Assembly: GCF_036850765.1 (NCBI RefSeq)
Contig: NC_089492.1
Span: 168,886,296-168,950,295, forward strand
Direction: 5' to 3'
DNA length: 64,000 nucleotides
Source of the DNA: Saccopteryx bilineata
Taxonomy: Eukaryota > Chordata > Mammalia > Chiroptera > Emballonuridae
The position numbers and the translations under genes were made by a program. Shown piece after piece: positions 1-64,000 of the stretch (position 1 is the first letter of the stretch; each line of letters starts with the position of its first letter). The notes under the pieces are model-generated. The model ran no database searches. It had not been told where the DNA came from and saw nothing but the letters and a program-made list of their open reading frames with translations.

Positions 1-220
1 TTCCCTGGCTGCCTTTTGACTTTTTTCTTTGTCATTGGTTTGCGCCAATTTCATTATGATGTGCCTTGGAGTAGGTTTGTTGGGGTTAAGAAAATTCGGA
101 GTTCTGTTTGCTTCTTGAATTTGAGGTTTTAGTTCTTTCCACAGGCTTGAGAAGTTCTCGTTTATTATATGTTTGTATATATTCTCCATTTCATTTTCTC
201 TCTCTTCTCCCTCTGATATA
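1..220 (-). pseudogene. Old L1 ORF1, C-terminal part
   Basis: Read on the minus strand this is the middle to C-terminal part of an L1 ORF1 RNA-binding protein. It is closely alignable to the ORF1 at 17246-18048, including the conserved stretch around HIIMKLAQTNDKEK. The rest of the same old L1 resumes at 9527, because a younger L1 inserted between them with a 12-bp target duplication. The element runs off the left edge of the window. Its reading frame is degenerate and no protein is expected. Confidence 0.8.
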
Positions 221-232
221 CCTATTATTCTT
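221..232. repeat. Target site duplication of the full-length L1 (left copy)
   Basis: CCTATTATTCTT here is repeated exactly at 9515-9526. Removing 233-9526 restores a continuous old-L1 ORF1 that aligns with the copies at about 17670 and 25165, which confirms that this is the insertion boundary. Confidence 0.9.
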
Positions 233-262
233 TTGTTTGTTTGTTTGTTTTTTTGTTTTTTA

Positions 263-683
263 TAAATAAATTTTTATTTAAATGCGGTGACATCAATAAA
301 TCAGGGTACATATATTCAAAGAAAACATTTCCAGGTTATCTTGTCATTTAGTTCTGTTGCATACCCATCCCTCAAAGAGAGATCATCCTCCATCACCCTC
401 TATCCAGTTTTCTTTGTACCCCTCCCCCTCCCCCTCCCTCCTTCCCTCTCGCCACGCCCTGTAACCACCACACTCCTGTCCATGTCTCTTAGTCTCACTT
501 TTATGTCCTACCAATGTATGAAATCCTGCACTTCTTGTTTTTTTCTGATTTGCATATTTCGTTCCGCATAATGTTATCAAGATTCCACCAATCTGCTGTA
601 AGTGATTCAATGTCATCATTTCTTCTAGCAGACTAGTATACCATGGTGTATATGTGCCACATCTTCTTTATCCAGCCTTCTAT
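263..683 (-). mobile_element. Second L1 3' end (ORF2 tail and 3'UTR) downstream of the ERV
   Basis: Minus-strand L1 sequence from the end of ORF2 through the G-rich tract to the polyadenylated end. It repeats, in the same orientation, the L1 region already present at about 3236-3545. The 5' edge lies at an A-run next to the ERV segment. It looks like a 5'-truncated L1 that supplied the polyadenylation signal used by the chimeric transcript (inference). Confidence 0.85.
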
Positions 684-2175
684 TTTTTTTTTTTACAGTG
701 GTTAAAAGCTTTTAAGCAAACTCTTGGCCAATACAGCAAGAATCCATAAAAGAGTAGTGTCCTTAACATGTTCACCAAGTCCAAGTTGGCCCCATCACCA
801 TGTCAAATCCCTGAAAAATGCAACCCAACCACAGTTCAGTCTGTAGGATCTGTCACAGGGAGCAGGAGTCCAGGAAAAGTCCACATCCAGGAAAAGTCTG
901 CATGGCACTGGAATTGTTATCACTCGTTCTACACTTTGCAGCTCATGTCCAAGTCCCAGTGACTGCTTTTTCTAGCTGGTAATGATTCAGGTAGACTGGA
1001 GAAACCATTTGCAGCATGTGTGGATATGGAGCTTCTGTTCTCCTCTGCCTGGAGAGATGAGACCAGGTAGCTTTTCCCTGGAGCTCTGCGACTGTGGCAT
1101 GGTAAAGAGAACCTTGGGATACACTAGCTGGGTGGCAAAGGTAGATTCATAATAGAAGTTGGCTAAAAGGGGAAAGAGAGCTCTAAATTAGGAGTAGGTC
1201 CCAGCCTGAAATTTTAGTGGGGCATTGAGGTAGGAGGGATAACAAAAACACTATATATTAAGGAAAGCAGCAGAACATAGGGCTATCAACACCCACAACA
1301 GAGATCTTCAAGGGAAGAATAAAAAACTTGACTATTCAAGCAAAACATAGTTAAGTGGCCCTTGTGCAAATGAGATCAGTTTACCTGCTTCTTGGAACAA
1401 ATACCCTGAGCTCATCCACAGTGTCGTAGATGGGGCCGACGGCCCTGGGCACCTTCAGCCTTCAGTGGAAAACCCCAGCTTTCTGGGCAAGGCTAGGTCA
1501 TAGGTGGCTGGAGCAGGGCTGGAAGAGATTGAACCCTCCCATAGAGGAGTGAGGGGGAAGCCTACCTTCCAGTGTCCCTGTTTCCTCACAGTAGAGGCAT
1601 GTAAGCCTGGCAGGCTTTAGCTCAATGACCTTCCTTTCCACTATTGCAGCAGGACCCAGATGGCATCCCAGGAGACCCCTTTGGGGCATTGGAGCCTTTA
1701 AGGGCATATCCTAAAAGCTGGTAGTTCCCCTGATCTCTATTGGGCTTTTTCTGCCTCTAGGTATCTTAAAAGCCATGCTCAGAAGATCTCGCTGAGGGGT
1801 TTGAGGATCCCCATCCGCCTATATAAATCTTTTCCATATATCTGGAGCTATTTGGAAAAAGACAAAACAGTGTTATTAGCTGGATCTAATAAAGAAGGTA
1901 GTGGTTTGCAGGCGAAAAAGATTTGGTGTCTCCTGTTCATCAGCCTTCAAAAGAAATGTAAAAAAAAAATTTTTTTTAAGTAAAAAGCATGATATGGTAG
2001 ACCCGTAGGAGTTCCAGGATATGACTACCCCCTTTAAAATTGTTTTTTTTTTAATTGACCTTAAAATGTTTGCTGAGTACACTTTAATAATACCTTAACT
2101 TTAAAGATTGTAAGCATGAGAAAATACAGTAAATGCTTTTGCTCCATATGCAGGAGCTTTTTCAGTTAATCCAGT

Positions 2176-2570
2176 TTAGGAAATCCAATAATAGAACAAT
2201 GCATACAGACCATGAGCTATAGCATGCTTAGCAGCCTCTCCTATTCTGACAGAGGTTACTATAGATCCGGAATATGAAGCCACTGTAATGTGGACATACG
2301 ACTGTTTGCCAAATGAAGGTATATGAGTAACATCCATCTGCCAAAGTTGTCCTGGTATGGGTCCTTGAGTGTTAACTCCAAATGAGGGAGCAGTATAGGA
2401 CCTCTTGGACAGGATTTCCGAATCTTCCATGCTGCTTCCTGAGAAAGTTGAAACTGTTTAAACTGGGCTGCAGCATTCTGGTGATGAATAGTATGAGACT
2501 GACTTGCTCAGTCTGTCGTGGTTGCTCCATATAATTTTCTTTTGGGTAGCTTGGTCAACAAGGGCATTCC
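2176..2570 (-). pseudogene. Betaretrovirus-like integrase fragment
   Basis: The minus-strand reading shows the start of a retroviral integrase catalytic core: GQLWQMDVTHIPSFGK followed by YVHITV. The Asp of WQMD is the expected first catalytic residue. The frame then stops after ALFYYWIS, before the region where the second catalytic Asp would lie, so the core is truncated. The upstream half of the zinc-binding domain is separated from it by the SINE at 2572-2993 and is degraded. It resembles class II (betaretrovirus-like) endogenous elements; family assignment needs a database search. It is non-functional. Confidence 0.75.
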
Positions 2571-2571
2571 T

Positions 2572-2993
2572 AGGCCCTGGCCGGCTGGCTCAGCGGCAGA
2601 GCATCGGCCTGTCGTGCAGGATTCCTGGGCCAGAGCACACAGGAGAAGCACTCATCTACCTCACCACCCCTCCCCCTCTCCTTCCTCTCCGCCTCTCTCC
2701 TCCCCTCCCACAGCCAAGGCTCCACCGGAGCAAAGCCACCCCGGGCACTAAGGATGGCCCCATGGCCTCCGCTTCAGTTGCCAGAATGGCCCTGGTTGCA
2801 ACAGAGTAACACCCCAGATGGGCCGAGCATTCTCCCCTGGTAGGCATGCCAGGTGGATCCCGGTCAGTTGCATGCGGGAGTCTATCTGACTGCCACCCCA
2901 TTTCCATCTTCAGAAAAATACAAAAAACAAAGAAATAAAAGAAAAATATAACAAAAAACAAACAAACAAACAAAAAGAAAAGAGTAAAAAAAA
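2572..2993 (+). mobile_element. Rhin-1-like tRNA SINE inside the ERV
   Basis: It starts with the tRNA-like GGCCCTGGCCGG-type head with A and B box-like segments, has the CT-rich middle and GC-rich tail part, and ends in an A-rich stretch. It is flanked by an 11-bp near-duplication (AGGGCATTCCT at 2561-2571, GGGGCATTCCT at 2996-3006). The same insertion point is occupied in the two other composite copies. Confidence 0.9.
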
Positions 2994-3280
2994 GGGGGGC
3001 ATTCCTTTGTGTTAAAGCTCCAGGGAGCATGGAGTGAGCTTGAGTATGTCCTATGAAACATGGAGCTCTATGTTGACATATAAGTCTTTGGAGAAGGAGG
3101 AACTGTTGAAATAGTTCATCAGCATTTGTCCCTAAGACAGCAGTCTTTATAGTGGAAACACCATAAGTAAATGCTTGATGTCTGTCTATAGATTAAAGGG
3201 GGAATATGGCAAATGCTGAAAAGCCATGATCTTTGTGCCCCTCCCCTCCCCCAGAACCCTTCCCTCTCCTACCCCCACCC

Positions 3281-3398
3281 TGTAACCCCAACCCTGTTGT
3301 CCATGTCTTTGAGTCTCATCTTTATGTCCCACTTATGTATGTAACCCCAACCCTGTTGTCCATGTCTTTGAGTCTCATCTTTATGTCCCACCTATGTA
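3281..3398 (-). repeat. 59-bp tandem duplication at the end of L1 ORF2
   Basis: Two nearly identical 59-bp units (3281-3339 and 3340-3398) cover the ORF2 end and the start of the 3'UTR. The other L1 copies in the window have a single unit. Confidence 0.85.
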
Positions 3399-6300
3399 TG
3401 GAATCATATAGTTCTTAGTTTTTTCTGATTTACTTCTTTCACTCCGTATAATGTTATCAAGGCCCATCCATGTTGTTGTAAAAGATCCTATGTCATCATT
3501 TCTTATGGCTGAGTAGTATTCCATAGTATATATATACCAAAGCTTTTTAATCCACTCGTCCTCTGACGGACACTTGGGCTGTTTCCAGATCTTTGCTATT
3601 GTGAACAATGCTGCCATAAACATGGGGGTGCATTTCTTCTTTTCAAACAGTGCTATGGTGTTCTTGGGGTATATTCCTAACAGTGGTATAGCTGGGTCAA
3701 AAGGCAGTTCGATTTTTAATTTCTTAAGGAATCTCCATACTGTTTTCCACAGTGGCTGCACCAGTCTGCATTCCCACCAGCAGTGCAGGAGGGTTCCCTT
3801 TTCTCCACATCCTCGCCAGCACTTATTCTATGTTGTTTTATTGATGAGTGCCATTCTGACTGGTGTGAGATGGTATCTCATTGTGGTTTTAATTTGCATT
3901 TCTCTAATCATTAGTGATGTTGAACATTTTTTCATATGCCTTCTGGCCATCTGTGTGTCCTCTTTGGAGAAGTGTTTATTCATTTCTTTTGCCCATTTTT
4001 GGATTGGATTGTTTGTCTTCCTGGTATTAAGTTTTACAAGTTCTTTATAAATTTTGGTTATTAACCCCTTATCAGACGCAGTGTCAAATATGTTCTCCCA
4101 TTGTGTAGTTTGTCTTTTTATTCTGTTCTTATTGTCTTTAGCTGTGCAGAAGCTTTTTAGTTTGATAAAGTCCCATTTGTTTATCCTGTCTTTTATTTCA
4201 CTTGCCTGTAGAGACAAATCAGCAAATATATTGCTGTGAGAGATGTCAGAGAGCTTATTGCCTATGTTTTCTTCTAAGATGCTCATGTTTTCACAGCTTA
4301 CATTTAAGTCTTTTATCCATTTTGAGTTTATTTTTGTGAGTGGTGTAAGTTGGTAGTCTAGTTTCATTTTTTTGCAGGTAGCTGTCCAATTTTCCCAACA
4401 CCATTTGTTGAAGAGACTATCTTTACTCCATTGTATTTCCTTACCTCCTTTGTCAAATATCAGTTGTCCATAGAGCTGTGGGTTTATTTCTGAGTTCTCT
4501 GTTCTGTTCCATTGATCTATGTGCCTGTTCTTATGTCAGTACCATGCTGTTTTGAGTACAATGGCCTTATAATATAACTTGATATCTGGAAGTGTGATCC
4601 CTCCTGCTTTATTCTTCCTTTTCAAGATTGCTGAGTCTATTCGTGTTCTCTTTTGGTTCCATATAAATTTTTGGAATATGTGTTCTATATCTTTGAAGTA
4701 AGTCATTGGTATTTTAATCAGTATTGCATTGAATTTTTAAATTGCTTTGGGTAATATAGACATTTTAATGATGTTGATTCTTCCTAACCATGAGCACGGT
4801 ATATGCCTCCACTTATTCATATCTTCCCTGATTTCTTTTATCAATGTTTTATAATTTTCTGAGTACAAGTCTTTAATCTCCTTGGTTAGATTTATTCCTA
4901 GGTACTTTATTTTTTTGGTTGCAATGGTAAAGGGGATTGATTCCTTGATTTCTCTTTCTGACAGTTCATTATTAGTGTAGAAAAATGCCTCTGATTTCTG
5001 AGTATTGATTTTATATCCTGCCACCTTGCCGAATTCATTTATCAGGTCTAGTAGTTTTTTGACTGAGACTTTAGGGTTTTCTATGTACAATATCATATCA
5101 TCTGCAAATAATGATAGTTATACTTCTTCTTTTCCACCTTGAATGCCTTTTATTTCTTCTTCTTGTCTGATTGCTGTGGCTAGGACTTCCAGAACTATGT
5201 TGAATAAGAGTGGTGAAAGGGCACTCCCCTGCCTTGTTCTTGATCTTAAGGGGATTGCTTTTAATTTTTGCCCATTGAGTATGATGTTGGCTGTGGGTTT
5301 CTCATAGATGGCCTTTATCGTGTTGAGGTATGTTCCCTGTATTCCCACTTTGCTGAGAGTTTTGATTATGAATGGGTGCTGGATTTTATCAAATGCTTTT
5401 TCTGCATCTATTGAAATTATCATGTGTTTTTCTCCTTTCTTTTGTTTATGTGATGAATCACATGGATTGATTTGCAAATATTGTACCAGCCTTGCCTCCC
5501 AAGAATGAATCCCACTTGATCATGGTGTATGATTTTTTTCATATATTGGTGAATCCGGTTTGCTAATATTTTGTTGAGGATTTTTGCATCTAAGTTCATC
5601 AGGGATATTGGCCTATAATTTTCTTTTTTTGTGTTGTCTTTGCCTGGTTTTGGAATCAGAATTATGCTCTCCTCATAAAAGCAGTTTGGAAGTCTTCCTT
5701 CCTCTTGAATTTTTTGAAATAGCTTGAGAAGGATAGGAGTTAGTTCTTCTTTGAATAGTTGGTAGAATTCACTTGTGAAGCCATCAGGCCCAGGACTTTT
5801 CTTTTTTGGGAGTTTTTTGATAGCTGTTTCCATCTCATTTGTTGTAATTGGTCTGTTTAGGTTTTCTGATTCTTCCAGATTGATTTTTGGAAGATTATAT
5901 GATTCAAGGAATTTGTCCATTTCATCTAGGTTGTCTAGTTTTTTGGCGTACAGTTCTTCATAGTATTTTCTTACAATATTTTGTATTTCTGTTGTGTCAG
6001 TTGTTATTTCTCCACTCTCATTTCTAATTTTATTTATTTGAGTCCTCTCTCTTTTTTTTCTTGATGAGTCTCGTTAAGGGTTCATCGATCTTGTTTACCT
6101 TTTCAAAGAACCAGCTCCTGGTTTCATTGATCCTCTGAATTTTTTCTTTAGCCTCTATGTCATTTATTTCTGCTCTGATCTTTATTATTTCCTTCCTTCT
6201 ACTAGCTCTGGGCTTTACTTGCTGTTCTTTTTCTAGTTCTTTTAGATGCAGGGATAAGTTGTTTATTTGAGCTTTTTCTAGCTTCTTGAGCTATGCCTGT

Positions 6301-7201
6301 AATGCTATAAACTTCCCTCTCAGGACTGCTTTTGCTGTGTCCCATGAATTTTGAGTTGATGTATGCTCATTATCATTTGTTTCTAGGAATTTTTTAATTT
6401 CTTCTTTGATCTCAGTGTTAACCCATTCATTATTTAATATCATCCTATTTAGTTTCCAAGTGTTTAAATGTTTTTCAATTTTTCTATTGTGGTTGATTTC
6501 TAGTTTAATGCCATTGTAATCAGAGACAGTGCTCGATATGATTTCAATCTTTTTAAATTTGTTGAGATCACTTTTGTTCCCTAAGATGTGGTCTATTCTA
6601 GAGAATGTACCATGAGCACTTGAAAAGAATGTATATGCTGCTGTTTTAGGGGGAAAGGTTCGGAAGATATCTATTAAATCGAGTTGATATAATATGTTTT
6701 TTAAGTCTGCTGTTTCTTTGTTAATTTCCTTTCTTGAGGATCTATCTAATGATGTTAATGGGGTATTGAAATCCCCTACTATTATAGTATTGCTATTGAT
6801 CTCACCCTTTAAGTCCATCAAAGTCTGCTTTATATAATTAGGTGCTCCTATATTAGGTGCGTAGATATTTATAATGGTTATATCTTCCTTTTGGATTGCT
6901 CCCTTTATCATTATGTACTGACCTTCTTTATCTCGAACTATGGTCTTTGTTTTAAAGTCCATTTTGTCTGATATAAGTATTACTACCCCAGCTTTTTTTT
7001 CATTTCCATTTGCATGGAATATTTTTTCCATCCTTTTATCTTCAGTCTGTGTGCATCTTTTGATTTAAGGTGTGTCTCTTGTAGACAGAATATGTATGGG
7101 TCCTGTTTGCTTATCGATGCAGCTATCCTATGTCTCTTGATCGGATCATTTAATCCATTAACATTTAAGGTTATTACTGATATGTAATTGTTTATTGACA
7201 T
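3381..7201 (-). pseudogene. L1 ORF2 (endonuclease and reverse transcriptase), inactivated
   Basis: ORF2 supplies the target-nicking endonuclease and the reverse transcriptase for L1 and its parasites. The endonuclease begins at about 7201 (MSINNYISVITLNVNGLN) and runs to about 6300. Fingers/palm motifs such as [17 protein letters not shown] lie at about 5780, and the FADDMILYI active-site motif at about 5090-5110. The frame is broken in several places: a shift near 7000, stops near 6290, and a stop three codons upstream of FADD at about 5116-5118, where the copy at 58519-59349 has a Lys. The C-terminus ends MIPYIGGT. The protein cannot be made from this copy. Confidence 0.85.
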
Positions 7202-7260
7202 TTTTTTTTCTTTAAAACTGTATTCCTCTTTTCTTGTATTCTTATTTTCCTTTGATCTGT

Positions 7261-8174
7261 TTACCACAGGTCCCTTAGCATTTCTTGCAGCCTTGGTTTG
7301 GTTGTAGTGAATTCCTTGAGGTTTCTTTTTTTGTCTGTAAACCTTTTTATTTCTCCTTCAATTTTAAATAATAGCCTTGCTGGATAAAGTAGTCTTGGTT
7401 GTAGTTTCTTGTTCTGCATTACTTTGAATATTTCTTGCCATTCCCTTCTGGCCTCAAGTGTTTCTGTTGAGAAGTCAGAAGTCATCCTTATGGGGGCTCC
7501 TTTGTAGGTGGTAGCTTTTTTTCTCCTGCAGCTTTTAATATTTTCTCTTTATCACTTAGCTTTGGTATTTTAATTATGATATGTCTTGGTGTTGGTTTCT
7601 TTGGGTTTCTCCTTAATGGAGTTCTCTGTGCTTCCTGAACATGTGAAATGTTTTCCTGCCTTAATTGGGGGAAGTTTTTTGCTATGATATGTTTGAACAA
7701 AGTCTCTATCCCTTATTCTTTCTCTTCTTCTTCAGGAACCCCTATGATGCGGATGTTGTTTCTCTTCATGTTGTCACAGAGCTCTCTTAGAGTTTCCTGA
7801 GACTTTTTGAGTCTCTTTTCTTTTTTCTGCTCTGCTTCCGTGCCTTTATTTATCATGTCCTCTAACTCACTGATTCGATTCTCTGCTTCATCCATCCTGC
7901 TTTTAATTCCTTCCATTGTATTTTTTATTTCAGATATTGTATTTGTCATTTCTGACCGATTATTTTTTATTATTTCAATGTCCTTTTTTATATTTGTTAT
8001 CTCTTTATTTAGGTTTTCATAATGGCTATCTATGGTTGTTCTAATATCTTTGAGCATCCTAACAATCGTTATTTTAAACTCTGCATCTGGTAATTTGGTT
8101 ATATCTGATTCACTCAGGTCCTTTTCTGGGGATTTCTCTTGGTTTATTTGTGTTGTATTTCTCTGCCTCTGCAT
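7261..8174 (-). pseudogene. L1 ORF1 (RNA-binding protein), inactivated
   Basis: The N-terminal half is a coiled coil rich in Glu, Lys and Ile (about 8050-7790). It is followed by the RNA-recognition part (NNIRIIGVPEEEE at about 7740) and the C-terminal domain with PRHIIIKIP and ARREWQEIFKVMQNK. An internal stop lies at about 7711-7713 and a frameshift near 7490. The start was chosen at the Met that opens MQRQRN, because upstream residues look like 5'UTR read-through. ORF2 begins about 60 bp downstream of the ORF1 end. Confidence 0.8.
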
Positions 8175-8219
8175 TTTCTCTTTATGGGAGTGGCTGTGAT
8201 CATGCGCTCGGGTGTACAA

Positions 8220-9514
8220 ACGTTGGTGGCCTTGGCCTTTGCCCAGCCCCCGTGTGTGACATTATGCTCGGTCCTGAGGGCACTGGCGAGCACCTTTGCT
8301 CAGCTGCGAATCTCAGCCTGTTTCCGGGCTTTTGCCCTGCCCTTGCAGGAGGAGCCCGCTTGAGGAACGGCTGCTAGCCTTGGCTCTACCACTGGGTAGG
8401 AATGCGTGCCCAAGTTCAGCTCAGTAGCGGAACTCTGTCTCTTCTGGGCTTTTGGCTCCACCCCCTTTGGAGGAGCCAGCCAACAAGTCAGACCGCAAGC
8501 CTGGGTTGCACGGGCGGGGCAAGGCTGTGCTCCTCTGCTCTTGCCCCGGGGCTTGTCTCCACCCTTTCCGGGGTTCCCTCCCTTCTCCTGCAGGCTGGAT
8601 TACAGGCTGCCAGCAGCTGAGTTTGACCCCTTTTGCACACCCCCTTCCCCCAGCCAGGCAAGATTGAGCTCACACCTGAGCCCAGTGGTGGCCAGCTGGC
8701 TTTCGCCCCTGCCAGCAGAACCGTGCTTTTGTCTCACGCTGCCGCCGGCCCTCTGGCGAGCCCTCAGCCACGTGGGCGGGGGAGTTGCAGCTCGGACCCT
8801 AAGACTCACTGCTGTAGACCCAAAAGCTCCCTCCTTCTATACAGCTCTGCTCTGAGTGCTGCAGGGGAGCTTGTTTGGCTGCTCTCCTGCTTCCCTTTGC
8901 TTGTATTGCTGTTTCTGGGGGAAATATTCACTTCAGCTTTGGGGAGTGACTCATCCCAGGGGTTAGAGTGGCTATCTCCCAAAATGTTTCTCCCCTTGCC
9001 TCCAGATTATACTCTCTTCCTGTCACTCTGGTCCTCTCCCCTCTCCCTCTGTCCCCAGGAGTCCTGGATGAGTGTTTGTGAGAGAGATGTTCTGTGCGGT
9101 TCCTTTAAGAAGGATCCTGGGTCTGAGAAATTAGACTCTTTCTCACAAACAGTATCCTGACTTATTTCCAGCTAAATACTGTCCTTATGCCTCTTCTGGA
9201 CTCTGGGGCTGCAGGCTGGGGCTTTGTTCCTGGGGCTCAGGACCCTTCCCCCTCTGCTAAACTCACTTCCCGCCAAGCGAGTCTCTCCCTGCTGCCGTTT
9301 GCTCTGGGGAGCTGGGCAGCCCTCTCCGTGTTTCTGCTTTTTCTACCAGTCTTGGTTTGGCTTCTTCAGTGTACCTTGGTTGAAGAGTCCTCTTAGTTTA
9401 GTCCAATGGTGGTTTTTCCAGATGATAGTTCCAAAAATTAGTTTGTATTCCACTTTGGTTCTGGGAAGTAGATGTTGCTACGTCCACCTAGTCCAGTGCC
9501 ATCTTGTCTCTCTC
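8220..9514 (-). promoter_or_regulatory. L1 5'UTR / internal promoter region
   Basis: GC- and CpG-richer than its surroundings, with no convincing coding frame. It sits directly upstream of ORF1 and ends at the 5' boundary of the insertion (minus-strand start near AGAGACAAGATGGC). L1 5'UTRs carry an internal Pol II promoter, and that role is assigned by position. A distant relative of this region is seen at 56780-57440. Confidence 0.7.
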
Positions 9515-9526
9515 CCTATTATTCTT
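9515..9526. repeat. Target site duplication of the full-length L1 (right copy)
   Basis: CCTATTATTCTT, identical to 221-232. Confidence 0.9.
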
Positions 9527-9956
9527 ATGTTATTCTTTTTGATGGAGTCAGACAATTCCTGTAGGGCTTTCTCATTTTTTAAATTTTTGAGTGTCTTTCT
9601 TCTTGTCTCTGTTGTGCCTCAAGTTGCTTGTCTTTTATGTCACTAATCCTACCTTTTTTCTGGCTTGTTCTATTAGCTAAGCTTATTACCTCGTTTTTCA
9701 GTTTGTGAATTGAGTTTTTCATCTCTGTTTGATTTGTTTTTATAGTTTCAATTTTCTTGGTAATATATTCTTTGTGTTTGTTGTTTTCTGAGCTCCCTAA
9801 ATTGCCTTTCTGTGTTTTCTTGTATATCTCTGAGTATTTTTAGAATTTCTATTTTAAATTCTCTGTCATTTAGCTCCAAGGTTTCCAATATATTAAATTT
9901 TTTCTCAATAGATTTTCCTCATCTATCTGTGCTATCTCTCTTTCTTTTGTATCCAT
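9527..9956 (-). pseudogene. Old L1 ORF1, N-terminal part
   Basis: Minus-strand continuation of the ORF1 fragment at 1-220. It aligns with 17246-17670 of the plus-strand L1 and starts at the equivalent ATG (9954-9956). It is a coiled-coil region and is degenerate. Confidence 0.75.
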
Positions 9957-11690
9957 GATATTTGATTTCCTTGTCCTTAATGGCATCTGAAGGTGGTTTT
10001 GTTGATAGTACTAATAAAAATTAATAAAGAATAAAAAATTAAAAAAAATAATAAAATTATTATTTTTTCACTCCTCTCCCCTCCTTCTTGAGAGAATCTT
10101 GTGGTGAACTGTGAATTATATTGTGCTAAATAGAACAAAATCTACCTATAATGGAGGGTCTGAGTTAGGGAGAAGTGATAAAGGGGCAAAAAAGCAAGCA
10201 CAGACCCAGAAAATGCAAAAAAGGAAAAAATTTGGGTCATGAATAAAATGATTTCCTTTTAGGTGATGGTTAACTAAGAGATATAATGAGAGGAATAAGA
10301 GGGAAACAGAAAAAATTAAAAAAATATTTAGAAATTACCATTGTATTTAGTGGAGCAAAAACTAGATAAAATGAAGAGCCAGGGTTGGAGCACTGCTAGT
10401 GAAGTAAAAAAGCAAAATAAAAACCCCCAAAGCACTACAAAGAAAAATTTGAATCCCAAATAAAATAATTTGTTCATGATTGAGGATTGAATGAGAGGAA
10501 AGGTAAAGGAGAAAAGAAGAAACTAATATAGAGGGAGAAAAAATAGAAAGAGGAAAACACAAAAGGAAGAAAAAAGAACAAAAGGAGAGAGAGAGAGAGA
10601 GAGAGTTAAGGGTTTTGTAGTGCAACCCTCATAGAGAGAAAGGAAGAGGAAAGGAAAGGTAATGAGAGATGTAACACTATGGGTAGTGTAGTTCAAGGAG
10701 AGGAGAGAGGAAGACCAGCAGAGAATTAAATGACCAAATGGAAAAGGAAGAAAATAATCATGACAAGAAGATAAGAGAAACAAACGAACAAATATAATAA
10801 AATGGGATAGGTTATAAAGTCTGTGGATTATTCTTGATTTTGAGAGGTTATCTTCTTGCTCTTTTGCCGCGGACCAGCGCGGCTCCTAATAATGGTGCGG
10901 AATTAAGGAAACACACTTGTCAAAACAAAAACGATGGGACTGGGAGGACTCTTCAAACTGCCTGGCAGTATCTGAGTGCCCCATAGCCCCAATTTGCTTT
11001 ATTATATAGCCATATGCAAATCAAGGACCCTGATACAAAGTTGCGCATCCAAGGCTAAGACAGGAACTCTCTCAAGGCATAAAACAGGATGCATTAGTGA
11101 AATCTACCAACATCCGAAAACAAACAGTCAGAGGAAGGGCATGTATATTGCTTCCAGCAGCCCAAGGAAGCAAGTGGAGTGGGTGCAAATACTCAGCCTT
11201 AAAGCCAAATATGGAGATGGAGTGGGGAGAACTTAGCCTTTTGTTAAGCCTCAAAATCTACAATGGCTTTTTGCCATTTACGGTCCACAACACTCTTTTC
11301 TCTTCCTCTTCCTGGTCGGTGACTCTGTACCTGGATTCTGCCCTTGTGGCACGTTTAGGTAGAGATTTTCAGTTGATAAGTCTCTATGGTGATGTCATAT
11401 ATTGAGCTTCAGTCTCGTTGGCAATCGAGGCTCATAGCATTTGCAGGCTTTGACAATGAGAGAGTCCATTTTCCCAGAGCCTCTCTCCTAGTCTTTCCTT
11501 CCTGAATTAGCAGCCTGATGATCCAGCTATGGGGTTGCTGTTGCCTCTGCCTTTGCGTTTAGTGTGGAACTGCTGGAGGCTCCAAGGATAGATTTTTCTG
11601 TCTCTGGTTGAAGATCTTGTTGAATTTTGGGGGAGATTTATCGGTATTGCTTCTTATGGCGCCATTTCTCTGACGTCACTCTCTGGACTT
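9957..11690 (-). mobile_element. Old L1 5'UTR
   Basis: Aligns in reverse with the 5'UTR of the L1 at 14884. Shared parts include the stretch that reads, on the minus strand, CAGAGACAGAAAAATCTATC and the purine-rich section upstream of ORF1. The 5' end lies near 11680-11690 (GTGACGTCAGAGAAATGGC on the minus strand). It is interrupted by a solo LTR at 10865-11292. Confidence 0.75.
10859..11298 (-). mobile_element. Solo LTR, class II ERV-like, with 6-bp target duplication
   Basis: The LTR spans 10865-11292 (428 bp) and begins TG and ends CA on either strand. Its ends form a long imperfect inverted repeat (TGCCGCGGACC and GGTCCACAACA on the plus strand). CTCTTT flanks both sides. A TATA-like TATATAATAAAG at about 11010 reads on the minus strand, which gives the orientation. 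No internal ERV sequence remains, so it probably arose by LTR-LTR recombination. The 6-bp duplication fits betaretrovirus-type integration. Confidence 0.85.
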
Positions 11691-13458
11691 TCAAAAATGT
11701 AAACTACTAAGTTTCTTTAATTTTCTAAGCAATTCTGAGCTTACTTATCTGTTTCTTGTAAAGAAAAGGTTTCACGCTAATGAAGGGCTTCAAGTTTTTG
11801 GAACTTTCTCTCCATTGTTAGAGTGGATCATAAGGTTGAGGCATGCCCACCTCACGTTAGATGGTATTAACAGCAACCCACAAACTATTGTCTCTATGGG
11901 CAGTTAAGTCATGATGGAACTGTGTAAATCCAGAACACAGTTCACATATGCATGTGTTTACATAAAGCAATATCAAGCAAGCAAGGGCAGCCTAAATTAT
12001 TCACAAATGTATACATTTCCTTAGGATAAGACTATATGCTCCATCTATTGGGAGCAGTTCTCCACGGATCTTTCATGTTTCTGAACATCTTGTGAGCCAA
12101 GGACTAGTTTCCTTTGTTTTGGACCATCTTTTTACAAACATATTAATAGAAAAATAGTCTTGGGATATAAAGTGTCCCTTGTGGAGCAGAGGGCAGGGTT
12201 GTCTACTGTCCAGTAGGATGAAGGTACTGTCTCCATCTGGGACAAAGGACAGGTAGGTTTACCCTCCTATATACTGTATAATATTTTGGTTCTTTAAACT
12301 CAGGGGTCCTCTCCTGTAAGGCAAATTACTGTGTGTACAGATGTCACCTGGTGCTCTTTGAATCACTTTGTGGGAAGTGGGACTCGGGGAATCTCCCTGC
12401 CATTAAATGCTGCTTTACAGTTTTTGACACCATATAAAAATAGTAAATTTTTTTGTTTTTGGTTGGAATTAAATTACTTTGGAATTGGTGAGGTAAAATA
12501 TTTATATCATGCTGATCAGAAGCTCTGATTTATGTATGTTCTAGCTATATTTTTTCAAGTAATAAAAAGGAGGGGCAAAACTATTTTTAAAATGTTATCT
12601 ATTCTTTAGACAGAAATGCTTTATATTACATGAATTATAGAGGAAAAAAATGAAAGAGAGCCTACTGGTGCAAAGTTTGAAATCTATTGGTGACCTTACT
12701 CTTTCTAGATTAATCCAGGGCCTATAGGTCCATCCCCCGACTGAGGGTGTGAACAGCACTGGCACAAAAGGAACTCCCTCTCCACTTCCCTGAACCTCCC
12801 CCAAGTCTGCTTGTATCCCCTGTTCCCAGCTAAGCATTTTGAACAGCACCCCACCTTACCCCCTGGCCTGAAATGTCACCTTTCATTTCCTGATCTCTGA
12901 CTCTGACTCTATCTAGCTTAACTCCATGTCTTGGCTTCTGATGGAAGAAGAAAAACATGTACTACTAAAGAAGTAATAACTGACTGCCAATGGTTTTGAG
13001 TTTGGGCATCATCTGTGTGTTATTGAGGTCGAGAGGATGGTGGTGGGTGTAGAGAGTAGCAAATTCACTTCAGGGAGATGCTGTTCCTTTGTTGAGGAAA
13101 GCACTTTAATGAGCTTGATTATCAATGCAAGGCCAGGCTGTCCTTCCCAGTGCACCCCAGGCCTGGGTTCTTCCTAAGGAAAAAGCCTCTTTCCCTTAAA
13201 GGGCAAATGGAAATCTGCGGAGCCTCTTTAGTTTTGTGGCAACTGGGTTGGGGGACTGAACTTGCCTTTCCTGGGCAGGGGCCAAGAATTCTAAACGTTC
13301 TGCAATGCATGGGATTATCTTGCACAATAAACTGTCCCTAGGCTCCCCGGCCCTTTCCACTGCCAGATGCAATATAACTCCTTGAGACATGATGCTGAGC
13401 TTTGTCACTCTCTTGGATTGTCCAGTCAGGCAGTAAATTAAGGACAGTTTGTACAGAT
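11691..13458. other. Unique or unrecognised DNA
   Basis: No open frame with domain features and no repeat that I can name with confidence. Confidence 0.5.
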
Positions 13459-14192
13459 CAGTGTTTTCAACTTAACTGTGGCACTATAGGCACTCATGGT
13501 TCCACCTATGGTGGCAGCTGATATGTACATTGCAGAATATTTAGACACTTTCCTAGGCTCTACCCATAAGTTTGCAGTAGCATCCTCTGCCCTCAAGGTG
13601 TAATAATCAAAGGTGTCTCCAGACATCGCTCAGCGGTGGGATTCAGCCTATTTGCACTGGTTCGGTAAAACCGATACCTAATTTTTTGTTGAGTTCAGTG
13701 AACTGGATGTTAAAATGGCACTTGTAATCAGGGTTCTCTCTATGGTGGGTGCCTGGGCAGCCACCCAATGTAGAAATCATAAATTTACATTCCTTACTCT
13801 TTTTACACGTTCATCTGCGCAACAGCGTACCCTAAGCTCCAGTAGTAATGTTCATCCCATCCATAAGTGAAAAAAATTGCAAGTGAGGATGCCAATCAAG
13901 AAGCGATATGGAAATATCTTAACAATTTTATTGTTTTTGTCAGGTATTATTTAATATTTTTTCATTACTATTTTGAAACTTTCTTATAATCTAGTTTTGT
14001 GTACCTCTTTTATTGTTCTTATTTAAGTATTATTGTTCTTATTTAAGTATTGTTCTTATTTAAATGCATGAAATAATAAACTATCTCTCAGCATATCATT
14101 TTTTATACCTAAAACGGCCATTATGGCAGACAACAATTGTTAAATTATTTGGATCCCACCACTGACATTGCCTAATATCCCCTGGGGAAGGT
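13459..14192 (-). mobile_element. MER5A DNA transposon remnant, split
   Basis: 13459-13630 and 14173-14192 match a minus-strand MER5A, including CAGTGTTTTCAAC at the end and GTGTCTCCAGACAT before the break. A second hAT element inserted at its ACATTGCC site. MER5A is a non-autonomous hAT found across placental mammals. Confidence 0.7.
13631..14164. mobile_element. Non-autonomous hAT element
   Basis: 534 bp with terminal inverted repeats (CAGCGGTGGGATTC at the left, GGATCCCACCACTG at the right) and an 8-bp imperfect target duplication (ACATCGCT 13623-13630, ACATTGCC 14165-14172). AT-rich, with no transposase frame. It contains a short internal triplication of a TTGTTCTTATTTAA unit at about 14010-14060. 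The termini resemble nhAT families described in bats. Confidence 0.8.
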
Positions 14193-14872
14193 CTCAGACC
14201 TCTCATTTGAGACTACCTTGTGCAGATGAAGGTACTTTTACAGACAGTGGAAGGAGAGGACTTCCACACTTTGTTGAAGTGATGTGGGTGGCATATGCAA
14301 CTGAGAGAATGAAAGGGATGAGTAGGTTTGGTGTGAAATAAAAGGGAGTAGGCATGAAACTGAGGCCTGGAAAAGGAATTATTTCTAGTAGTGTTGACAA
14401 CGCATGGGAGGATTTTGCCATGAATTTAAAGTGGAGGTGTCAACCTGACTGCATGGGCTGTCACTGCAATGCTGAATACTTGAGTGCAGGAACAGAGAAG
14501 GAGGAAAGAAGGTTTAAGGGGATTGGTGTATCCAGGCAGGAGGTCCAAAGGGAGAGGGGCAGAGGAGGTGCCGATGGTCTCAGGGGTGATTATAAAGATA
14601 AAATCACAGAGTTAAAATTTTTTTTAATACTTTCATTTACTTTTTTTTTCTGAGATAAATCTTCTACAAGAAGATGAGTAAGAACCAAAGGAAAGAAATG
14701 AATCGATTAAGGTACAATGTAAGCAAATCTAAAGAGGACTGAGATATACAATGTAAATAAAATATAGATTATTAAAATGTAAACTAATTATAAATTTCAA
14801 TGGAAAGATTTAGCAGCCATTCACCTTTTATTTTAATGTTATTTATTGACTATTAATTTATTTTACTTCCTT
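14193..14872. other. Unique or unrecognised DNA
   Basis: No gene or nameable repeat seen; AT-rich towards the L1 insertion. Confidence 0.5.
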
Positions 14873-14883
14873 AAGAATGATAC

Positions 14884-17245
14884 GGGTGACATCATTGATG
14901 TCAATTGAGAGCAATTGGCTCCCAGCCTCCCCTGACATCATAGAAATGGCACCATGAGGAGCACAACTGAAAAATCTCCCCAAAATTTCAACAAGTTCAT
15001 CAATCAGAGACAGAAAAATCTATCCTTGGAGCATCCTGGAGTTCCACACCCTGAAGGCGAAGGTAGGGTCAAGCGAAAAATTGACTAAATATATAATCAA
15101 CCCTGAAGAAAATAAGTTGGAGAAAGAAACACCCTGCCTTCCTCACTAACCCGAGCAAAGGCTGCTTTCACTTGGAACTGAGAGTTGGGAGGAGCTAAGG
15201 GTGTGGAGGTAGCTAGGCTGCAGAATGGACATTTGTTCAAGCTGAGGAAAGAGTGTGCCTGTGGTGAATCAGTCCACACAAGCAACTGCCTGTGCACCAT
15301 GCTGTAAGCATCCCAACAGCCCGTGCATGCCAATGGCAACCACCACATGCGAGCAACCACCCGTGCCACGAGCAGCAGCTGCAGGTGGTGCACAGGGAGT
15401 GCTCCAAGGTGAACTTCCCTGCACCTGAGCTTATCTAGATGGACAGGGCACCTCACCCAGCCATTCAAGCTAACAATCAAGTGTTAGGGGAGGGGTGCAC
15501 AAGCAGTTTACAGTTCATTCTGGAGAAATTTGGTGGATCCAATCGCTGAAATGAGCTTAACCCACAGGCTGCTCACCTCCCAACTGACCTACGTGGCTCT
15601 AATTGACAAGATCTCTCTCAGTTCAGCGATCCAAGATAAGAGGCGTGATATTTTTTAGTGCCTCTTGCTAAAGGTGTGGGGGCAATTTCTGATTGGCAGA
15701 GCTTTCATACTCAGGGATATATGCTAAAAAGAGGGACTTCACAGTATTAAGACCTCCTGTACTGCAGGCAGCGACTAGGGCATCTTCTTCCCAGCCAAAA
15801 CAGGTTACAAAGTGTGGAAAGCCTGTGGAGAGTGGTCCCACAGAGTGCTAGGCATTCTGAACAGGCCTGGAGGCTCATAGAAAGTCACCTTGAGAGCAAT
15901 TGGCTCCCAGCCTCCCCTGATTATGCTGGCGGCTCTGACTACCAGAGCCTTACCCAGAGCCCTGCATTGAGCGGGGATAGAGTGGGGATTTGCCAGCTCT
16001 TTGAGCCTCTTACTCCCTAGGCAGAGGCAGCGGCAGCCACATAGCTGGATCATCAGGCTGCTAATTCAGGAAGGAGAGACTAGGAGAGAGGCTCTGGAAA
16101 ACGGACTCTCTCATTGTTGGAGCCTGCAAATGCTAACAAGCCTTGACTACCAACGAGATTGAAGAGATTGCAGCCAAATATATGACATTGCTGTAGAGTC
16201 TCATCAACTGCAAATCCCTACCTAAGCATGCCACAGGGGCAGAGCCTGGGGTACAGAGTCACTGACCAGGAAGAGGGAGAGTAAAGAAAAGGGAAGAAGA
16301 AGTTAAACTCTCAAATTCAAGAAAAATCCACAGACTTTAAAATTTGTTCCACTATTTTTTGTTGTTGTTTCTTTCATCTTCTTGCCTTTATTAGTATTAT
16401 TTCTATTTCCTCCACCTTGATCCTTTTATTCTCTGCTTGTCTTACTCTTTCCTTTTTTTGAACTATACTACCCATAAGTGTTTCATTTTATTTCTTTTCT
16501 TCTTCCTTACTCTCCATGAAGGTTACACTCCAAAACCCTTAACTCTCTCTCTTTTTCTTTTTCTTTTTTCTTCCTTTCCTTTTCCCCTTTTTCTTGTTTA
16601 TCCCTTTCTATTAGTTTCTTCTTTTTTCCTTTAAATTTTCTTCCCATTCAATCCTCAATCACGAACAAATCATTTAATTTGGGACTCAAGTTTTTGGTTT
16701 TCTTTTTTTGTGGCATTTTGGGTGCTTTTTACTTCACTTTTTAACTCACTAGCATTCCTCCCAACCCAGGATCTCCATTCTATTTAGTCTTTGCTCCACT
16801 TAATACAATAGTTTTTTTGTTTGTTTGTTTTCCTTTTTCTTGTTTCCCTCTTATCCCTCTCATTATATCTCTTAGTTGACCATCACTTACAAGCAAATCA
16901 TTTTATACATGACTCAAATTTTTTCTTTTTTTGCATTTTGTAGATCCCTACTTCCTTTTTTGCCCCTTGAACAGTTCTCCCCCAACTCAGGCCCTCTGTT
17001 ATAGGCAGTTTTTGTTCCATTTAGCATAATATAATTCACAGTTTATCACGATATTTTCCTAAGGAGAAGGGAAGAGGAGGGAAGAGAAGAAAGAAAAGGG
17101 GAGAGAAATAATAAATTATTATTGGGTTATTTTGTGGGGTTTTTTCCATTTTTTTCTTTTTTTCCCTTTTATTCTTTATTAATTCTCATTAGTGCTATCA
17201 ACAAGATCACCCTCAGATGCATTAAGAAAAAGAAAATCAAATATC
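14884..17245 (+). promoter_or_regulatory. L1 5'UTR
   Basis: Non-coding leader of the plus-strand L1 and counterpart of 9957-11690. It contains an exact 31-bp repeat at 14905-14935 and 15890-15920; the first copy lies in extra sequence at the extreme 5' end that the older relative lacks. Internal promoter function is assigned by position only. Confidence 0.65.
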
Positions 17246-18048
17246 ATGGATACAAAAGATAGAGAAGTAACACAGATATATGTGGAAAAATCTATGGAGA
17301 AAAAATTTAATATATTGGAAACCTTGGAGCTAAATGACAGAGAACTTAAAATAAAAATTCTAAAAATAGAGATATACAAGAAAACACAGAAAGGCAATTT
17401 AGGGAGCTCAGAAAACAACTCAATGAACACAAAGAATATATTACCAAGGAAATTGAAACTATAAAAACAAATCAAAGAGAGATGAAAAACTCAATTCGCA
17501 AACTGAAAAACGAGGTAATAAGTTTAGCTAATAGAACAGGCCAGATAGAAGGTAGGATTAGTGACATACAAGACAAGCAACTTGAGGCACAACAGAGACA
17601 AGAAGAAAGACACTCAAAAATTTAAAAAAATGAGAAAGCCCTACAGGAATTGTCTGACTCCATCAAAAAGAATAACATAGGTATATCAGAGAAAGAAGAG
17701 AGAGAAAATGATATGGAGAATTTATTCAAACAAATAATAAACGAGAACTTCCCAAGCCTGTGGAAAGAACTAAAGCCTCAAATTCAAGAAACAAACAGAA
17801 TTCCGAATTTTCTTAACTCCAACAAACCTACTCCAAGGCACATCATAATGAAACTGGCACAAACCAACGACAAAGAAAAAATTCTCAAGGCAGCCAGGGA
17901 ACAGAAGAATACAACATTTAAAAGGCCTATTAGATTATCATCAGATTTTTCAGCAGAAACTCTACAAGCTAGAAGAGAGTGGACCCCAATATTTAAAGCC
18001 CTGAAAGAGAGGAACTTTCAGCCAAGAATACTATACCCATCAAAGTAA
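17246..18048 (+). pseudogene. L1 ORF1
   Basis: RNA-binding ORF1 protein. It starts at MDTKDREV, with a coiled-coil region to about 17600, then NNIGISEKEE and the C-terminal domain (PRHIIMKLAQ, ARREWTPIFKALKERNFQPR). A frameshift near 17460-17620 and a stop at 18046 break it; similar coding potential continues to about 18194. It lacks an intact frame, so no product is expected. Confidence 0.8.
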
Positions 18049-18519
18049 TCCATCAAGTACGAAGGAGAAATAAAAACATTCACAAATACAGAAAAGATAA
18101 GGGAATTTATCATCAGAAAACCCCCACTCCAGAAAATACTAAAGGGGGTTTTCCAACCAGATCCAAAGAACAAAACAAAACAAAACCACATGTAAAAGCT
18201 CCACCAAGAACACAATAAAACCAAATTTAAACTGTGACAACAAAAGCAAAAAAAGGGGAGAGGATGGAGATTAACAGTAGCAAAGGACAATGACGTGCAG
18301 AAACACTCACAAGATGGGGTATTACAATGAATATGGTAGGTACCCTTTTCATTACTTAATGGTAACCACCCTTGAAAAAACCACCACAGAAGCACATGAC
18401 TTAAAAAAGATAGCAACAGAGGAAAGAAGTATGGAATACAAACAAACAAAATCAAAGGATAGAAAAACAAAAGAGCAGAATAAAACAAGATACAAAACTA
18501 ACAGAAAGCAATTTATAAA

Positions 18520-21500
18520 ATGGCAATAGGGAACACACAAGTGTCAATAATTACACTAAATGTAAATGGATTAAACTCACCAATAAAAAGACACTGAGTA
18601 GCAGAATGGATTAAAAAAGGAAATCCAACTGTATACTGCCTACAAAAAACACATCTAAGCAACAAGGGTAAAAACAAATTCAAAGGGAAAGGATGGAAAA
18701 CAATACTCCAAGCAAACAACATCCAAAAAAAAGCAGGCTTTGCAATACTCATATCTAATAATGCTGAGTATAAGACAGCAAAAGTACTCAGAGACAAAAA
18801 TGGTCATTTCATAATGATTAAGGGGACACTGAATCAAAAAGAAATAACAATCTTTAATATATATGCACCAAACCAAAAATACAATCATACTTGGAGACCT
18901 CAATACACCGCTGATGGCTCTAGATCAGTCATCCAAACAGAGAATCAATTAAGATATATTGGTCTTAAACAAAACACTAGAGCACCTGGATATGATAGAC
19001 ATCTTCAGGACATTTCATCCCAAAGCGACAGAGTATACATTTTTCTCTAGTGTACATGGAACATTTTCAAGAATTGACCATATGTTGGGCCACAAAAATT
19101 ACATCAGCAAATTCAGAAAAATTGAAATTGTACCAAGCATATTTTCTGATCATAAAGCCTTGAAACTAGAATTCAACTGCAAAAAAGAGGAAAAAACCCC
19201 CACAAAAATGTGGAAACAACATACTTTTAAAAAATGAGTGGGTCAAAGAAGAAATAAGTGCAGAGATCAAAAGATATATACAGACAAATGAAAATGACAA
19301 TACAACATATCAGAATCTATGGGATGCAGCAAAAGCAGTAATAAGAGGGAAGTTCATATCACTTCAGGCCCACACGAACAAACAAGAGAGAGCCCAAGTG
19401 AACCACTTAACTTCACACCTCAAGGAACTAGAAAAGGAAGAACAAAGACAACCCAAAACCAACCAAAGAAAGGAGATAATAAAAATCAGAGCAGAAATAA
19501 ATGAAATAGAGAACAGAAAAACTATAAAAAAATTAATATCACAAGAAGCTGGTTCTTTGAAAAGATCAACAAAATTGACAAACCCGTGGCAAGACTCACT
19601 AAGGAAAAAGGAGAAAGGACTCATATAAACAAAATCCAAAATGAAAGAGGAGAAATCACCACAGACATCAGGTATATAGAAAGAATTATTGTAGAATACT
19701 ACAAAAAACTGTATGCCACCAAATTCAACAATCTAGAAGAAATGGATAAATTCCTAGAACAATACAACCTTCCTAGACTGAGTCAAGAAGAAGCAGAAAG
19801 CCTAAACAGACCTATTAGTAGAGAAGAAATAGAAAAAACCATTAAAAACCTCCCCAAAAATAAAAGTCCAGGCCCTGACGGGTATACCAGTGAATTTTAT
19901 CAAACATTCAAAGAAGACTTGGTTCCTATTCTACTCAAAGTCTTCCAAAAAATTGAGGAAGAAGCAATACTTCCAAACACATTTTATGAGGCCAACATAA
20001 CCCTCATACCAAAAACAGGCCAGGATGGCACAAAAAAAGAAAACTACAGACCAATATCTCTAATGAATACAAATGCTAAAATACTAAAAAAAATACTGGC
20101 AAATCAAATACAACAACATATTAAGAAAATAATACATCATGATCAAGTGGGATTCATCCCAGAATCTCAAGGATGGTTCAACATACGTAAAACGGTTAAC
20201 GTAATACACCATATCAACAAAACAAAGAACAAAAACCACATGATCTTATCAATAGAAAAGGCATTCGATAAAATACAACACAAATTTATGTTTAAGACAC
20301 TCAACAAAATGGGTATAGAAGGAAAATATCTCAACATGATAAAGGCCATATATAATAAACCATCAGCCAACATCATATTAAATGGCATAAAACTGAGTAC
20401 TTTCCACCTTAAATCAGGAACAAGACAGGGTTGTCCACTCTCTCCACTCTTATTTAAAGTGGTGCTAGAAGTTCTGGCCAGAGCAATCAGACAAGAGAAA
20501 GAAATAAAAGGCATCCATATCAGAAAAGAAGAAGTACAGGTATAACTTTTTGCAAATGATATGATCCTATACATTGAAAACCCCAAAGACTCCACAAAAA
20601 GATGACTAGAAACAATAAAACAATAAAGTAAGGTGGCAGGATACAAAATTTACATACAAAAGTCCATAGCCTTTCTATATGCCAACAATGAAATATTAGA
20701 AAACGAACTCAAAAAAATCATCCCCTTCATGATTGCAACAACAACAACAAAAATACCTAGGAATAAACATAACAAAGAATGTAAAGGACCTAGATAACGA
20801 AAACTACAAAGCATTGTTAAGGGAAATCGAAAAAAATACAATGAGATGGAAAAATATTCCTTGTTCTTGGATAGGAAGAATAAATATAATATAGATGACC
20901 ATATTACCCAGAGCAATCTATAAATTTAGGCAATTCCCATCAAAATTCCTATGACGTTCTTTAAAGAAATGGATCAAAAAATCTTCAGATTTATATGGAA
21001 CTATAAAAAATCCCGATTAGCCAAAGCAATCCTAAAGAAAAAGAATGAAGCTGAGGGCAATACAATACCTGACTTCAAACTATATTATAGGGCCACGACA
21101 ATCAAAACAGCATGGTATTGGCAGAAAAATAGACACTCAGACCAATGGAACAGAATAGAAAGTCCAGAAATAAAACCACATATATATGGTCAAATAATTT
21201 TTGATAAAGGGGCCAAGAACACACAATGGAGAAAAGACACTCTCTTCAACAAATGGTGCTGGGAAAACTGGAAAGCCACATGCAAAAGAATGAAACTTGA
21301 CTACAGCTTGTCCCCTTGTACTAAAATTAATTCAAAATGGATCAAAGACCTAAATATAAGACCTGAAACAATAAAGTACATAGAAGAAGACATAGGTACT
21401 AAAATCATGGATCTGGGTTTTAAAGAGCATTTTATGAATTTGACTCCAAAGGCAAAAGAAGGGAAGGCAAAGATAAATGAATGGGAGTACATCAGACTAA

Positions 21501-22497
21501 AAAGTTTTTGCTCAGCAAGAGAAACTAACAACAAAATAAACAGCAGCCAACTAAATGGGAAATGATATTTTCAAACCACAGCTCAGATAAGGGCCTAATA
21601 TCCAAAATATACAAAGAACTCATAAAACTCAACAACAAACAATCCAAAAAAACCCCCACTTCTCTCAGGAAGAAATACAAATGGCCAACAGATATATGAA
21701 AATATGCTCATCTCCATTAGTTATTAGAACAGTGGTTCTTAACCTGTGGGTCACGAGCCCGGCGGGGTCATCTAAAGCCATCAGAAAATACATAATGCAT
21801 ATCAGGTATTTACATTCTGAATCGTAAGTGTAGCAAAATTACAGTTATGATGTACCCACCAAAATTATTTTTTGGTTTGGGGTCACCACAACATGAGGAA
21901 CTGTATTGCGGGGTCATGGCATTAGAAAGGTTGAGAACCACTGTATTAGAGAAATGCAAATCAAAACTACAATGAGATACCACCACAAACCTGTTAGATG
22001 AGCTATTATCAACAAAACACGTAATAGCAAATGTTGGAGAGGCTGCGGAGAAAAAGAAACCCTCATTCACTGTTGGTGGGAATGTAAAGTAGTACAACCA
22101 TTATGGAAGAAAGTATAGTGGTTTCTCAAAAAACTGAAAATAGAACTCCCTTATGACCCAGCATTCCCTCTACTGGGTATATACCCCCAAAACTCAGAAA
22201 CATTGATACATAAAGATATATGCAGCCCCATGTTCATTGCAGCATTGTTCACATTGGCCAAGACATGGAAACAACCAAAAAGCCCTTCAATAGAAGACTG
22301 GATAAAGAAGATGTGGCACATATACACTATGGAATACTACTCAGCCATAAGAAATGATGACATCAGATCATTTACAACAAAATGGTGGGATTTTTTTTTT
22401 TTCAAAATGGTAGGATCTTGATAACATTATACGGAGTGAAATTAGTAAATCAGAAAAAACCAAGAACTACATGATTCCATACATTGGTGGGACATAA
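18520..22497 (+). pseudogene. L1 ORF2
   Basis: Endonuclease from about 18520 (VSIITLNVNGLNSPIKRH), with a deletion and frame changes around 18870-18970. The reverse transcriptase is the longest open part (19586-20545), with [17 protein letters not shown] and GCPLSPLLF. The active-site motif reads FAND instead of FADD at about 20546-20557, and a stop directly precedes it. The C-terminal region contains MEYYSAIRN and ends MIPYIGGT. The hAT at 21730-21943 interrupts it. It is catalytically dead. Confidence 0.85.
21722..21951. mobile_element. SPIN-like non-autonomous hAT inside L1 ORF2
   Basis: The element is 21730-21943 (214 bp). Its ends are CAGTGGTTCTTAACC and GGTTGAGAACCACTG, and the 8-bp duplication is TATTAGAA / TATTAGAG. 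Internal text such as the pair of CGGGGTCA and GGGGTCACCACAACATGAGG resembles, from memory, the SPIN/OposCharlie group of hAT elements known for horizontal spread among tetrapods. It has no coding capacity. Confidence 0.8.
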
Positions 22498-22789
22498 AAA
22501 TGAGACTAAGAGACATAGACAAGAGTTTGGTGGTTGCTGGGGGTGGAAGGGAGGGGGGGGCGCGGGAGGGAAGGAGAGGGGAAGGGGAGGGGGAGGGGCA
22601 GAAAGAAAACTAGATAGAGGGTGACGGAGGACAATCTAACTTTGGGTGTTGGGTATGCAACATAATTGAATGACAAGATAACCTGGACATGTTTTCTTTG
22701 AATATATGTACCCTGATTTATTGATGTCACCCCATTAACATTAATAAAAATTTATCTATAAAAAAGGAATGATACAATTCTTTTTATCA

Positions 22790-23285
22790 AGTCACTCATA
22801 GGCTTTCTTCAATTGGTTATTTCTCAGTATATTGATAAATGGATTTAATGTAGGTGAGACAGAAGAAATGAGTACTGAAACCATTTGATTAGTAGTCATC
22901 TCTTCCTTTGCTACAAACTCATATAGATGAACATGCATGTACCATAAGTGTTGAAAAACACAATCATGTAGGAAGAACAGGTGGAAAAGAACTTTTTCCT
23001 TTACTGACCAGATGGGAATCCTAAAACTGTCTTGAAAATATAAGTATAGGAGAGAACTACACACATAAAAGTTAAAATGAGGGTCAGCATAGTACGGATT
23101 AAAGCAGTTTGTTTTAGAAGTGATAGTAACTTAACTGGAGCAGGGACAGTGCAGAAGTGTTCTGACTGTGTGAAGTGGTGCTGAGCAGTTGGTGGGCACT
23201 TCAAGAAACAGGATAACAAGGTTCTAGCACACTTGAGACAAAATGCAGACAAGCAGAGACACAACTAACAAGATTACAAAAAGAA
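22790..23285 (-). pseudogene. Olfactory receptor pseudogene, 3' half
   Basis: Minus-strand frames show the C-terminal half of an odorant GPCR. They include a TM5-like stretch around LLSLLKQTALIRTMLTLIL and a TM7 end reading SVSPTLNPFINILRNNQLKK, which corresponds to the hallmark PMLNPFIYSLRN motif (the Tyr is replaced by Asn). The two parts are in different frames, overlapping near 23001-23064, so at least one frameshift is present. Nothing resembling TM1-TM3 is seen upstream, where the HAL1 element begins. Odorant receptor genes have single coding exons, so no introns are expected. It is not functional. Confidence 0.75.
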
Positions 23286-23340
23286 AACAATTTGGATGAT
23301 GTCAGAATAATGGTGGTATAAGAGATACCTATGATCTCTC

Positions 23341-23736
23341 CCCTTCAAATTTCTTTTTTTACGTTTCTTCTTTTCCAAGTAAGAGGATGGGAGATAGAGG
23401 GACAGACTGCTGCATGTGCCCCAACCGGGATACACCTGCCAATCCCTGTCTGGGGCCAATGCTCTGCTCATTTGTGGCTATGCTCATAACCAACCCACTT
23501 TTAGCACCTGAAGTGGAGGCTCCACAGAGCCATCCTCAGCCCATGGGGCCACTGCGCTCAAACCAACTGAGCTATGGATGTGGGAGGAGGAGAAGAGAGA
23601 GACAGAGAAGGGGACGGGGTGGAAAGCAGATGGTTGCTTCTCCTGTGTGCTCTAACCAGGAATTAAACCCGGGATATCCACATGCCAGGTAGATGCTCTA
23701 CCACTGAGCCAACCGGCCAGGGTACCCTTGAAATTT
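23341..23736 (-). mobile_element. Old Rhin-1-like SINE in the HAL1 5'UTR
   Basis: Reverse-orientation SINE (about 23354-23723): an A-rich side seen as a T-rich start, a purine-rich middle and a tRNA-like head ending in GGCCGGTTGG-type sequence. The duplication CCCTTCAAATTTC / CCCTTGAAATTTC flanks it and the HAL1 sequence resumes directly. Confidence 0.8.
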
Positions 23737-24721
23737 CAACAAATTGAAAACTGTAATGCAGTGAAGCAACCCTAGTTGGGCTCGCAGGTGCACCTGAAAG
23801 ATCAGTGTACCAAATAGACTAAAGGTTGAATGGGTTGAGGAGGGGGCAGAAGATAAAACTCACTTGCCTTTGGCTTTGGAGAGAAAATAGACCTGGACTG
23901 TGTGGGATTTCATCCACTGGGGCTTCGGAGAGGAAGGAAGCCCAGAGGGACTATTTTGTTTTGTTTTCTTCTTCTTTGCTGTGGCCATGGAGAGGGAAGC
24001 CTGGAGTGACTGAGTCTCCCTCTGCCAGGAGGAGCAGTAAGATTGAGGGGCAAAGGGGGAGATTCTAAACCAAAGTGGTGGCAGATTATGAGTTCACAGC
24101 CAGTGTTTCCGCATGGTCTGCCAGCAGCATGTACTTGGCATAGAGACAGAGAACACTAAAGTGCATCAGATCCCACCTCCCTCACCTAGTGGGTACTGAG
24201 AGTGGTAGAGATAGACCCCAGAGCTAACTCTCCAGAGCCACTCTCTCCCCTGAAGAACGGAAATGCTCCATGTCTGGTCCCCTGGTCTGTTGAGATGTGG
24301 GAAGGAGAGTCCAGATGCCTGAGGTTGCCATTGCTAAAGCCATAAAGCCCTCACAACACACCCCATCTAACATCGCTATTGCAGCTCTGCCTATATTATT
24401 GAGACAGCAACATCTCAGTGGAGATTAGCTCAGGAATTTCATATAGCTAAAACTTGTAACACAGCAACACCTACTGGAAGAAAACAGAAAAACTTCTCAA
24501 AACTATTTTTTTTTGCTTTTGAATTTCATTTTATTTAATTTTTATATTTTTATTCTTATTTTTTGGTGGGTGTTTTTTTTCACTTTTTTGGTTTTTCTTT
24601 GTGGTTTTTATTTTTTATGTGTCATTATTTTTTAAATTTTTATATTTTTCATTGTATTTTTCCCTTTCATTTTTCTTTTTTAGTTGTTTTCTGTTAGAGT
24701 TTTTAACAATATCACTCTCAA

Positions 24722-25864
24722 ATGCCACCAAGGAAGAAGAAGTTGAATACCATGGTTATACCAGAAAGAGTCTTAGTTTAAAAGTAAAATAAAAAATCTC
24801 CAGAAAGCAAGCTTAATCACATGGAGAACTTGGAGTTAAACAATAGAGAATTCAAAATCAAAGTTCTGAAAATAATGGATGGGAGAAAACACTGATAGGC
24901 AATTTAATGAGGTAAAAAAGCAAATTAATGAACAAAGTGAGTACTTATAGGAGATTTAAACTTTAAAAACAGAATGGAAAAACTCAATACGTGAATTGGA
25001 AACTGATATAGCAAGATTAGCTAATAGATCAAGCCAGAAAGAGTAAAGAATCAGTGACACTAAAGACAGGCAACTAGAGATGCTACAGAAAGAAGAGGAG
25101 AGAGACCTACAAATTAAAAAAAAAATGAGAGAGCTTTACAAGAATTGTCTGACTCCATCAGAAAGAACAATATAAGAATAATGGGTATATCAGAAGAAGA
25201 AGAGATAAAGAAGGTAATGGAGAGCCTATTCAAACAAATAATTGATGAGCACTTCCCAAGCTCATGTGAAGAGTTAGAGCCTCAAATCCAAGAAGTAAAC
25301 ATAACACTGAGTTACCTCAACTCAAACAGACCTTCTCCAAGGAATATCGTAGTAAAATTGTCAAAAATCAATGATGAAAGAATCCTCAAGGAAGCTAGGG
25401 AAAAGAAAAATGTAAGCAGAAGTTCCATTAGGTTATCATCGAACTTCTCAGAAGAAACTCCATAAGACAGAAGAGAGTGGACCCAAACATTCAAAGTGTT
25501 GAAAGAGAGGAATTACCAGCCAAGAAGACTATATCCATCAAAGTTACCCTTCAAATATGAAGAAGAAATAAAACCTTTTACAGACATACAGAAGCTGAGG
25601 GAATTTATCACTAGAAAATCTCCTCTGTCAGAAATACTCAAGGAGGTTATTCAATCAGACATAAAGAACAAAACATATCAGTTTAGATCTAATTTTCTGT
25701 TAATGGCCCTATCATTTTTTGGGAGACATGATATGTATCAAATATACATGAGAAAGGAGGAAATCCTGCCATTTGTGACAACATTGATGGACTGTGAGAG
25801 TATTGTGCTAAGTGAAATAAGTCAGAGAGAGAGACTACCACTGTATGATCCCACTTATATGTGA
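24722..25864 (+). pseudogene. HAL1 ORF1 joined to an ORF2 C-terminal tail
   Basis: The ORF1 domain is clear from 25145: NNIRIMGISEEEE, FKQIIDEHFPSSCEELEPQIQ, then PFKYEEEIKPFTDIQKLREF. In the same frame, after one stop at 25463-25465, the reading continues through KEVIQSDIKNK into ILPFVTTLMDCESIVLSEIS, the end of L1 ORF2, and stops at 25862-25864. So ORF1 and the ORF2 tail form one frame apart from a single nonsense codon. The N-terminal part (from MPPRKKK at 24722) is more decayed. The role would be RNA binding only. Confidence 0.7.
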
Positions 25865-26482
25865 AATCCCCCCAAAATCAAACTTGCACAAATAGAGAAC
25901 AGAATGATGGTTACCAAGAGTTGGAGAATGGGAAAATGAGGATATGTTGGTCAAAGTATACAAACTTGTTTTTCGGAAGATGAGTAAGTTCTAGAGATCT
26001 AATGCACAGAATAGTGATTTTAGTCAACAATACTGTATTATAAATCGGAAAGCTGCTTAGAGACTAGTTCCGAAATGTTCTCACCACAAAAAATTATAAT
26101 TATGTAATGTGATAGAGGTGTTAGCTAATACTACAATGGTATTCAGATTGCAGTATACAAATGAATCAAAGCAACATCTTAAACTTAAATAAAGCTATAT
26201 GTCAATAATTATATCATAATAAAAAGGCACTTCTTAGCCACATGTCAAGCATGTGTATCAGCTCTGATTACAACAAATTTTCTGATTAAAGACCTCAACT
26301 TAATAAAACTAGGCCCAAATCAAATATTGTCAATCAGCAAAAGATCAGGTACTATTATCTATTTTGAGAGGGAGACAGGCACCCTGTCTTTCTTAGTGAG
26401 TTTAAATTGGGGAATCCCAAGATCTGATTTGGGTTTTGAAAGATTATTTCAGCTGCTATATTGTGGAAAAATTCAAGGTGAT

Positions 26483-26686
26483 AAAGAGTGGAGCAAGAAC
26501 CTGGTCAGGTAGCCCAGCTGGTTAGAATGTCATTGTTATACACCAAGGTTGTGGGTTTGATCCCTGGTCAGGGCCTATACAAGAATCAACCAACAAATGC
26601 ATTAATAAGTGGAATAACAATCTATATTTCTCTCTCTCTCTCTCCCTCTAATCAATAAATTTTAAAAAATTTAAAGAGTGGAGTAG
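26483..26686 (+). mobile_element. VES-like tRNA SINE
   Basis: About 26498-26672: a degraded tRNA-like head (CCAGCTGGTTAGAATG, GGTTTGATCCCTGGTCAGGG), a (CT)n tract, an AATCAATAAA tail, and an AAAGAGTGGAG duplication on both sides. Confidence 0.75.
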
Positions 26687-26757
26687 GAAGATCAGTTGTA
26701 GGGCAATCATATGTTCTGTGATAAATAATATCTGGCTATGTAAAAATATACACACAA

Positions 26758-26830
26758 ATCTATCATCTATCTATCTATCTATCATCTATCTATCTATCAT
26801 CATCTATCATCACCTATCATCTAACCTATC
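26758..26830. repeat. (ATCT)n microsatellite
   Basis: Interrupted ATCT/ATC tandem repeats. Confidence 0.9.
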
Positions 26831-27032
26831 TGCTTATTAAACACATACACATTATATATACAATTGTCCTGTACTCCAAATGAAGCTCTAAAAGTACAGA
26901 GGGCCAGTCCAATTTGTTTTTTCAGCAGATTCAAACTTGCATTCCTATCACCCTTAAGCCTGAGTTATTTCTGACTCCTGTGTGTCAGGGGGCTTCCTCC
27001 TCACAAGCTGTGTCCTCATGCAAATGCATGTC

Positions 27033-27082
27033 AGGGCACTTCTTTTTTTTTTTTTTTTTTTTTTTTTTTTAGGGCACTTCTT
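27033..27082 (-). mobile_element. Tail-only retroinsertion: poly(T) between direct repeats
   Basis: The 12-mer AGGGCACTTCTT occurs at 27033-27044 and again at 27071-27082, separated only by a run of T. This is the structure expected if reverse transcription of an mRNA or SINE tail aborted inside the poly(A). Confidence 0.75.
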
Positions 27083-28037
27083 AATCATGGACACCTGATG
27101 CCATGATGCTCCAGGGCTAGGGCAGCTCCTGCTTGGCTTATTTGTCCAGGGTACTGGTGTTTTCCCATCTTTGATTGGTTAAGTATCTGCGCTCAACATT
27201 ACCAAGATTCTAGAAGTGAAACCCAACATGTAATGGAACTTGGAATGTGAACCTCACATAGGTGAATCCACCTGAACTTATGGGAACTGGTGGACTCTGG
27301 GGTGAGCACAAGTCCCATGGTCGGGAAACCTTTACTTTGATGCATACTGAGGCTAAACTTAATTGTGCAGATATTTAAGTTATATCTTCATGTTTTAGAA
27401 GCTTAAATAGTGCAAGGGGGTGGCAATTCTGAGAAGTAGAGTTTCACATGATCTAGATATCTAGGTACAAATGGGTGGTAGCTCATCCCTCATCTATCCA
27501 CGGCCAGAATGACAAGTGTGCTGAGACACTAATGCCCTCAGCCCCTGGTGGTCACTTTTGGCCATGAGCTGCCTCATCTGGTTATCCCAGCATGCTGCAC
27601 AGATGGCTGTACTTTCTGTGGATGGCCATGAAGACAGTCCATGCAGTGGCTTCCGGCTGCGCAGGCAAGCATGCCAGGTTCTCACGGATCTGGAACCCTC
27701 TGGTAAGGACATCTGTAAGCTGGATTGTCATTATTCCCAGCTTCCAGCTCCTGCAGCCATCACTGTACCTTCCAGTAGACAATTCCTTCCATGATCCGAA
27801 TGCTGCAGCAGATTGGTTCACCACTCTGTTTTATGTGGCCTGTCTCCAAAAGCAGATGTGCTCTAGCTTCTAGGATAAACAGGTTCCAGCAGGATGACTG
27901 CTTTTAGGATGCCTAAATTAAGAATACCTCAGAAATTTAGAAAGGCATCCTGGGACTACAGTTCTAGTAACAGCAAGTTTCACTGGCCAGGAGCAGGGAA
28001 ATTATGCCATGAAAAAGGAAACATTCCCAACCCTTTC
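27083..28037. other. Unique or unrecognised DNA
   Basis: The stretch 27480-27900 has several short open frames on both strands but no motif I can name. No repeat was assigned with confidence. Confidence 0.45.
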
Positions 28038-28690
28038 TAACAATAGCTGCCATTTATCCACCTGGTATTGTCCAAGACACCATAAATATTTCTAACTTTT
28101 ATGTAAAAAAAAAAATCAAATAGAGCCACTTTAAAATGGAGCCAGAACTGCCACTACAGAGGAACTGGCTTGCATGTCTCATGCCTCAAACCTTTGGAAT
28201 ATTAGAAAAAGGGAAAATTATAATTGGACTGCGCCTAAAGCAACACTGTTCCAAACAACTGTTTGCAAAGATAACAAGAATGCAGACATTATGATTACTG
28301 GGCTGATGGCTGCTGGGCTGATAATTAAAGCCACTGTTTAGAATTGACATCATCACTTCATATTATCTGCATCAACAGACAGGCTTTCCTTCTATTGATA
28401 TAATTGTTCCCCTTCTTTTTCTCATAAATCCCCATTGCTTTATCTCCTAATCGGAATCTTATTTGGGCTGAATCAGTGTATCTAAATAGCTATTCTTATT
28501 GATCTCAATAGACACTTTTTCATTTCACTTTGAAAGTCTGTGTTATTTTTACGTTAACACTCCCCATAACCTTATGAGGTAGAAATCATTATTCCCATGT
28601 TATAGATAAGGAAGTGGATGCTCCCAAAGGTTAAGTACCTTGCCTGAAATCACAGTTTGGTAACTGGTGGTATTCTACTGATTTGATTAC
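28038..28690 (+). mobile_element. MIR SINE interrupted by an LTR
   Basis: 28038-28097 (AACAATAGCTGCCATTTATC) and 28560-28690 (AACCTTATGAGGTAG, TAAGTACCTTGCC) are consecutive parts of a plus-strand MIR. The LTR-like block at 28102-28559 separates them. Confidence 0.65.
28102..28559 (+). mobile_element. Solo LTR, probably class I ERV
   Basis: It begins TG and ends CA. The 3' part has CATAAATCCCCATTGC followed by a TTTCATTTCACTTTGAAAG stretch typical of many mammalian class I LTR ends. Its position inside a MIR supports an insertion. No clean target duplication was found, so the edges are approximate. Confidence 0.55.
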
Positions 28691-28841
28691 AAGGGCATTC
28701 TATGCTTTTCACTTCAAGTCAGTGAAGACATCACTTTGCATCTCAGAGTCCTGTTCCAGTCATCTGACCCAGAGAGGGCCCACCTCATAGTCTGTACTTT
28801 ATGCAGAGGACCTGTGTTGGGGAGGCCAAACCCTTGTCTAC

Positions 28842-28977
28842 CTGCAGAACTTTCCTTCCATGGGGTTCTTCATCAGACTGGCCACCATAGAATCCTTGGG
28901 TATCACACAGAAGAAAGGAATCCCAGTGCTGTTGTTCAACGGGCCATCAATGATGGGCATGCAGTTTCCAAATGGTA
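28842..28977 (-). pseudogene. CREG2: CREG2 pseudogene, exon 2
   Basis: The minus-strand reading starts LPFGNCMPIIDGP and continues NNSTGIPFFCVIPKDS, VASLMKNPM and GKFCR. From memory this matches the flavin-fold region of CREG2 (cellular repressor of E1A-stimulated genes 2), a secreted glycoprotein expressed mainly in brain. An AG precedes it and a GTAGAC donor-like sequence follows FCR. A stretch of about ten residues between MKNPM and GKFCR appears missing relative to the family. Exon 1 lies about 2.3 kb upstream on the same strand and is broken, so the locus is a pseudogene despite this open exon. No exon 3 or 4 was recognised to the left. Confidence 0.8.
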
Positions 28978-31296
28978 GCTTAGCTTTTGTCCTTGACCAG
29001 GAATTATAGTTACAGGAATGTGAAGAGAACATGGCATCAACATGGTTCTGACAGGGAATAGTTAGGGCACAGTGGTTTCCATTCTGTCCAGTTCACTCAG
29101 TGATGACTCCAGAATTTCTACAGAAGAACTCAGCGTGACATTCCATCTGGGAGGGATGGTTAAGAGGTTATTATTGAAGCTGTAATTGTACATAGCAAAC
29201 ACATTTGCTTTGTTAAATCCAGTTATTTTGGGGAGGGGAAATGAAACTTATGAAGGGTTACTAAAATCTTTTTTGCAAACTTCCCCTGGAAGCCCTACTG
29301 ACTTCTTAGGGTCCCCCAAGTTTTTGGTAATTTGAGGGATAGGATTTAAGTAGAATTTTAACTGCTTACCTGGTCTTTGGACTCCAGGAACTATGTTATT
29401 GCTTCTTTTAGGGCCACATTACTTTCTCATGTATTAGTCATGTTTTTGTTTTATCAATATTTCATTATATAATTCAGAAACTTATGGGAAATTGGTTTCT
29501 CATCCTTTCAACTTAAAGGAAGTCATAGAACTATGCTATACCAATTTTTGTTTGTAATCATCTAGTAGAGTGGGTGCAATTAATTCTCAGGCATATACAC
29601 AATGTTTCTTAGGTCTTCCTAAGCCCTGCTGGGTCCAGCAGACCCATGAGCTTCTCCCTTTACAGACTGCTCCTCATTGTAACTTAGCTCAGGACTCAGA
29701 AACTGTATTTGTCTTTGAAGTGCTTTGTGACAACAGGTTATAGAATTGTGATAAGGGAAGACTTGATCTTTGAAGAAAATGCAATGGTAAAGAATCCTTC
29801 AAAATAGTAATATCTGTGAATAGTTCACAGATTCTGTCCCTCAGCTAGTCACAAATTGCCTAAAGTCATGCTTTGCGCCCATGGCAGGGACTTGGTTAGT
29901 ACTCTCTGAATTCATTGAGTTTGGATTAAATATCAATATTGGAAAGGGGAACTACTAATGAAGCTAAGAAAATGGATGTCAAAAGTCAAAATATCATTAA
30001 TACGTCGACATTAAAATTAATTTATCTGTGTTCTCCTATGTGTGTGAAAGTAGCCTGAGGCTGTGCCCGGGCACCATCCACTTCCTGGCCCATGCCAGCA
30101 CCTGGGGCTTTCTAGCTACCATGTCCATGCAGGAGAAGGTAAGCCATGCTGCAGGCAGCCGATTGTTGGAACTAAATTTAATTGATCTGTGTTTTAAACC
30201 AAGATCAGTTTCTTATCTTCTTAAGGTGTGTCTTAGAAGCATAACATATAACTGTGAAGAACCATTTGGATGCATTGCCATAATCAGAATCAGGTTGCAC
30301 TTAGATAATGTTTCAAACAGAAACTTCAAAACTATCCAGTCAACCACTTAATCTCATAGATGAGGAAAGCAAAGTGGAGAACCCAGTAATTTGGCCACAG
30401 TCTCAGAGCTGGTGAGACCCATGGATGGGGCAAGATCCTGCCCTCTGACCAATGACCTAGACATTCTATAAAAGAATTTTTTTTTTTTTGCCACAAAGCA
30501 AATAGGAGTTCATATTACTACCCTGTAGAAAACCCCTTACATCTATCTTAACAATCTTAAAAGTTTTTTGGAGGATGTATACTTATAGATGTTACACTCT
30601 CATCATTTATCCATGTCATTTCAGCTTCGGATGGAATCAGGTCTACATAGTGAGCAAAACATTTCTGAACTGAACAATAAAATCTGCAGCTGATAAGAGC
30701 TATTCCAGCATTTACACACTTTGCACAATAAGCCTCCTTTCCAGAAAAAGTCTTGAGTTCCATGTTTGTTTGTCGTTCCATTTTTTTAAAAATGTACATT
30801 TCCACCAAGATTCAGGTATTGTTTTCCTACCAGTTCTCAATTTGACTCTGTATTAATTAGTGACAAGGAAGTTGAGGTCTATTGGCAGGCACTACGAGCT
30901 GGGAGGGACTGATCGAACTCACCTTGTGATGCCAAAGGACATCCAATGGTTTCTTTTGTCCTGGTCTGTGGTCAGGCGCTGGTTATGTGTCAGTCTCATG
31001 TCTGAGCATCTAAAGACGCGCTTCAGTCCCCAACCATCTAGCGGAAAGCTGGTTGTCAGCATCCCCGGCGCCCCCTCCGCTCCCCTATTTTGCCAGGAAA
31101 ACTGAAGCACAATCTGGTTCCGTTATTTACTACGCGCCTACAGGCCAATCCCTCCCACTGGGCACATCCGATAGGTGTGAATCAAAGAGCGTGAGTGGTC
31201 GCTAGCATCTTCCTGTCTGTTCCCTGTGTGTGTCGCCTGGGTGCTAGGCCACTGCAAGGCGTGCGCCTGCCACCCGTGGCTTGCGGGGTGGCTTAC
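28978..31296 (-). other. Presumed CREG2 intron 1
   Basis: Sequence between the two CREG2-like exons on the minus strand. It contains an inverted exon-1-like fragment near 30040-30141 and MIR-like sequence near 30345-30460. Otherwise nothing is recognised. Confidence 0.5.
30040..30141 (+). pseudogene. Inverted duplicate of the 3' end of CREG2 exon 1
   Basis: The plus strand reads CPGTIHFLAHASTWGFLAT and then MSMQEK, followed directly by GTAAGCC. The same residues and the same splice donor close exon 1 on the minus strand at about 31297-31400 (YPGTARFLAHASV, then GSLATVSTQEK). It is therefore a second, oppositely oriented copy of exon end plus donor, more than 1 kb away. It is isolated and not expected to be expressed. 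Confidence 0.7.
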
Positions 31297-31712
31297 CTTC
31301 TCCTGCGTGGACACGGTGGCCAGAGAGCCCTAGACGCTGGCGTGGGCCAGGAAGCGGGCGGTGCCCGGGTACAGCGTCGGGCAGCTCTCACGCACTTAGG
31401 AGAACATCCCCGGCGGGGCGGACCGTGGCCGAGCGCGGCGGTGCTCGAGATGGTCGGCAGTTGCTGGTCATCCTTGTGAGCCGAGGTCCGGGAAACGCCG
31501 CTGCCAGATGCTGCCCGAGTCCTACAGTAGCGCGGGCATCGCCTCCTCCGTGGAGGCGCTGTCCAGCTCCTCGTCCCCCTCGTTGGGGACGGCCCAGGAC
31601 ACCAAGCTCACGATCACGTAGCCCCGGTTCCCGGCAGCAGGGCACTGCAGCACAGCAGCCAGGAGAGGCTGGTCTTGGGCTGTGTCAGCCGCAGGCCGTG
31701 GCGCACCGACAT
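31297..31712 (-). pseudogene. CREG2: CREG2 pseudogene, exon 1
   Basis: The minus-strand start MSVRHGLRL leads into a signal-peptide-like SLSWLLCCSALL. After a frameshift the mature N-terminus reads GYVIVSLVSWAV, DEELDSASTEEAMPALL, then a stop. The end reads LAHASV, another stop, then GSLATVSTQEK and a canonical GTAAGCC donor (intron from 31296). At least one frameshift and several stops (after MPALL, after the GMFS region, after HASV) disrupt it. GC-rich as expected for a first exon. The retained intron marks an unprocessed copy: either the decayed native gene or a segmental duplicate. Confidence 0.85.
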
Positions 31713-31954
31713 CTTGCAAGCGATGAGCTCTGGAGTTGGCGAAGGCGGCAGCGCCCCCGGTGGCGGACTCGGGGTCGGGGCTCCGTCCGCCACAGAAGTC
31801 CCCAGCCCTGGGAGCACTAGCGGCCATATGGCACCTGGAAGAGTAGAGGCTCCTGGGAAGACCAGGTGGTGCTCCAGAACTGCGCACACTGCAGTCGCTG
31901 TGTGCGGGGGTCCCCATTGCGGGGTCCCAGGTCTGGGATGGGCTCGGTTCCCTC
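31713..31954 (-). promoter_or_regulatory. GC-rich sequence upstream of the CREG2-like exon 1
   Basis: CpG-containing GC-rich DNA immediately 5' of the presumed start codon, where a CpG-island promoter and 5'UTR would lie. No specific element was identified. Confidence 0.4.
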
Positions 31955-32330
31955 TGTATAGTTCAAGTTCTGCAGCCAGATAATGGGCGTTCAAATCCCG
32001 GCTCAATACACGCCTCCACTTTGTAGCTGTGTGACACTGCCAAGTCACTTGATGTCTCTGGTGCCCCAGTCCCTTACTAGAAAACAAAGGAAAACAGTAT
32101 TTAACTCATAGGGTTGACGGATGGGAGGATTAAATGAGTTAATATTTGGAGAGGCTTAGGACAGTGCGTGGCATGGAGCAAGCATTATATTTTGATAATA
32201 GACTAAGGTAGAGATTATTATCATTTTATAAAGGAGGAGACCGCGTAAACGGTGATGTTAAGATTAGCACCAAGCCCGTCTGATGCAAAAGCCCATTCTC
32301 TTGCTTTGTAAGGACAGTGACAGTGTTACC
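31955..32330 (-). mobile_element. MIR SINE (minus), followed by a MIR-like plus-strand piece
   Basis: 31955-32222 reads as reverse MIR: TTCAAATCCCGGCTC, TAGCTGTGTGACACTG, GGATTAAATGAGTTAATA. 32223-32330 resembles the other end of a MIR in plus orientation. Confidence 0.7.
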
Positions 32331-32562
32331 CTTTGCTGGGACAGGAGGTCATTGCTGCCAGTTCATCTAAAAGCAGAACCAAAGTTTTTTACATATATTG
32401 TAAAATAAAGGCTCATCAGTACCCTGAGAGAATGTGGCTGTGATGGAGTGGGCAGAGAAAATTGTATGAATGTACCACAATTTTAAAACATTCTCACACT
32501 GATGAAAATTGGGTCTGTTTCCAATTTTAAAGTTTTATAAATATCAAAATAATTTTAAATTA

Positions 32563-32879
32563 TTTATGCTTTTCACCTGACCAGGCAATGGTGCAGTGGA
32601 TAGAGCATCAAACTGGGACGCGAAGGACCCAGGTTCGAAATCCGAGGTCACCAGCTTGAGCGCGAGCTCATCTGGTTTGAGCAAGGCTCATCAGCTTTAG
32701 CTCAAGGTCGCTGGCTTGAGCAAGGGATCATTCGCTTCACTGTAGCCCCCCGGTCAATGAACATATAAGAAAGCAATCAATGAACAACTAATGAGCTGCA
32801 ATGAAGAATTGATGCTTCTCATCTCTCTTTCCCTTCCCGCCTGTCTTTCCCTATCGGTTCCTCTCTCTGTCTGTCTCTG

Positions 32880-32922
<43 letters not shown>

Positions 32923-32935
32923 TGTTTATGCTTTT
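32563..32935 (+). mobile_element. tRNA SINE of the CCTGACCAGG type
   Basis: 32576-32879 with a tRNA-like head (GTGGCGCAGTGGATAGAGC-like, GGTTCGAAATCC), internal imperfect repeats of a GCTTGAG unit, a CAATCAATGAACAACTAA motif and a CT-rich end, then (CA)n. The duplication TTTATGCTTTT flanks it. Confidence 0.85.
32880..32918. repeat. (CA)n microsatellite at the SINE tail
   Basis: About 19 CA units. Confidence 0.95.
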
Positions 32936-33284
32936 TAACCTCTGCTTCTGGTATCTATATCAGTGCACCTGGCCCACGAGGAGACATTTTCTGCTCTAGA
33001 TCTTCTACCTGAAAGTCTAATAAGGCTGCTTCAAATTTGTTATGGATGAAAATAACTTGAACTCACACTACAATTTTTTAAAGGCATTTTGGCAAATGTT
33101 ACATTCTGTGGTAACCAGAGGATCTACTGTCTGCCCCATCCCCTACTCCATCTTTCTTCCCCTGTCCCCTTTTATTCAAAGCCATTTTTCTTAAGAAAAT
33201 CTATTTAATCTCCTCAATGCACTCTAAACTGGTTCCCCATCCCAACCGGCTGCCTTTTCCAGGATGACCTCTTTCTAGCCTTAA

Positions 33285-33600
33285 TTTTTATTTTTGACAG
33301 ACAGAGTCAGAGAGAGGGACAGACAGGAAGGGAGAGAGATGAGAAGCATCAATTCTTTGTTGTGGCACCTTAGTTGTTCATTGATTAATTGTTCATTGAT
33401 TGCTTTCTCATATGTGCTTTGACTGGGGAGCTACAGCAGAGCCAGTGACCCCTTGCTCAAGCCAGCAACCTTGTGCTCTAGCTGTTGAGCCCGCGCTCAA
33501 GTCAGATGAGCCTGCACTCAAGCCAGCAACCTTGGGGTTTCAAACCTGGATCCTCTGCGCCTCAATCCGACGCTCTATCCACTGCACAACTGCCTGGTCA
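33285..33600 (-). mobile_element. tRNA SINE of the CCTGACCAGG type, reverse
   Basis: Reverse complement of the same family as 32576. It has TTGTTCATTGATTGCTTTCTC, CAAGCCAGCAACCTTG repeats and the tRNA-like end CTCTATCCACTGCACAAC. Confidence 0.85.
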
Positions 33601-34299
33601 TGCTCTTTTTCTTACTGCAGCACCCTACAGCCTTTTCATAGCTGTCCTTACTTCCCATTTGGTTCTTCCCTGACTGGCTGTACTTTCTCAGTCCCCTTTG
33701 CTGAGACCCTCTCTGTACCCCCCTGCATACTGCTATTCAAAGGAGAGTTCTGTCTCTTGCCTTCTCTTTGTCCTCTTTGCGTGATTTCATTTACTCCTAT
33801 GGTTTTGCCATCCTTGTATGCTGTTGACTTCCCAACATACATTTCCTCCCTAGCGCACTGGCTCACCTTCCTCCTCACTCACTCCCAGAACAAACATTGT
33901 GTCCCATTGTCTTGAAAAAGCAGTCTAATAAGTCATTAAAAACATGGATTCCTGAGTCAAATGAGTCCAGATTCTGCTCTAACACCAACAATATATGTCT
34001 GTGAAATGGGACAGTCACATCTATCCTTAGAAGGAACAGAGATGTTCCCTACAGGTCTTTTCCCTTCTCTGCTCTGCGGAGGCAGAGGGAGCCTGTCACT
34101 GACTGCTTCCCCCCATGGCTCTCATTCTTGACCCTTGGCATTTATGGACCACTTCTTCCTTGGAGGTTCTGATAGAAGTAGATGACTTTTCTGCCAGGCC
34201 TGGTACATGATGTGAACAATGAATACCTGTTCCTCCTGTTCACATTTGATGTGGAATCACAGCTACAGTGATAGATATTTTATCAGTGTTTGGTAAGTT
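33601..34299. other. Unique or unrecognised DNA
   Basis: CT-rich, with no nameable gene or repeat. Confidence 0.5.
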
Positions 34300-34509
34300 T
34301 AAAATAAAGTGCACAGCCCAGGCTGGGTGGCTCAGTGGATAAAGCATTGATTCAGTGCACCAGAGATCACAGGTGCGACCCCCAGTTGCAGCACATATAA
34401 GAAGCAATCAATGAGCATACAACTAAATAAAACGAGTTGATGCCCCTCTCTCCCCCCCTCTCCTTTCCTCCCCTCAAATCAATGGGGAAAAAGTAAAATA
34501 AAGTGCACA
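34300..34509 (+). mobile_element. Short tRNA SINE
   Basis: 34316-34493: GGCTGGGTGGCTCAGTGGAT head, CAATCAATGAGCATAC, CT/C-rich tract, AATCAATGGGG end. A 15-bp duplication including AAAATAAAGTGCACA lies on both sides. Confidence 0.85.
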
Positions 34510-34804
34510 CTCTTTCATTATCTTGTTCCATTAAGAACAAAAAACAAAACAAGAAATCTCAACAACAAAAAACTGCACAGGAGGACACCGGGCAAATTCT
34601 AGTGAAGAATTATTGCATCTGGCATCCCAGGGTAAACTTTTATGGATTTTCAAAGGTGGAGAGGGAGGGGAAAAAGAAATTTTGTTACCGTCAAACCAAG
34701 GACATATTTGTACAATTTTTTCAATAAAACTTTTCCCATGGAAAAAAAAGTGATTATAAACCTGCATAATTATGTTAACTAGTGTCACTTCAATAAATTT
34801 AATT

Positions 34805-35247
34805 AAAAATGATTACAGGCCCTGGCTGGTTGGCTTAGTGGTAGAGTGTCAGCCTGGCGTGCAGAAGTCCCGGGTTCCATTCCCAGCCAGGGCACACAGG
34901 AGAAGCGCCCATCTGCTTCTCCACCCCTCCCCCTCTCCTTCCTCTCTGTCTCTCTCTTCCCCTCCCGCAGTGAGGCTCCATTGGAGCAAAGATGACCCGG
35001 GCGCTGGGGATGGCTCCTTGGCCTCTTCCCCAGGCGCTAGAGTGGCTCTGGTCGCAACAGAGCGACGCCTCGGAGGGGCAGAGCATCACCCCCTGGTGGG
35101 CAGAGCATCGCCCCCTGGTGGGCGTGCCAGGTGGATCTTGGTCGGGCGCATGCGGGAGTCTGTCTGACTGTCTCTCCCCGTTTCCAGCTTCAGAAAAATA
35201 CAAAAATAAATAAATAAATAAAAATAAATAAATAAAAATGATTACAG
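34805..35247 (+). mobile_element. Rhin-1-like SINE
   Basis: 34818-35233. Well preserved, with an (AAAT)n-rich tail and an exact 14-bp duplication AAAAATGATTACAG. A short internal tandem of the GGGCAGAGCATC-CCCTGGTG unit is present at about 35080-35120. Confidence 0.9.
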
Positions 35248-35827
35248 AATGAGATATCAGATGTGAAGTACTTTATGACTGAGGGTGTAGATCATTCAGT
35301 CTTATGCATCCACAGAGGATATGAAGCATCCCATTTCAATATCTGGGAAGGGAATATTTGGAGAATTATTGTAGGCTTTTGGCTGTCTTCTTACTCCTGC
35401 TGCTTTGTGGGAGAAGGAGTGACTTATCTGATGGACAAGTTTGGAAGAGGAATTCAAACTGCTGTCTCAGCCTCTTCAGTGTTACTCTTTTCTTTCCTGA
35501 ATGGTCTGTCTACCCTCTCTTCTGCCATGCCTGAGCTGCTTGCCCCTAGAGGAGGAGTACAGTTGCTCTGTTATATCGGTGACTGAGGAAGTAAGTTCGA
35601 TGGCAGAACCAAACAGAAGTCCTCGTTGATCAACATTGTCCCAATTATCTTAAGCTCCTTGATTCTTGTGCTTTACTTCCCAATTATATCCAAAGTCAAG
35701 AGATATTTGAGGTGAAGAATAATCCTTTCAAACACCAACACACAACATGTAAATGCTCAATAATTCATAGCCATTTTTATTTGCCTTTGCCCCTGAATAA
35801 CTAAAAAGGTCTTTCAGACTCAACTTT
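35248..35827. other. Unique or unrecognised DNA
   Basis: No gene or repeat recognised. Confidence 0.5.
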
Positions 35828-36004
35828 TGAGAGACATAAGAGTGGTGAAAGGGGGTACTCCTGCCTTGTTCCTCATCTTAAGGGGATTGCTTTTAACTTT
35901 TGCCCATTGAGTATGATGTTGACTGTGGGTCTATCATAGATGGCCTTTATCATGTTGAGGTATGTTCCCTGTATTCCCACTTTGCTGAGAGTTTTGATCA
36001 TACA

Positions 36005-36223
36005 TGGGTGCTGGATTTTTTTTTTAATTTATTTATTTTTAGAGAGGAGAGAGAGAGACAGAGAGAGGAGAGGCTGAGAGAGAGAAGGGGGAGGAGCTGG
36101 AAGCATCAACTCCCATATGTGCCTTGACTAGGCAAGCCCAGGGTTTTGAACTGGTGACCCTCAGCATTTCCAGGTCGCCGCTTTATCCACTGCGCCACCA
36201 CAGGTCAGGCTGGGTGCTGGATT
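36005..36223 (-). mobile_element. tRNA SINE inside the L1 fragment
   Basis: About 36020-36208: T-rich start, (GA)-rich tract, and a tRNA-like end reading in reverse ATCCACTGCGCCACCAC. TGGGTGCTGGATTTT flanks both sides. Confidence 0.85.
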
Positions 36224-36329
36224 TTATCGAATGCTTTTTCTGCATCTATTGATATTATCATGTAGTGTTTGTCCTTCCTTTTGTTTATGTGATGAATCAC
36301 ATTGATTGATTTGCAAATATTGTACCAGC

Positions 36330-36810
36330 CTTGCCTGTAGTGGAATAACCTATTGCATGGTCTTGGATGGGAACCCAGCCAACAAGAAAAGAATGTTTTG
36401 CCAAGAGAATTGTTTTATGACTTGAAGGTGGGTCACTGAAACAGGTCTCTGTGACTGAAGGCAGTTGCTTTTCTCAGTAAAACATTCTCATAAGATTTCT
36501 GTTCCTTTTAAGGTTATCCCTTGAGATAAAGAGAGGAATGTTGTGGGAACCATAGAAGCAATAGCAATTATTGCCTTTTCATATTGTATTGTTATTAAGC
36601 TATCATGCAGGTGTATTCTATGTATCTTTAAGTAAAAGTTATGCTTGATGTTATGCCAATTTCTCAGTAAACAGGCATTTTGAAATCTTATGAATAAAAA
36701 TAAGACACAGCGCAAACTTGGGTCCATTTGCCTGAGTGAGCGGTGGTCCTTTGCACGATGATTTCATCTGCTGATCTCTCTCTCTGCACCCCCGACTCAC
36801 AACACTTACC
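36330..36810 (+). mobile_element. Solo LTR with 6-bp target duplication inside the L1 fragment
   Basis: 36336-36804 (469 bp) begins TGTAGTGG and ends CACAACA; flanks CTTGCC / CTTACC. An AATAAAAATAAG polyadenylation-type signal near 36690 reads on the plus strand. The 6-bp duplication fits a class II ERV. It differs from the LTR at 10865. Confidence 0.8.
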
Positions 36811-37735
36811 TCCCCAAAATAAATCCCATTTGATCATGATGTATGATTTTTTTTCATGTATTGTTGGATCTGGTTTGCTAATATTTTGTTGAGAATTTTA
36901 ACTTCTAAGTTCATCAGGGATATTGGCCTATAGTGTTCTTTCTTTGTAGTGTCTTTACCTAGTTTTTGAATGAGGATTATGCTTGCCTCATAAAAGGAGC
37001 TTGGAAATATTCCCTCCTCTTTAATTTTTTAAAATAGTTTGAGAAGGATAGGTGTTATTTCTTTGAATATTTGATAAAATTCGCCTATGAAGCCATCTGG
37101 TCCAGGACTTTTGTTTGCTGGGAGTTTTTTTGATAACTATTTCAATTTCATTTGTTGTAATTGGTCTGTGCTAGTTTCCTGATTTTTCCAGATTGAGTTT
37201 TGGAATACTGTATGTTTCTAGGAATTTATACATTTCACCTAGGTTGTTTAATATTTTGACACTAGATCTTCATAGTATTTTCTTACAGTCCTTTGTATTT
37301 CTGCTGTGTCAGTTGTTATTTCTCCACTCTCATTTCTAATTTTATTTATGAGTTTTCTTTCTTTTTTTCTTGATGAGTCTGGTTAAAGGTTCATCAATCT
37401 TGTTTACCTTTTCAAAAAAACAGCTCTTGGTTTCATTGATCTTTTGTATTGTTTTTTTTTTAGCCTCTATTGTCATTTATTTCCACTCTGATCTTTATTA
37501 TTTCCTTCCTTTTACTTCCTCTGGGCTTTATTTGTAGTTCTCTTTCTAGTTCTTTTAGATGCAGGGTTAAGTTGTTTATTTGAGCTTTTTTTAGCTTCTT
37601 AAGGTATGCCTGTAATGTTATGAACTTCCCTCTCAGGACTGCTTTTGCTGTGTCCCATAAATTTTGAGTTGCTTTATGTTCATTTTCATTTGTTTTAAGG
37701 AAATTTTTTATTTCTCCCTTGAATCTTTGTTATGC

Positions 37736-38316
37736 TTTAATCCTTGAGTTACATGACCTAAAGTGAAAACTGTGTAATGTACTTTTTCAAAAGAATATTT
37801 TTTACTTAATATCAGTGTCATATTTTTTTCTTTATTCTTAGACACACTTTGGTATCTTACTATAATATATTTTGAATGCTGGTAGAATGTAGAAGAGTGA
37901 CAGATGGTTATGGCAATAGAAACGCTGACTTTGGTTCTTACTACAGGGGCAGGGCAATGCTAATTTTTCAAGGAATGAGGCTGACACTGATGTGCTGCAG
38001 AATGGGGCATTAGCTCATGGCAGATGAGTGCAGATGGGGCACAGAGAGTGAATTTTTTGTTGATGATAAGTGCAATGCTGATCAATGAATGCAACAGATA
38101 TTAAATAAACATAACTTCTTGGCATTAGATTAAGTTATCACTAATTCAGCAGGTATTCACCAACAGAAGTGGTTTAATTAATCTCTAATGTGTGCTACCT
38201 CAGATTATCTGACATTCATTTGCTTATAATGCTTTATTGTGTGTAGTTCAATTAAATATTTAATATCTTTTCTGTTGTTTCCACCAATTAAATATATAGC
38301 CATGCAACTCTTTATA
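37736..38316. other. Unique or unrecognised DNA
   Basis: AT-rich, nothing recognised. Confidence 0.5.
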
Positions 38317-38881
38317 GTGATACATTCTCAGAAATTTACTGTTAGGCGGCTTTGTTGTTATGTGAATCTCATAAAGTGTTCTTACATAAACCTAGATGGC
38401 ACAGCCTACTCCACAACTAGGCCTACTGCTTCTAGGCTACAAGGTTGTACAGCACGTCACTGTACAAAACAACATGAGATCAAATCAAGTACAAGAGAAA
38501 ATGATGCAATCAAGAGATGCTATATGAGGCTGCAGCCAGTGTAACATAGCATGCTGTTGTATAGCAAATGGTTTTTTATAAGTAGGAAGAGTAAATCTAA
38601 AATAATGATAAAAATAGTATAGTGAATACATAAACCAGTAAAAATTGTTTATTATCATTATCAAGTGTTATGTACTATACATAATGTATGTGCTATACTT
38701 TTATACAATGGGCAGCGTGGTAGATGGTTAACATCAGTACCACAAACGTGAATAATGCGTTGTGTGATGATGACAGTAGGTGATAGTAATTTTTCAGCTC
38801 CATTATAATCTTATGGGACCACTGTTGCATATGTAGTTCATTGTTGACTAAAATGTCATTTTCTATGGCACATGACTGTAG
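38317..38881 (+). mobile_element. MER2 / Tigger1-type DNA transposon remnant
   Basis: Internal text such as CATAAACCTAGATGGCACAG, TCTAGGCTACAAGGTTGTACAG and ATAATCTTATGGGACCAC, and the end GGCACATGACTGTA, match a non-autonomous Tigger1 derivative. The left end is eroded. Confidence 0.75.
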
Positions 38882-38940
38882 GTCAAACCCCATAGCTGTG
38901 AACTTTGGAATTGCTAGCAGACTGGGTAGAGAGTGTTATG

Positions 38941-39330
38941 GAAAGTTGTTGGCCCTGGCCGGTTGGCTCAGTGGTAGAGCATCGGCTTGGCGTGCAGAAG
39001 TCCTGGGTTCGATTCCCAGCCAGGGCACACAGGAGAAGCACCCATCTGCTTCTCCACCCCTCCCCCTCTCCTTCCTCTCTGTCTCTCTCTTCCCCTCCCG
39101 CAGCGAGGCTCCATTGGAGCAAAGATGGCCCGGGCGCTGGGGATGGCTCCTTGGCCTCTGCCCCAGGTGCTGGAGTGGCTCTGGTCGCAACAGAGCGATG
39201 CCCCGGAGAGGCAGAGCGTCGCCCCCTGGTGGGTGTGCCGGGTGGATCCCGGTCGGGCGCATGCGGAAGTCTGTCTGACTGTCTCTCCCCATTTCCACCT
39301 TCAGAAAAAAAAAAAAGAAAGAAAGTTGTT
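38941..39330 (+). mobile_element. Rhin-1-like SINE
   Basis: 38951-39320, one of the best-preserved copies, flanked by an exact GAAAGTTGTT duplication. Confidence 0.9.
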
Positions 39331-39533
39331 CAGATTAGGAGGTTTTGTTGGAGAAATAATAACAATGACTAATGTTTATGAATACTTATAAAGCTCTACA
39401 AATTTTATGTTCTAAGAATAGTGATTAACTTATTTAAACCTCATAGATAATATTATTACTATTTTGTAGATAAGGAGAATGAAGACCAGATAAAATTAAA
39501 CAGTATTCCCAAAGTTCCCAGTAAATAAGAGGA

Positions 39534-39943
39534 AGATGCAGAGTTATTATTATTAGTAGTAGTAGTATTTTAATTTATTGAGAGGAGGGGAGGCAGAAAG
39601 ACAAGCTCTCACATGTGCCCCAACTGGGATCCACCCAGCAAGCCTACTTGGAGGCAATGCTCTGCCCATCTGGGTTGTTACTCCATTGTTCAGCAAGTGA
39701 GCTCTTCTTAGAACCTGAGGCGGAGGCCATGTAGTAATTCTCAGAGCCTAGGGACAACTCGCTCCAATTGAGCCATGGCTGCAGGAGGGGAAGAAATAGA
39801 GGGGGGAGAGAGAGAGAGAAGTAAAGGGGATTTGGGTGCTTCTCCTGTGTTCCTTGACCAAGAATTAAACCCAGGACATCCACACACTGGGTCAACACTC
39901 TACCACTGAGCTAACCAGCCAGGGCCATAAAAAGATGTAGAAT
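39534..39943 (-). mobile_element. Older Rhin-1-like SINE, reverse
   Basis: About 39546-39927. Diverged, with the tRNA-like head at the right (GAGCTAACCAGCCAGGGCC); diverged flanks GATGCAGAGTTA / GATGTAGAATTT. Confidence 0.8.
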
Positions 39944-40094
39944 TTAAACATGGGAACTCCCCACTTATTTCTCCAAATCATCAGACTTGAAGATATTTTT
40001 CATTCACTCCCAACTCACTGATTTTGGCATTAAAACACATGAAAGTACCTTTGAGGAGAGAAAAGGTGCTAGAAAAGGATAGTCTCAGAAGTAG

Positions 40095-40270
40095 ATTTAT
40101 AGAGGTTTGAATCCCTGCCCTGCCTATTACTAGTGAGATAGCCTTGGGACATTACTCAACCCCTTAGGAGCTCAGTTCTGCTATCTGTGACATGGGAGCA
40201 GGGATGACACCATCTTGTCAGGTTGATGAAATAACACATTTAAATGCCCAGCACAGGGAGCCCGTCAGCG
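40095..40270 (-). mobile_element. MIR SINE
   Basis: Reverse MIR features: GGTTTGAATCCCTG, GAGATAGCCTTGGGACATTACTC and a decayed AT-rich end. Confidence 0.6.
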
Positions 40271-40759
40271 TCTGTTCCCCACCCACTTCCAACTATGGCT
40301 GAAGGGGTAAAAAGTTTACTCCCAGTTACTTTGGTGATTAAGGGACATGTCAAATTGTCTACATCTTAGCTCTGAGGTAGTGAGCAGAGAGATCTGCACT
40401 GTTGGAGCTGAACATCCAGCACAAATGCTTGTCTTGTTAGGGCTGCACAGAATGTTTCAGAGTGCACTCAGCTGAACTTTTTACTGGCAAGCCCTTGCAG
40501 GGCCCTGTTACCAGGATGGTGTACATCTTCCAGAAAGTCAAGGAGTAAAAAGGGGCATTTTCCTGGGGCCAGTCAACTGGTCCCTTCTTTAGATATAACT
40601 GGGCCTTCTCTCTACCCAGAGCTCTGATGAATGGTGACTTTACTGCCCCAGCTATTCCTCTTTTAGGTAGGCCTAGTTCTTTCCACCCCACCCCTGCCAC
40701 TGAGTCCTTGATTTGGGGGTCAATATTCCCCTATTTCAGGCCTTATCAGTCATGTCTGC

Positions 40760-40763
<4 letters not shown>

Positions 40764-40806
<43 letters not shown>

Positions 40807-40816
40807 AGAGAGAAGA
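40764..40816. repeat. (CA)n(GA)n microsatellite
   Basis: About 19 CA units followed by GA units. Confidence 0.95.
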
Positions 40817-42723
40817 GATGGGTTTCTTACTTACAGATACGTGTCTGAATCTACCGTACCGAGGTCACGGAAGGCAGTTGGATATATGAATTAACTATTG
40901 CAAGGTAAAACCAAATCCAGACAGAGAATTAGTAAATCTGGGAAGTGCATTTCCTTTGCTCCTGATCATATTGTTTTTGCCCAACACAGTGTCTTTTTAG
41001 GTTAGTGCTCAATAACAGCTGTATAGGTTCTCTGCACTCTGGAGGACTTGGAAAGAGGGTTTGTCTTGCAAGGTTCTGGTTATTTTGAGGGTTGTCAGGC
41101 ATGAACAATTTCAGGCTGTGACTCATCCATTGCCATGACTATTATTAATTTGGGCAAAGGACAAAGTCCTGCCTTTAATGATCTGCTACTAAGCACCTTT
41201 CATCTGCTCACAAGAGGAGCTCATGGGTGCAGAAGAGATACTATGTAAACTGGCTAAACTTGCAGAAGTTTTAGAAATTAGTACCAAGACATTGTGTCAA
41301 GATTTTTTAAGCCAGCTACTGCCCCAAATCAATAAAGATATATCAGTTGCTTCCTGCATCAGTCTGGCTCCTCTTCCTGGCAGAAGGCTCCATCAACCTG
41401 TGTTCTGTTTTTCTTGGGATATGGATCCTGTCCTAGTGTTGTGGAAGAAGAGTGGAATTGAGTTCAGACTAGCCAGGGCTCCAATCTCTGTTTCACAATA
41501 TACTTACCTTGTGACTTGGTGCAAGTCAGTTAGCTTCTCTGAGCTTCCGTTTTCACATCCACCACATGAAAATGATCAGAATAGATACACAGTAGTCTTG
41601 TATGGCTCCAAGATCATGTATATAAAAGGTGTAGAGTAGGTGTCGATCAATTTGCAATCTTTAATTATATATCTTTCAATATGTACCCCAATTCTTATCT
41701 TTTCAAAATCCTTTCTATTCAAACAGTCCAATGTTTTTTTTCTTCGGCACACATCACTTTTCAGTGTAGTGACTAGTGGTGATCTATTTCTCAGTTCACC
41801 TGCCCACACCAGGGAAGCTCTGGGAATCCAAGAGTAAGGCCATCCATATATTATTTACCTCCAATTATACCAGGCTCATATTAATGCACCCCAAACTAAG
41901 CTGACTGGCAATCCACAGATTAACTATTATAATCACTACTGGAAAAAACACCTAAAGCAAAGATCACTCTAGAATCCTGTCTTGCTGTTTGGACAATGGG
42001 ATCTTTATGAGTTTCCTAACCACCTGGTAGTTGTTCTTTCCCTTGAAAAAATTGACCAGGAGTTGGGGCCCCAATGTCTATACCTTATTGCCTGTTGCAC
42101 AGTCCACCAGGAAGCCCAGGACTCTGAGAACCACACTGCTCATACCCACGGGACACTGATTCAGGGTCACATTTTCAGCATCCCCCAAGGTCAGTCCATA
42201 CTCGGTCTTTCATACTCCTGAGATGATGAAGACTCTGGAAGATGGCCAGGAGAATGGTTGTCTGCTAACATCTCTTTGAGATTTCCCACGTTGTCCTCCT
42301 CCTCTTCCTTTTCTGTGTATGATTGTAGTACATGAATCACATATTCCAAAAGCAGTATGAAACACATGCTAGCAGCCTATATTTAAATAACCCAAAGTGA
42401 ATAATTAGATAAACAAACAGATCACTGTGAAACTAACAACTTTTCTGGAGCCTTTTAACTCCTGTATACTACAGACTCACTCATATAGCTGATCTCGAGG
42501 GATCTTGGGCAGGGTCCATCACCCATGTGGCATTCTATATCCAAAGAATCCCAGCAAGGTGACTTTTGGACAGAGAGCACAGAAAACTAAATAGCCAGAG
42601 TCACAAAAGGGAACTTAAAACCCATCTGGTGGGAGATGAGGGAAAAGCAAATCCTACAGAGAAATGGTGATTGTTAAAAGATAACTTTTGATTAAGGTAC
42701 TACCACAAATCTTACACAGATAT
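40817..42723. other. Mostly unique DNA with a MIR remnant
   Basis: A reverse MIR-like segment lies near 41440-41590 (TTGTGACTTGGTGCAAGTCAGT, TTCTCTGAGCTTCCGTTTTC). No gene recognised elsewhere. Confidence 0.5.
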
Positions 42724-43332
42724 AAAATGAACATGTGTAAAAAATTAAGAACAGAACTACCATATAACCCAGCAATTTCTCCACTGGGTACCTACCTCCA
42801 AAACTTGAAAACATTGGTACATAAAGAGATATGCACCCCCATGTTCATTGCAGCATTATTCATAGTGGCCAAGACATGGAAGCAACAAAAGTGTCGTTTG
42901 ATAGAGATTGGATAAAGGAGATGGGGTACATCTATACAATGGGATACTATACTCAGCCATAAGAATCGATAACATAGTGACATTTACAACAACATGGATG
43001 GACCTTGAGAACATTATACTGAGTGAAATAAGTAAATTGGAAAAAGCTAAGAACTGGATGATTTCACAGATAGATAAAAGTGAAGTGGTTACCAATGGGA
43101 AGGAGATGTAGGGGAGGGCGGTGAGGGAGAGGATGGGGGGAAGGGTGTAAAGAGGGACAAATATAAGGTGACAGAAAATGATTTGCCTTTGGATGATGGG
43201 TACATAATATAATCAACAGTTCAAATGCTATACAAATGTTCACCTGAAACCCATGTACTCTTATTGATCAACGTTACTCTGTTAAAGTTAAGTTTCTAAA
43301 TAAAATTTAAAAATTTTAAAAAATGAACATGT
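42724..43332 (+). mobile_element. 5'-truncated L1 with target duplication
   Basis: 42737-43319: the ORF2 C-terminal coding part (ELPYNPAISPLGTYLQN, MFIAALFIVAKTWKQ) and a 3'UTR with an A-rich end. AAAATGAACATGT flanks both sides. Its 3'UTR lacks the composite ERV. Confidence 0.9.
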
Positions 43333-44164
43333 ATCATAGATTATATGTAATTCATGAATAAGTGAGGGAACTAGTACGTTGTCACAACTGGTTCAAAGGA
43401 GAATTCAAAACACTGAACACATATAGAAGTAAAGAATGCTGGCATTAATTCACAAAGAGATGCAAAAAGGATCTGTCCTCCGGGGTGGTCATTAATTGCA
43501 TCCACTTGACTCCTCCAGCTTGCATTTGTGGGAAGGACTACCATTTGCATTATGATCAGTTTGATATAAGGTGGAGAGTTGTGAAATAAAAGACAGTGAA
43601 AGGTGGAAACAACCCAGAATGGATGCCGAACACTTTTGCCCATTTCAAAGCCTTTCACCCATTGCAAGTAATTGTTTTTTGTCCATTTCAAAATAATAGC
43701 TCTTTTCTACTATTCCTTGATGGACTTGTGATTAAAAGATACTGTGTTCGTGACATGGTATAACCTGGTCTGAAATAAGCTGGACTAACAACTCCTGGCC
43801 TGTTTAACCTTGGAAACCACTGCCTATGTGATGAAGACTTCATATGGAGGTCCAGAGACAGTAGCTGGGGAAGAGCTACAACTACAGGACTGGATTTCTT
43901 CCCATGATTGCATAGAAATCTGCTCTACCACTTTAGTTTGCAAAAGAGTTAGCATAAAGTAGAGCCATTTATACTTTATTAAAGGGGATGTCTTCCCTAC
44001 AAATGGTTGTCACCTATGTGGCAGCTTACAGCAGCAACCCTTGAAAGAACTCTACAGTGTTTGCAAAACTGACCTAGAGTAGGGCGTGTCTTCTCTTCCT
44101 TGTTCTGCCTGCCTGCTGGGAAGGCATCAGGCAATGCTCTGAAGTGAGGCTTCTTACCTTAATT
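43333..44164. other. Unique or unrecognised DNA
   Basis: No gene or nameable repeat. Confidence 0.5.
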
Positions 44165-44275
44165 AGTGTGTAAGCTATTAGGGCAAAGACTTCGTCTCTC
44201 TTTCCACTGCTCTATGCCCATGCCCAGAAAAGTGGGACTTTGTATGACACAGTAAATATCTGTTGAAATTAATGA
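44165..44275 (+). mobile_element. L2 3'-end remnant
   Basis: TTAGGGCAAAGACTTCGTCT, CACTGCTCTATGCCCATGCC and the end AATATCTGTTGAAATTAATG match the L2 3' pattern. Confidence 0.55.
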
Positions 44276-46437
44276 TCTTTTCCATGGGGCTGTAGGATTC
44301 TGTGATGAAATCCCCTTCTAATAACTGCTATCCTGCATCTGAACCACAGAGGTGAAAAATGTGACCTTTCCCGACAATAAGTTTAAAAAATGTATACTAC
44401 TTCACCCTTTCCACTGTCTGCAAGCATTGCCGGCTTTACAATTGTTATTCCTGAAAGCTAAATATGGGTGCCCCCAAGGGCCTATTTTTTCTCCATCGTA
44501 TTCATCTCCCTTGGTGCTTTCCTGAAGATGGTCCAAAGCACACAATTCAAAAACAAGGGGATGCTTCCAACACATCCAACAATGATGAATAAGAAAGTAA
44601 AGTGTGGTCCAACTGTTTGGTAGACTCTTATACTGCCATTAAAAAACAGCTGCTATAGATTTGTATAATTTTTTTTGTGTGTCTAGGTAGTATTTTACAT
44701 AAAAAGTTAAAAGAATATGACTAGGTTCTACATAGAAATATGAAAAAATCTTATTTTAAAGGTAGAATACAAATGTCCTGCATTCTCTGACTTACCAAAA
44801 CTGTCTCTGTGGCAGTAATGGCTTTGCTCATGGTGGTGAGAAGGAAATGCCATCTTAGCTGGAAGCTGGCAGCCAATTTGATGAACTTCTCTTTGCTTCT
44901 GCTTGGCTATTACATTTTGTGAGAAAAAAAATTGGGTGTTATGACAAAATGAAGACCATGTTTTCAAATGCATACATTTGTCAGGCACAGCCATTTTCAA
45001 GGAGCCAAATGAGATGAGAATAAGAAAAAGAGGAAGAAGAAATGATACAATGAGAAGTCAGGCAGTGGTCCACTGGCCCACTGGCCCTTTTCTGGTCTTG
45101 ATTTATCTTCTCTAGAGATGGTTCTAGGGCAGAACCATGCAAGGTTGATGGAGAGAAAGAAAGAGGTAAAGAAATTGCCTCCTTTTCTTTTTTCTTTATT
45201 AAACTGAATACACTTGTGAAGTGTGACAAGGAAACACTTTAGGGACAGCCTCATCAAAGTCCACTTGGCAGTTGTTGTTGAGAGTATTGGTGGACAATTT
45301 ATCTTTGCCAAGTCTGTTAATGTGAAAAAGTAGCCCAGAATCCCATAATAATAAAAAGTAACGGTGCTGATCTTGGAAAGCACAAAGCTATGTAAATCTT
45401 CTGAGGACTGTAAGGTTCCACCTGTATGCCTAGTGGAGCTGAGGCTATCTGATAGCTCGACTGGCACTTAACTGGGCACCAGTGAGATGCTTCTACATGT
45501 GGACAAAGAAAGTCTCTGTGTAGATTGAGAATAGCCTTGGACTACACTTTAAATAAAATAAATGACAACCAATAAAATCATATGAATTTCATATGCATGT
45601 GTTAAGATGAATGGTCCTGAAGCCTCCCTGAGTCTCATCATATGCATGTGGGACCATCCACTGGCTCAGCCCCAGTCTCTGAAGAAGAGATGGAGAGACA
45701 GGCTACACATGAGGACATGCCTTTTCTTATCTTCCCTTCTCTTCCCCTTTTCCCCACTGAAATCTCTCTCAATGTACCAAAGGACTGTCCTGGGTTTTGG
45801 GTACATGTGAACTCCTGTCAGTAGAAGCATCCTTCTTACATGACATCTGACCACCTGGGCTGGCATTTCTGATCACCTGAAATGAGCTCCTGGAAGGAAC
45901 CATGGTGTTCATCAAACCCAAAGACACTTCTGAAAGTATAGGGAGAGATAGCTTTGGGAGGTTGGTGCTTTCTGCACAAATGTTTAGACATGAACCACAA
46001 ACACTGAGTATTCCTCTCTAACTTCAGTGTGGCACTCCAGGATCCTACATTTGAAAATTTTCTTGGGCCCACTGCATGAGAACCAGCAGAACAGAACAGG
46101 TGACACAATTGAACATTTCCCCTGCTTGCATGCTGCCAGATGCCAACAGCTGAAGCCATCAGTCATCTCTGAAGTCTAATCAGAGATTCACATTTATAAA
46201 ATGTAAAGCCTTAGGTTTACATTTGAACCCTCTGAATATTTTATTGACAATTGTCTGTTTGTTTGTTTATTTTATCAGCCAAAATGTTTTACATAAACAA
46301 CCCCTTCAAAGGCATGCAGTTACAAAACACCATTTCCTAACATGACTCATTTGTGAAGGCCATATATGGGATGATGGAGATTTGGGAAACACGTGGTGTT
46401 ACATAGTTTAAAAGGAGCATGGGCCTGTTGCTGCTTT
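44276..46437. other. Unique or unrecognised DNA
   Basis: Several short open frames, none with recognisable domains. No repeat was assigned with confidence. Confidence 0.45.
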
Positions 46438-46454
46438 AAGATCAGGTTACTCTT

Positions 46455-46793
46455 TTATTTCACTTGCCTGTGGAGACAAACCAGCAAATATATTGCTGCG
46501 AGAGATGCCAGAGAGCTTATTGCCTATGTTTTCTTCTAAGATGCTCATGGTTTCATGGCTTACATTTAAGTCCTTTATCCATTTTGAGTTCATTTTTGTG
46601 AGTGGTGTAAGTTGGTGGTCTAGTTTCATTTTTTTGCAGGTAGCTGTTCAATTTTCCCAACACCATTTGTTGAAGAGGCTGTCTTTACTCCAATGTATGC
46701 TCTTATCTCCTTTGTCAAATATCAGTTGTTGATAAAAGTGTGGGTTTATTTCTGGGTTCTCAGTTCTGTTCCATTGATCTATATACCTGTTCT
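46455..46793 (-). mobile_element. Inverted L1 ORF2 piece of composite B
   Basis: Minus-strand ORF2 C-terminal region ([20 protein letters not shown]), colinear with about 4190-4530 of the large L1. It lies just inside the left target duplication, opposite in orientation to the rest of the insertion. Confidence 0.85.
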
Positions 46794-47093
46794 GATCCAC
46801 CCGGCATGCCTACCAGGGGAGAATGCTCTGCCCATCTGGGGTGTTGCTCTGCTGCAGCCAGAGCCATTCTAGCACCTGAGTCAGAGGCCACGGGGCCATC
46901 CTTAGCGCCCGGGGTGGCTTTGCTCCGGTGGAGCCTTGGCTACGGGAGGGGAAGAGAGAGACAGAGAGGAAGGAGAGGGGGAGGGGTGGAGAGGCAGATG
47001 GGTGCTTCTTCTGTGTGCTCTGGCTGGGAATTGAACCTGGGACTCCTGCACACCAGGCTGATGCTCTACCACTGAGCAAACCGGCCAGGGCCT
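46794..47093 (-). mobile_element. Rhin-1-like SINE in composite B, truncated
   Basis: Same insertion point in the ERV as at 2572 and 63917 (next to TAGGAATGCCC). The SINE 3' part is lost at the inversion joint, at GATCCACC. Confidence 0.85.
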
Positions 47094-47097
47094 AGGA

Positions 47098-47496
47098 ATG
47101 CCCTTGTTGATCAAGCTACCCAAAAGAAAATTATTTGGAGCAACCACAACAGATAGAGCAATTCAGTCTCATACTATTCATCACCAGAATGCTGCAGCCC
47201 TGTGTAAACAGTTTCAACTTTCTCCGGAAGCAGCACGGCAGATTGGGAAATCCTGTCCAAGGGGTCCTATACTACAATCTGCCCCTTCATTTGGAGTTAA
47301 CCCTCAAGGACCCATACCAGGACAACTTTGGCAAATGGATGTTACTCGTATACCTTCATTTGGCAAACAGTCCTATGTCCACGTTACAGTGGATACATAT
47401 TCTGGATTTATAGTAACCTCTGTCAGAACAGGAGAGGCTGCTAAACGTGTTATAGCTCATTGTCTGTATGCATTGTTCTATTATTGGATTTCCTAA
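47098..47496 (+). pseudogene. Betaretrovirus-like integrase fragment (copy B)
   Basis: The longest integrase frame of the three copies, about 130 codons without a stop. It contains a His-rich HTIHH zinc-domain segment, one Cys-Pro of the expected paired Cys region, and GQLWQMDVTRIPSFGK with VHVTVDTYSGFI. The frame ends ALFYYWIS before the second catalytic Asp, as in the other copies, so the truncation predates their spread. It is non-functional as an integrase. Confidence 0.8.
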
Positions 47497-48645
47497 ACTG
47501 GAAGCTCCAGATATATGGAAAAGATTTATATAGGCGAATGGGGATCCTCAAACCCCTCAGCGAGATCTTCTGAGCATGGCTTTTAAGATACCTAGAGGCA
47601 GAAAAAGCCCAATAGAGATCAGGGGAACTACCAGCTTCTAGGATATGCCCTTAAAGGCGCTCCAATGCCCCAAAGGGGTCTCATAGGATGCCATCTGGGT
47701 CCTGCTTCAATAGTGGAAAGGATGGTCATTGAGCTAAACTTACATTGCCAGACTTACATGCCTCTGCTATGAGGAAACAGGGACACTGGAAGGTAGGCTT
47801 CCCACTCGCTCCTCTAAGGGAGGGTTCAATCTCTTCCAGCCCTGCTCCAGCCACCTATGACCTAACCTTGCCCAGAATGCTGGGGTTTGCCACTGAAGGC
47901 TAAAGGTGCCCAGGGCTGTCAGCCCCATCTATGACACTGTGGATGAGCCTAGGCTATTTCTTCCAAGAAGCAGGTAAACTGATCTCATTTGCACAAGGGC
48001 CACTTAACTATGTCTTGCCTGAATAGTCAGGTTTTTTATTCTTCCCTCGAAGATCTCTGTTGTGGGTGTTGATAGTCTTATTTTCTGCTGCTTTGTTTAA
48101 TATATAGTGTTTCCTTTATTCCTCCTACCTCAATGCCCCACTCATATTTCAGGCTGGGACCTACTCTAATTTAGAGCTCTCTTTCCCCCTTTTGCCAACT
48201 TCTATTATGAATCTACCTTTGCCACCCAGCTTAGTGTATCCCAAGGTTCCCTTTACCAAGCCACAGTCACAGAGCTCCAGGGAAAAGCAACCTGGTCTCA
48301 TCTCTCCAGACAGAGGAGGACAGAAGTTCCATATCCACACATGCTGCAGATGGCTTTTCCAGTCTATCTGAATCATTACTAGCTAGAAGCATCAGTCATT
48401 GGGACTTGGACATGAGCTGCAAAGTATAGAATGGTGACAACAATTCCAGTGCCATGCGGACTTTTCCTGGACTCCTGCTCCTTGTGACAGCTCCTAACAG
48501 ACTGAACTGGGGTGGGGTTGCATTTTTCATGGATTTGGCATGGTGTTGGGGCCAACTTGGAGTTGGTGAACATGTTAAAGACACTACTCTTTTATGGATT
48601 CTTGCTATATTGGCCAAGAGTTTGCTTAAAGGCTTTATTCACTGT
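47497..48645 (+). mobile_element. Degraded ERV part of composite B
   Basis: Colinear with 2175-684 (reverse), but lacking about 330 bp just after the integrase end (joint near 47503, AAACTGGAAGCTCCAG). A zinc-knuckle-like reading with GHWKVGFP occurs near 47780. No long frame. Confidence 0.7.
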
Positions 48646-49086
48646 AAAAAAAATAGAATACTAGATAAAGAAGATGTGGCACATATACACCATGGTATAC
48701 TATTCAGCCATAAGAAATGAGGACATCGGATCACTTACAACAAAATGGTGGGATCCTGGTAACATTATACGAAGTGAAATAAGTAAATCAGAAAAAAAAA
48801 AGAATTGCAGGATTCCATACAGTGGTGGGACATAAAAACGAGACTAAGAGACATGGACAAGAGTGTGGTGGTTACGGGGGGCAGGGGGAGGGGAGGAGGG
48901 AGAGGGGGAGGGGGAGGGGTACAATGCAAACTAGATAGAAGGTGACGGAGGACAATCTCTCTTTGGGTGATGGGTATGCAACAGAATTGAATGACAAGAT
49001 AACCTGGAGATGTTTTCTTTGAATATATGTACCCTGATTTATTGATGTCACCCCATTAAAATAAAAATCTATTTATAAAGAAAAAA
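48646..49086 (+). mobile_element. L1 3' end of composite B
   Basis: End of ORF2, a G-rich 3'UTR tract (about 48875-48920), the terminal 3'UTR (GATTTATTGATGTCACC) and an A-rich tail. Confidence 0.9.
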
Positions 49087-49103
49087 AAGATCAGGTTGCT
49101 CTT

Positions 49104-49977
49104 AAGGGTCTCAAGGGAGCTCTGCTTGGTGAAAGTTAGAAGATGAGCAAGGGGATTGAAAGCTTTGATCAGTGACAACCTATTCAATGAATAAATGTCT
49201 CAGTAGAAATGCAACTCTAGACACGTGACCATTATTACAAAGAAGTTTTGACAAAGATCAACAAGGAGAACAAATGCCATTCATAATCTGCAACAATGAT
49301 TTTCAAGAAACAAATGATGAAAACAGACACCTGCCAAGAGTTGGAACCAGCCTTCAAGCTCTTTCCTGTAGAGTTTTCTGGTTTATCTCAGTAAGGTTTG
49401 CCACTACAATGCTCCCTGCAGTCTTTGTGAATGAATCTAGTTATTATTTCTGTCCTTTCTCCTCAACTAGGAGGACAGGGATACGGGCAAGACCAGGTGA
49501 GAAGAGAAGGGGAGAGAGAGAAATGTGACCGAGGCTTAAAGGAAAAAGCCCCCAAAGTCCAGTTTCCAGTGCCACACCTTCAAGTGTTTGCTCTGCTCCA
49601 GAGCTGTCCTGTTCTTCTTCCCTAAACAGGTCCTTCAGTGTTTCATATGCTCACTGTATCCATATCAGTCTCTTATGACTGTTGTTTTTCACACTGTTCT
49701 CGACCTATCAACCCTTCTTGTCCCAATTTAAATCCTACTTCCTTCCTCAAGGCCTTTCATAACTGCCTCAGCCTGCAGAAGACAATGCCTCAAGGGTGGG
49801 AGGTGCCTAGCGACCTTGTTTTAGTCTAAGTTTTAATGTATAGCTCTAGGTCCCTACCTTTGCACCACAGGATTAAGTTCACTGTTCTGTGGCTTTCTTT
49901 GATGGCATTTTTAGCTCTGAAAGTGTGATTGCTGGTGGGAATGGTGGTGAGGATTAACTCAAAGAACCCCACTGAAG
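49104..49977. other. Unique or unrecognised DNA
   Basis: Possible L2-like reverse sequence near 49700-49780; no gene. Confidence 0.45.
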
Positions 49978-51540
49978 TACCGTATTTCCCCATGTATAAG
50001 ATGTACAATTAAAAAAAAATTGGGGTCTAAAAACTGTATGCATCTTATACAGTGGTTGTAGATTTTTTTTTTTACTTGTATTTCCTGCTTTTTCACACTT
50101 GTTGTCTTTGCGCTCATTGTTTCGCACTTGTTACTGGTATATTATGGCAGGTTACGTTTTACCAATTTCTGCCCATGAATGGCTCAGAAAAGATTTTCAT
50201 ACAGTGCTGAATTCAAATTACAAGTGATCCAGTTTATAAAAGTGAATAGAAATCATGCTGCTGAATGTAAGTTTGATTGAAAAACTGAGAAATCAATCCG
50301 AGACTGGCTACAGGAAGAAGAAATTTTACTGAAAACACCATGGCAGAAGAAGGCCAGGAGAGGCAAGTCAGCAAAATGGCCTGATTTAGAGAGGGAACTG
50401 AAGATACGGATTGAAGAACAAAGGGCAATTGGAATTCCTGTGTCCACAAAGATGGTTCAGCATGAGGCAAGAAGAATTGCTGATGAAAAAGAAGTTACTG
50501 ATTTCAAAAGAGGACACAAATGATGCTTCAAGTTCATGAAACGGAATGGACTAAGCATGCGTACATGCACCAGACTTGCTCAAAACATGCCTGAAAGTTG
50601 TGAGCAGAAGGTCCTTGAATTTTATCATTTTGTCATTCATTGTCAGAAGACACATCAGTGTGAGTTGGGACAGATTGCAAATATTGACAAAGTCCCCCTG
50701 AAGTTTGATGTCCCAAGTAACAGAACTGTTGATAAGAAGGGGGTGAAAACTGTAACTGTGAAGACAAGTGGACATAAAAAGAGCCATGATACAGCTGTTC
50801 TAGCTTGTTGTGCCAACGGAACCAAGCTGCCTCCTATGCTGATTTTCAAATGCAAAACAATGCCAAAAGAATACATTGCTCGAGGAGTGATTGTTTACGT
50901 TCATGACAAGGATTGGATGGATCAGGATGGGATGAAGATCTGTTTTGAGAACGTTTGGAGAAGAAGACCAGGTGGGCTCTTATGCAAACCTGCCTTATTG
51001 GTGCTTGATCAGTTCAGGGCACACATAACAAAAACACAGAGAAGATTGCTGCAGAGCAAAAAACAAAACTTGCTGTCATACCTGGAGGCTTGACATCTCA
51101 CTCCAACCACTTAATGTCAGCATTAACAAACCCTTCAAAGCTGCCATGAGAGACAAATGAAACCAATAGATGAAGTCTTCTGAAGACAGTTTGACACCAG
51201 CAGGAAGAGTGAAGAAACCAACTATAGGAGAAGTTTGTACCTATGTGAAAAGATCCTGGGATAATATCAAGATTGAGATCATTGTCAAGTCATTTAAGAA
51301 GTGTGGCATTTCAAATGCCATAGATGAAATTGAGGACGAGGCAATATATGAAGGCAGTGATTCATCATCAAACACAGATGAGGACAAGCTAATGGATGGG
51401 AGTTTTGACCATGATGAGGAGTTGTATGAATTTTATGATGAATAAAACTTGAATTCAATAACTTTATGTAATACATTTTTTTTTGTGCAAATTTCAGGTC
51501 CTAAAATTAAGGTGCATCTTATACATGAGGAAATATGGTA
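49978..51540 (+). mobile_element. pogo/Tigger-like DNA transposon, near complete
   Basis: 49980-51538 (1559 bp) with inverted termini (CCGTATTTCCCCATGTATAAG at the left; the complement of CTTATACATGAGGAAATATGG at the right, about 20 of 24 matching) and TA duplications at 49978-49979 and 51539-51540, as expected for the Tc1/mariner-pogo superfamily. It encodes one transposase. Confidence 0.9.
50179..51445 (+). pseudogene. pogo-like DDE transposase, recently inactivated
   Basis: A transposase of about 420 codons. The N-terminal part is KRFSYSAEFKLQVIQF (psq-type helix-turn-helix), followed by a CENPB-type region (KWPDLERELKIRIEEQRAIG, STKMVQHEARRIA). The DDE core has NIDKVPLKFD (first Asp), KKSHDTAVLACCANGTKLPPM and LLVLDQFRAH (second Asp). 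A one-base shift near 51080-51100 leads to LQPLNVSINKPFKAAM, where the usual third acidic residue (LQPLD) reads Asn. An acidic C-terminal tail ends at 51445. In-frame stops lie at 50278 and 50521, with two more near 51157-51169. It resembles the POGK/TIGD lineage of domesticated proteins, but its intact transposon ends make it a mobile element. Confidence 0.85.
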
Positions 51541-51721
51541 ACTCTCAATTGGCATGTTGACCAGAAATACAAAATCCTCCTCACATTCAACATCAATTTA
51601 TCTTTTTTATTTTATAAAATCAAGCCTGCCGCTTTAATAGGATGTTTCTGCAAGATACCCAGACTAGTATTATTCTCCCCAAACAGAGAAAACCCCTTCC
51701 TCCTCTTATATACTGTCACTT

Positions 51722-51852
51722 GGTGCACACACCCACTTACCCACATTCAGTGGCACACATGCAATCACTCACCCTTGCAGGCCCATTGAACACATACACA
51801 CCTGAGCACACACATGCTCACCACATACGTACTCACCTGCAAACACACACCT
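51722..51852. repeat. Degenerate CA-rich tandem repeat
   Basis: Imperfect CACAC / CTCAC / ACATGC units. Confidence 0.7.
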
Positions 51853-54370
51853 GCCTGAGGTGCCAACCTTTGATTCCTCTCTTGCTACAGGAATAAGACT
51901 CTACTTCTCTGTCCTCAACACCCATACCAGCCCAGACACATTTCTGTCCAGAGAAAACTCTTTTCACTCTACCAGATCATGGGTACTTGGTGCTATTGTG
52001 CAGCTAGAATGATCAAAACCTACTTCTTCCCTTAAAAAAAATATGGTTCTGTACCTGGAAGATAAATGTTTGGAGATTTGAAGACAGACAATTCAGGAAT
52101 GCAAACAAGGTCTGTGATGTCCCCGGCAAAGAAATGAAACTGCTTATACCTATAAAGAAACAGAATGAATAAAAAGATTGCTAGCCATGCAAAAGAATTT
52201 TACCTAGGCATTTGTTTACTAGGTAACCCAGGGGACAACATCTAAACAATAGTTCAAAAGCACACCCTGTGGTTTCACACTCATTTTGAACACAAAGGAT
52301 GCATTCTAAGTCCAAATTTGTCACTTCTGTGGTCATCTAGTTCAGAGTTATGCGGTGTTGCATCCTAGGAACTATGTCTGCGACTTGTTGAATTGGGAAG
52401 AAATATTTTGAAATAATAACTACATGTTGCACTTAATTACATATCTGGCTTCCAATGAGCTCATTGCATGATATAGACATGATCTTGCCTATCCTTGTCA
52501 TTTTCATTATGGGTGTAGTTTACTAATGTCCTATAACTGATGGTGAACATCAAAGCCACTGAGGGATGTTTTGTGCCTTGCCTGGGGTTACAGATTCAGC
52601 ACAGATATGAAGGACAGAGCCTGACCATGTCTGATATGGAAACTTGAGTCCTCTACCTGCAGGGATAGCACTGAAGAAAATGAACCAACTTTTGGCATTC
52701 CCATCTTTTTGGGTGCTGCTGGGGACCAAGCAGAGTTTATAAAACCCAGCAGGTTGCCATGACTCTGGCCGAGTCTTGGTCAGGGTTCATGTGATGGATC
52801 TCCCAGGTACACCTCAAACATTTGCCTACCATGTGTCAGCAGTGGCTACCAGCATACCAGGCTCTTTGCTGGCTCTGTGTCTTCTTGGAAGGACACCCAA
52901 AAAATGCCAACAGACACACAGGAGCTCTGGGCAGGCCTGTGAGCATCCTGACAGGCAACTGAGAGAGAGGTCTCATGCCTTCCTGGGGTTCCCTGGGCTT
53001 GGGCTGGGAGCAAGAACAGGGTTTGGATAGAGCTACCTGGAATTCCTGAGGCAGTCAGAGTGCAGGAGGAGGCCCTTTGGGCTCCTACTAATCAGCATTG
53101 CTATCCATAAATTTGAAGCTTGCTGGCTTAGGTGTTCACCTTCTGGTTGCTGGTTTGCTCAGAAGGCAACATCAAAAGAGGAGCTGGGATTTTGGATAGT
53201 AAAAAAAAAGGAGAGAAAATCAAGGGACAGGAAGGTGGGATGGGAGGGAAAAAGTGGGCAGAGGCTGCTTACCAGCAAGAATGGACCTATTTCTATATTT
53301 CAATAACTGGTACAATCCTCCGGAAATCATCTCTATTTGAAGGTTAAAGAAAGAGGATGGGATAGTTTGTGGTGTTTGTGTGCCTTGCTGAAAATCTCTG
53401 TGCCCGTCAACACATAAAGTACTGAAGTGCTACCAAGTGCCAGCCCTCTGTTGGGTAGACTAAGATGAATTAGACATAGGACAGCTAAAGGAGCTCACAG
53501 GTACTAGGGAGCCTGCTTTTGCAGAGCTAGATGCTCTAGGTCAAGGTTAGGCTTCCAAGGAAGAAGCCGCTAGACCTTCCCGGGGCATCCTGGCAGGCAC
53601 ATCTGAAAGGGCAGAAATGGGGTCAGAAACCCCACGTCCTCTCTCAGCAAGCCCGGAGTCTGGGGGAGAGGGTGTACATGTCCTGCATCCATGTGCCTGA
53701 AACAGCTCTCGCCCTCCCTCACTGCTTCCGCCTCTCCCCAGGGATGCAACAATGCCTCAGCCAGCCTGGGGAGCTCTTTGTGGAAGAGAGATTTTTTGGG
53801 GGTCATTGTCGAAAAAGAATTACAGTTATCAGATAGTAAAGAGTAAGAATACCCACTTGCTTCTCATCAGCTGTTTATAAAGTAGTAAAATACAGTAGAG
53901 CACCATGGTTCACGGTGTAAAAATAATACTTGCTGATGCTAACAGCAGTGCCAGCAGAACCAGGGCAGCAGAAAGCTACCGCAATCCAATTCGGACAGGA
54001 GAAAGGAGACACTGGGATTAGTGCATGCACAAGATTGATGTAGATTTTTCCCCCAAAGAGACTCCAGGTTGATTTCCAGAAACAATTATCATCAAGCAGT
54101 AGCCACACTCGTCCGTTCATTTTTCACTCAACAAACATGTGTTTGCACTGAGTGCTGGATGGACCCTTGCGGAGGCGTGGACGAGCTCCTCTGGGGCATT
54201 CCTCGCCCCCAGCAGGAGCTCATAAATTATAGTTTCAAAAAGCAAATAGTGTTCTACCTCTACTAAGAAATTCCTTAATTAGTGTGGGCTATGCCAGCCC
54301 CCAAGTAAATGCCACACCCCCCACTAAAGCAAACAGAAGAAGGAATGGTTACATTTCATCTCTTTTCTCC
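51853..54370. other. Unique or unrecognised DNA
   Basis: Possible old MIR near 52430-52620. No open frame with recognisable domains. Confidence 0.45.
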
Positions 54371-54389
54371 AGGTCATCTGTGCTGCAGG

Positions 54390-54494
54390 TCATCTGTTCC
54401 TCAGCAGGGCTTTCTTAGACACTTCCCCGATGGCTTGCAGATCTGACTTCAGAATGTTGACTCTCCTGCTATCTTCAAAAACCATCTTCATGGT
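54390..54494 (-). CDS. Candidate terminal coding exon
   Basis: On the minus strand CTTCCCCATAACAG resembles a splice acceptor. It is followed by a frame reading TMKMVFEDSRRVNILKSDLQ, then AIGEVSKKALLRNR and a stop. The frame is short but has an amphipathic, protein-like composition and a plausible acceptor. I do not recognise the family. It could be the last exon of a neighbouring gene or a chance frame. Confidence 0.35.
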   Translation of the reverse strand, partial: TMKMVFEDSRRVNILKSDLQAIGEVSKKALLRNR

Positions 54495-55029
54495 CTGTTA
54501 TGGGGAAGCATAAAACTTAATTAAATCTTATCATTTTACTTTTGCGTCATCCTTCTATTTAAATTAAAAAGATTTATTTTTGTTGTTGTTGGGAAGAAAG
54601 AAAACTGGATTTGGGTATTACCAATTCAAATAGAATCGAATAATGTTGCTCAGAATAATGTTATCAGGGTCCATCGAATTTCCAACAACAATTAAAATGT
54701 TTGAACTTCACACATTCTGGAACTGTGTTTTGGAAGAGCAGCCTTTAGAATGCTTCCGCTCAGAGGCAGATAGATGTTTTGTGCTCCCCGAACCTCGCAG
54801 TGCCTCCTCTACACTCCACATAAGGAGCTTGAATTTCTCTAGAAAGGGAAGCAGTGGGCGATGGGGGTCTGGGGGGACTTTCCACTCCAGGAACAGCAGT
54901 GCTGACTGATGCTGGTGGGGAGGGATGCAGGGCTTCAGAAGCGGTCTCTGTCCTCTCCTCTTGGGAGCCAATTTTCTCAGCTGTCCAATGAGGACAATCC
55001 AGTCCCTGACATTTTCAGAGTCTGTAGGT

Positions 55030-55150
55030 TGTCCTCACAACCCCTAGAGCCATCTTCATTTTGCAGAGAAAAGTGAGGGCCCTTGCAGAGGTAAGTAAAC
55101 TTTCCCAAGTGACAGGAAATAGGAAGAAAGGTGCAGAGCAGGGCCAGTTC
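55030..55150 (+). mobile_element. MIR SINE remnant
   Basis: CCTCACAACCCCTAGAGCC, TTTTGCAGAGAAAAGTGAGG and GGTAAGTAAACTTTCCCAAG follow the MIR plus-strand order. Confidence 0.55.
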
Positions 55151-56779
55151 TAGGACCCAAGCTGGCCACTTGAGTCTGGCTGGGATGCAGGCGTTGCTGT
55201 GGGGCCTTCACCAGTGGACCCAGTCAGGAGTGGAGACAGTTAAACAGGAGACCTGGCTGAGCTCTCCCTGTACTGGGACTGATTAGGAACAGGGTGACAG
55301 TTCCTAACTTTGTCCTGATCTGGTGCCCACAGGACTTCAGAACAGATTCCTGAGTGTCCCACAGACCAGCATCTTGTAACCTTTTTCTCAGCCCTTCTCT
55401 TCCTTCCTCTGACACTGAAGTGAGATAAACCAACCCTGGAGAGGTAAGGTCAGAGCTGAGGAATCTGGCAGCCTGGACACACTGAGTCCATGAGGCGATG
55501 AGCAGGGGGAAGGGCTTTGTCTGTCTGTCCCAGGCTCTGCTATGGTGCCCATTTACTTCTGAGATTGGCTGCTTTGGTGGACCCCTTGGTGGGGTCTCCC
55601 TCTGAAACTTTAGAATGGTGACCTGCTCACCCTGCTTTCTCTCCTGAATGGAGGAGGGCAGGAGAGGGTAGGTTTCTCACTGTGCTGCCTCTGGGGCCGA
55701 CCAGACCTGCCAGGCCAGTAGCCAACCAGGTCCTCCTGTCTGCCCTCTTAATAGATGGAAACAGTCTCTCTGTTCTGAAAGCACACTTGTGGCTTGTAGC
55801 TTTCACTTCAGAAAGCTGTTGTGTTTCCTCCTGTCTGGTGGGCAGAAACTTACGTTTGCCATGTTGGAAAGGTATGTCTTTCTTCTTAGCCTTTTGACAA
55901 ACACAGTAACTTCTGTCAAAAACAATAGAAATGGCCATAACTAATAATATAGCACCGTGTTCTCATGTAGGATAGCAGGAAGATGAGGCATGTGCCTAGA
56001 CTGTCTTCCACACAGGTAGGCGTCCTTCAGCCAGGACTTCCCACTGCCCACTGGCTCTGTCTGGAATGGCTAGGAGATTTTGGCAAGGGCAACTGGACTA
56101 AAATACTCCCCATTTATTCCAGAAAAATGATGTCATTCCAGCTTCTGCCATGCCTGCTTAAAGGAATGTAGGATTTTTGCCTAGAAACCCTGAGTTCCCC
56201 AAACTTTCTCATTTCTACAATGCCCTCCTCAGAAATGACCAATTGCAGGGGCGCCAAATGTGGCTACTACTATGCCAGTGGACACCTGCTGCCAAGAGGG
56301 TGCTTGCCCCCAAGGTCATAAATGTGTGTGTGAGAGTGCGTATATGCCTGTGTATCCGTAAAAGAGAGAGTATGCAGATGTGGTGAGCAGAAAGCGTGAG
56401 CTCAGCCCCAGGGCACTTGGAGTTGAACTCTGGGCAAAGCTGGAGCCTGCAGTGCCCCCAGGGGTGGTGTATCTACAGAGTTGGTGGTGTTGATGTTGCT
56501 GTGGCCACTGCTGACCTACTTGAGTCTGTTAGAGATTTTGCCTGACCTCAGTAGGGAATAGGTCCTCTGGAGCTCAGAGAATGAGTCTGCTGACAGCCAA
56601 GAGTAGTTTTATTGAATCTCCCATGAGGGAGAAGCACTGGTTGGATTCCTAGGAACGTTGGATGAATAGCCCCAACTTCAAAGCCAGATAAGTGAGTCAC
56701 TGTCACCACCTGAGTTTGTCCAGATCTCTACTCCCTGGCCAAGGTTGCTCACTCCTCAGCAGGGCCTAATTTCCTCAGG
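55151..56779. other. Unique or unrecognised DNA
   Basis: No gene or nameable repeat. Confidence 0.45.
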
Positions 56780-57440
56780 GCGGGTTGAGCAGGAGTCTAG
56801 AGGATAGGACAATTGTTTTCCTCCAGGCTGATGCCTCTCAGAGGGTACTGCTCCACCCAAGAAAGATGGTGATAGCAGTATTGGAGAGTGACTCAACACA
56901 GGTGTCCTGGTGGCTGTCTCCCCTGTGTCCCTCCCCAGAGCTGCAAGTCCCTGAATCTCCTCATGTGACTCTAGTCCACTCAACCCTCCCACCACCAGAG
57001 CCTAGGGTAAGTGGCTGCAAATGAAATTTTGTGTGTTGGCCCTTGAAGAAGTTGCCTAAGGACGTCTGTCTCTTTCTGGCAGACAGAAACTTCGCTGCTT
57101 TTCACAGCTAAATCCTATGTGGGCTTTTCTTCTTCCTGGCTCTGGTTCTCTGGGCCAGTGAGTCCAGCATGAGATTTAGGCTCCACAATCTTCCACAGCT
57201 GAGATACCCCTCCAGAACCTCAACCACTGCTCATTGGAGCAGGTGGCCTTTTTTGTGTTTCTGCCCTTCTTACTAGTCTCGATGTGGTTTCTGTAAATCC
57301 TTGGCTATAAGACTCTTCTCCTTTTAGCCTTGAGTTGGTTATTCAGGATGATCATTTCCAAATTTAGTTATAACTCTAGTTTGGTCCTGGGAGGAGGTGA
57401 ATATAACATCCACCTACTCTGCTGCCATCTTGGATCTGCA
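56780..57440 (-). mobile_element. Ancient L1 5'UTR remnant
   Basis: 57080-57440 aligns in order with 9150-9510 of the large L1 5'UTR: a GGCTATAAGACTCTTCTC-like line, AGTTTGGTCCTGGGAGGAGG, then CATCCACCTACTCTGCTGCCATCTTG near the 5' end. No ORF1 follows, so it is isolated. Confidence 0.55.
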
Positions 57441-58167
57441 CTATACTAGCGTTTAAAGGAAGCCATGGTTGGCCTCGAACAGAAAGGTAGCCTGGTGAAC
57501 GTTGTAGCAGAGACCATATTTTGGCAGCCAGATGAAAAGAAATAGTGTTCTAGAAAGTCAGCAAGTAGATCAGATGACTAAGGTGGAACACCCTGCTGGC
57601 CCCATAGGTGTGAGAAATTTAAGGATATGGAAGAAATTTCTAAGGAGAAATCTATATTCTTAGAGCCTCCCTGAGAGGTCACATTGAGCACAAAAAGGTT
57701 TGATGCCTGAGCCCTGGCCAGCCCTGATCAAGGGGCAAGGAGTGAGGATGGCAGGCTGCCCCCAAGGAGCTGTTTGAAGAAGAAAGGTCTGTAGCAGACT
57801 ACTTGGAGGCACCAGGTAGGTCCTCCCTTTAAGACAGTCAGGCACCTTTTCTACCTTCCTTTTACTCACTCTGTCAAATTCTTTGTTAAGTATTCCTAAG
57901 GAGAATCAGCTGGAAGGTGTGAATAGATGAGCACAACAGTACACCATTGGCACTAAGAACCAGCCAGAAGATCTGAGCAGGATGGATTTGTGCATGAGAA
58001 GACTAAGCATTCCATACCTGAGAGACCCTGACTAGTCTAAAAGTCAGTTCTGAATCTACTTTCACAGGATTTTTACAAAACCTACTTTAAGTTTGGATAT
58101 CTGTATAAGGGCTAGAAAACCTTCCAAAGCATGAGGTAGCCACAGCTTAAATTTCCTACTGAATAAC
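57441..58167. other. Unique or unrecognised DNA
   Basis: Nothing recognised. Confidence 0.45.
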
Positions 58168-58518
58168 TGGACTGTTCTCTTTCTGGTGTTGAGATTTACA
58201 AGTTGTTTATAAATTTTGGTTATTAACCCCTTATGAGATGTACTGTCAAATATGTTCTCCCATTGTGTAGTTTGTCTTTTTATTCTGTTCTTATTGTTTT
58301 TGGCTGTGCAAAAGCTTTTTAGTTTGATCTAGTCCCATTTGTTTATCCTGTCTTTTATTTCACTTGCCTGTGGAGATAAATCAGCAAATATATAGCTGTG
58401 AGAGATGTCAGAGCTATGTTTTCTTCTAAGATGATTTTGGTTTTTTCACGGCTTACGTTTAAGTCTTTTATCCATTTTGAGTTTATTTTTGTGAATGGTG
58501 TAAGTTGGCAGCCTAGTT

Positions 58519-61500
58519 TCATTTTTTTTTGCAGGTAGATGTCCAATTTTCCCAACACCATTTATTAAAGAGGCTGTCTTTAATCCATTCTGTGCCCTTA
58601 CCTCCTTTGTCAAATATCAGTTGTCCATAGAGCTGTGGGTTTATTTCTGGGTTCTCCGTTCTGTTCCATTGATCTATGTGCCTGTTCTTATGCCAGTACC
58701 ATGCTGTTTTGAGTACAATGGACTTGTAGTATAGCTTGATATCAGGAAGTGTGATGCCTCCCCCTTTATTCTTCTTTTTAAAGATTGCTGAGGCTATTTG
58801 TGTTCTCTTTTGGTTCCATATAAATTTTTGAAATATTTGATCTATATCTTTAAAGTATGTCATTGGTATTTTAATTGGTATTGCATTGAATTTATAAATT
58901 GCTTTGGGTAATATAGACATTTTAATGATGTTTATTCTTCCTAACCATAAGAACGGTATATTCTTCCACATGTTTGTATCTTCTTGGATTTCTTTTATCA
59001 ATGTTTTATAATTTTCCGAGTACAAGTCTTTAGTCTCCTTGGTTAAATGTACTCCTGGGTACTTTATTTTTTTGATTGTAATAGTGAAGAAGATTGTTTC
59101 CTTAATTTCTCTTTCTGACTGTTCATTGTTGGTGTATAAAAATGCCTCTGATTTCTGAGTATTAATTTTATATCCTGCCACTTTGCTGAATTCATTTATC
59201 AGGTCCAGTAGTTTTTTGACTGAAACTTTAGGGTTTTCTATATACAATATCATATCATCTGCAAATAATGATAGCTTTACTTCTTCTTTTCCAACTTGAA
59301 TGCCTTGTATTTCTTCTTCTTGTCTGATTGCTGTGGCTAGGACTTCCAAACTATGTTGAATAAGAGTGGTGAAAGGGGCACCCCTGCCTTATTCCTGATC
59401 TTAAGGGGATTGCTTTTAACTTTTGCCCATTGAGTATGATGTTGGCTCTGGGTTTCTCATAGATGGCTTTTTTCATGTTTAGGTATGTTCCCTGTATTTC
59501 TACTTTGTTGAAAGTTTTGATCATGAATGGGTGCTGGATTTTATTAAATGCTTTTTCTGCATCTATTGAAATTATCATGTGGTTTTTCTCCTTCCTTTTG
59601 TTTATGTGATGAATCACATTGAATGATTTGCGAATATTGTACCAGCCTTGCCTCCCCAGAATAAATGCCACTTGATCATGGTGTATGATTTTTTCCATAT
59701 ATTGTTGGATCTGGTTTGCTAATATTTTGTTGAGGATTTTAGCATCAATATTCATCAGGAATATTGGCCTATAGTTTTCTTTTTTTGTATTGTCTTTGCC
59801 TGGTTTTGGAATCAGAATTATGCTCACCTCATAATAGGAGCTTGGAAGTTTTCCTTCATTTTGAATTTTTTGAAATAGCTTGAGAAAAATAGGAGTTAGT
59901 TCTTCTTTAAATATTTGGTAAAATTTACATGTAAAGCCATCAGGCCCAGGACTTTTCTTTGTTGGGAGTTTTTTTGATAACTGTTTTTATCTCATTTGTT
60001 GTAATCGGTCTGTTTAGGTTTTCTGATTCTTCCAGATTGATTTTTTTTTTTTGTATTTTTCTGAAGTTGGAAATGGGGAGAGACATTCAGACAGACTACC
60101 GTATGCGCCCGACCGGGATCCACCCGGGACACCTACCAGGGGCGATGCTCTGCCCACCAGGGGGTGATGCTCTGCCCCTCTGGGGCATCGCTCTGTTGCG
60201 ACCAGAGTTACTCCAGCACCTGGGGCAGACACCAAGGAGCTATCCCCAGCGCCCGGGCCATCTTTGCTCCAGTGGAGCCTCACTGCGGGAGGGGAAGAGA
60301 GAGACAGAGAGGAAGGAGAGGGGAAGGGGTGGAGAAGCAGATGGGTGCTTCGCCTGTGTGCCCTGGCCGGGAATCAAACCTGGGACCCCTGCACGCCAGG
60401 CCGATGCTCTACCACTGAGGAAACCAGCCAGAGCCTTCCAGATTGATTTTTTGAAGATTGAATGTTTCAAGGAATTTGTCCATTTCATCTAGGTTGTCTA
60501 GTTTTTTGGCATATAGTTCTTCATCGTATTTTCTTACAATATTTTGTATTTCTGTTGTGTCAGTTGTTATTTCTCCACTCTCATTTCTAATTTTATTTAT
60601 TTAAGTTCTGTTTTTTCTTGGTGAGTCTGGTTAAAGGTTCATCAATCGATCTTGTTTACCTTTTCAAAGAACCAGCGCCTAGTTTCATTGATCCTCTGTA
60701 TTGTTTCTTTAGCGTCTATGTCATTTATTTCTGCTCTGATCTTTATTATTTCCTTCTTTCTACTACACTTGGGCTTTACTTGCTGTTCTTTTTCTAGTTT
60801 TTTTAGATGCAGGGTTAAGTTGTTTATTTGAGCTTTTTCTAGTTTCATAATGTGTGCCTGTAGTGCTATGAACTTCCCTCTCAGTACTGCTTTTTCTGTG
60901 TCCCATAAATTTTGACTTATTGTATGCTCATTATCATTCATTTTTAGGAATTTTTAAATTTCTTCTTCGATCTCATTCTTAATCCATTTGTTATTTAACA
61001 ACCTGCTATTTAGGTTCCATGTGTTTGAGAATTTTTTAGCTCTTCTGTTGTGGTTGATTTCTATTTTCATGCCATTGTGATCTAGAAAGTGCTGGATATG
61101 ATTTCAATCATCTTAAATTTCTTGAGACCGTCTTTGTGCCCTAACATGTGGTCTATCCTAGGGAATGTACCATGAGCACTTGAAAAGAATGTATATTCTG
61201 CTGCTTTAGGATGAAAGGTTCTGAAGATATCTATTAAATCCAGTTGATGTAGTGTGTCGTTTAAGTCTGCTGTTTCCTTGTTAATTTTCTTTCTTGGGGA
61301 TCTATCTAGTGATGTTAGTAAGATATTAAAATCCCCTACTATCATAGTTTTGCTGTTGATCTCACCTTTTATATCCATCAAAGTCTGATTTATATATTTA
61401 AGTGCTCCTATATTAGGTGCATAGATATTTATAATAGTTATATCTTCGTGTTGGATTGCTCCCTTTATCATTATGTAGTGACCTTCTTTATCTCTTACTA

Positions 61501-61640
61501 TATTCTTTGTTTTAAAGTCCATTTTGTCTGATATAAGTATTTCTACCCCAGCTTTTTTTTTTTTCATTTTCATTTGCATGAAATGGTTTTTTCCATCCTT
61601 TTACCTTCAGTCTATGTGCATCTTTTGATTTAAGGTGTGT
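58519..61640 (-). pseudogene. L1 ORF2 reverse transcriptase/endonuclease remnant
   Basis: Endonuclease at 61082-61579 ([35 protein letters not shown]). The RT has PGPDGF-type sequence near 59950 interrupted by the SINE, and an open stretch at 58519-59349 with [16 protein letters not shown], so the FADD catalytic motif is intact here. A frameshift near 59350 and further stops upstream prevent a full protein. Confidence 0.85.
60036..60452 (-). mobile_element. Rhin-1-like SINE in the L1 fragment
   Basis: About 60047-60434, reverse. Well preserved, with TTCCAGATTGATTTTT duplicated on both sides. Confidence 0.9.
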
Positions 61641-61995
61641 CTCTTGTAGACAGCATATGTACGGGTCCTGTTTTCTTATCCATGAAGCTACCGTATGTCT
61701 TCTGATTGGATCATTTTGTCCTCCGTCACCTTCTATCTAGTTTTCTTTGTGCCCCTCCCCCGCCCCTTCCCCCTCTCCCTCCTTCCCTGCCCCCCATAAC
61801 CACCACACTCTTGTCCATGTCTCAGTCTCATTTTTATGTCCCACCAATGTATGGAATTCTTCAGTTCTTTTTTTTTCTGATTTACTTATAATGTTATCAA
61901 GATCCCACCATTTTGTTGTAAGTGATTCGGTGTCATCATTTCTTATGGCTGAATAGTATACCATGGTGTATATGTCCCACATCTTCTTTATCTAG

Positions 61996-61997
<2 letters not shown>

Positions 61998-62042
<45 letters not shown>
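61998..62042. repeat. (TA)n microsatellite at the ERV-L1 joint
   Basis: About 22 TA units occupy the position where copies A and B have an A-run. Confidence 0.95.
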
Positions 62043-62043
<1 letters not shown>

Positions 62044-63542
62044 CAGTGATTAAAGCCTTTAAGCAAATCTTGGCCAATACAGCAAGAATCCATAAAAGAG
62101 TAGTGCTTTAACATGTTCACCAAGTCCAAGTTGGCCCCAACACTATGCCAAATCCCTGGAAATTGCACCCCAACCCCAGTCCAGTCTGTCAGGAGCTGTC
62201 ACAAGGAGCAGGAGTCCAGGAAAAGTCCACATCCAGGAAAAGTTCGCATGGCACTGGAATTGTTGTCAAAATTCCACACTATGCAGCTCACGTCCAAGTC
62301 CTAATGACCGCTGCTTCTAGTTGGTAATGATTCAGGTAGACTGGAAAAGCCATCCACAGCATGTGTGGAGATGGAGCCTCCATTCTTCTCTGCCTGGAAA
62401 GATGAGACCAGGCTGCTCCTCCCTGGAGTTCCACGACTGTGGCCTGGCAAAGAGAACCCTGGGATACACTAAACTGGGTGGCAAAGATAGATTCATAATA
62501 GAAGTTGGCAAAAGGGGGAAAGAGAGCTCTAAGTTAGGAGTAGGTCCCAGCCTGAAATATGAGTGGGGCATTGAGGTAGTAAGGAATAAAGGAAACACTA
62601 TATATTAAACAAAGCTGCAGAAAATAGGACAATCAATACCCACAAAAGAGATCTTTGAGGGAAGAATAAAAAACCTGACTATTCAGGCAAGACATAGTTA
62701 AGTGGCTTTGTGCAAATGAGATCAGTTTACCTGCTTCTTGGAAGAAATACCCTAGGCTCGTCCACAGTGTCATAGATGGGGCCAACAGCTCTGGGCACCT
62801 TCAACCTTCAGTGGCAAACCCCAGCATTCTGGGCAAGGTTAGGTCATAGATGGCTGGAGCAGGGCTGGAAGAGATTGAACCCTCCCTTAGAGGAGCGAGT
62901 GGGAAGCCTACCTTCCAGTGTCCCTGTTTCCTCACAGCAGAGGCATGTAAGTCTGGCAATGTAAGTTTAGCTCAATGACCTTCCTTTCCACTATTGAAGC
63001 AGGACCCAGATGGCATTTTATGAGACCCCTTTGAAGCATTGGAGCCTTTAAAGGCATATCCTAAAAGCTGGTAGTTCCCCTGATCTCTATTGGGCTTTTT
63101 CTGCCTCTTGGTATCTTAAAGGCCATGCTCAGAAGATCTCGCTGAGGTGTTTGAGGATCCCCATCCACCTATATAATTCTTTTCCATATATATGGAGCTA
63201 TTTGGAAAGAGACAAAATAGTGTTATTAGCTGGATCAAATAGAGAAGGTAGTAGTTTGCAGAGGAAAGAGATTTGGGGTCTCCTGTTCATCAGCATTCAA
63301 AAGAAATTTAAATTTTTTTTAAGTAAAAAGCATGATATGGTAGACCCGTAGGAGTTCCAGGATATGACCCCCCCCCTTTAAATTTTTTTTTAATTCACCT
63401 TAAAATATTTTCTGGGTACACTTTAATAATACCTTGACTTTAAAGATTGTAAGAATGACAAAATAAAGTAAATGCTTTTGCTCCATACGCAGGAGTATTG
63501 TCAGTTTAACCAGTTTAGGAAATCTAATAATAGAACAGTGCA

Positions 63543-63905
63543 TACAGACAATGAGCTATAGCATGCTTAGCAGCCTCTCCTGTTCTAACAGAGGTTACTA
63601 TAAATCCAGAATATGTATCCACTGTAACGTGGACATAGGACTGTTTGCCAAACGAAGGCATATGAGTAACATCCATTTGCCAGAGTTGTCCTGGTATGGG
63701 TCCTTGAAGGTTAACTCCAAATGAAGGGGCAGATTGTAGTATAGGACCCCTTGGACAGGATGTCCCAGTCTGCCGTGCTGCTTCCTGAGAAAGTTGAAAC
63801 TATTTACACAGGGCTGCAGCATTCTGGTGATGAATAGTATGAGACTGAATTGCTCGATCTGTTGTGGTTGCTCCAAATAATTTTCTTTTGGGTAGCTTGA
63901 TCAAC
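63543..63905 (-). pseudogene. Betaretrovirus-like integrase fragment (copy C)
   Basis: The minus strand reads through the same GQLWQMD-region as copies A and B, but in pieces, with frame changes. It ends before the second catalytic Asp, as in the other two. It shares with copy B a short insertion relative to copy A (near 63730, around CAGATTGTAGTATAGG). Non-functional. Confidence 0.75.
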
Positions 63906-63916
63906 AAGGGCATTCC

Positions 63917-64000
63917 TAGGCCCTGGCCAGTTGGCTCAGTGGTAGAGTGTCGGCCTGGTGTTCAGGAGTCCCGGGTTCGATTCCCGGCCAGGGCACACAG
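63917..64000 (+). mobile_element. Rhin-1-like SINE, cut by the window edge
   Basis: Starts GGCCCTGGCCAGTTGGCTCAG at the same ERV position (after GGGCATTCCTA) as in copies A and B, and continues past the window. Confidence 0.9.

What the first reader, a model, noticed from the sequence alone, without database searches (positions are those of the whole stretch)
233..9514. Full-length L1 with a retroviral segment built into its 3' region, inserted as one unit
Seen: 5'UTR, ORF1, ORF2, a truncated 3'UTR, about 2.5 kb of ERV-derived sequence and a second L1 3' end with an A-rich tail, all between an exact 12-bp target duplication. Established: L1 can carry downstream sequence when its own polyadenylation signal is bypassed (3' transduction). 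Inference: a chimeric L1-ERV transcript became a mobile unit, which would be an autonomous analogue of composites such as SVA.
Basis: partly seen in the sequence, partly recalled or inferred. Interest (0 to 1): 0.8.

Follow-up and report, generated by a model that had tools for sequence, protein, structure and literature searches.

The report
L1 family carrying retroviral 3' region
A jumping gene of the common L1 kind picked up several kilobases of neighbouring dead-virus DNA at its tail end and then kept copying the whole package, leaving hundreds of copies in this animal's genome.

Summary
It is a full-length, now broken L1, then 2.5 kb of retroviral sequence interrupted by a SINE, then the 3' end of a second, older L1 with an A-rich tail. 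All lies inside an exact 12-bp target duplication (221-232, 9515-9526).

It is not a one-off. The exact 34-bp L1-retrovirus joint occurs 750 times in the animal's own genome (control 0). All 20 ~10-kb loci fetched around the joint carry L1 body and retroviral segment; 19 of 20 show the second L1 3' end; 12 of 19 assessable loci have their own target duplications, against 5 of 342 mismatched control pairs. Twenty of 20 loci taken by L1 ORF2 similarity run into the retroviral part at the same joint.

An older long form explains the origin. Its L1 still has a shortened 3' end and an A-tract before the retroviral part: a 3' transduction. The window's form is a ~1.1-kb internal deletion of it, of apparently single origin. 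The largest human L1 transduction family that I found reported has 14 members.

The parts
221..232 (.). target-site duplication, left copy CCTATTATTCTT
   Evidence: identical to 9515-9526
9515..9526 (.). target-site duplication, right copy
   Evidence: paralogous uninterrupted site
8220..9514 (-). L1 5' UTR (5' end of element at 9514)
   Evidence: aligned to 5' UTR of other loci; four loci align from the same first base (L014, L016, L027, L028)
7261..8219 (-). L1 ORF1 region, broken
   Evidence: longest open piece 168 aa; 93-95% identical in the fetched loci that hold it
3382..7205 (-). L1 ORF2 region (endonuclease, reverse transcriptase), broken
   Evidence: Pfam Exo_endo_phos and RVT_1
3231..3381 (-). 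truncated 3' UTR of the L1 body, ending just past its G-rich tract; part of a ~59-base tandem duplication lies here
3221..3240 (-). joint 1: L1 3' UTR to retroviral RNase H (in sense GGGGCACAAAG|ATCATGGC)
   Evidence: same breakpoint in 41 of 41 aligned rows, about a dozen with a small change close to it; 750 exact 34-mers
3007..3230 (-). retroviral RNase H remnant (3' part)
   Evidence: Pfam RNase_H on long-form pieces that run across the same point (L064 and L062 above the curated cut-off, L066 just below); no Pfam match for the window's own piece
2572..2996 (+). tRNA-type SINE inside the retroviral segment, with 10-bp duplication
   Evidence: at the same place in all 20 short-form loci (shortened in L018, L020, L022, L024) and all 6 long-form loci
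2171..2571 (-). betaretrovirus-type integrase remnant
   Evidence: Pfam rve; Integrase_Zn and rve in copy 2; PDB integrases
1850..2170 (-). continuation of integrase (by eye) and unassigned sequence; missing from copy 2
   Evidence: no Pfam match for the pieces tested
679..690 (-). joint 2: A-rich joint to the second L1 3' end
   Evidence: A or TA tract of variable length in copies 1-3; 40 of 40 scored places, the window's own included, span it
270..678 (-). 3' end of a second, older L1, with the polyadenylation signal
233..269 (-). A-rich tail
46455..49086 (+). copy 2: inverted L1 ORF2 piece (to 46796), part SINE, retroviral segment, L1 tail; flanked by 17-bp duplication 46438-46454 / 49087-49103 (one mismatch)
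61719..64000 (-). copy 3: retroviral segment plus 3'-truncated L1 tail, lying inside an L1 ORF2; continues about 1.3 kb beyond the window

Best explanation
This is one copy of an L1 family whose 3' region was acquired by 3' transduction and then became part of the element. Step 1 (inferred from the anatomy): a source L1 lay upstream of a decayed retroviral stretch that already held a SINE and ended in the 3' end of an older L1. Read-through past the source L1's own 3' end gave an RNA polyadenylated at the older L1's signal. Step 2 (shown): the resulting long form (L1 body, its own shortened 3' end, an A-tract, then protease, RNase H and integrase remnants, the SINE, the distal segment and the L1 tail) spread. 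Step 3 (shown by comparison): one copy lost about 1.1 kb, from the G-rich tract of its L1 3' UTR to RNase H, removing the internal L1 3' end and A-tract. Step 4 (shown): this short form spread to at least 750 places by target-primed reverse transcription. Because the RNA carries 5' UTR, ORF1 and ORF2, the proteins most likely acted in cis; that is inferred.
For: Joint 1 has 750 exact copies, control 0, with the same breakpoint in 41 of 41 aligned rows. 20 of 20 loci chosen by ORF2 similarity (one, L043, was already listed) continue into the retroviral part. 20 of 20 long loci carry L1 body plus retroviral segment, 19 of 20 the second L1 tail; 12 of 20 have a 5' UTR starting within 10 bases of the 5' end. 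Target duplications: 12 of 19 against 5 of 342 control pairs. Typical L1 by-products: 5' truncation (L015, L023, L025) and 5' inversion (L011, copy 2). Long form: L1 3' end + A-tract + retroviral sequence in 4 of the 4 fetched loci that reach it (the other 2 of 6 are 5'-truncated), and 40 of 40 scored places, the query's own included, span that joint. Protease and RNase H recognised in long-form pieces. Deletion of 1082-1087 bp in 4 of 4. Short forms group together (100/96) apart from long forms.
Against: No open ORF2 was found (0 of 12 near-complete regions), so autonomy is not shown and help in trans from other L1s is possible. Correlations of pairwise distances across loci are mixed: ORF2 with distal segment r 0.32, p 0.059 (17 loci); ORF2 with tail r 0.03, p 0.43; ORF1 with ORF2 r 0.55, p 0.0015; ORF1 with distal segment r 0.88, p 0.024 (17) but that set holds copy 3, whose ORF1 belongs to another L1; distal segment with tail r 0.87, p 0.0005. 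A star-like family gives weak correlations, so this neither proves nor disproves co-inheritance. 7 of 19 loci show no duplication by the strict cut. In a sample of 10 joint-1 places only 7 showed the L1 tail in the 0.8 kb examined. The source locus was not found.
Confidence: 0.92

Rival explanations
1. A single template-switching or twin-priming accident at this locus joined an L1 RNA to a retroviral-L1 RNA during one insertion.
For: Such L1 chimeras are known (PMC13174262, passages seen); the joint at 3230 lies at no natural element end.
Against: The same joint occurs 750 times and at the same breakpoint in 41 of 41 aligned rows.
Confidence: 0.04
2. The retroviral segment with the L1 tail is an older non-autonomous, SVA-like unit moved in trans, and was later captured by an L1.
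For: Copies 2 and 3 in the window and L067, L068 lack a collinear L1 body, and the trees put copies 2 and 3 outside the short forms.
Against: 4 of the 6 long-form loci fetched have the L1 body upstream through a shared A-tract joint, and 40 of 40 scored places span that joint; 5' truncation and twin priming explain the others.
Confidence: 0.06
3. Copies spread by segmental duplication or as proviruses, not by L1 retrotransposition.
For: The family is repeated and contains retroviral genes.
Against: The element ends are an L1 5' UTR and an L1 3' end with tail, not LTRs; distinct target duplications in 12 of 19 loci, and 5' truncation points that differ between loci.
Confidence: 0.02

Closest known systems
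Human L1 3'-transduction families (Sanchez-Luque et al. 2019, PMC6425141; author name recalled)
   Same: A source L1 bypasses its own polyadenylation signal, carries downstream DNA and its offspring share it; target duplications and full-length members.
   Different: That family has 14 members and the paper calls it the largest found to date (passages seen). Here the transduced block is roughly 4 kb in the long form, and its derived deletion form alone has at least 750 joint copies.
SVA and related hominoid composite elements (LAVA, PVA)
   Same: A composite of repeat pieces, including LTR-derived sequence, moved by L1 machinery (PMC4859970 passages; PMC13174262 passages).
   Different: SVA is non-coding and depends on L1 in trans; here L1 5' UTR, ORF1 and ORF2 are part of the unit.
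Chimeric L1 insertions by template switching or twin priming (Law and Burns 2026, PMC13174262)
   Same: L1 sequence fused to other RNA-derived sequence within one insertion.
   Different: The paper's outline and passages describe chimeric insertions with the partner 5' of the L1; here the partner is 3' and is inherited by a family. I did not read the whole text.

Membership tests
L1 (LINE-1) retrotransposon | endonuclease and reverse transcriptase in ORF2 | tested here: met
   Pfam Exo_endo_phos and RVT_1 in broken ORF2 pieces
L1 (LINE-1) retrotransposon | insertion with target duplication and A-rich tail | tested here: met
   12-bp duplication at copy 1, 17-bp with one mismatch at copy 2, 12 of 19 other loci by a strict cut
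L1 (LINE-1) retrotransposon | open ORF1 and ORF2 in an active member | tested here: inconclusive
   0 of 12 near-complete ORF2 regions open (longest stop-free stretch 746 aa); stop-free ORF1 stretches of 327-362 aa in 7 of 17; sample = the 20 loci plus the window copy, incomplete regions dropped
L1 3'-transduction family | L1 3' end and A-tract followed by non-L1 sequence and a second tail, shared by several insertions | tested here: met
   long form; L068 has matching flanks by inspection
L1 3'-transduction family | identified source locus where L1 and downstream sequence are neighbours | not tested
   source locus not found; only the 40 best places per DNA query are scored
SVA-like composite | non-coding, moved in trans by L1 | tested here: not met
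   unit contains L1 5' UTR, ORF1 and ORF2; 12 of 20 loci reach within 10 bases of the 5' end; trans movement itself was not testable
Endogenous retrovirus (provirus) | LTRs at both ends and short integrase-type duplication | tested here: not met
   ends are L1 5' UTR and L1 3' end with tail; duplications of 10-17 bp

The most novel reading that the evidence does not exclude
The acquired block is not a passenger but a working replacement 3' end. By trading its own polyadenylation site for that of an older L1, and later deleting the internal L1 3' end and A-tract, the lineage made itself a new, very long 3' UTR. This would be a route by which L1 lineages replace their 3' ends, as 5' UTR swaps have been proposed to do for the other end (PMC13174262, passage).
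Probability: 0.3. Interest if true: 0.78.

Novelty: new variant of a known kind. Interest (0 to 1): 0.66.

Why it matters
3' transduction is usually seen as an occasional accident that marks small families of L1 offspring. Here a transduced block of retroviral, SINE and old-L1 pieces stayed attached through two successive forms and hundreds of insertions, beside a complete L1 coding body. That makes two questions testable by comparing genomes: whether L1 lineages renew their 3' ends by transduction, and how large a load an L1 RNA can carry and still spread. It also means that retroviral fragments in such a genome can be scattered by L1 rather than by retroviral integration, which matters for counting and dating viral fossils.

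Tried and rejected
Rejected: one-off template switch (750 copies of the joint); provirus inserted into an L1 3' UTR (the two L1 parts overlap and belong to different subfamilies); segmental duplication (distinct target duplications). I first read copy 2 as proof that the short form spreads; the trees put it outside the short forms, so it is cited only as a long-lineage copy with a 5' inversion. I first took copy 3 for a unit never fused to L1 (notebook); the long form showed otherwise. My notes say 'all carry' the tail and 'joint1 identical in 41/41'; the report corrects both (19 of 20; same breakpoint, about a dozen rows with a small change). I considered splicing for joint 1: the L1 side has no GT donor and the long form shows a plain 1.08-kb deletion. 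Distance correlations were mixed (see evidence against). Exact counts of short (750) and long (54) junctions must not be read as an expansion: older copies keep fewer exact 34-mers, and first-look candidates run the other way, though with queries of unequal length (964 against 1830). Led nowhere: viral contigs (no match; four pattern matches, no relative), genome contigs (no match), Pfam on distal pieces, one PDB search. In one search, 5 of 9 long-form or copy-3 pieces matched RNase_H or RVP, 4 had no match; the RT fragment is my reading by eye.

Literature: the listings show no title or abstract opening on an L1 family with a retroviral 3' region; only CC-licensed PMC papers are searched, so this is a limited negative.
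Full report
What is there. On the minus strand, 9514 to 233 reads L1 5' UTR, ORF1, ORF2, a 3' UTR cut just past its G-rich tract, a retroviral stretch with a SINE in it, a distal segment, an A-rich joint, the 3' end of a second L1 and an A-rich tail, between 12-bp duplications at 221-232 and 9515-9526. Matches of 12 or more arise in 0.037% of random site pairs in this window. The target is an older L1 ORF1: one paralog near 25,130 reads through the uninterrupted site, another near 17,680 lacks 10 bases there. Domains: Exo_endo_phos and RVT_1 in ORF2, rve in the integrase piece; in copy 2 Integrase_Zn and rve, nearest in PDB to an integrase that I know as that of MMTV. The window's own RNase H piece gave no Pfam match, but long-form pieces that run across the same point match RNase_H (L064 and L062 above the cut-off, L066 just below), and pieces further upstream match RVP, the retroviral protease (L064, L066; 5 of 9 pieces matched). 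An RT fragment between them is my reading by eye. Pieces of the distal segment have no Pfam match; I read a gag-protease-like stretch there by eye only.

The two L1 parts differ. The tail (copy 1) is 73% identical to the body's own 3' UTR but 84% to an old L1 elsewhere in the window, so it is the end of another, older L1.

It is a family. A self-comparison found two further copies of the retroviral-L1-tail block in the window. The own genome (2.61 Gb, 256 contigs; the window is C3:168886296-168950295) was then searched. A 501-base query across joint 1 gave 42 matches, 40 of 2583 first-look candidates being scored, the window included. An 86-base query gave 40 of 40 scored, window included, 964 candidates. 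The exact 34-base joint occurs 378 + 372 = 750 times, control 0 + 0. Joint 2 was spanned by 40 of 40 scored places, window included, 760 candidates. Only the best 40 are scored per DNA query, so these samples lean towards close relatives of the window copy; the pattern count of 750 does not.

Anatomy of 20 loci (L009-L028, ~10 kb each, the 20 best other places). All 20 have L1 body sequence, joint 1, RNase H part and SINE (shortened in L018, L020, L022, L024); 19 have the second L1 tail, L027's stretch does not show it, and L020 has about 260 bases of other sequence before it. The 5' UTR reaches within 10 bases of the 5' end in 12 of 20. L015, L023 and L025 are 5'-truncated within ORF2, and L011 has a 5' inversion. 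L020, L022 and L024 share a breakpoint in the mid segment; L018 has another deletion. For duplications, each locus's 3' flank was compared with its own 5' boundary and with those of the other loci: score 11 or more in 13 of 19 against 19 of 342; with score 10 or more and at least six non-A letters, 12 of 19 against 5 of 342. L027 was dropped because its 3' end is not in the stretch.

Checks less tied to the joint. Of the 40 places listed for ORF2's 3' end, I took the first 20 after leaving out the window and two loci already fetched; 19 were not's list, one (L043) was. All 20 run into the RNase H part, two with only part of it (L037, L041). The joint breakpoint is the same in 41 of 41 rows (L009-L048 and the window); about a dozen carry a small change close to it. 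About every tenth of the 100 joint-1 places listed (all on C1) was sampled, ten in all, and read only 2.35-3.15 kb downstream: the tail shows in 7 of 10; the other three may carry deletions or insertions that move it, or lack it.

The older long form. Copy 3, read on beyond the window (L062), has retroviral sequence upstream of the RNase H part that the short form lacks. A 241-base query across that native junction gave 41 matches, 40 of 1830 candidates scored, at 97-98% in the full-length rows other than the query itself; an exact 34-mer of it occurs 54 times. Six loci were fetched. In L063-L066 the L1 body ends in a shortened L1 3' end and an A-tract, followed by the retroviral part and the same downstream parts; L067 and L068 are 5'-truncated at different points. 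The stretch of L064 ends before its tail. A query across L1 end, A-tract and retroviral start was spanned by 40 of 40 scored places, its own included, 1442 candidates. Between G-rich tract and RNase H the four long forms have 1082-1087 bases more than the short. On a tree of the distal segment the 20 short forms (19 loci and the window copy) group together (100/96); the six long forms and copies 2 and 3 lie outside, with L064 nearest (87/78). So the order is: 3' transduction, spread of the long form, one deletion, spread of the short form.

Age. Mean pairwise K2P of the distal segment is 0.044 within short and 0.061 within long forms. With a rate of about 2.2 per billion years (recalled) this is very roughly 10 and 14 million years. 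None of 12 near-complete ORF2 regions is open; ORF1 has a stop-free stretch of 327-362 aa in 7 of 17 (the 20 loci and the window copy, incomplete regions dropped). The examined copies are fossils as far as ORF2 goes.

Mechanism. Target-primed reverse transcription is shown by duplications, A-tails, truncations and inversions. That the proteins worked in cis is inferred from the anatomy and the known cis preference of L1 (recalled). Distance correlations between element parts are mixed and do not settle co-inheritance; the shared joints do. Trans help cannot be excluded.

What is known. L1 transduction families exist; the one in the paper I saw has 14 members and is called the largest to date there (PMC6425141, passages). 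SVA is a non-coding composite moved in trans, and LAVA and PVA are related to it (PMC4859970 and PMC13174262, passages). Law and Burns describe L1 chimeras and attribute opposite orientation to twin priming (PMC13174262, outline and passages), which fits copy 2. The listings of my nine answered searches show no L1 family with a retroviral 3' region; subscription papers and repeat libraries were not searched. I therefore call it a new variant of a known kind.

Noticed in passing
46438-49103: Copy 2: a 17-bp duplication (one mismatch) encloses an inverted L1 ORF2 piece, part of the SINE, the retroviral segment lacking 1850-2170, and the L1 tail; a 5' inversion of the long lineage.
   Followed up: yes
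58168-64000 and L062: Copy 3: protease-to-tail block, truncated at both ends and without A-tail, sits inside an L1 ORF2 with about 14 bases of the L1 lost and no duplication seen. How it got there is unexplained (endonuclease-independent insertion or repair patch?).
   Followed up: partly
61995-62043: The A-rich joint 2 has become a long TA repeat in copy 3.
   Followed up: no
3289-3400: A tandem duplication of about 59 bases at the end of ORF2 and in the 3' UTR of the window copy; the full-length matches are about 60 bases shorter, so they appear to lack it.
   Followed up: partly
L018, L020, L022, L024: Deletions running from the SINE into the mid or distal segment; the mid-segment breakpoint is shared by L020, L022 and L024, so a deletion form may also have spread, although the trees group only L020 and L022 firmly.
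   Followed up: partly
690-1849: Distal segment may be gag-protease-like from a different retrovirus class than the integrase (by eye; not supported by Pfam), so the transduced stretch may be a mosaic of two retroviruses.
   Followed up: partly
17666-22765: An older, more diverged L1 (about 72% identical in ORF2) on the opposite strand; its 3' end is the nearest in-window relative of the element's tail outside copies 1-3.
   Followed up: no
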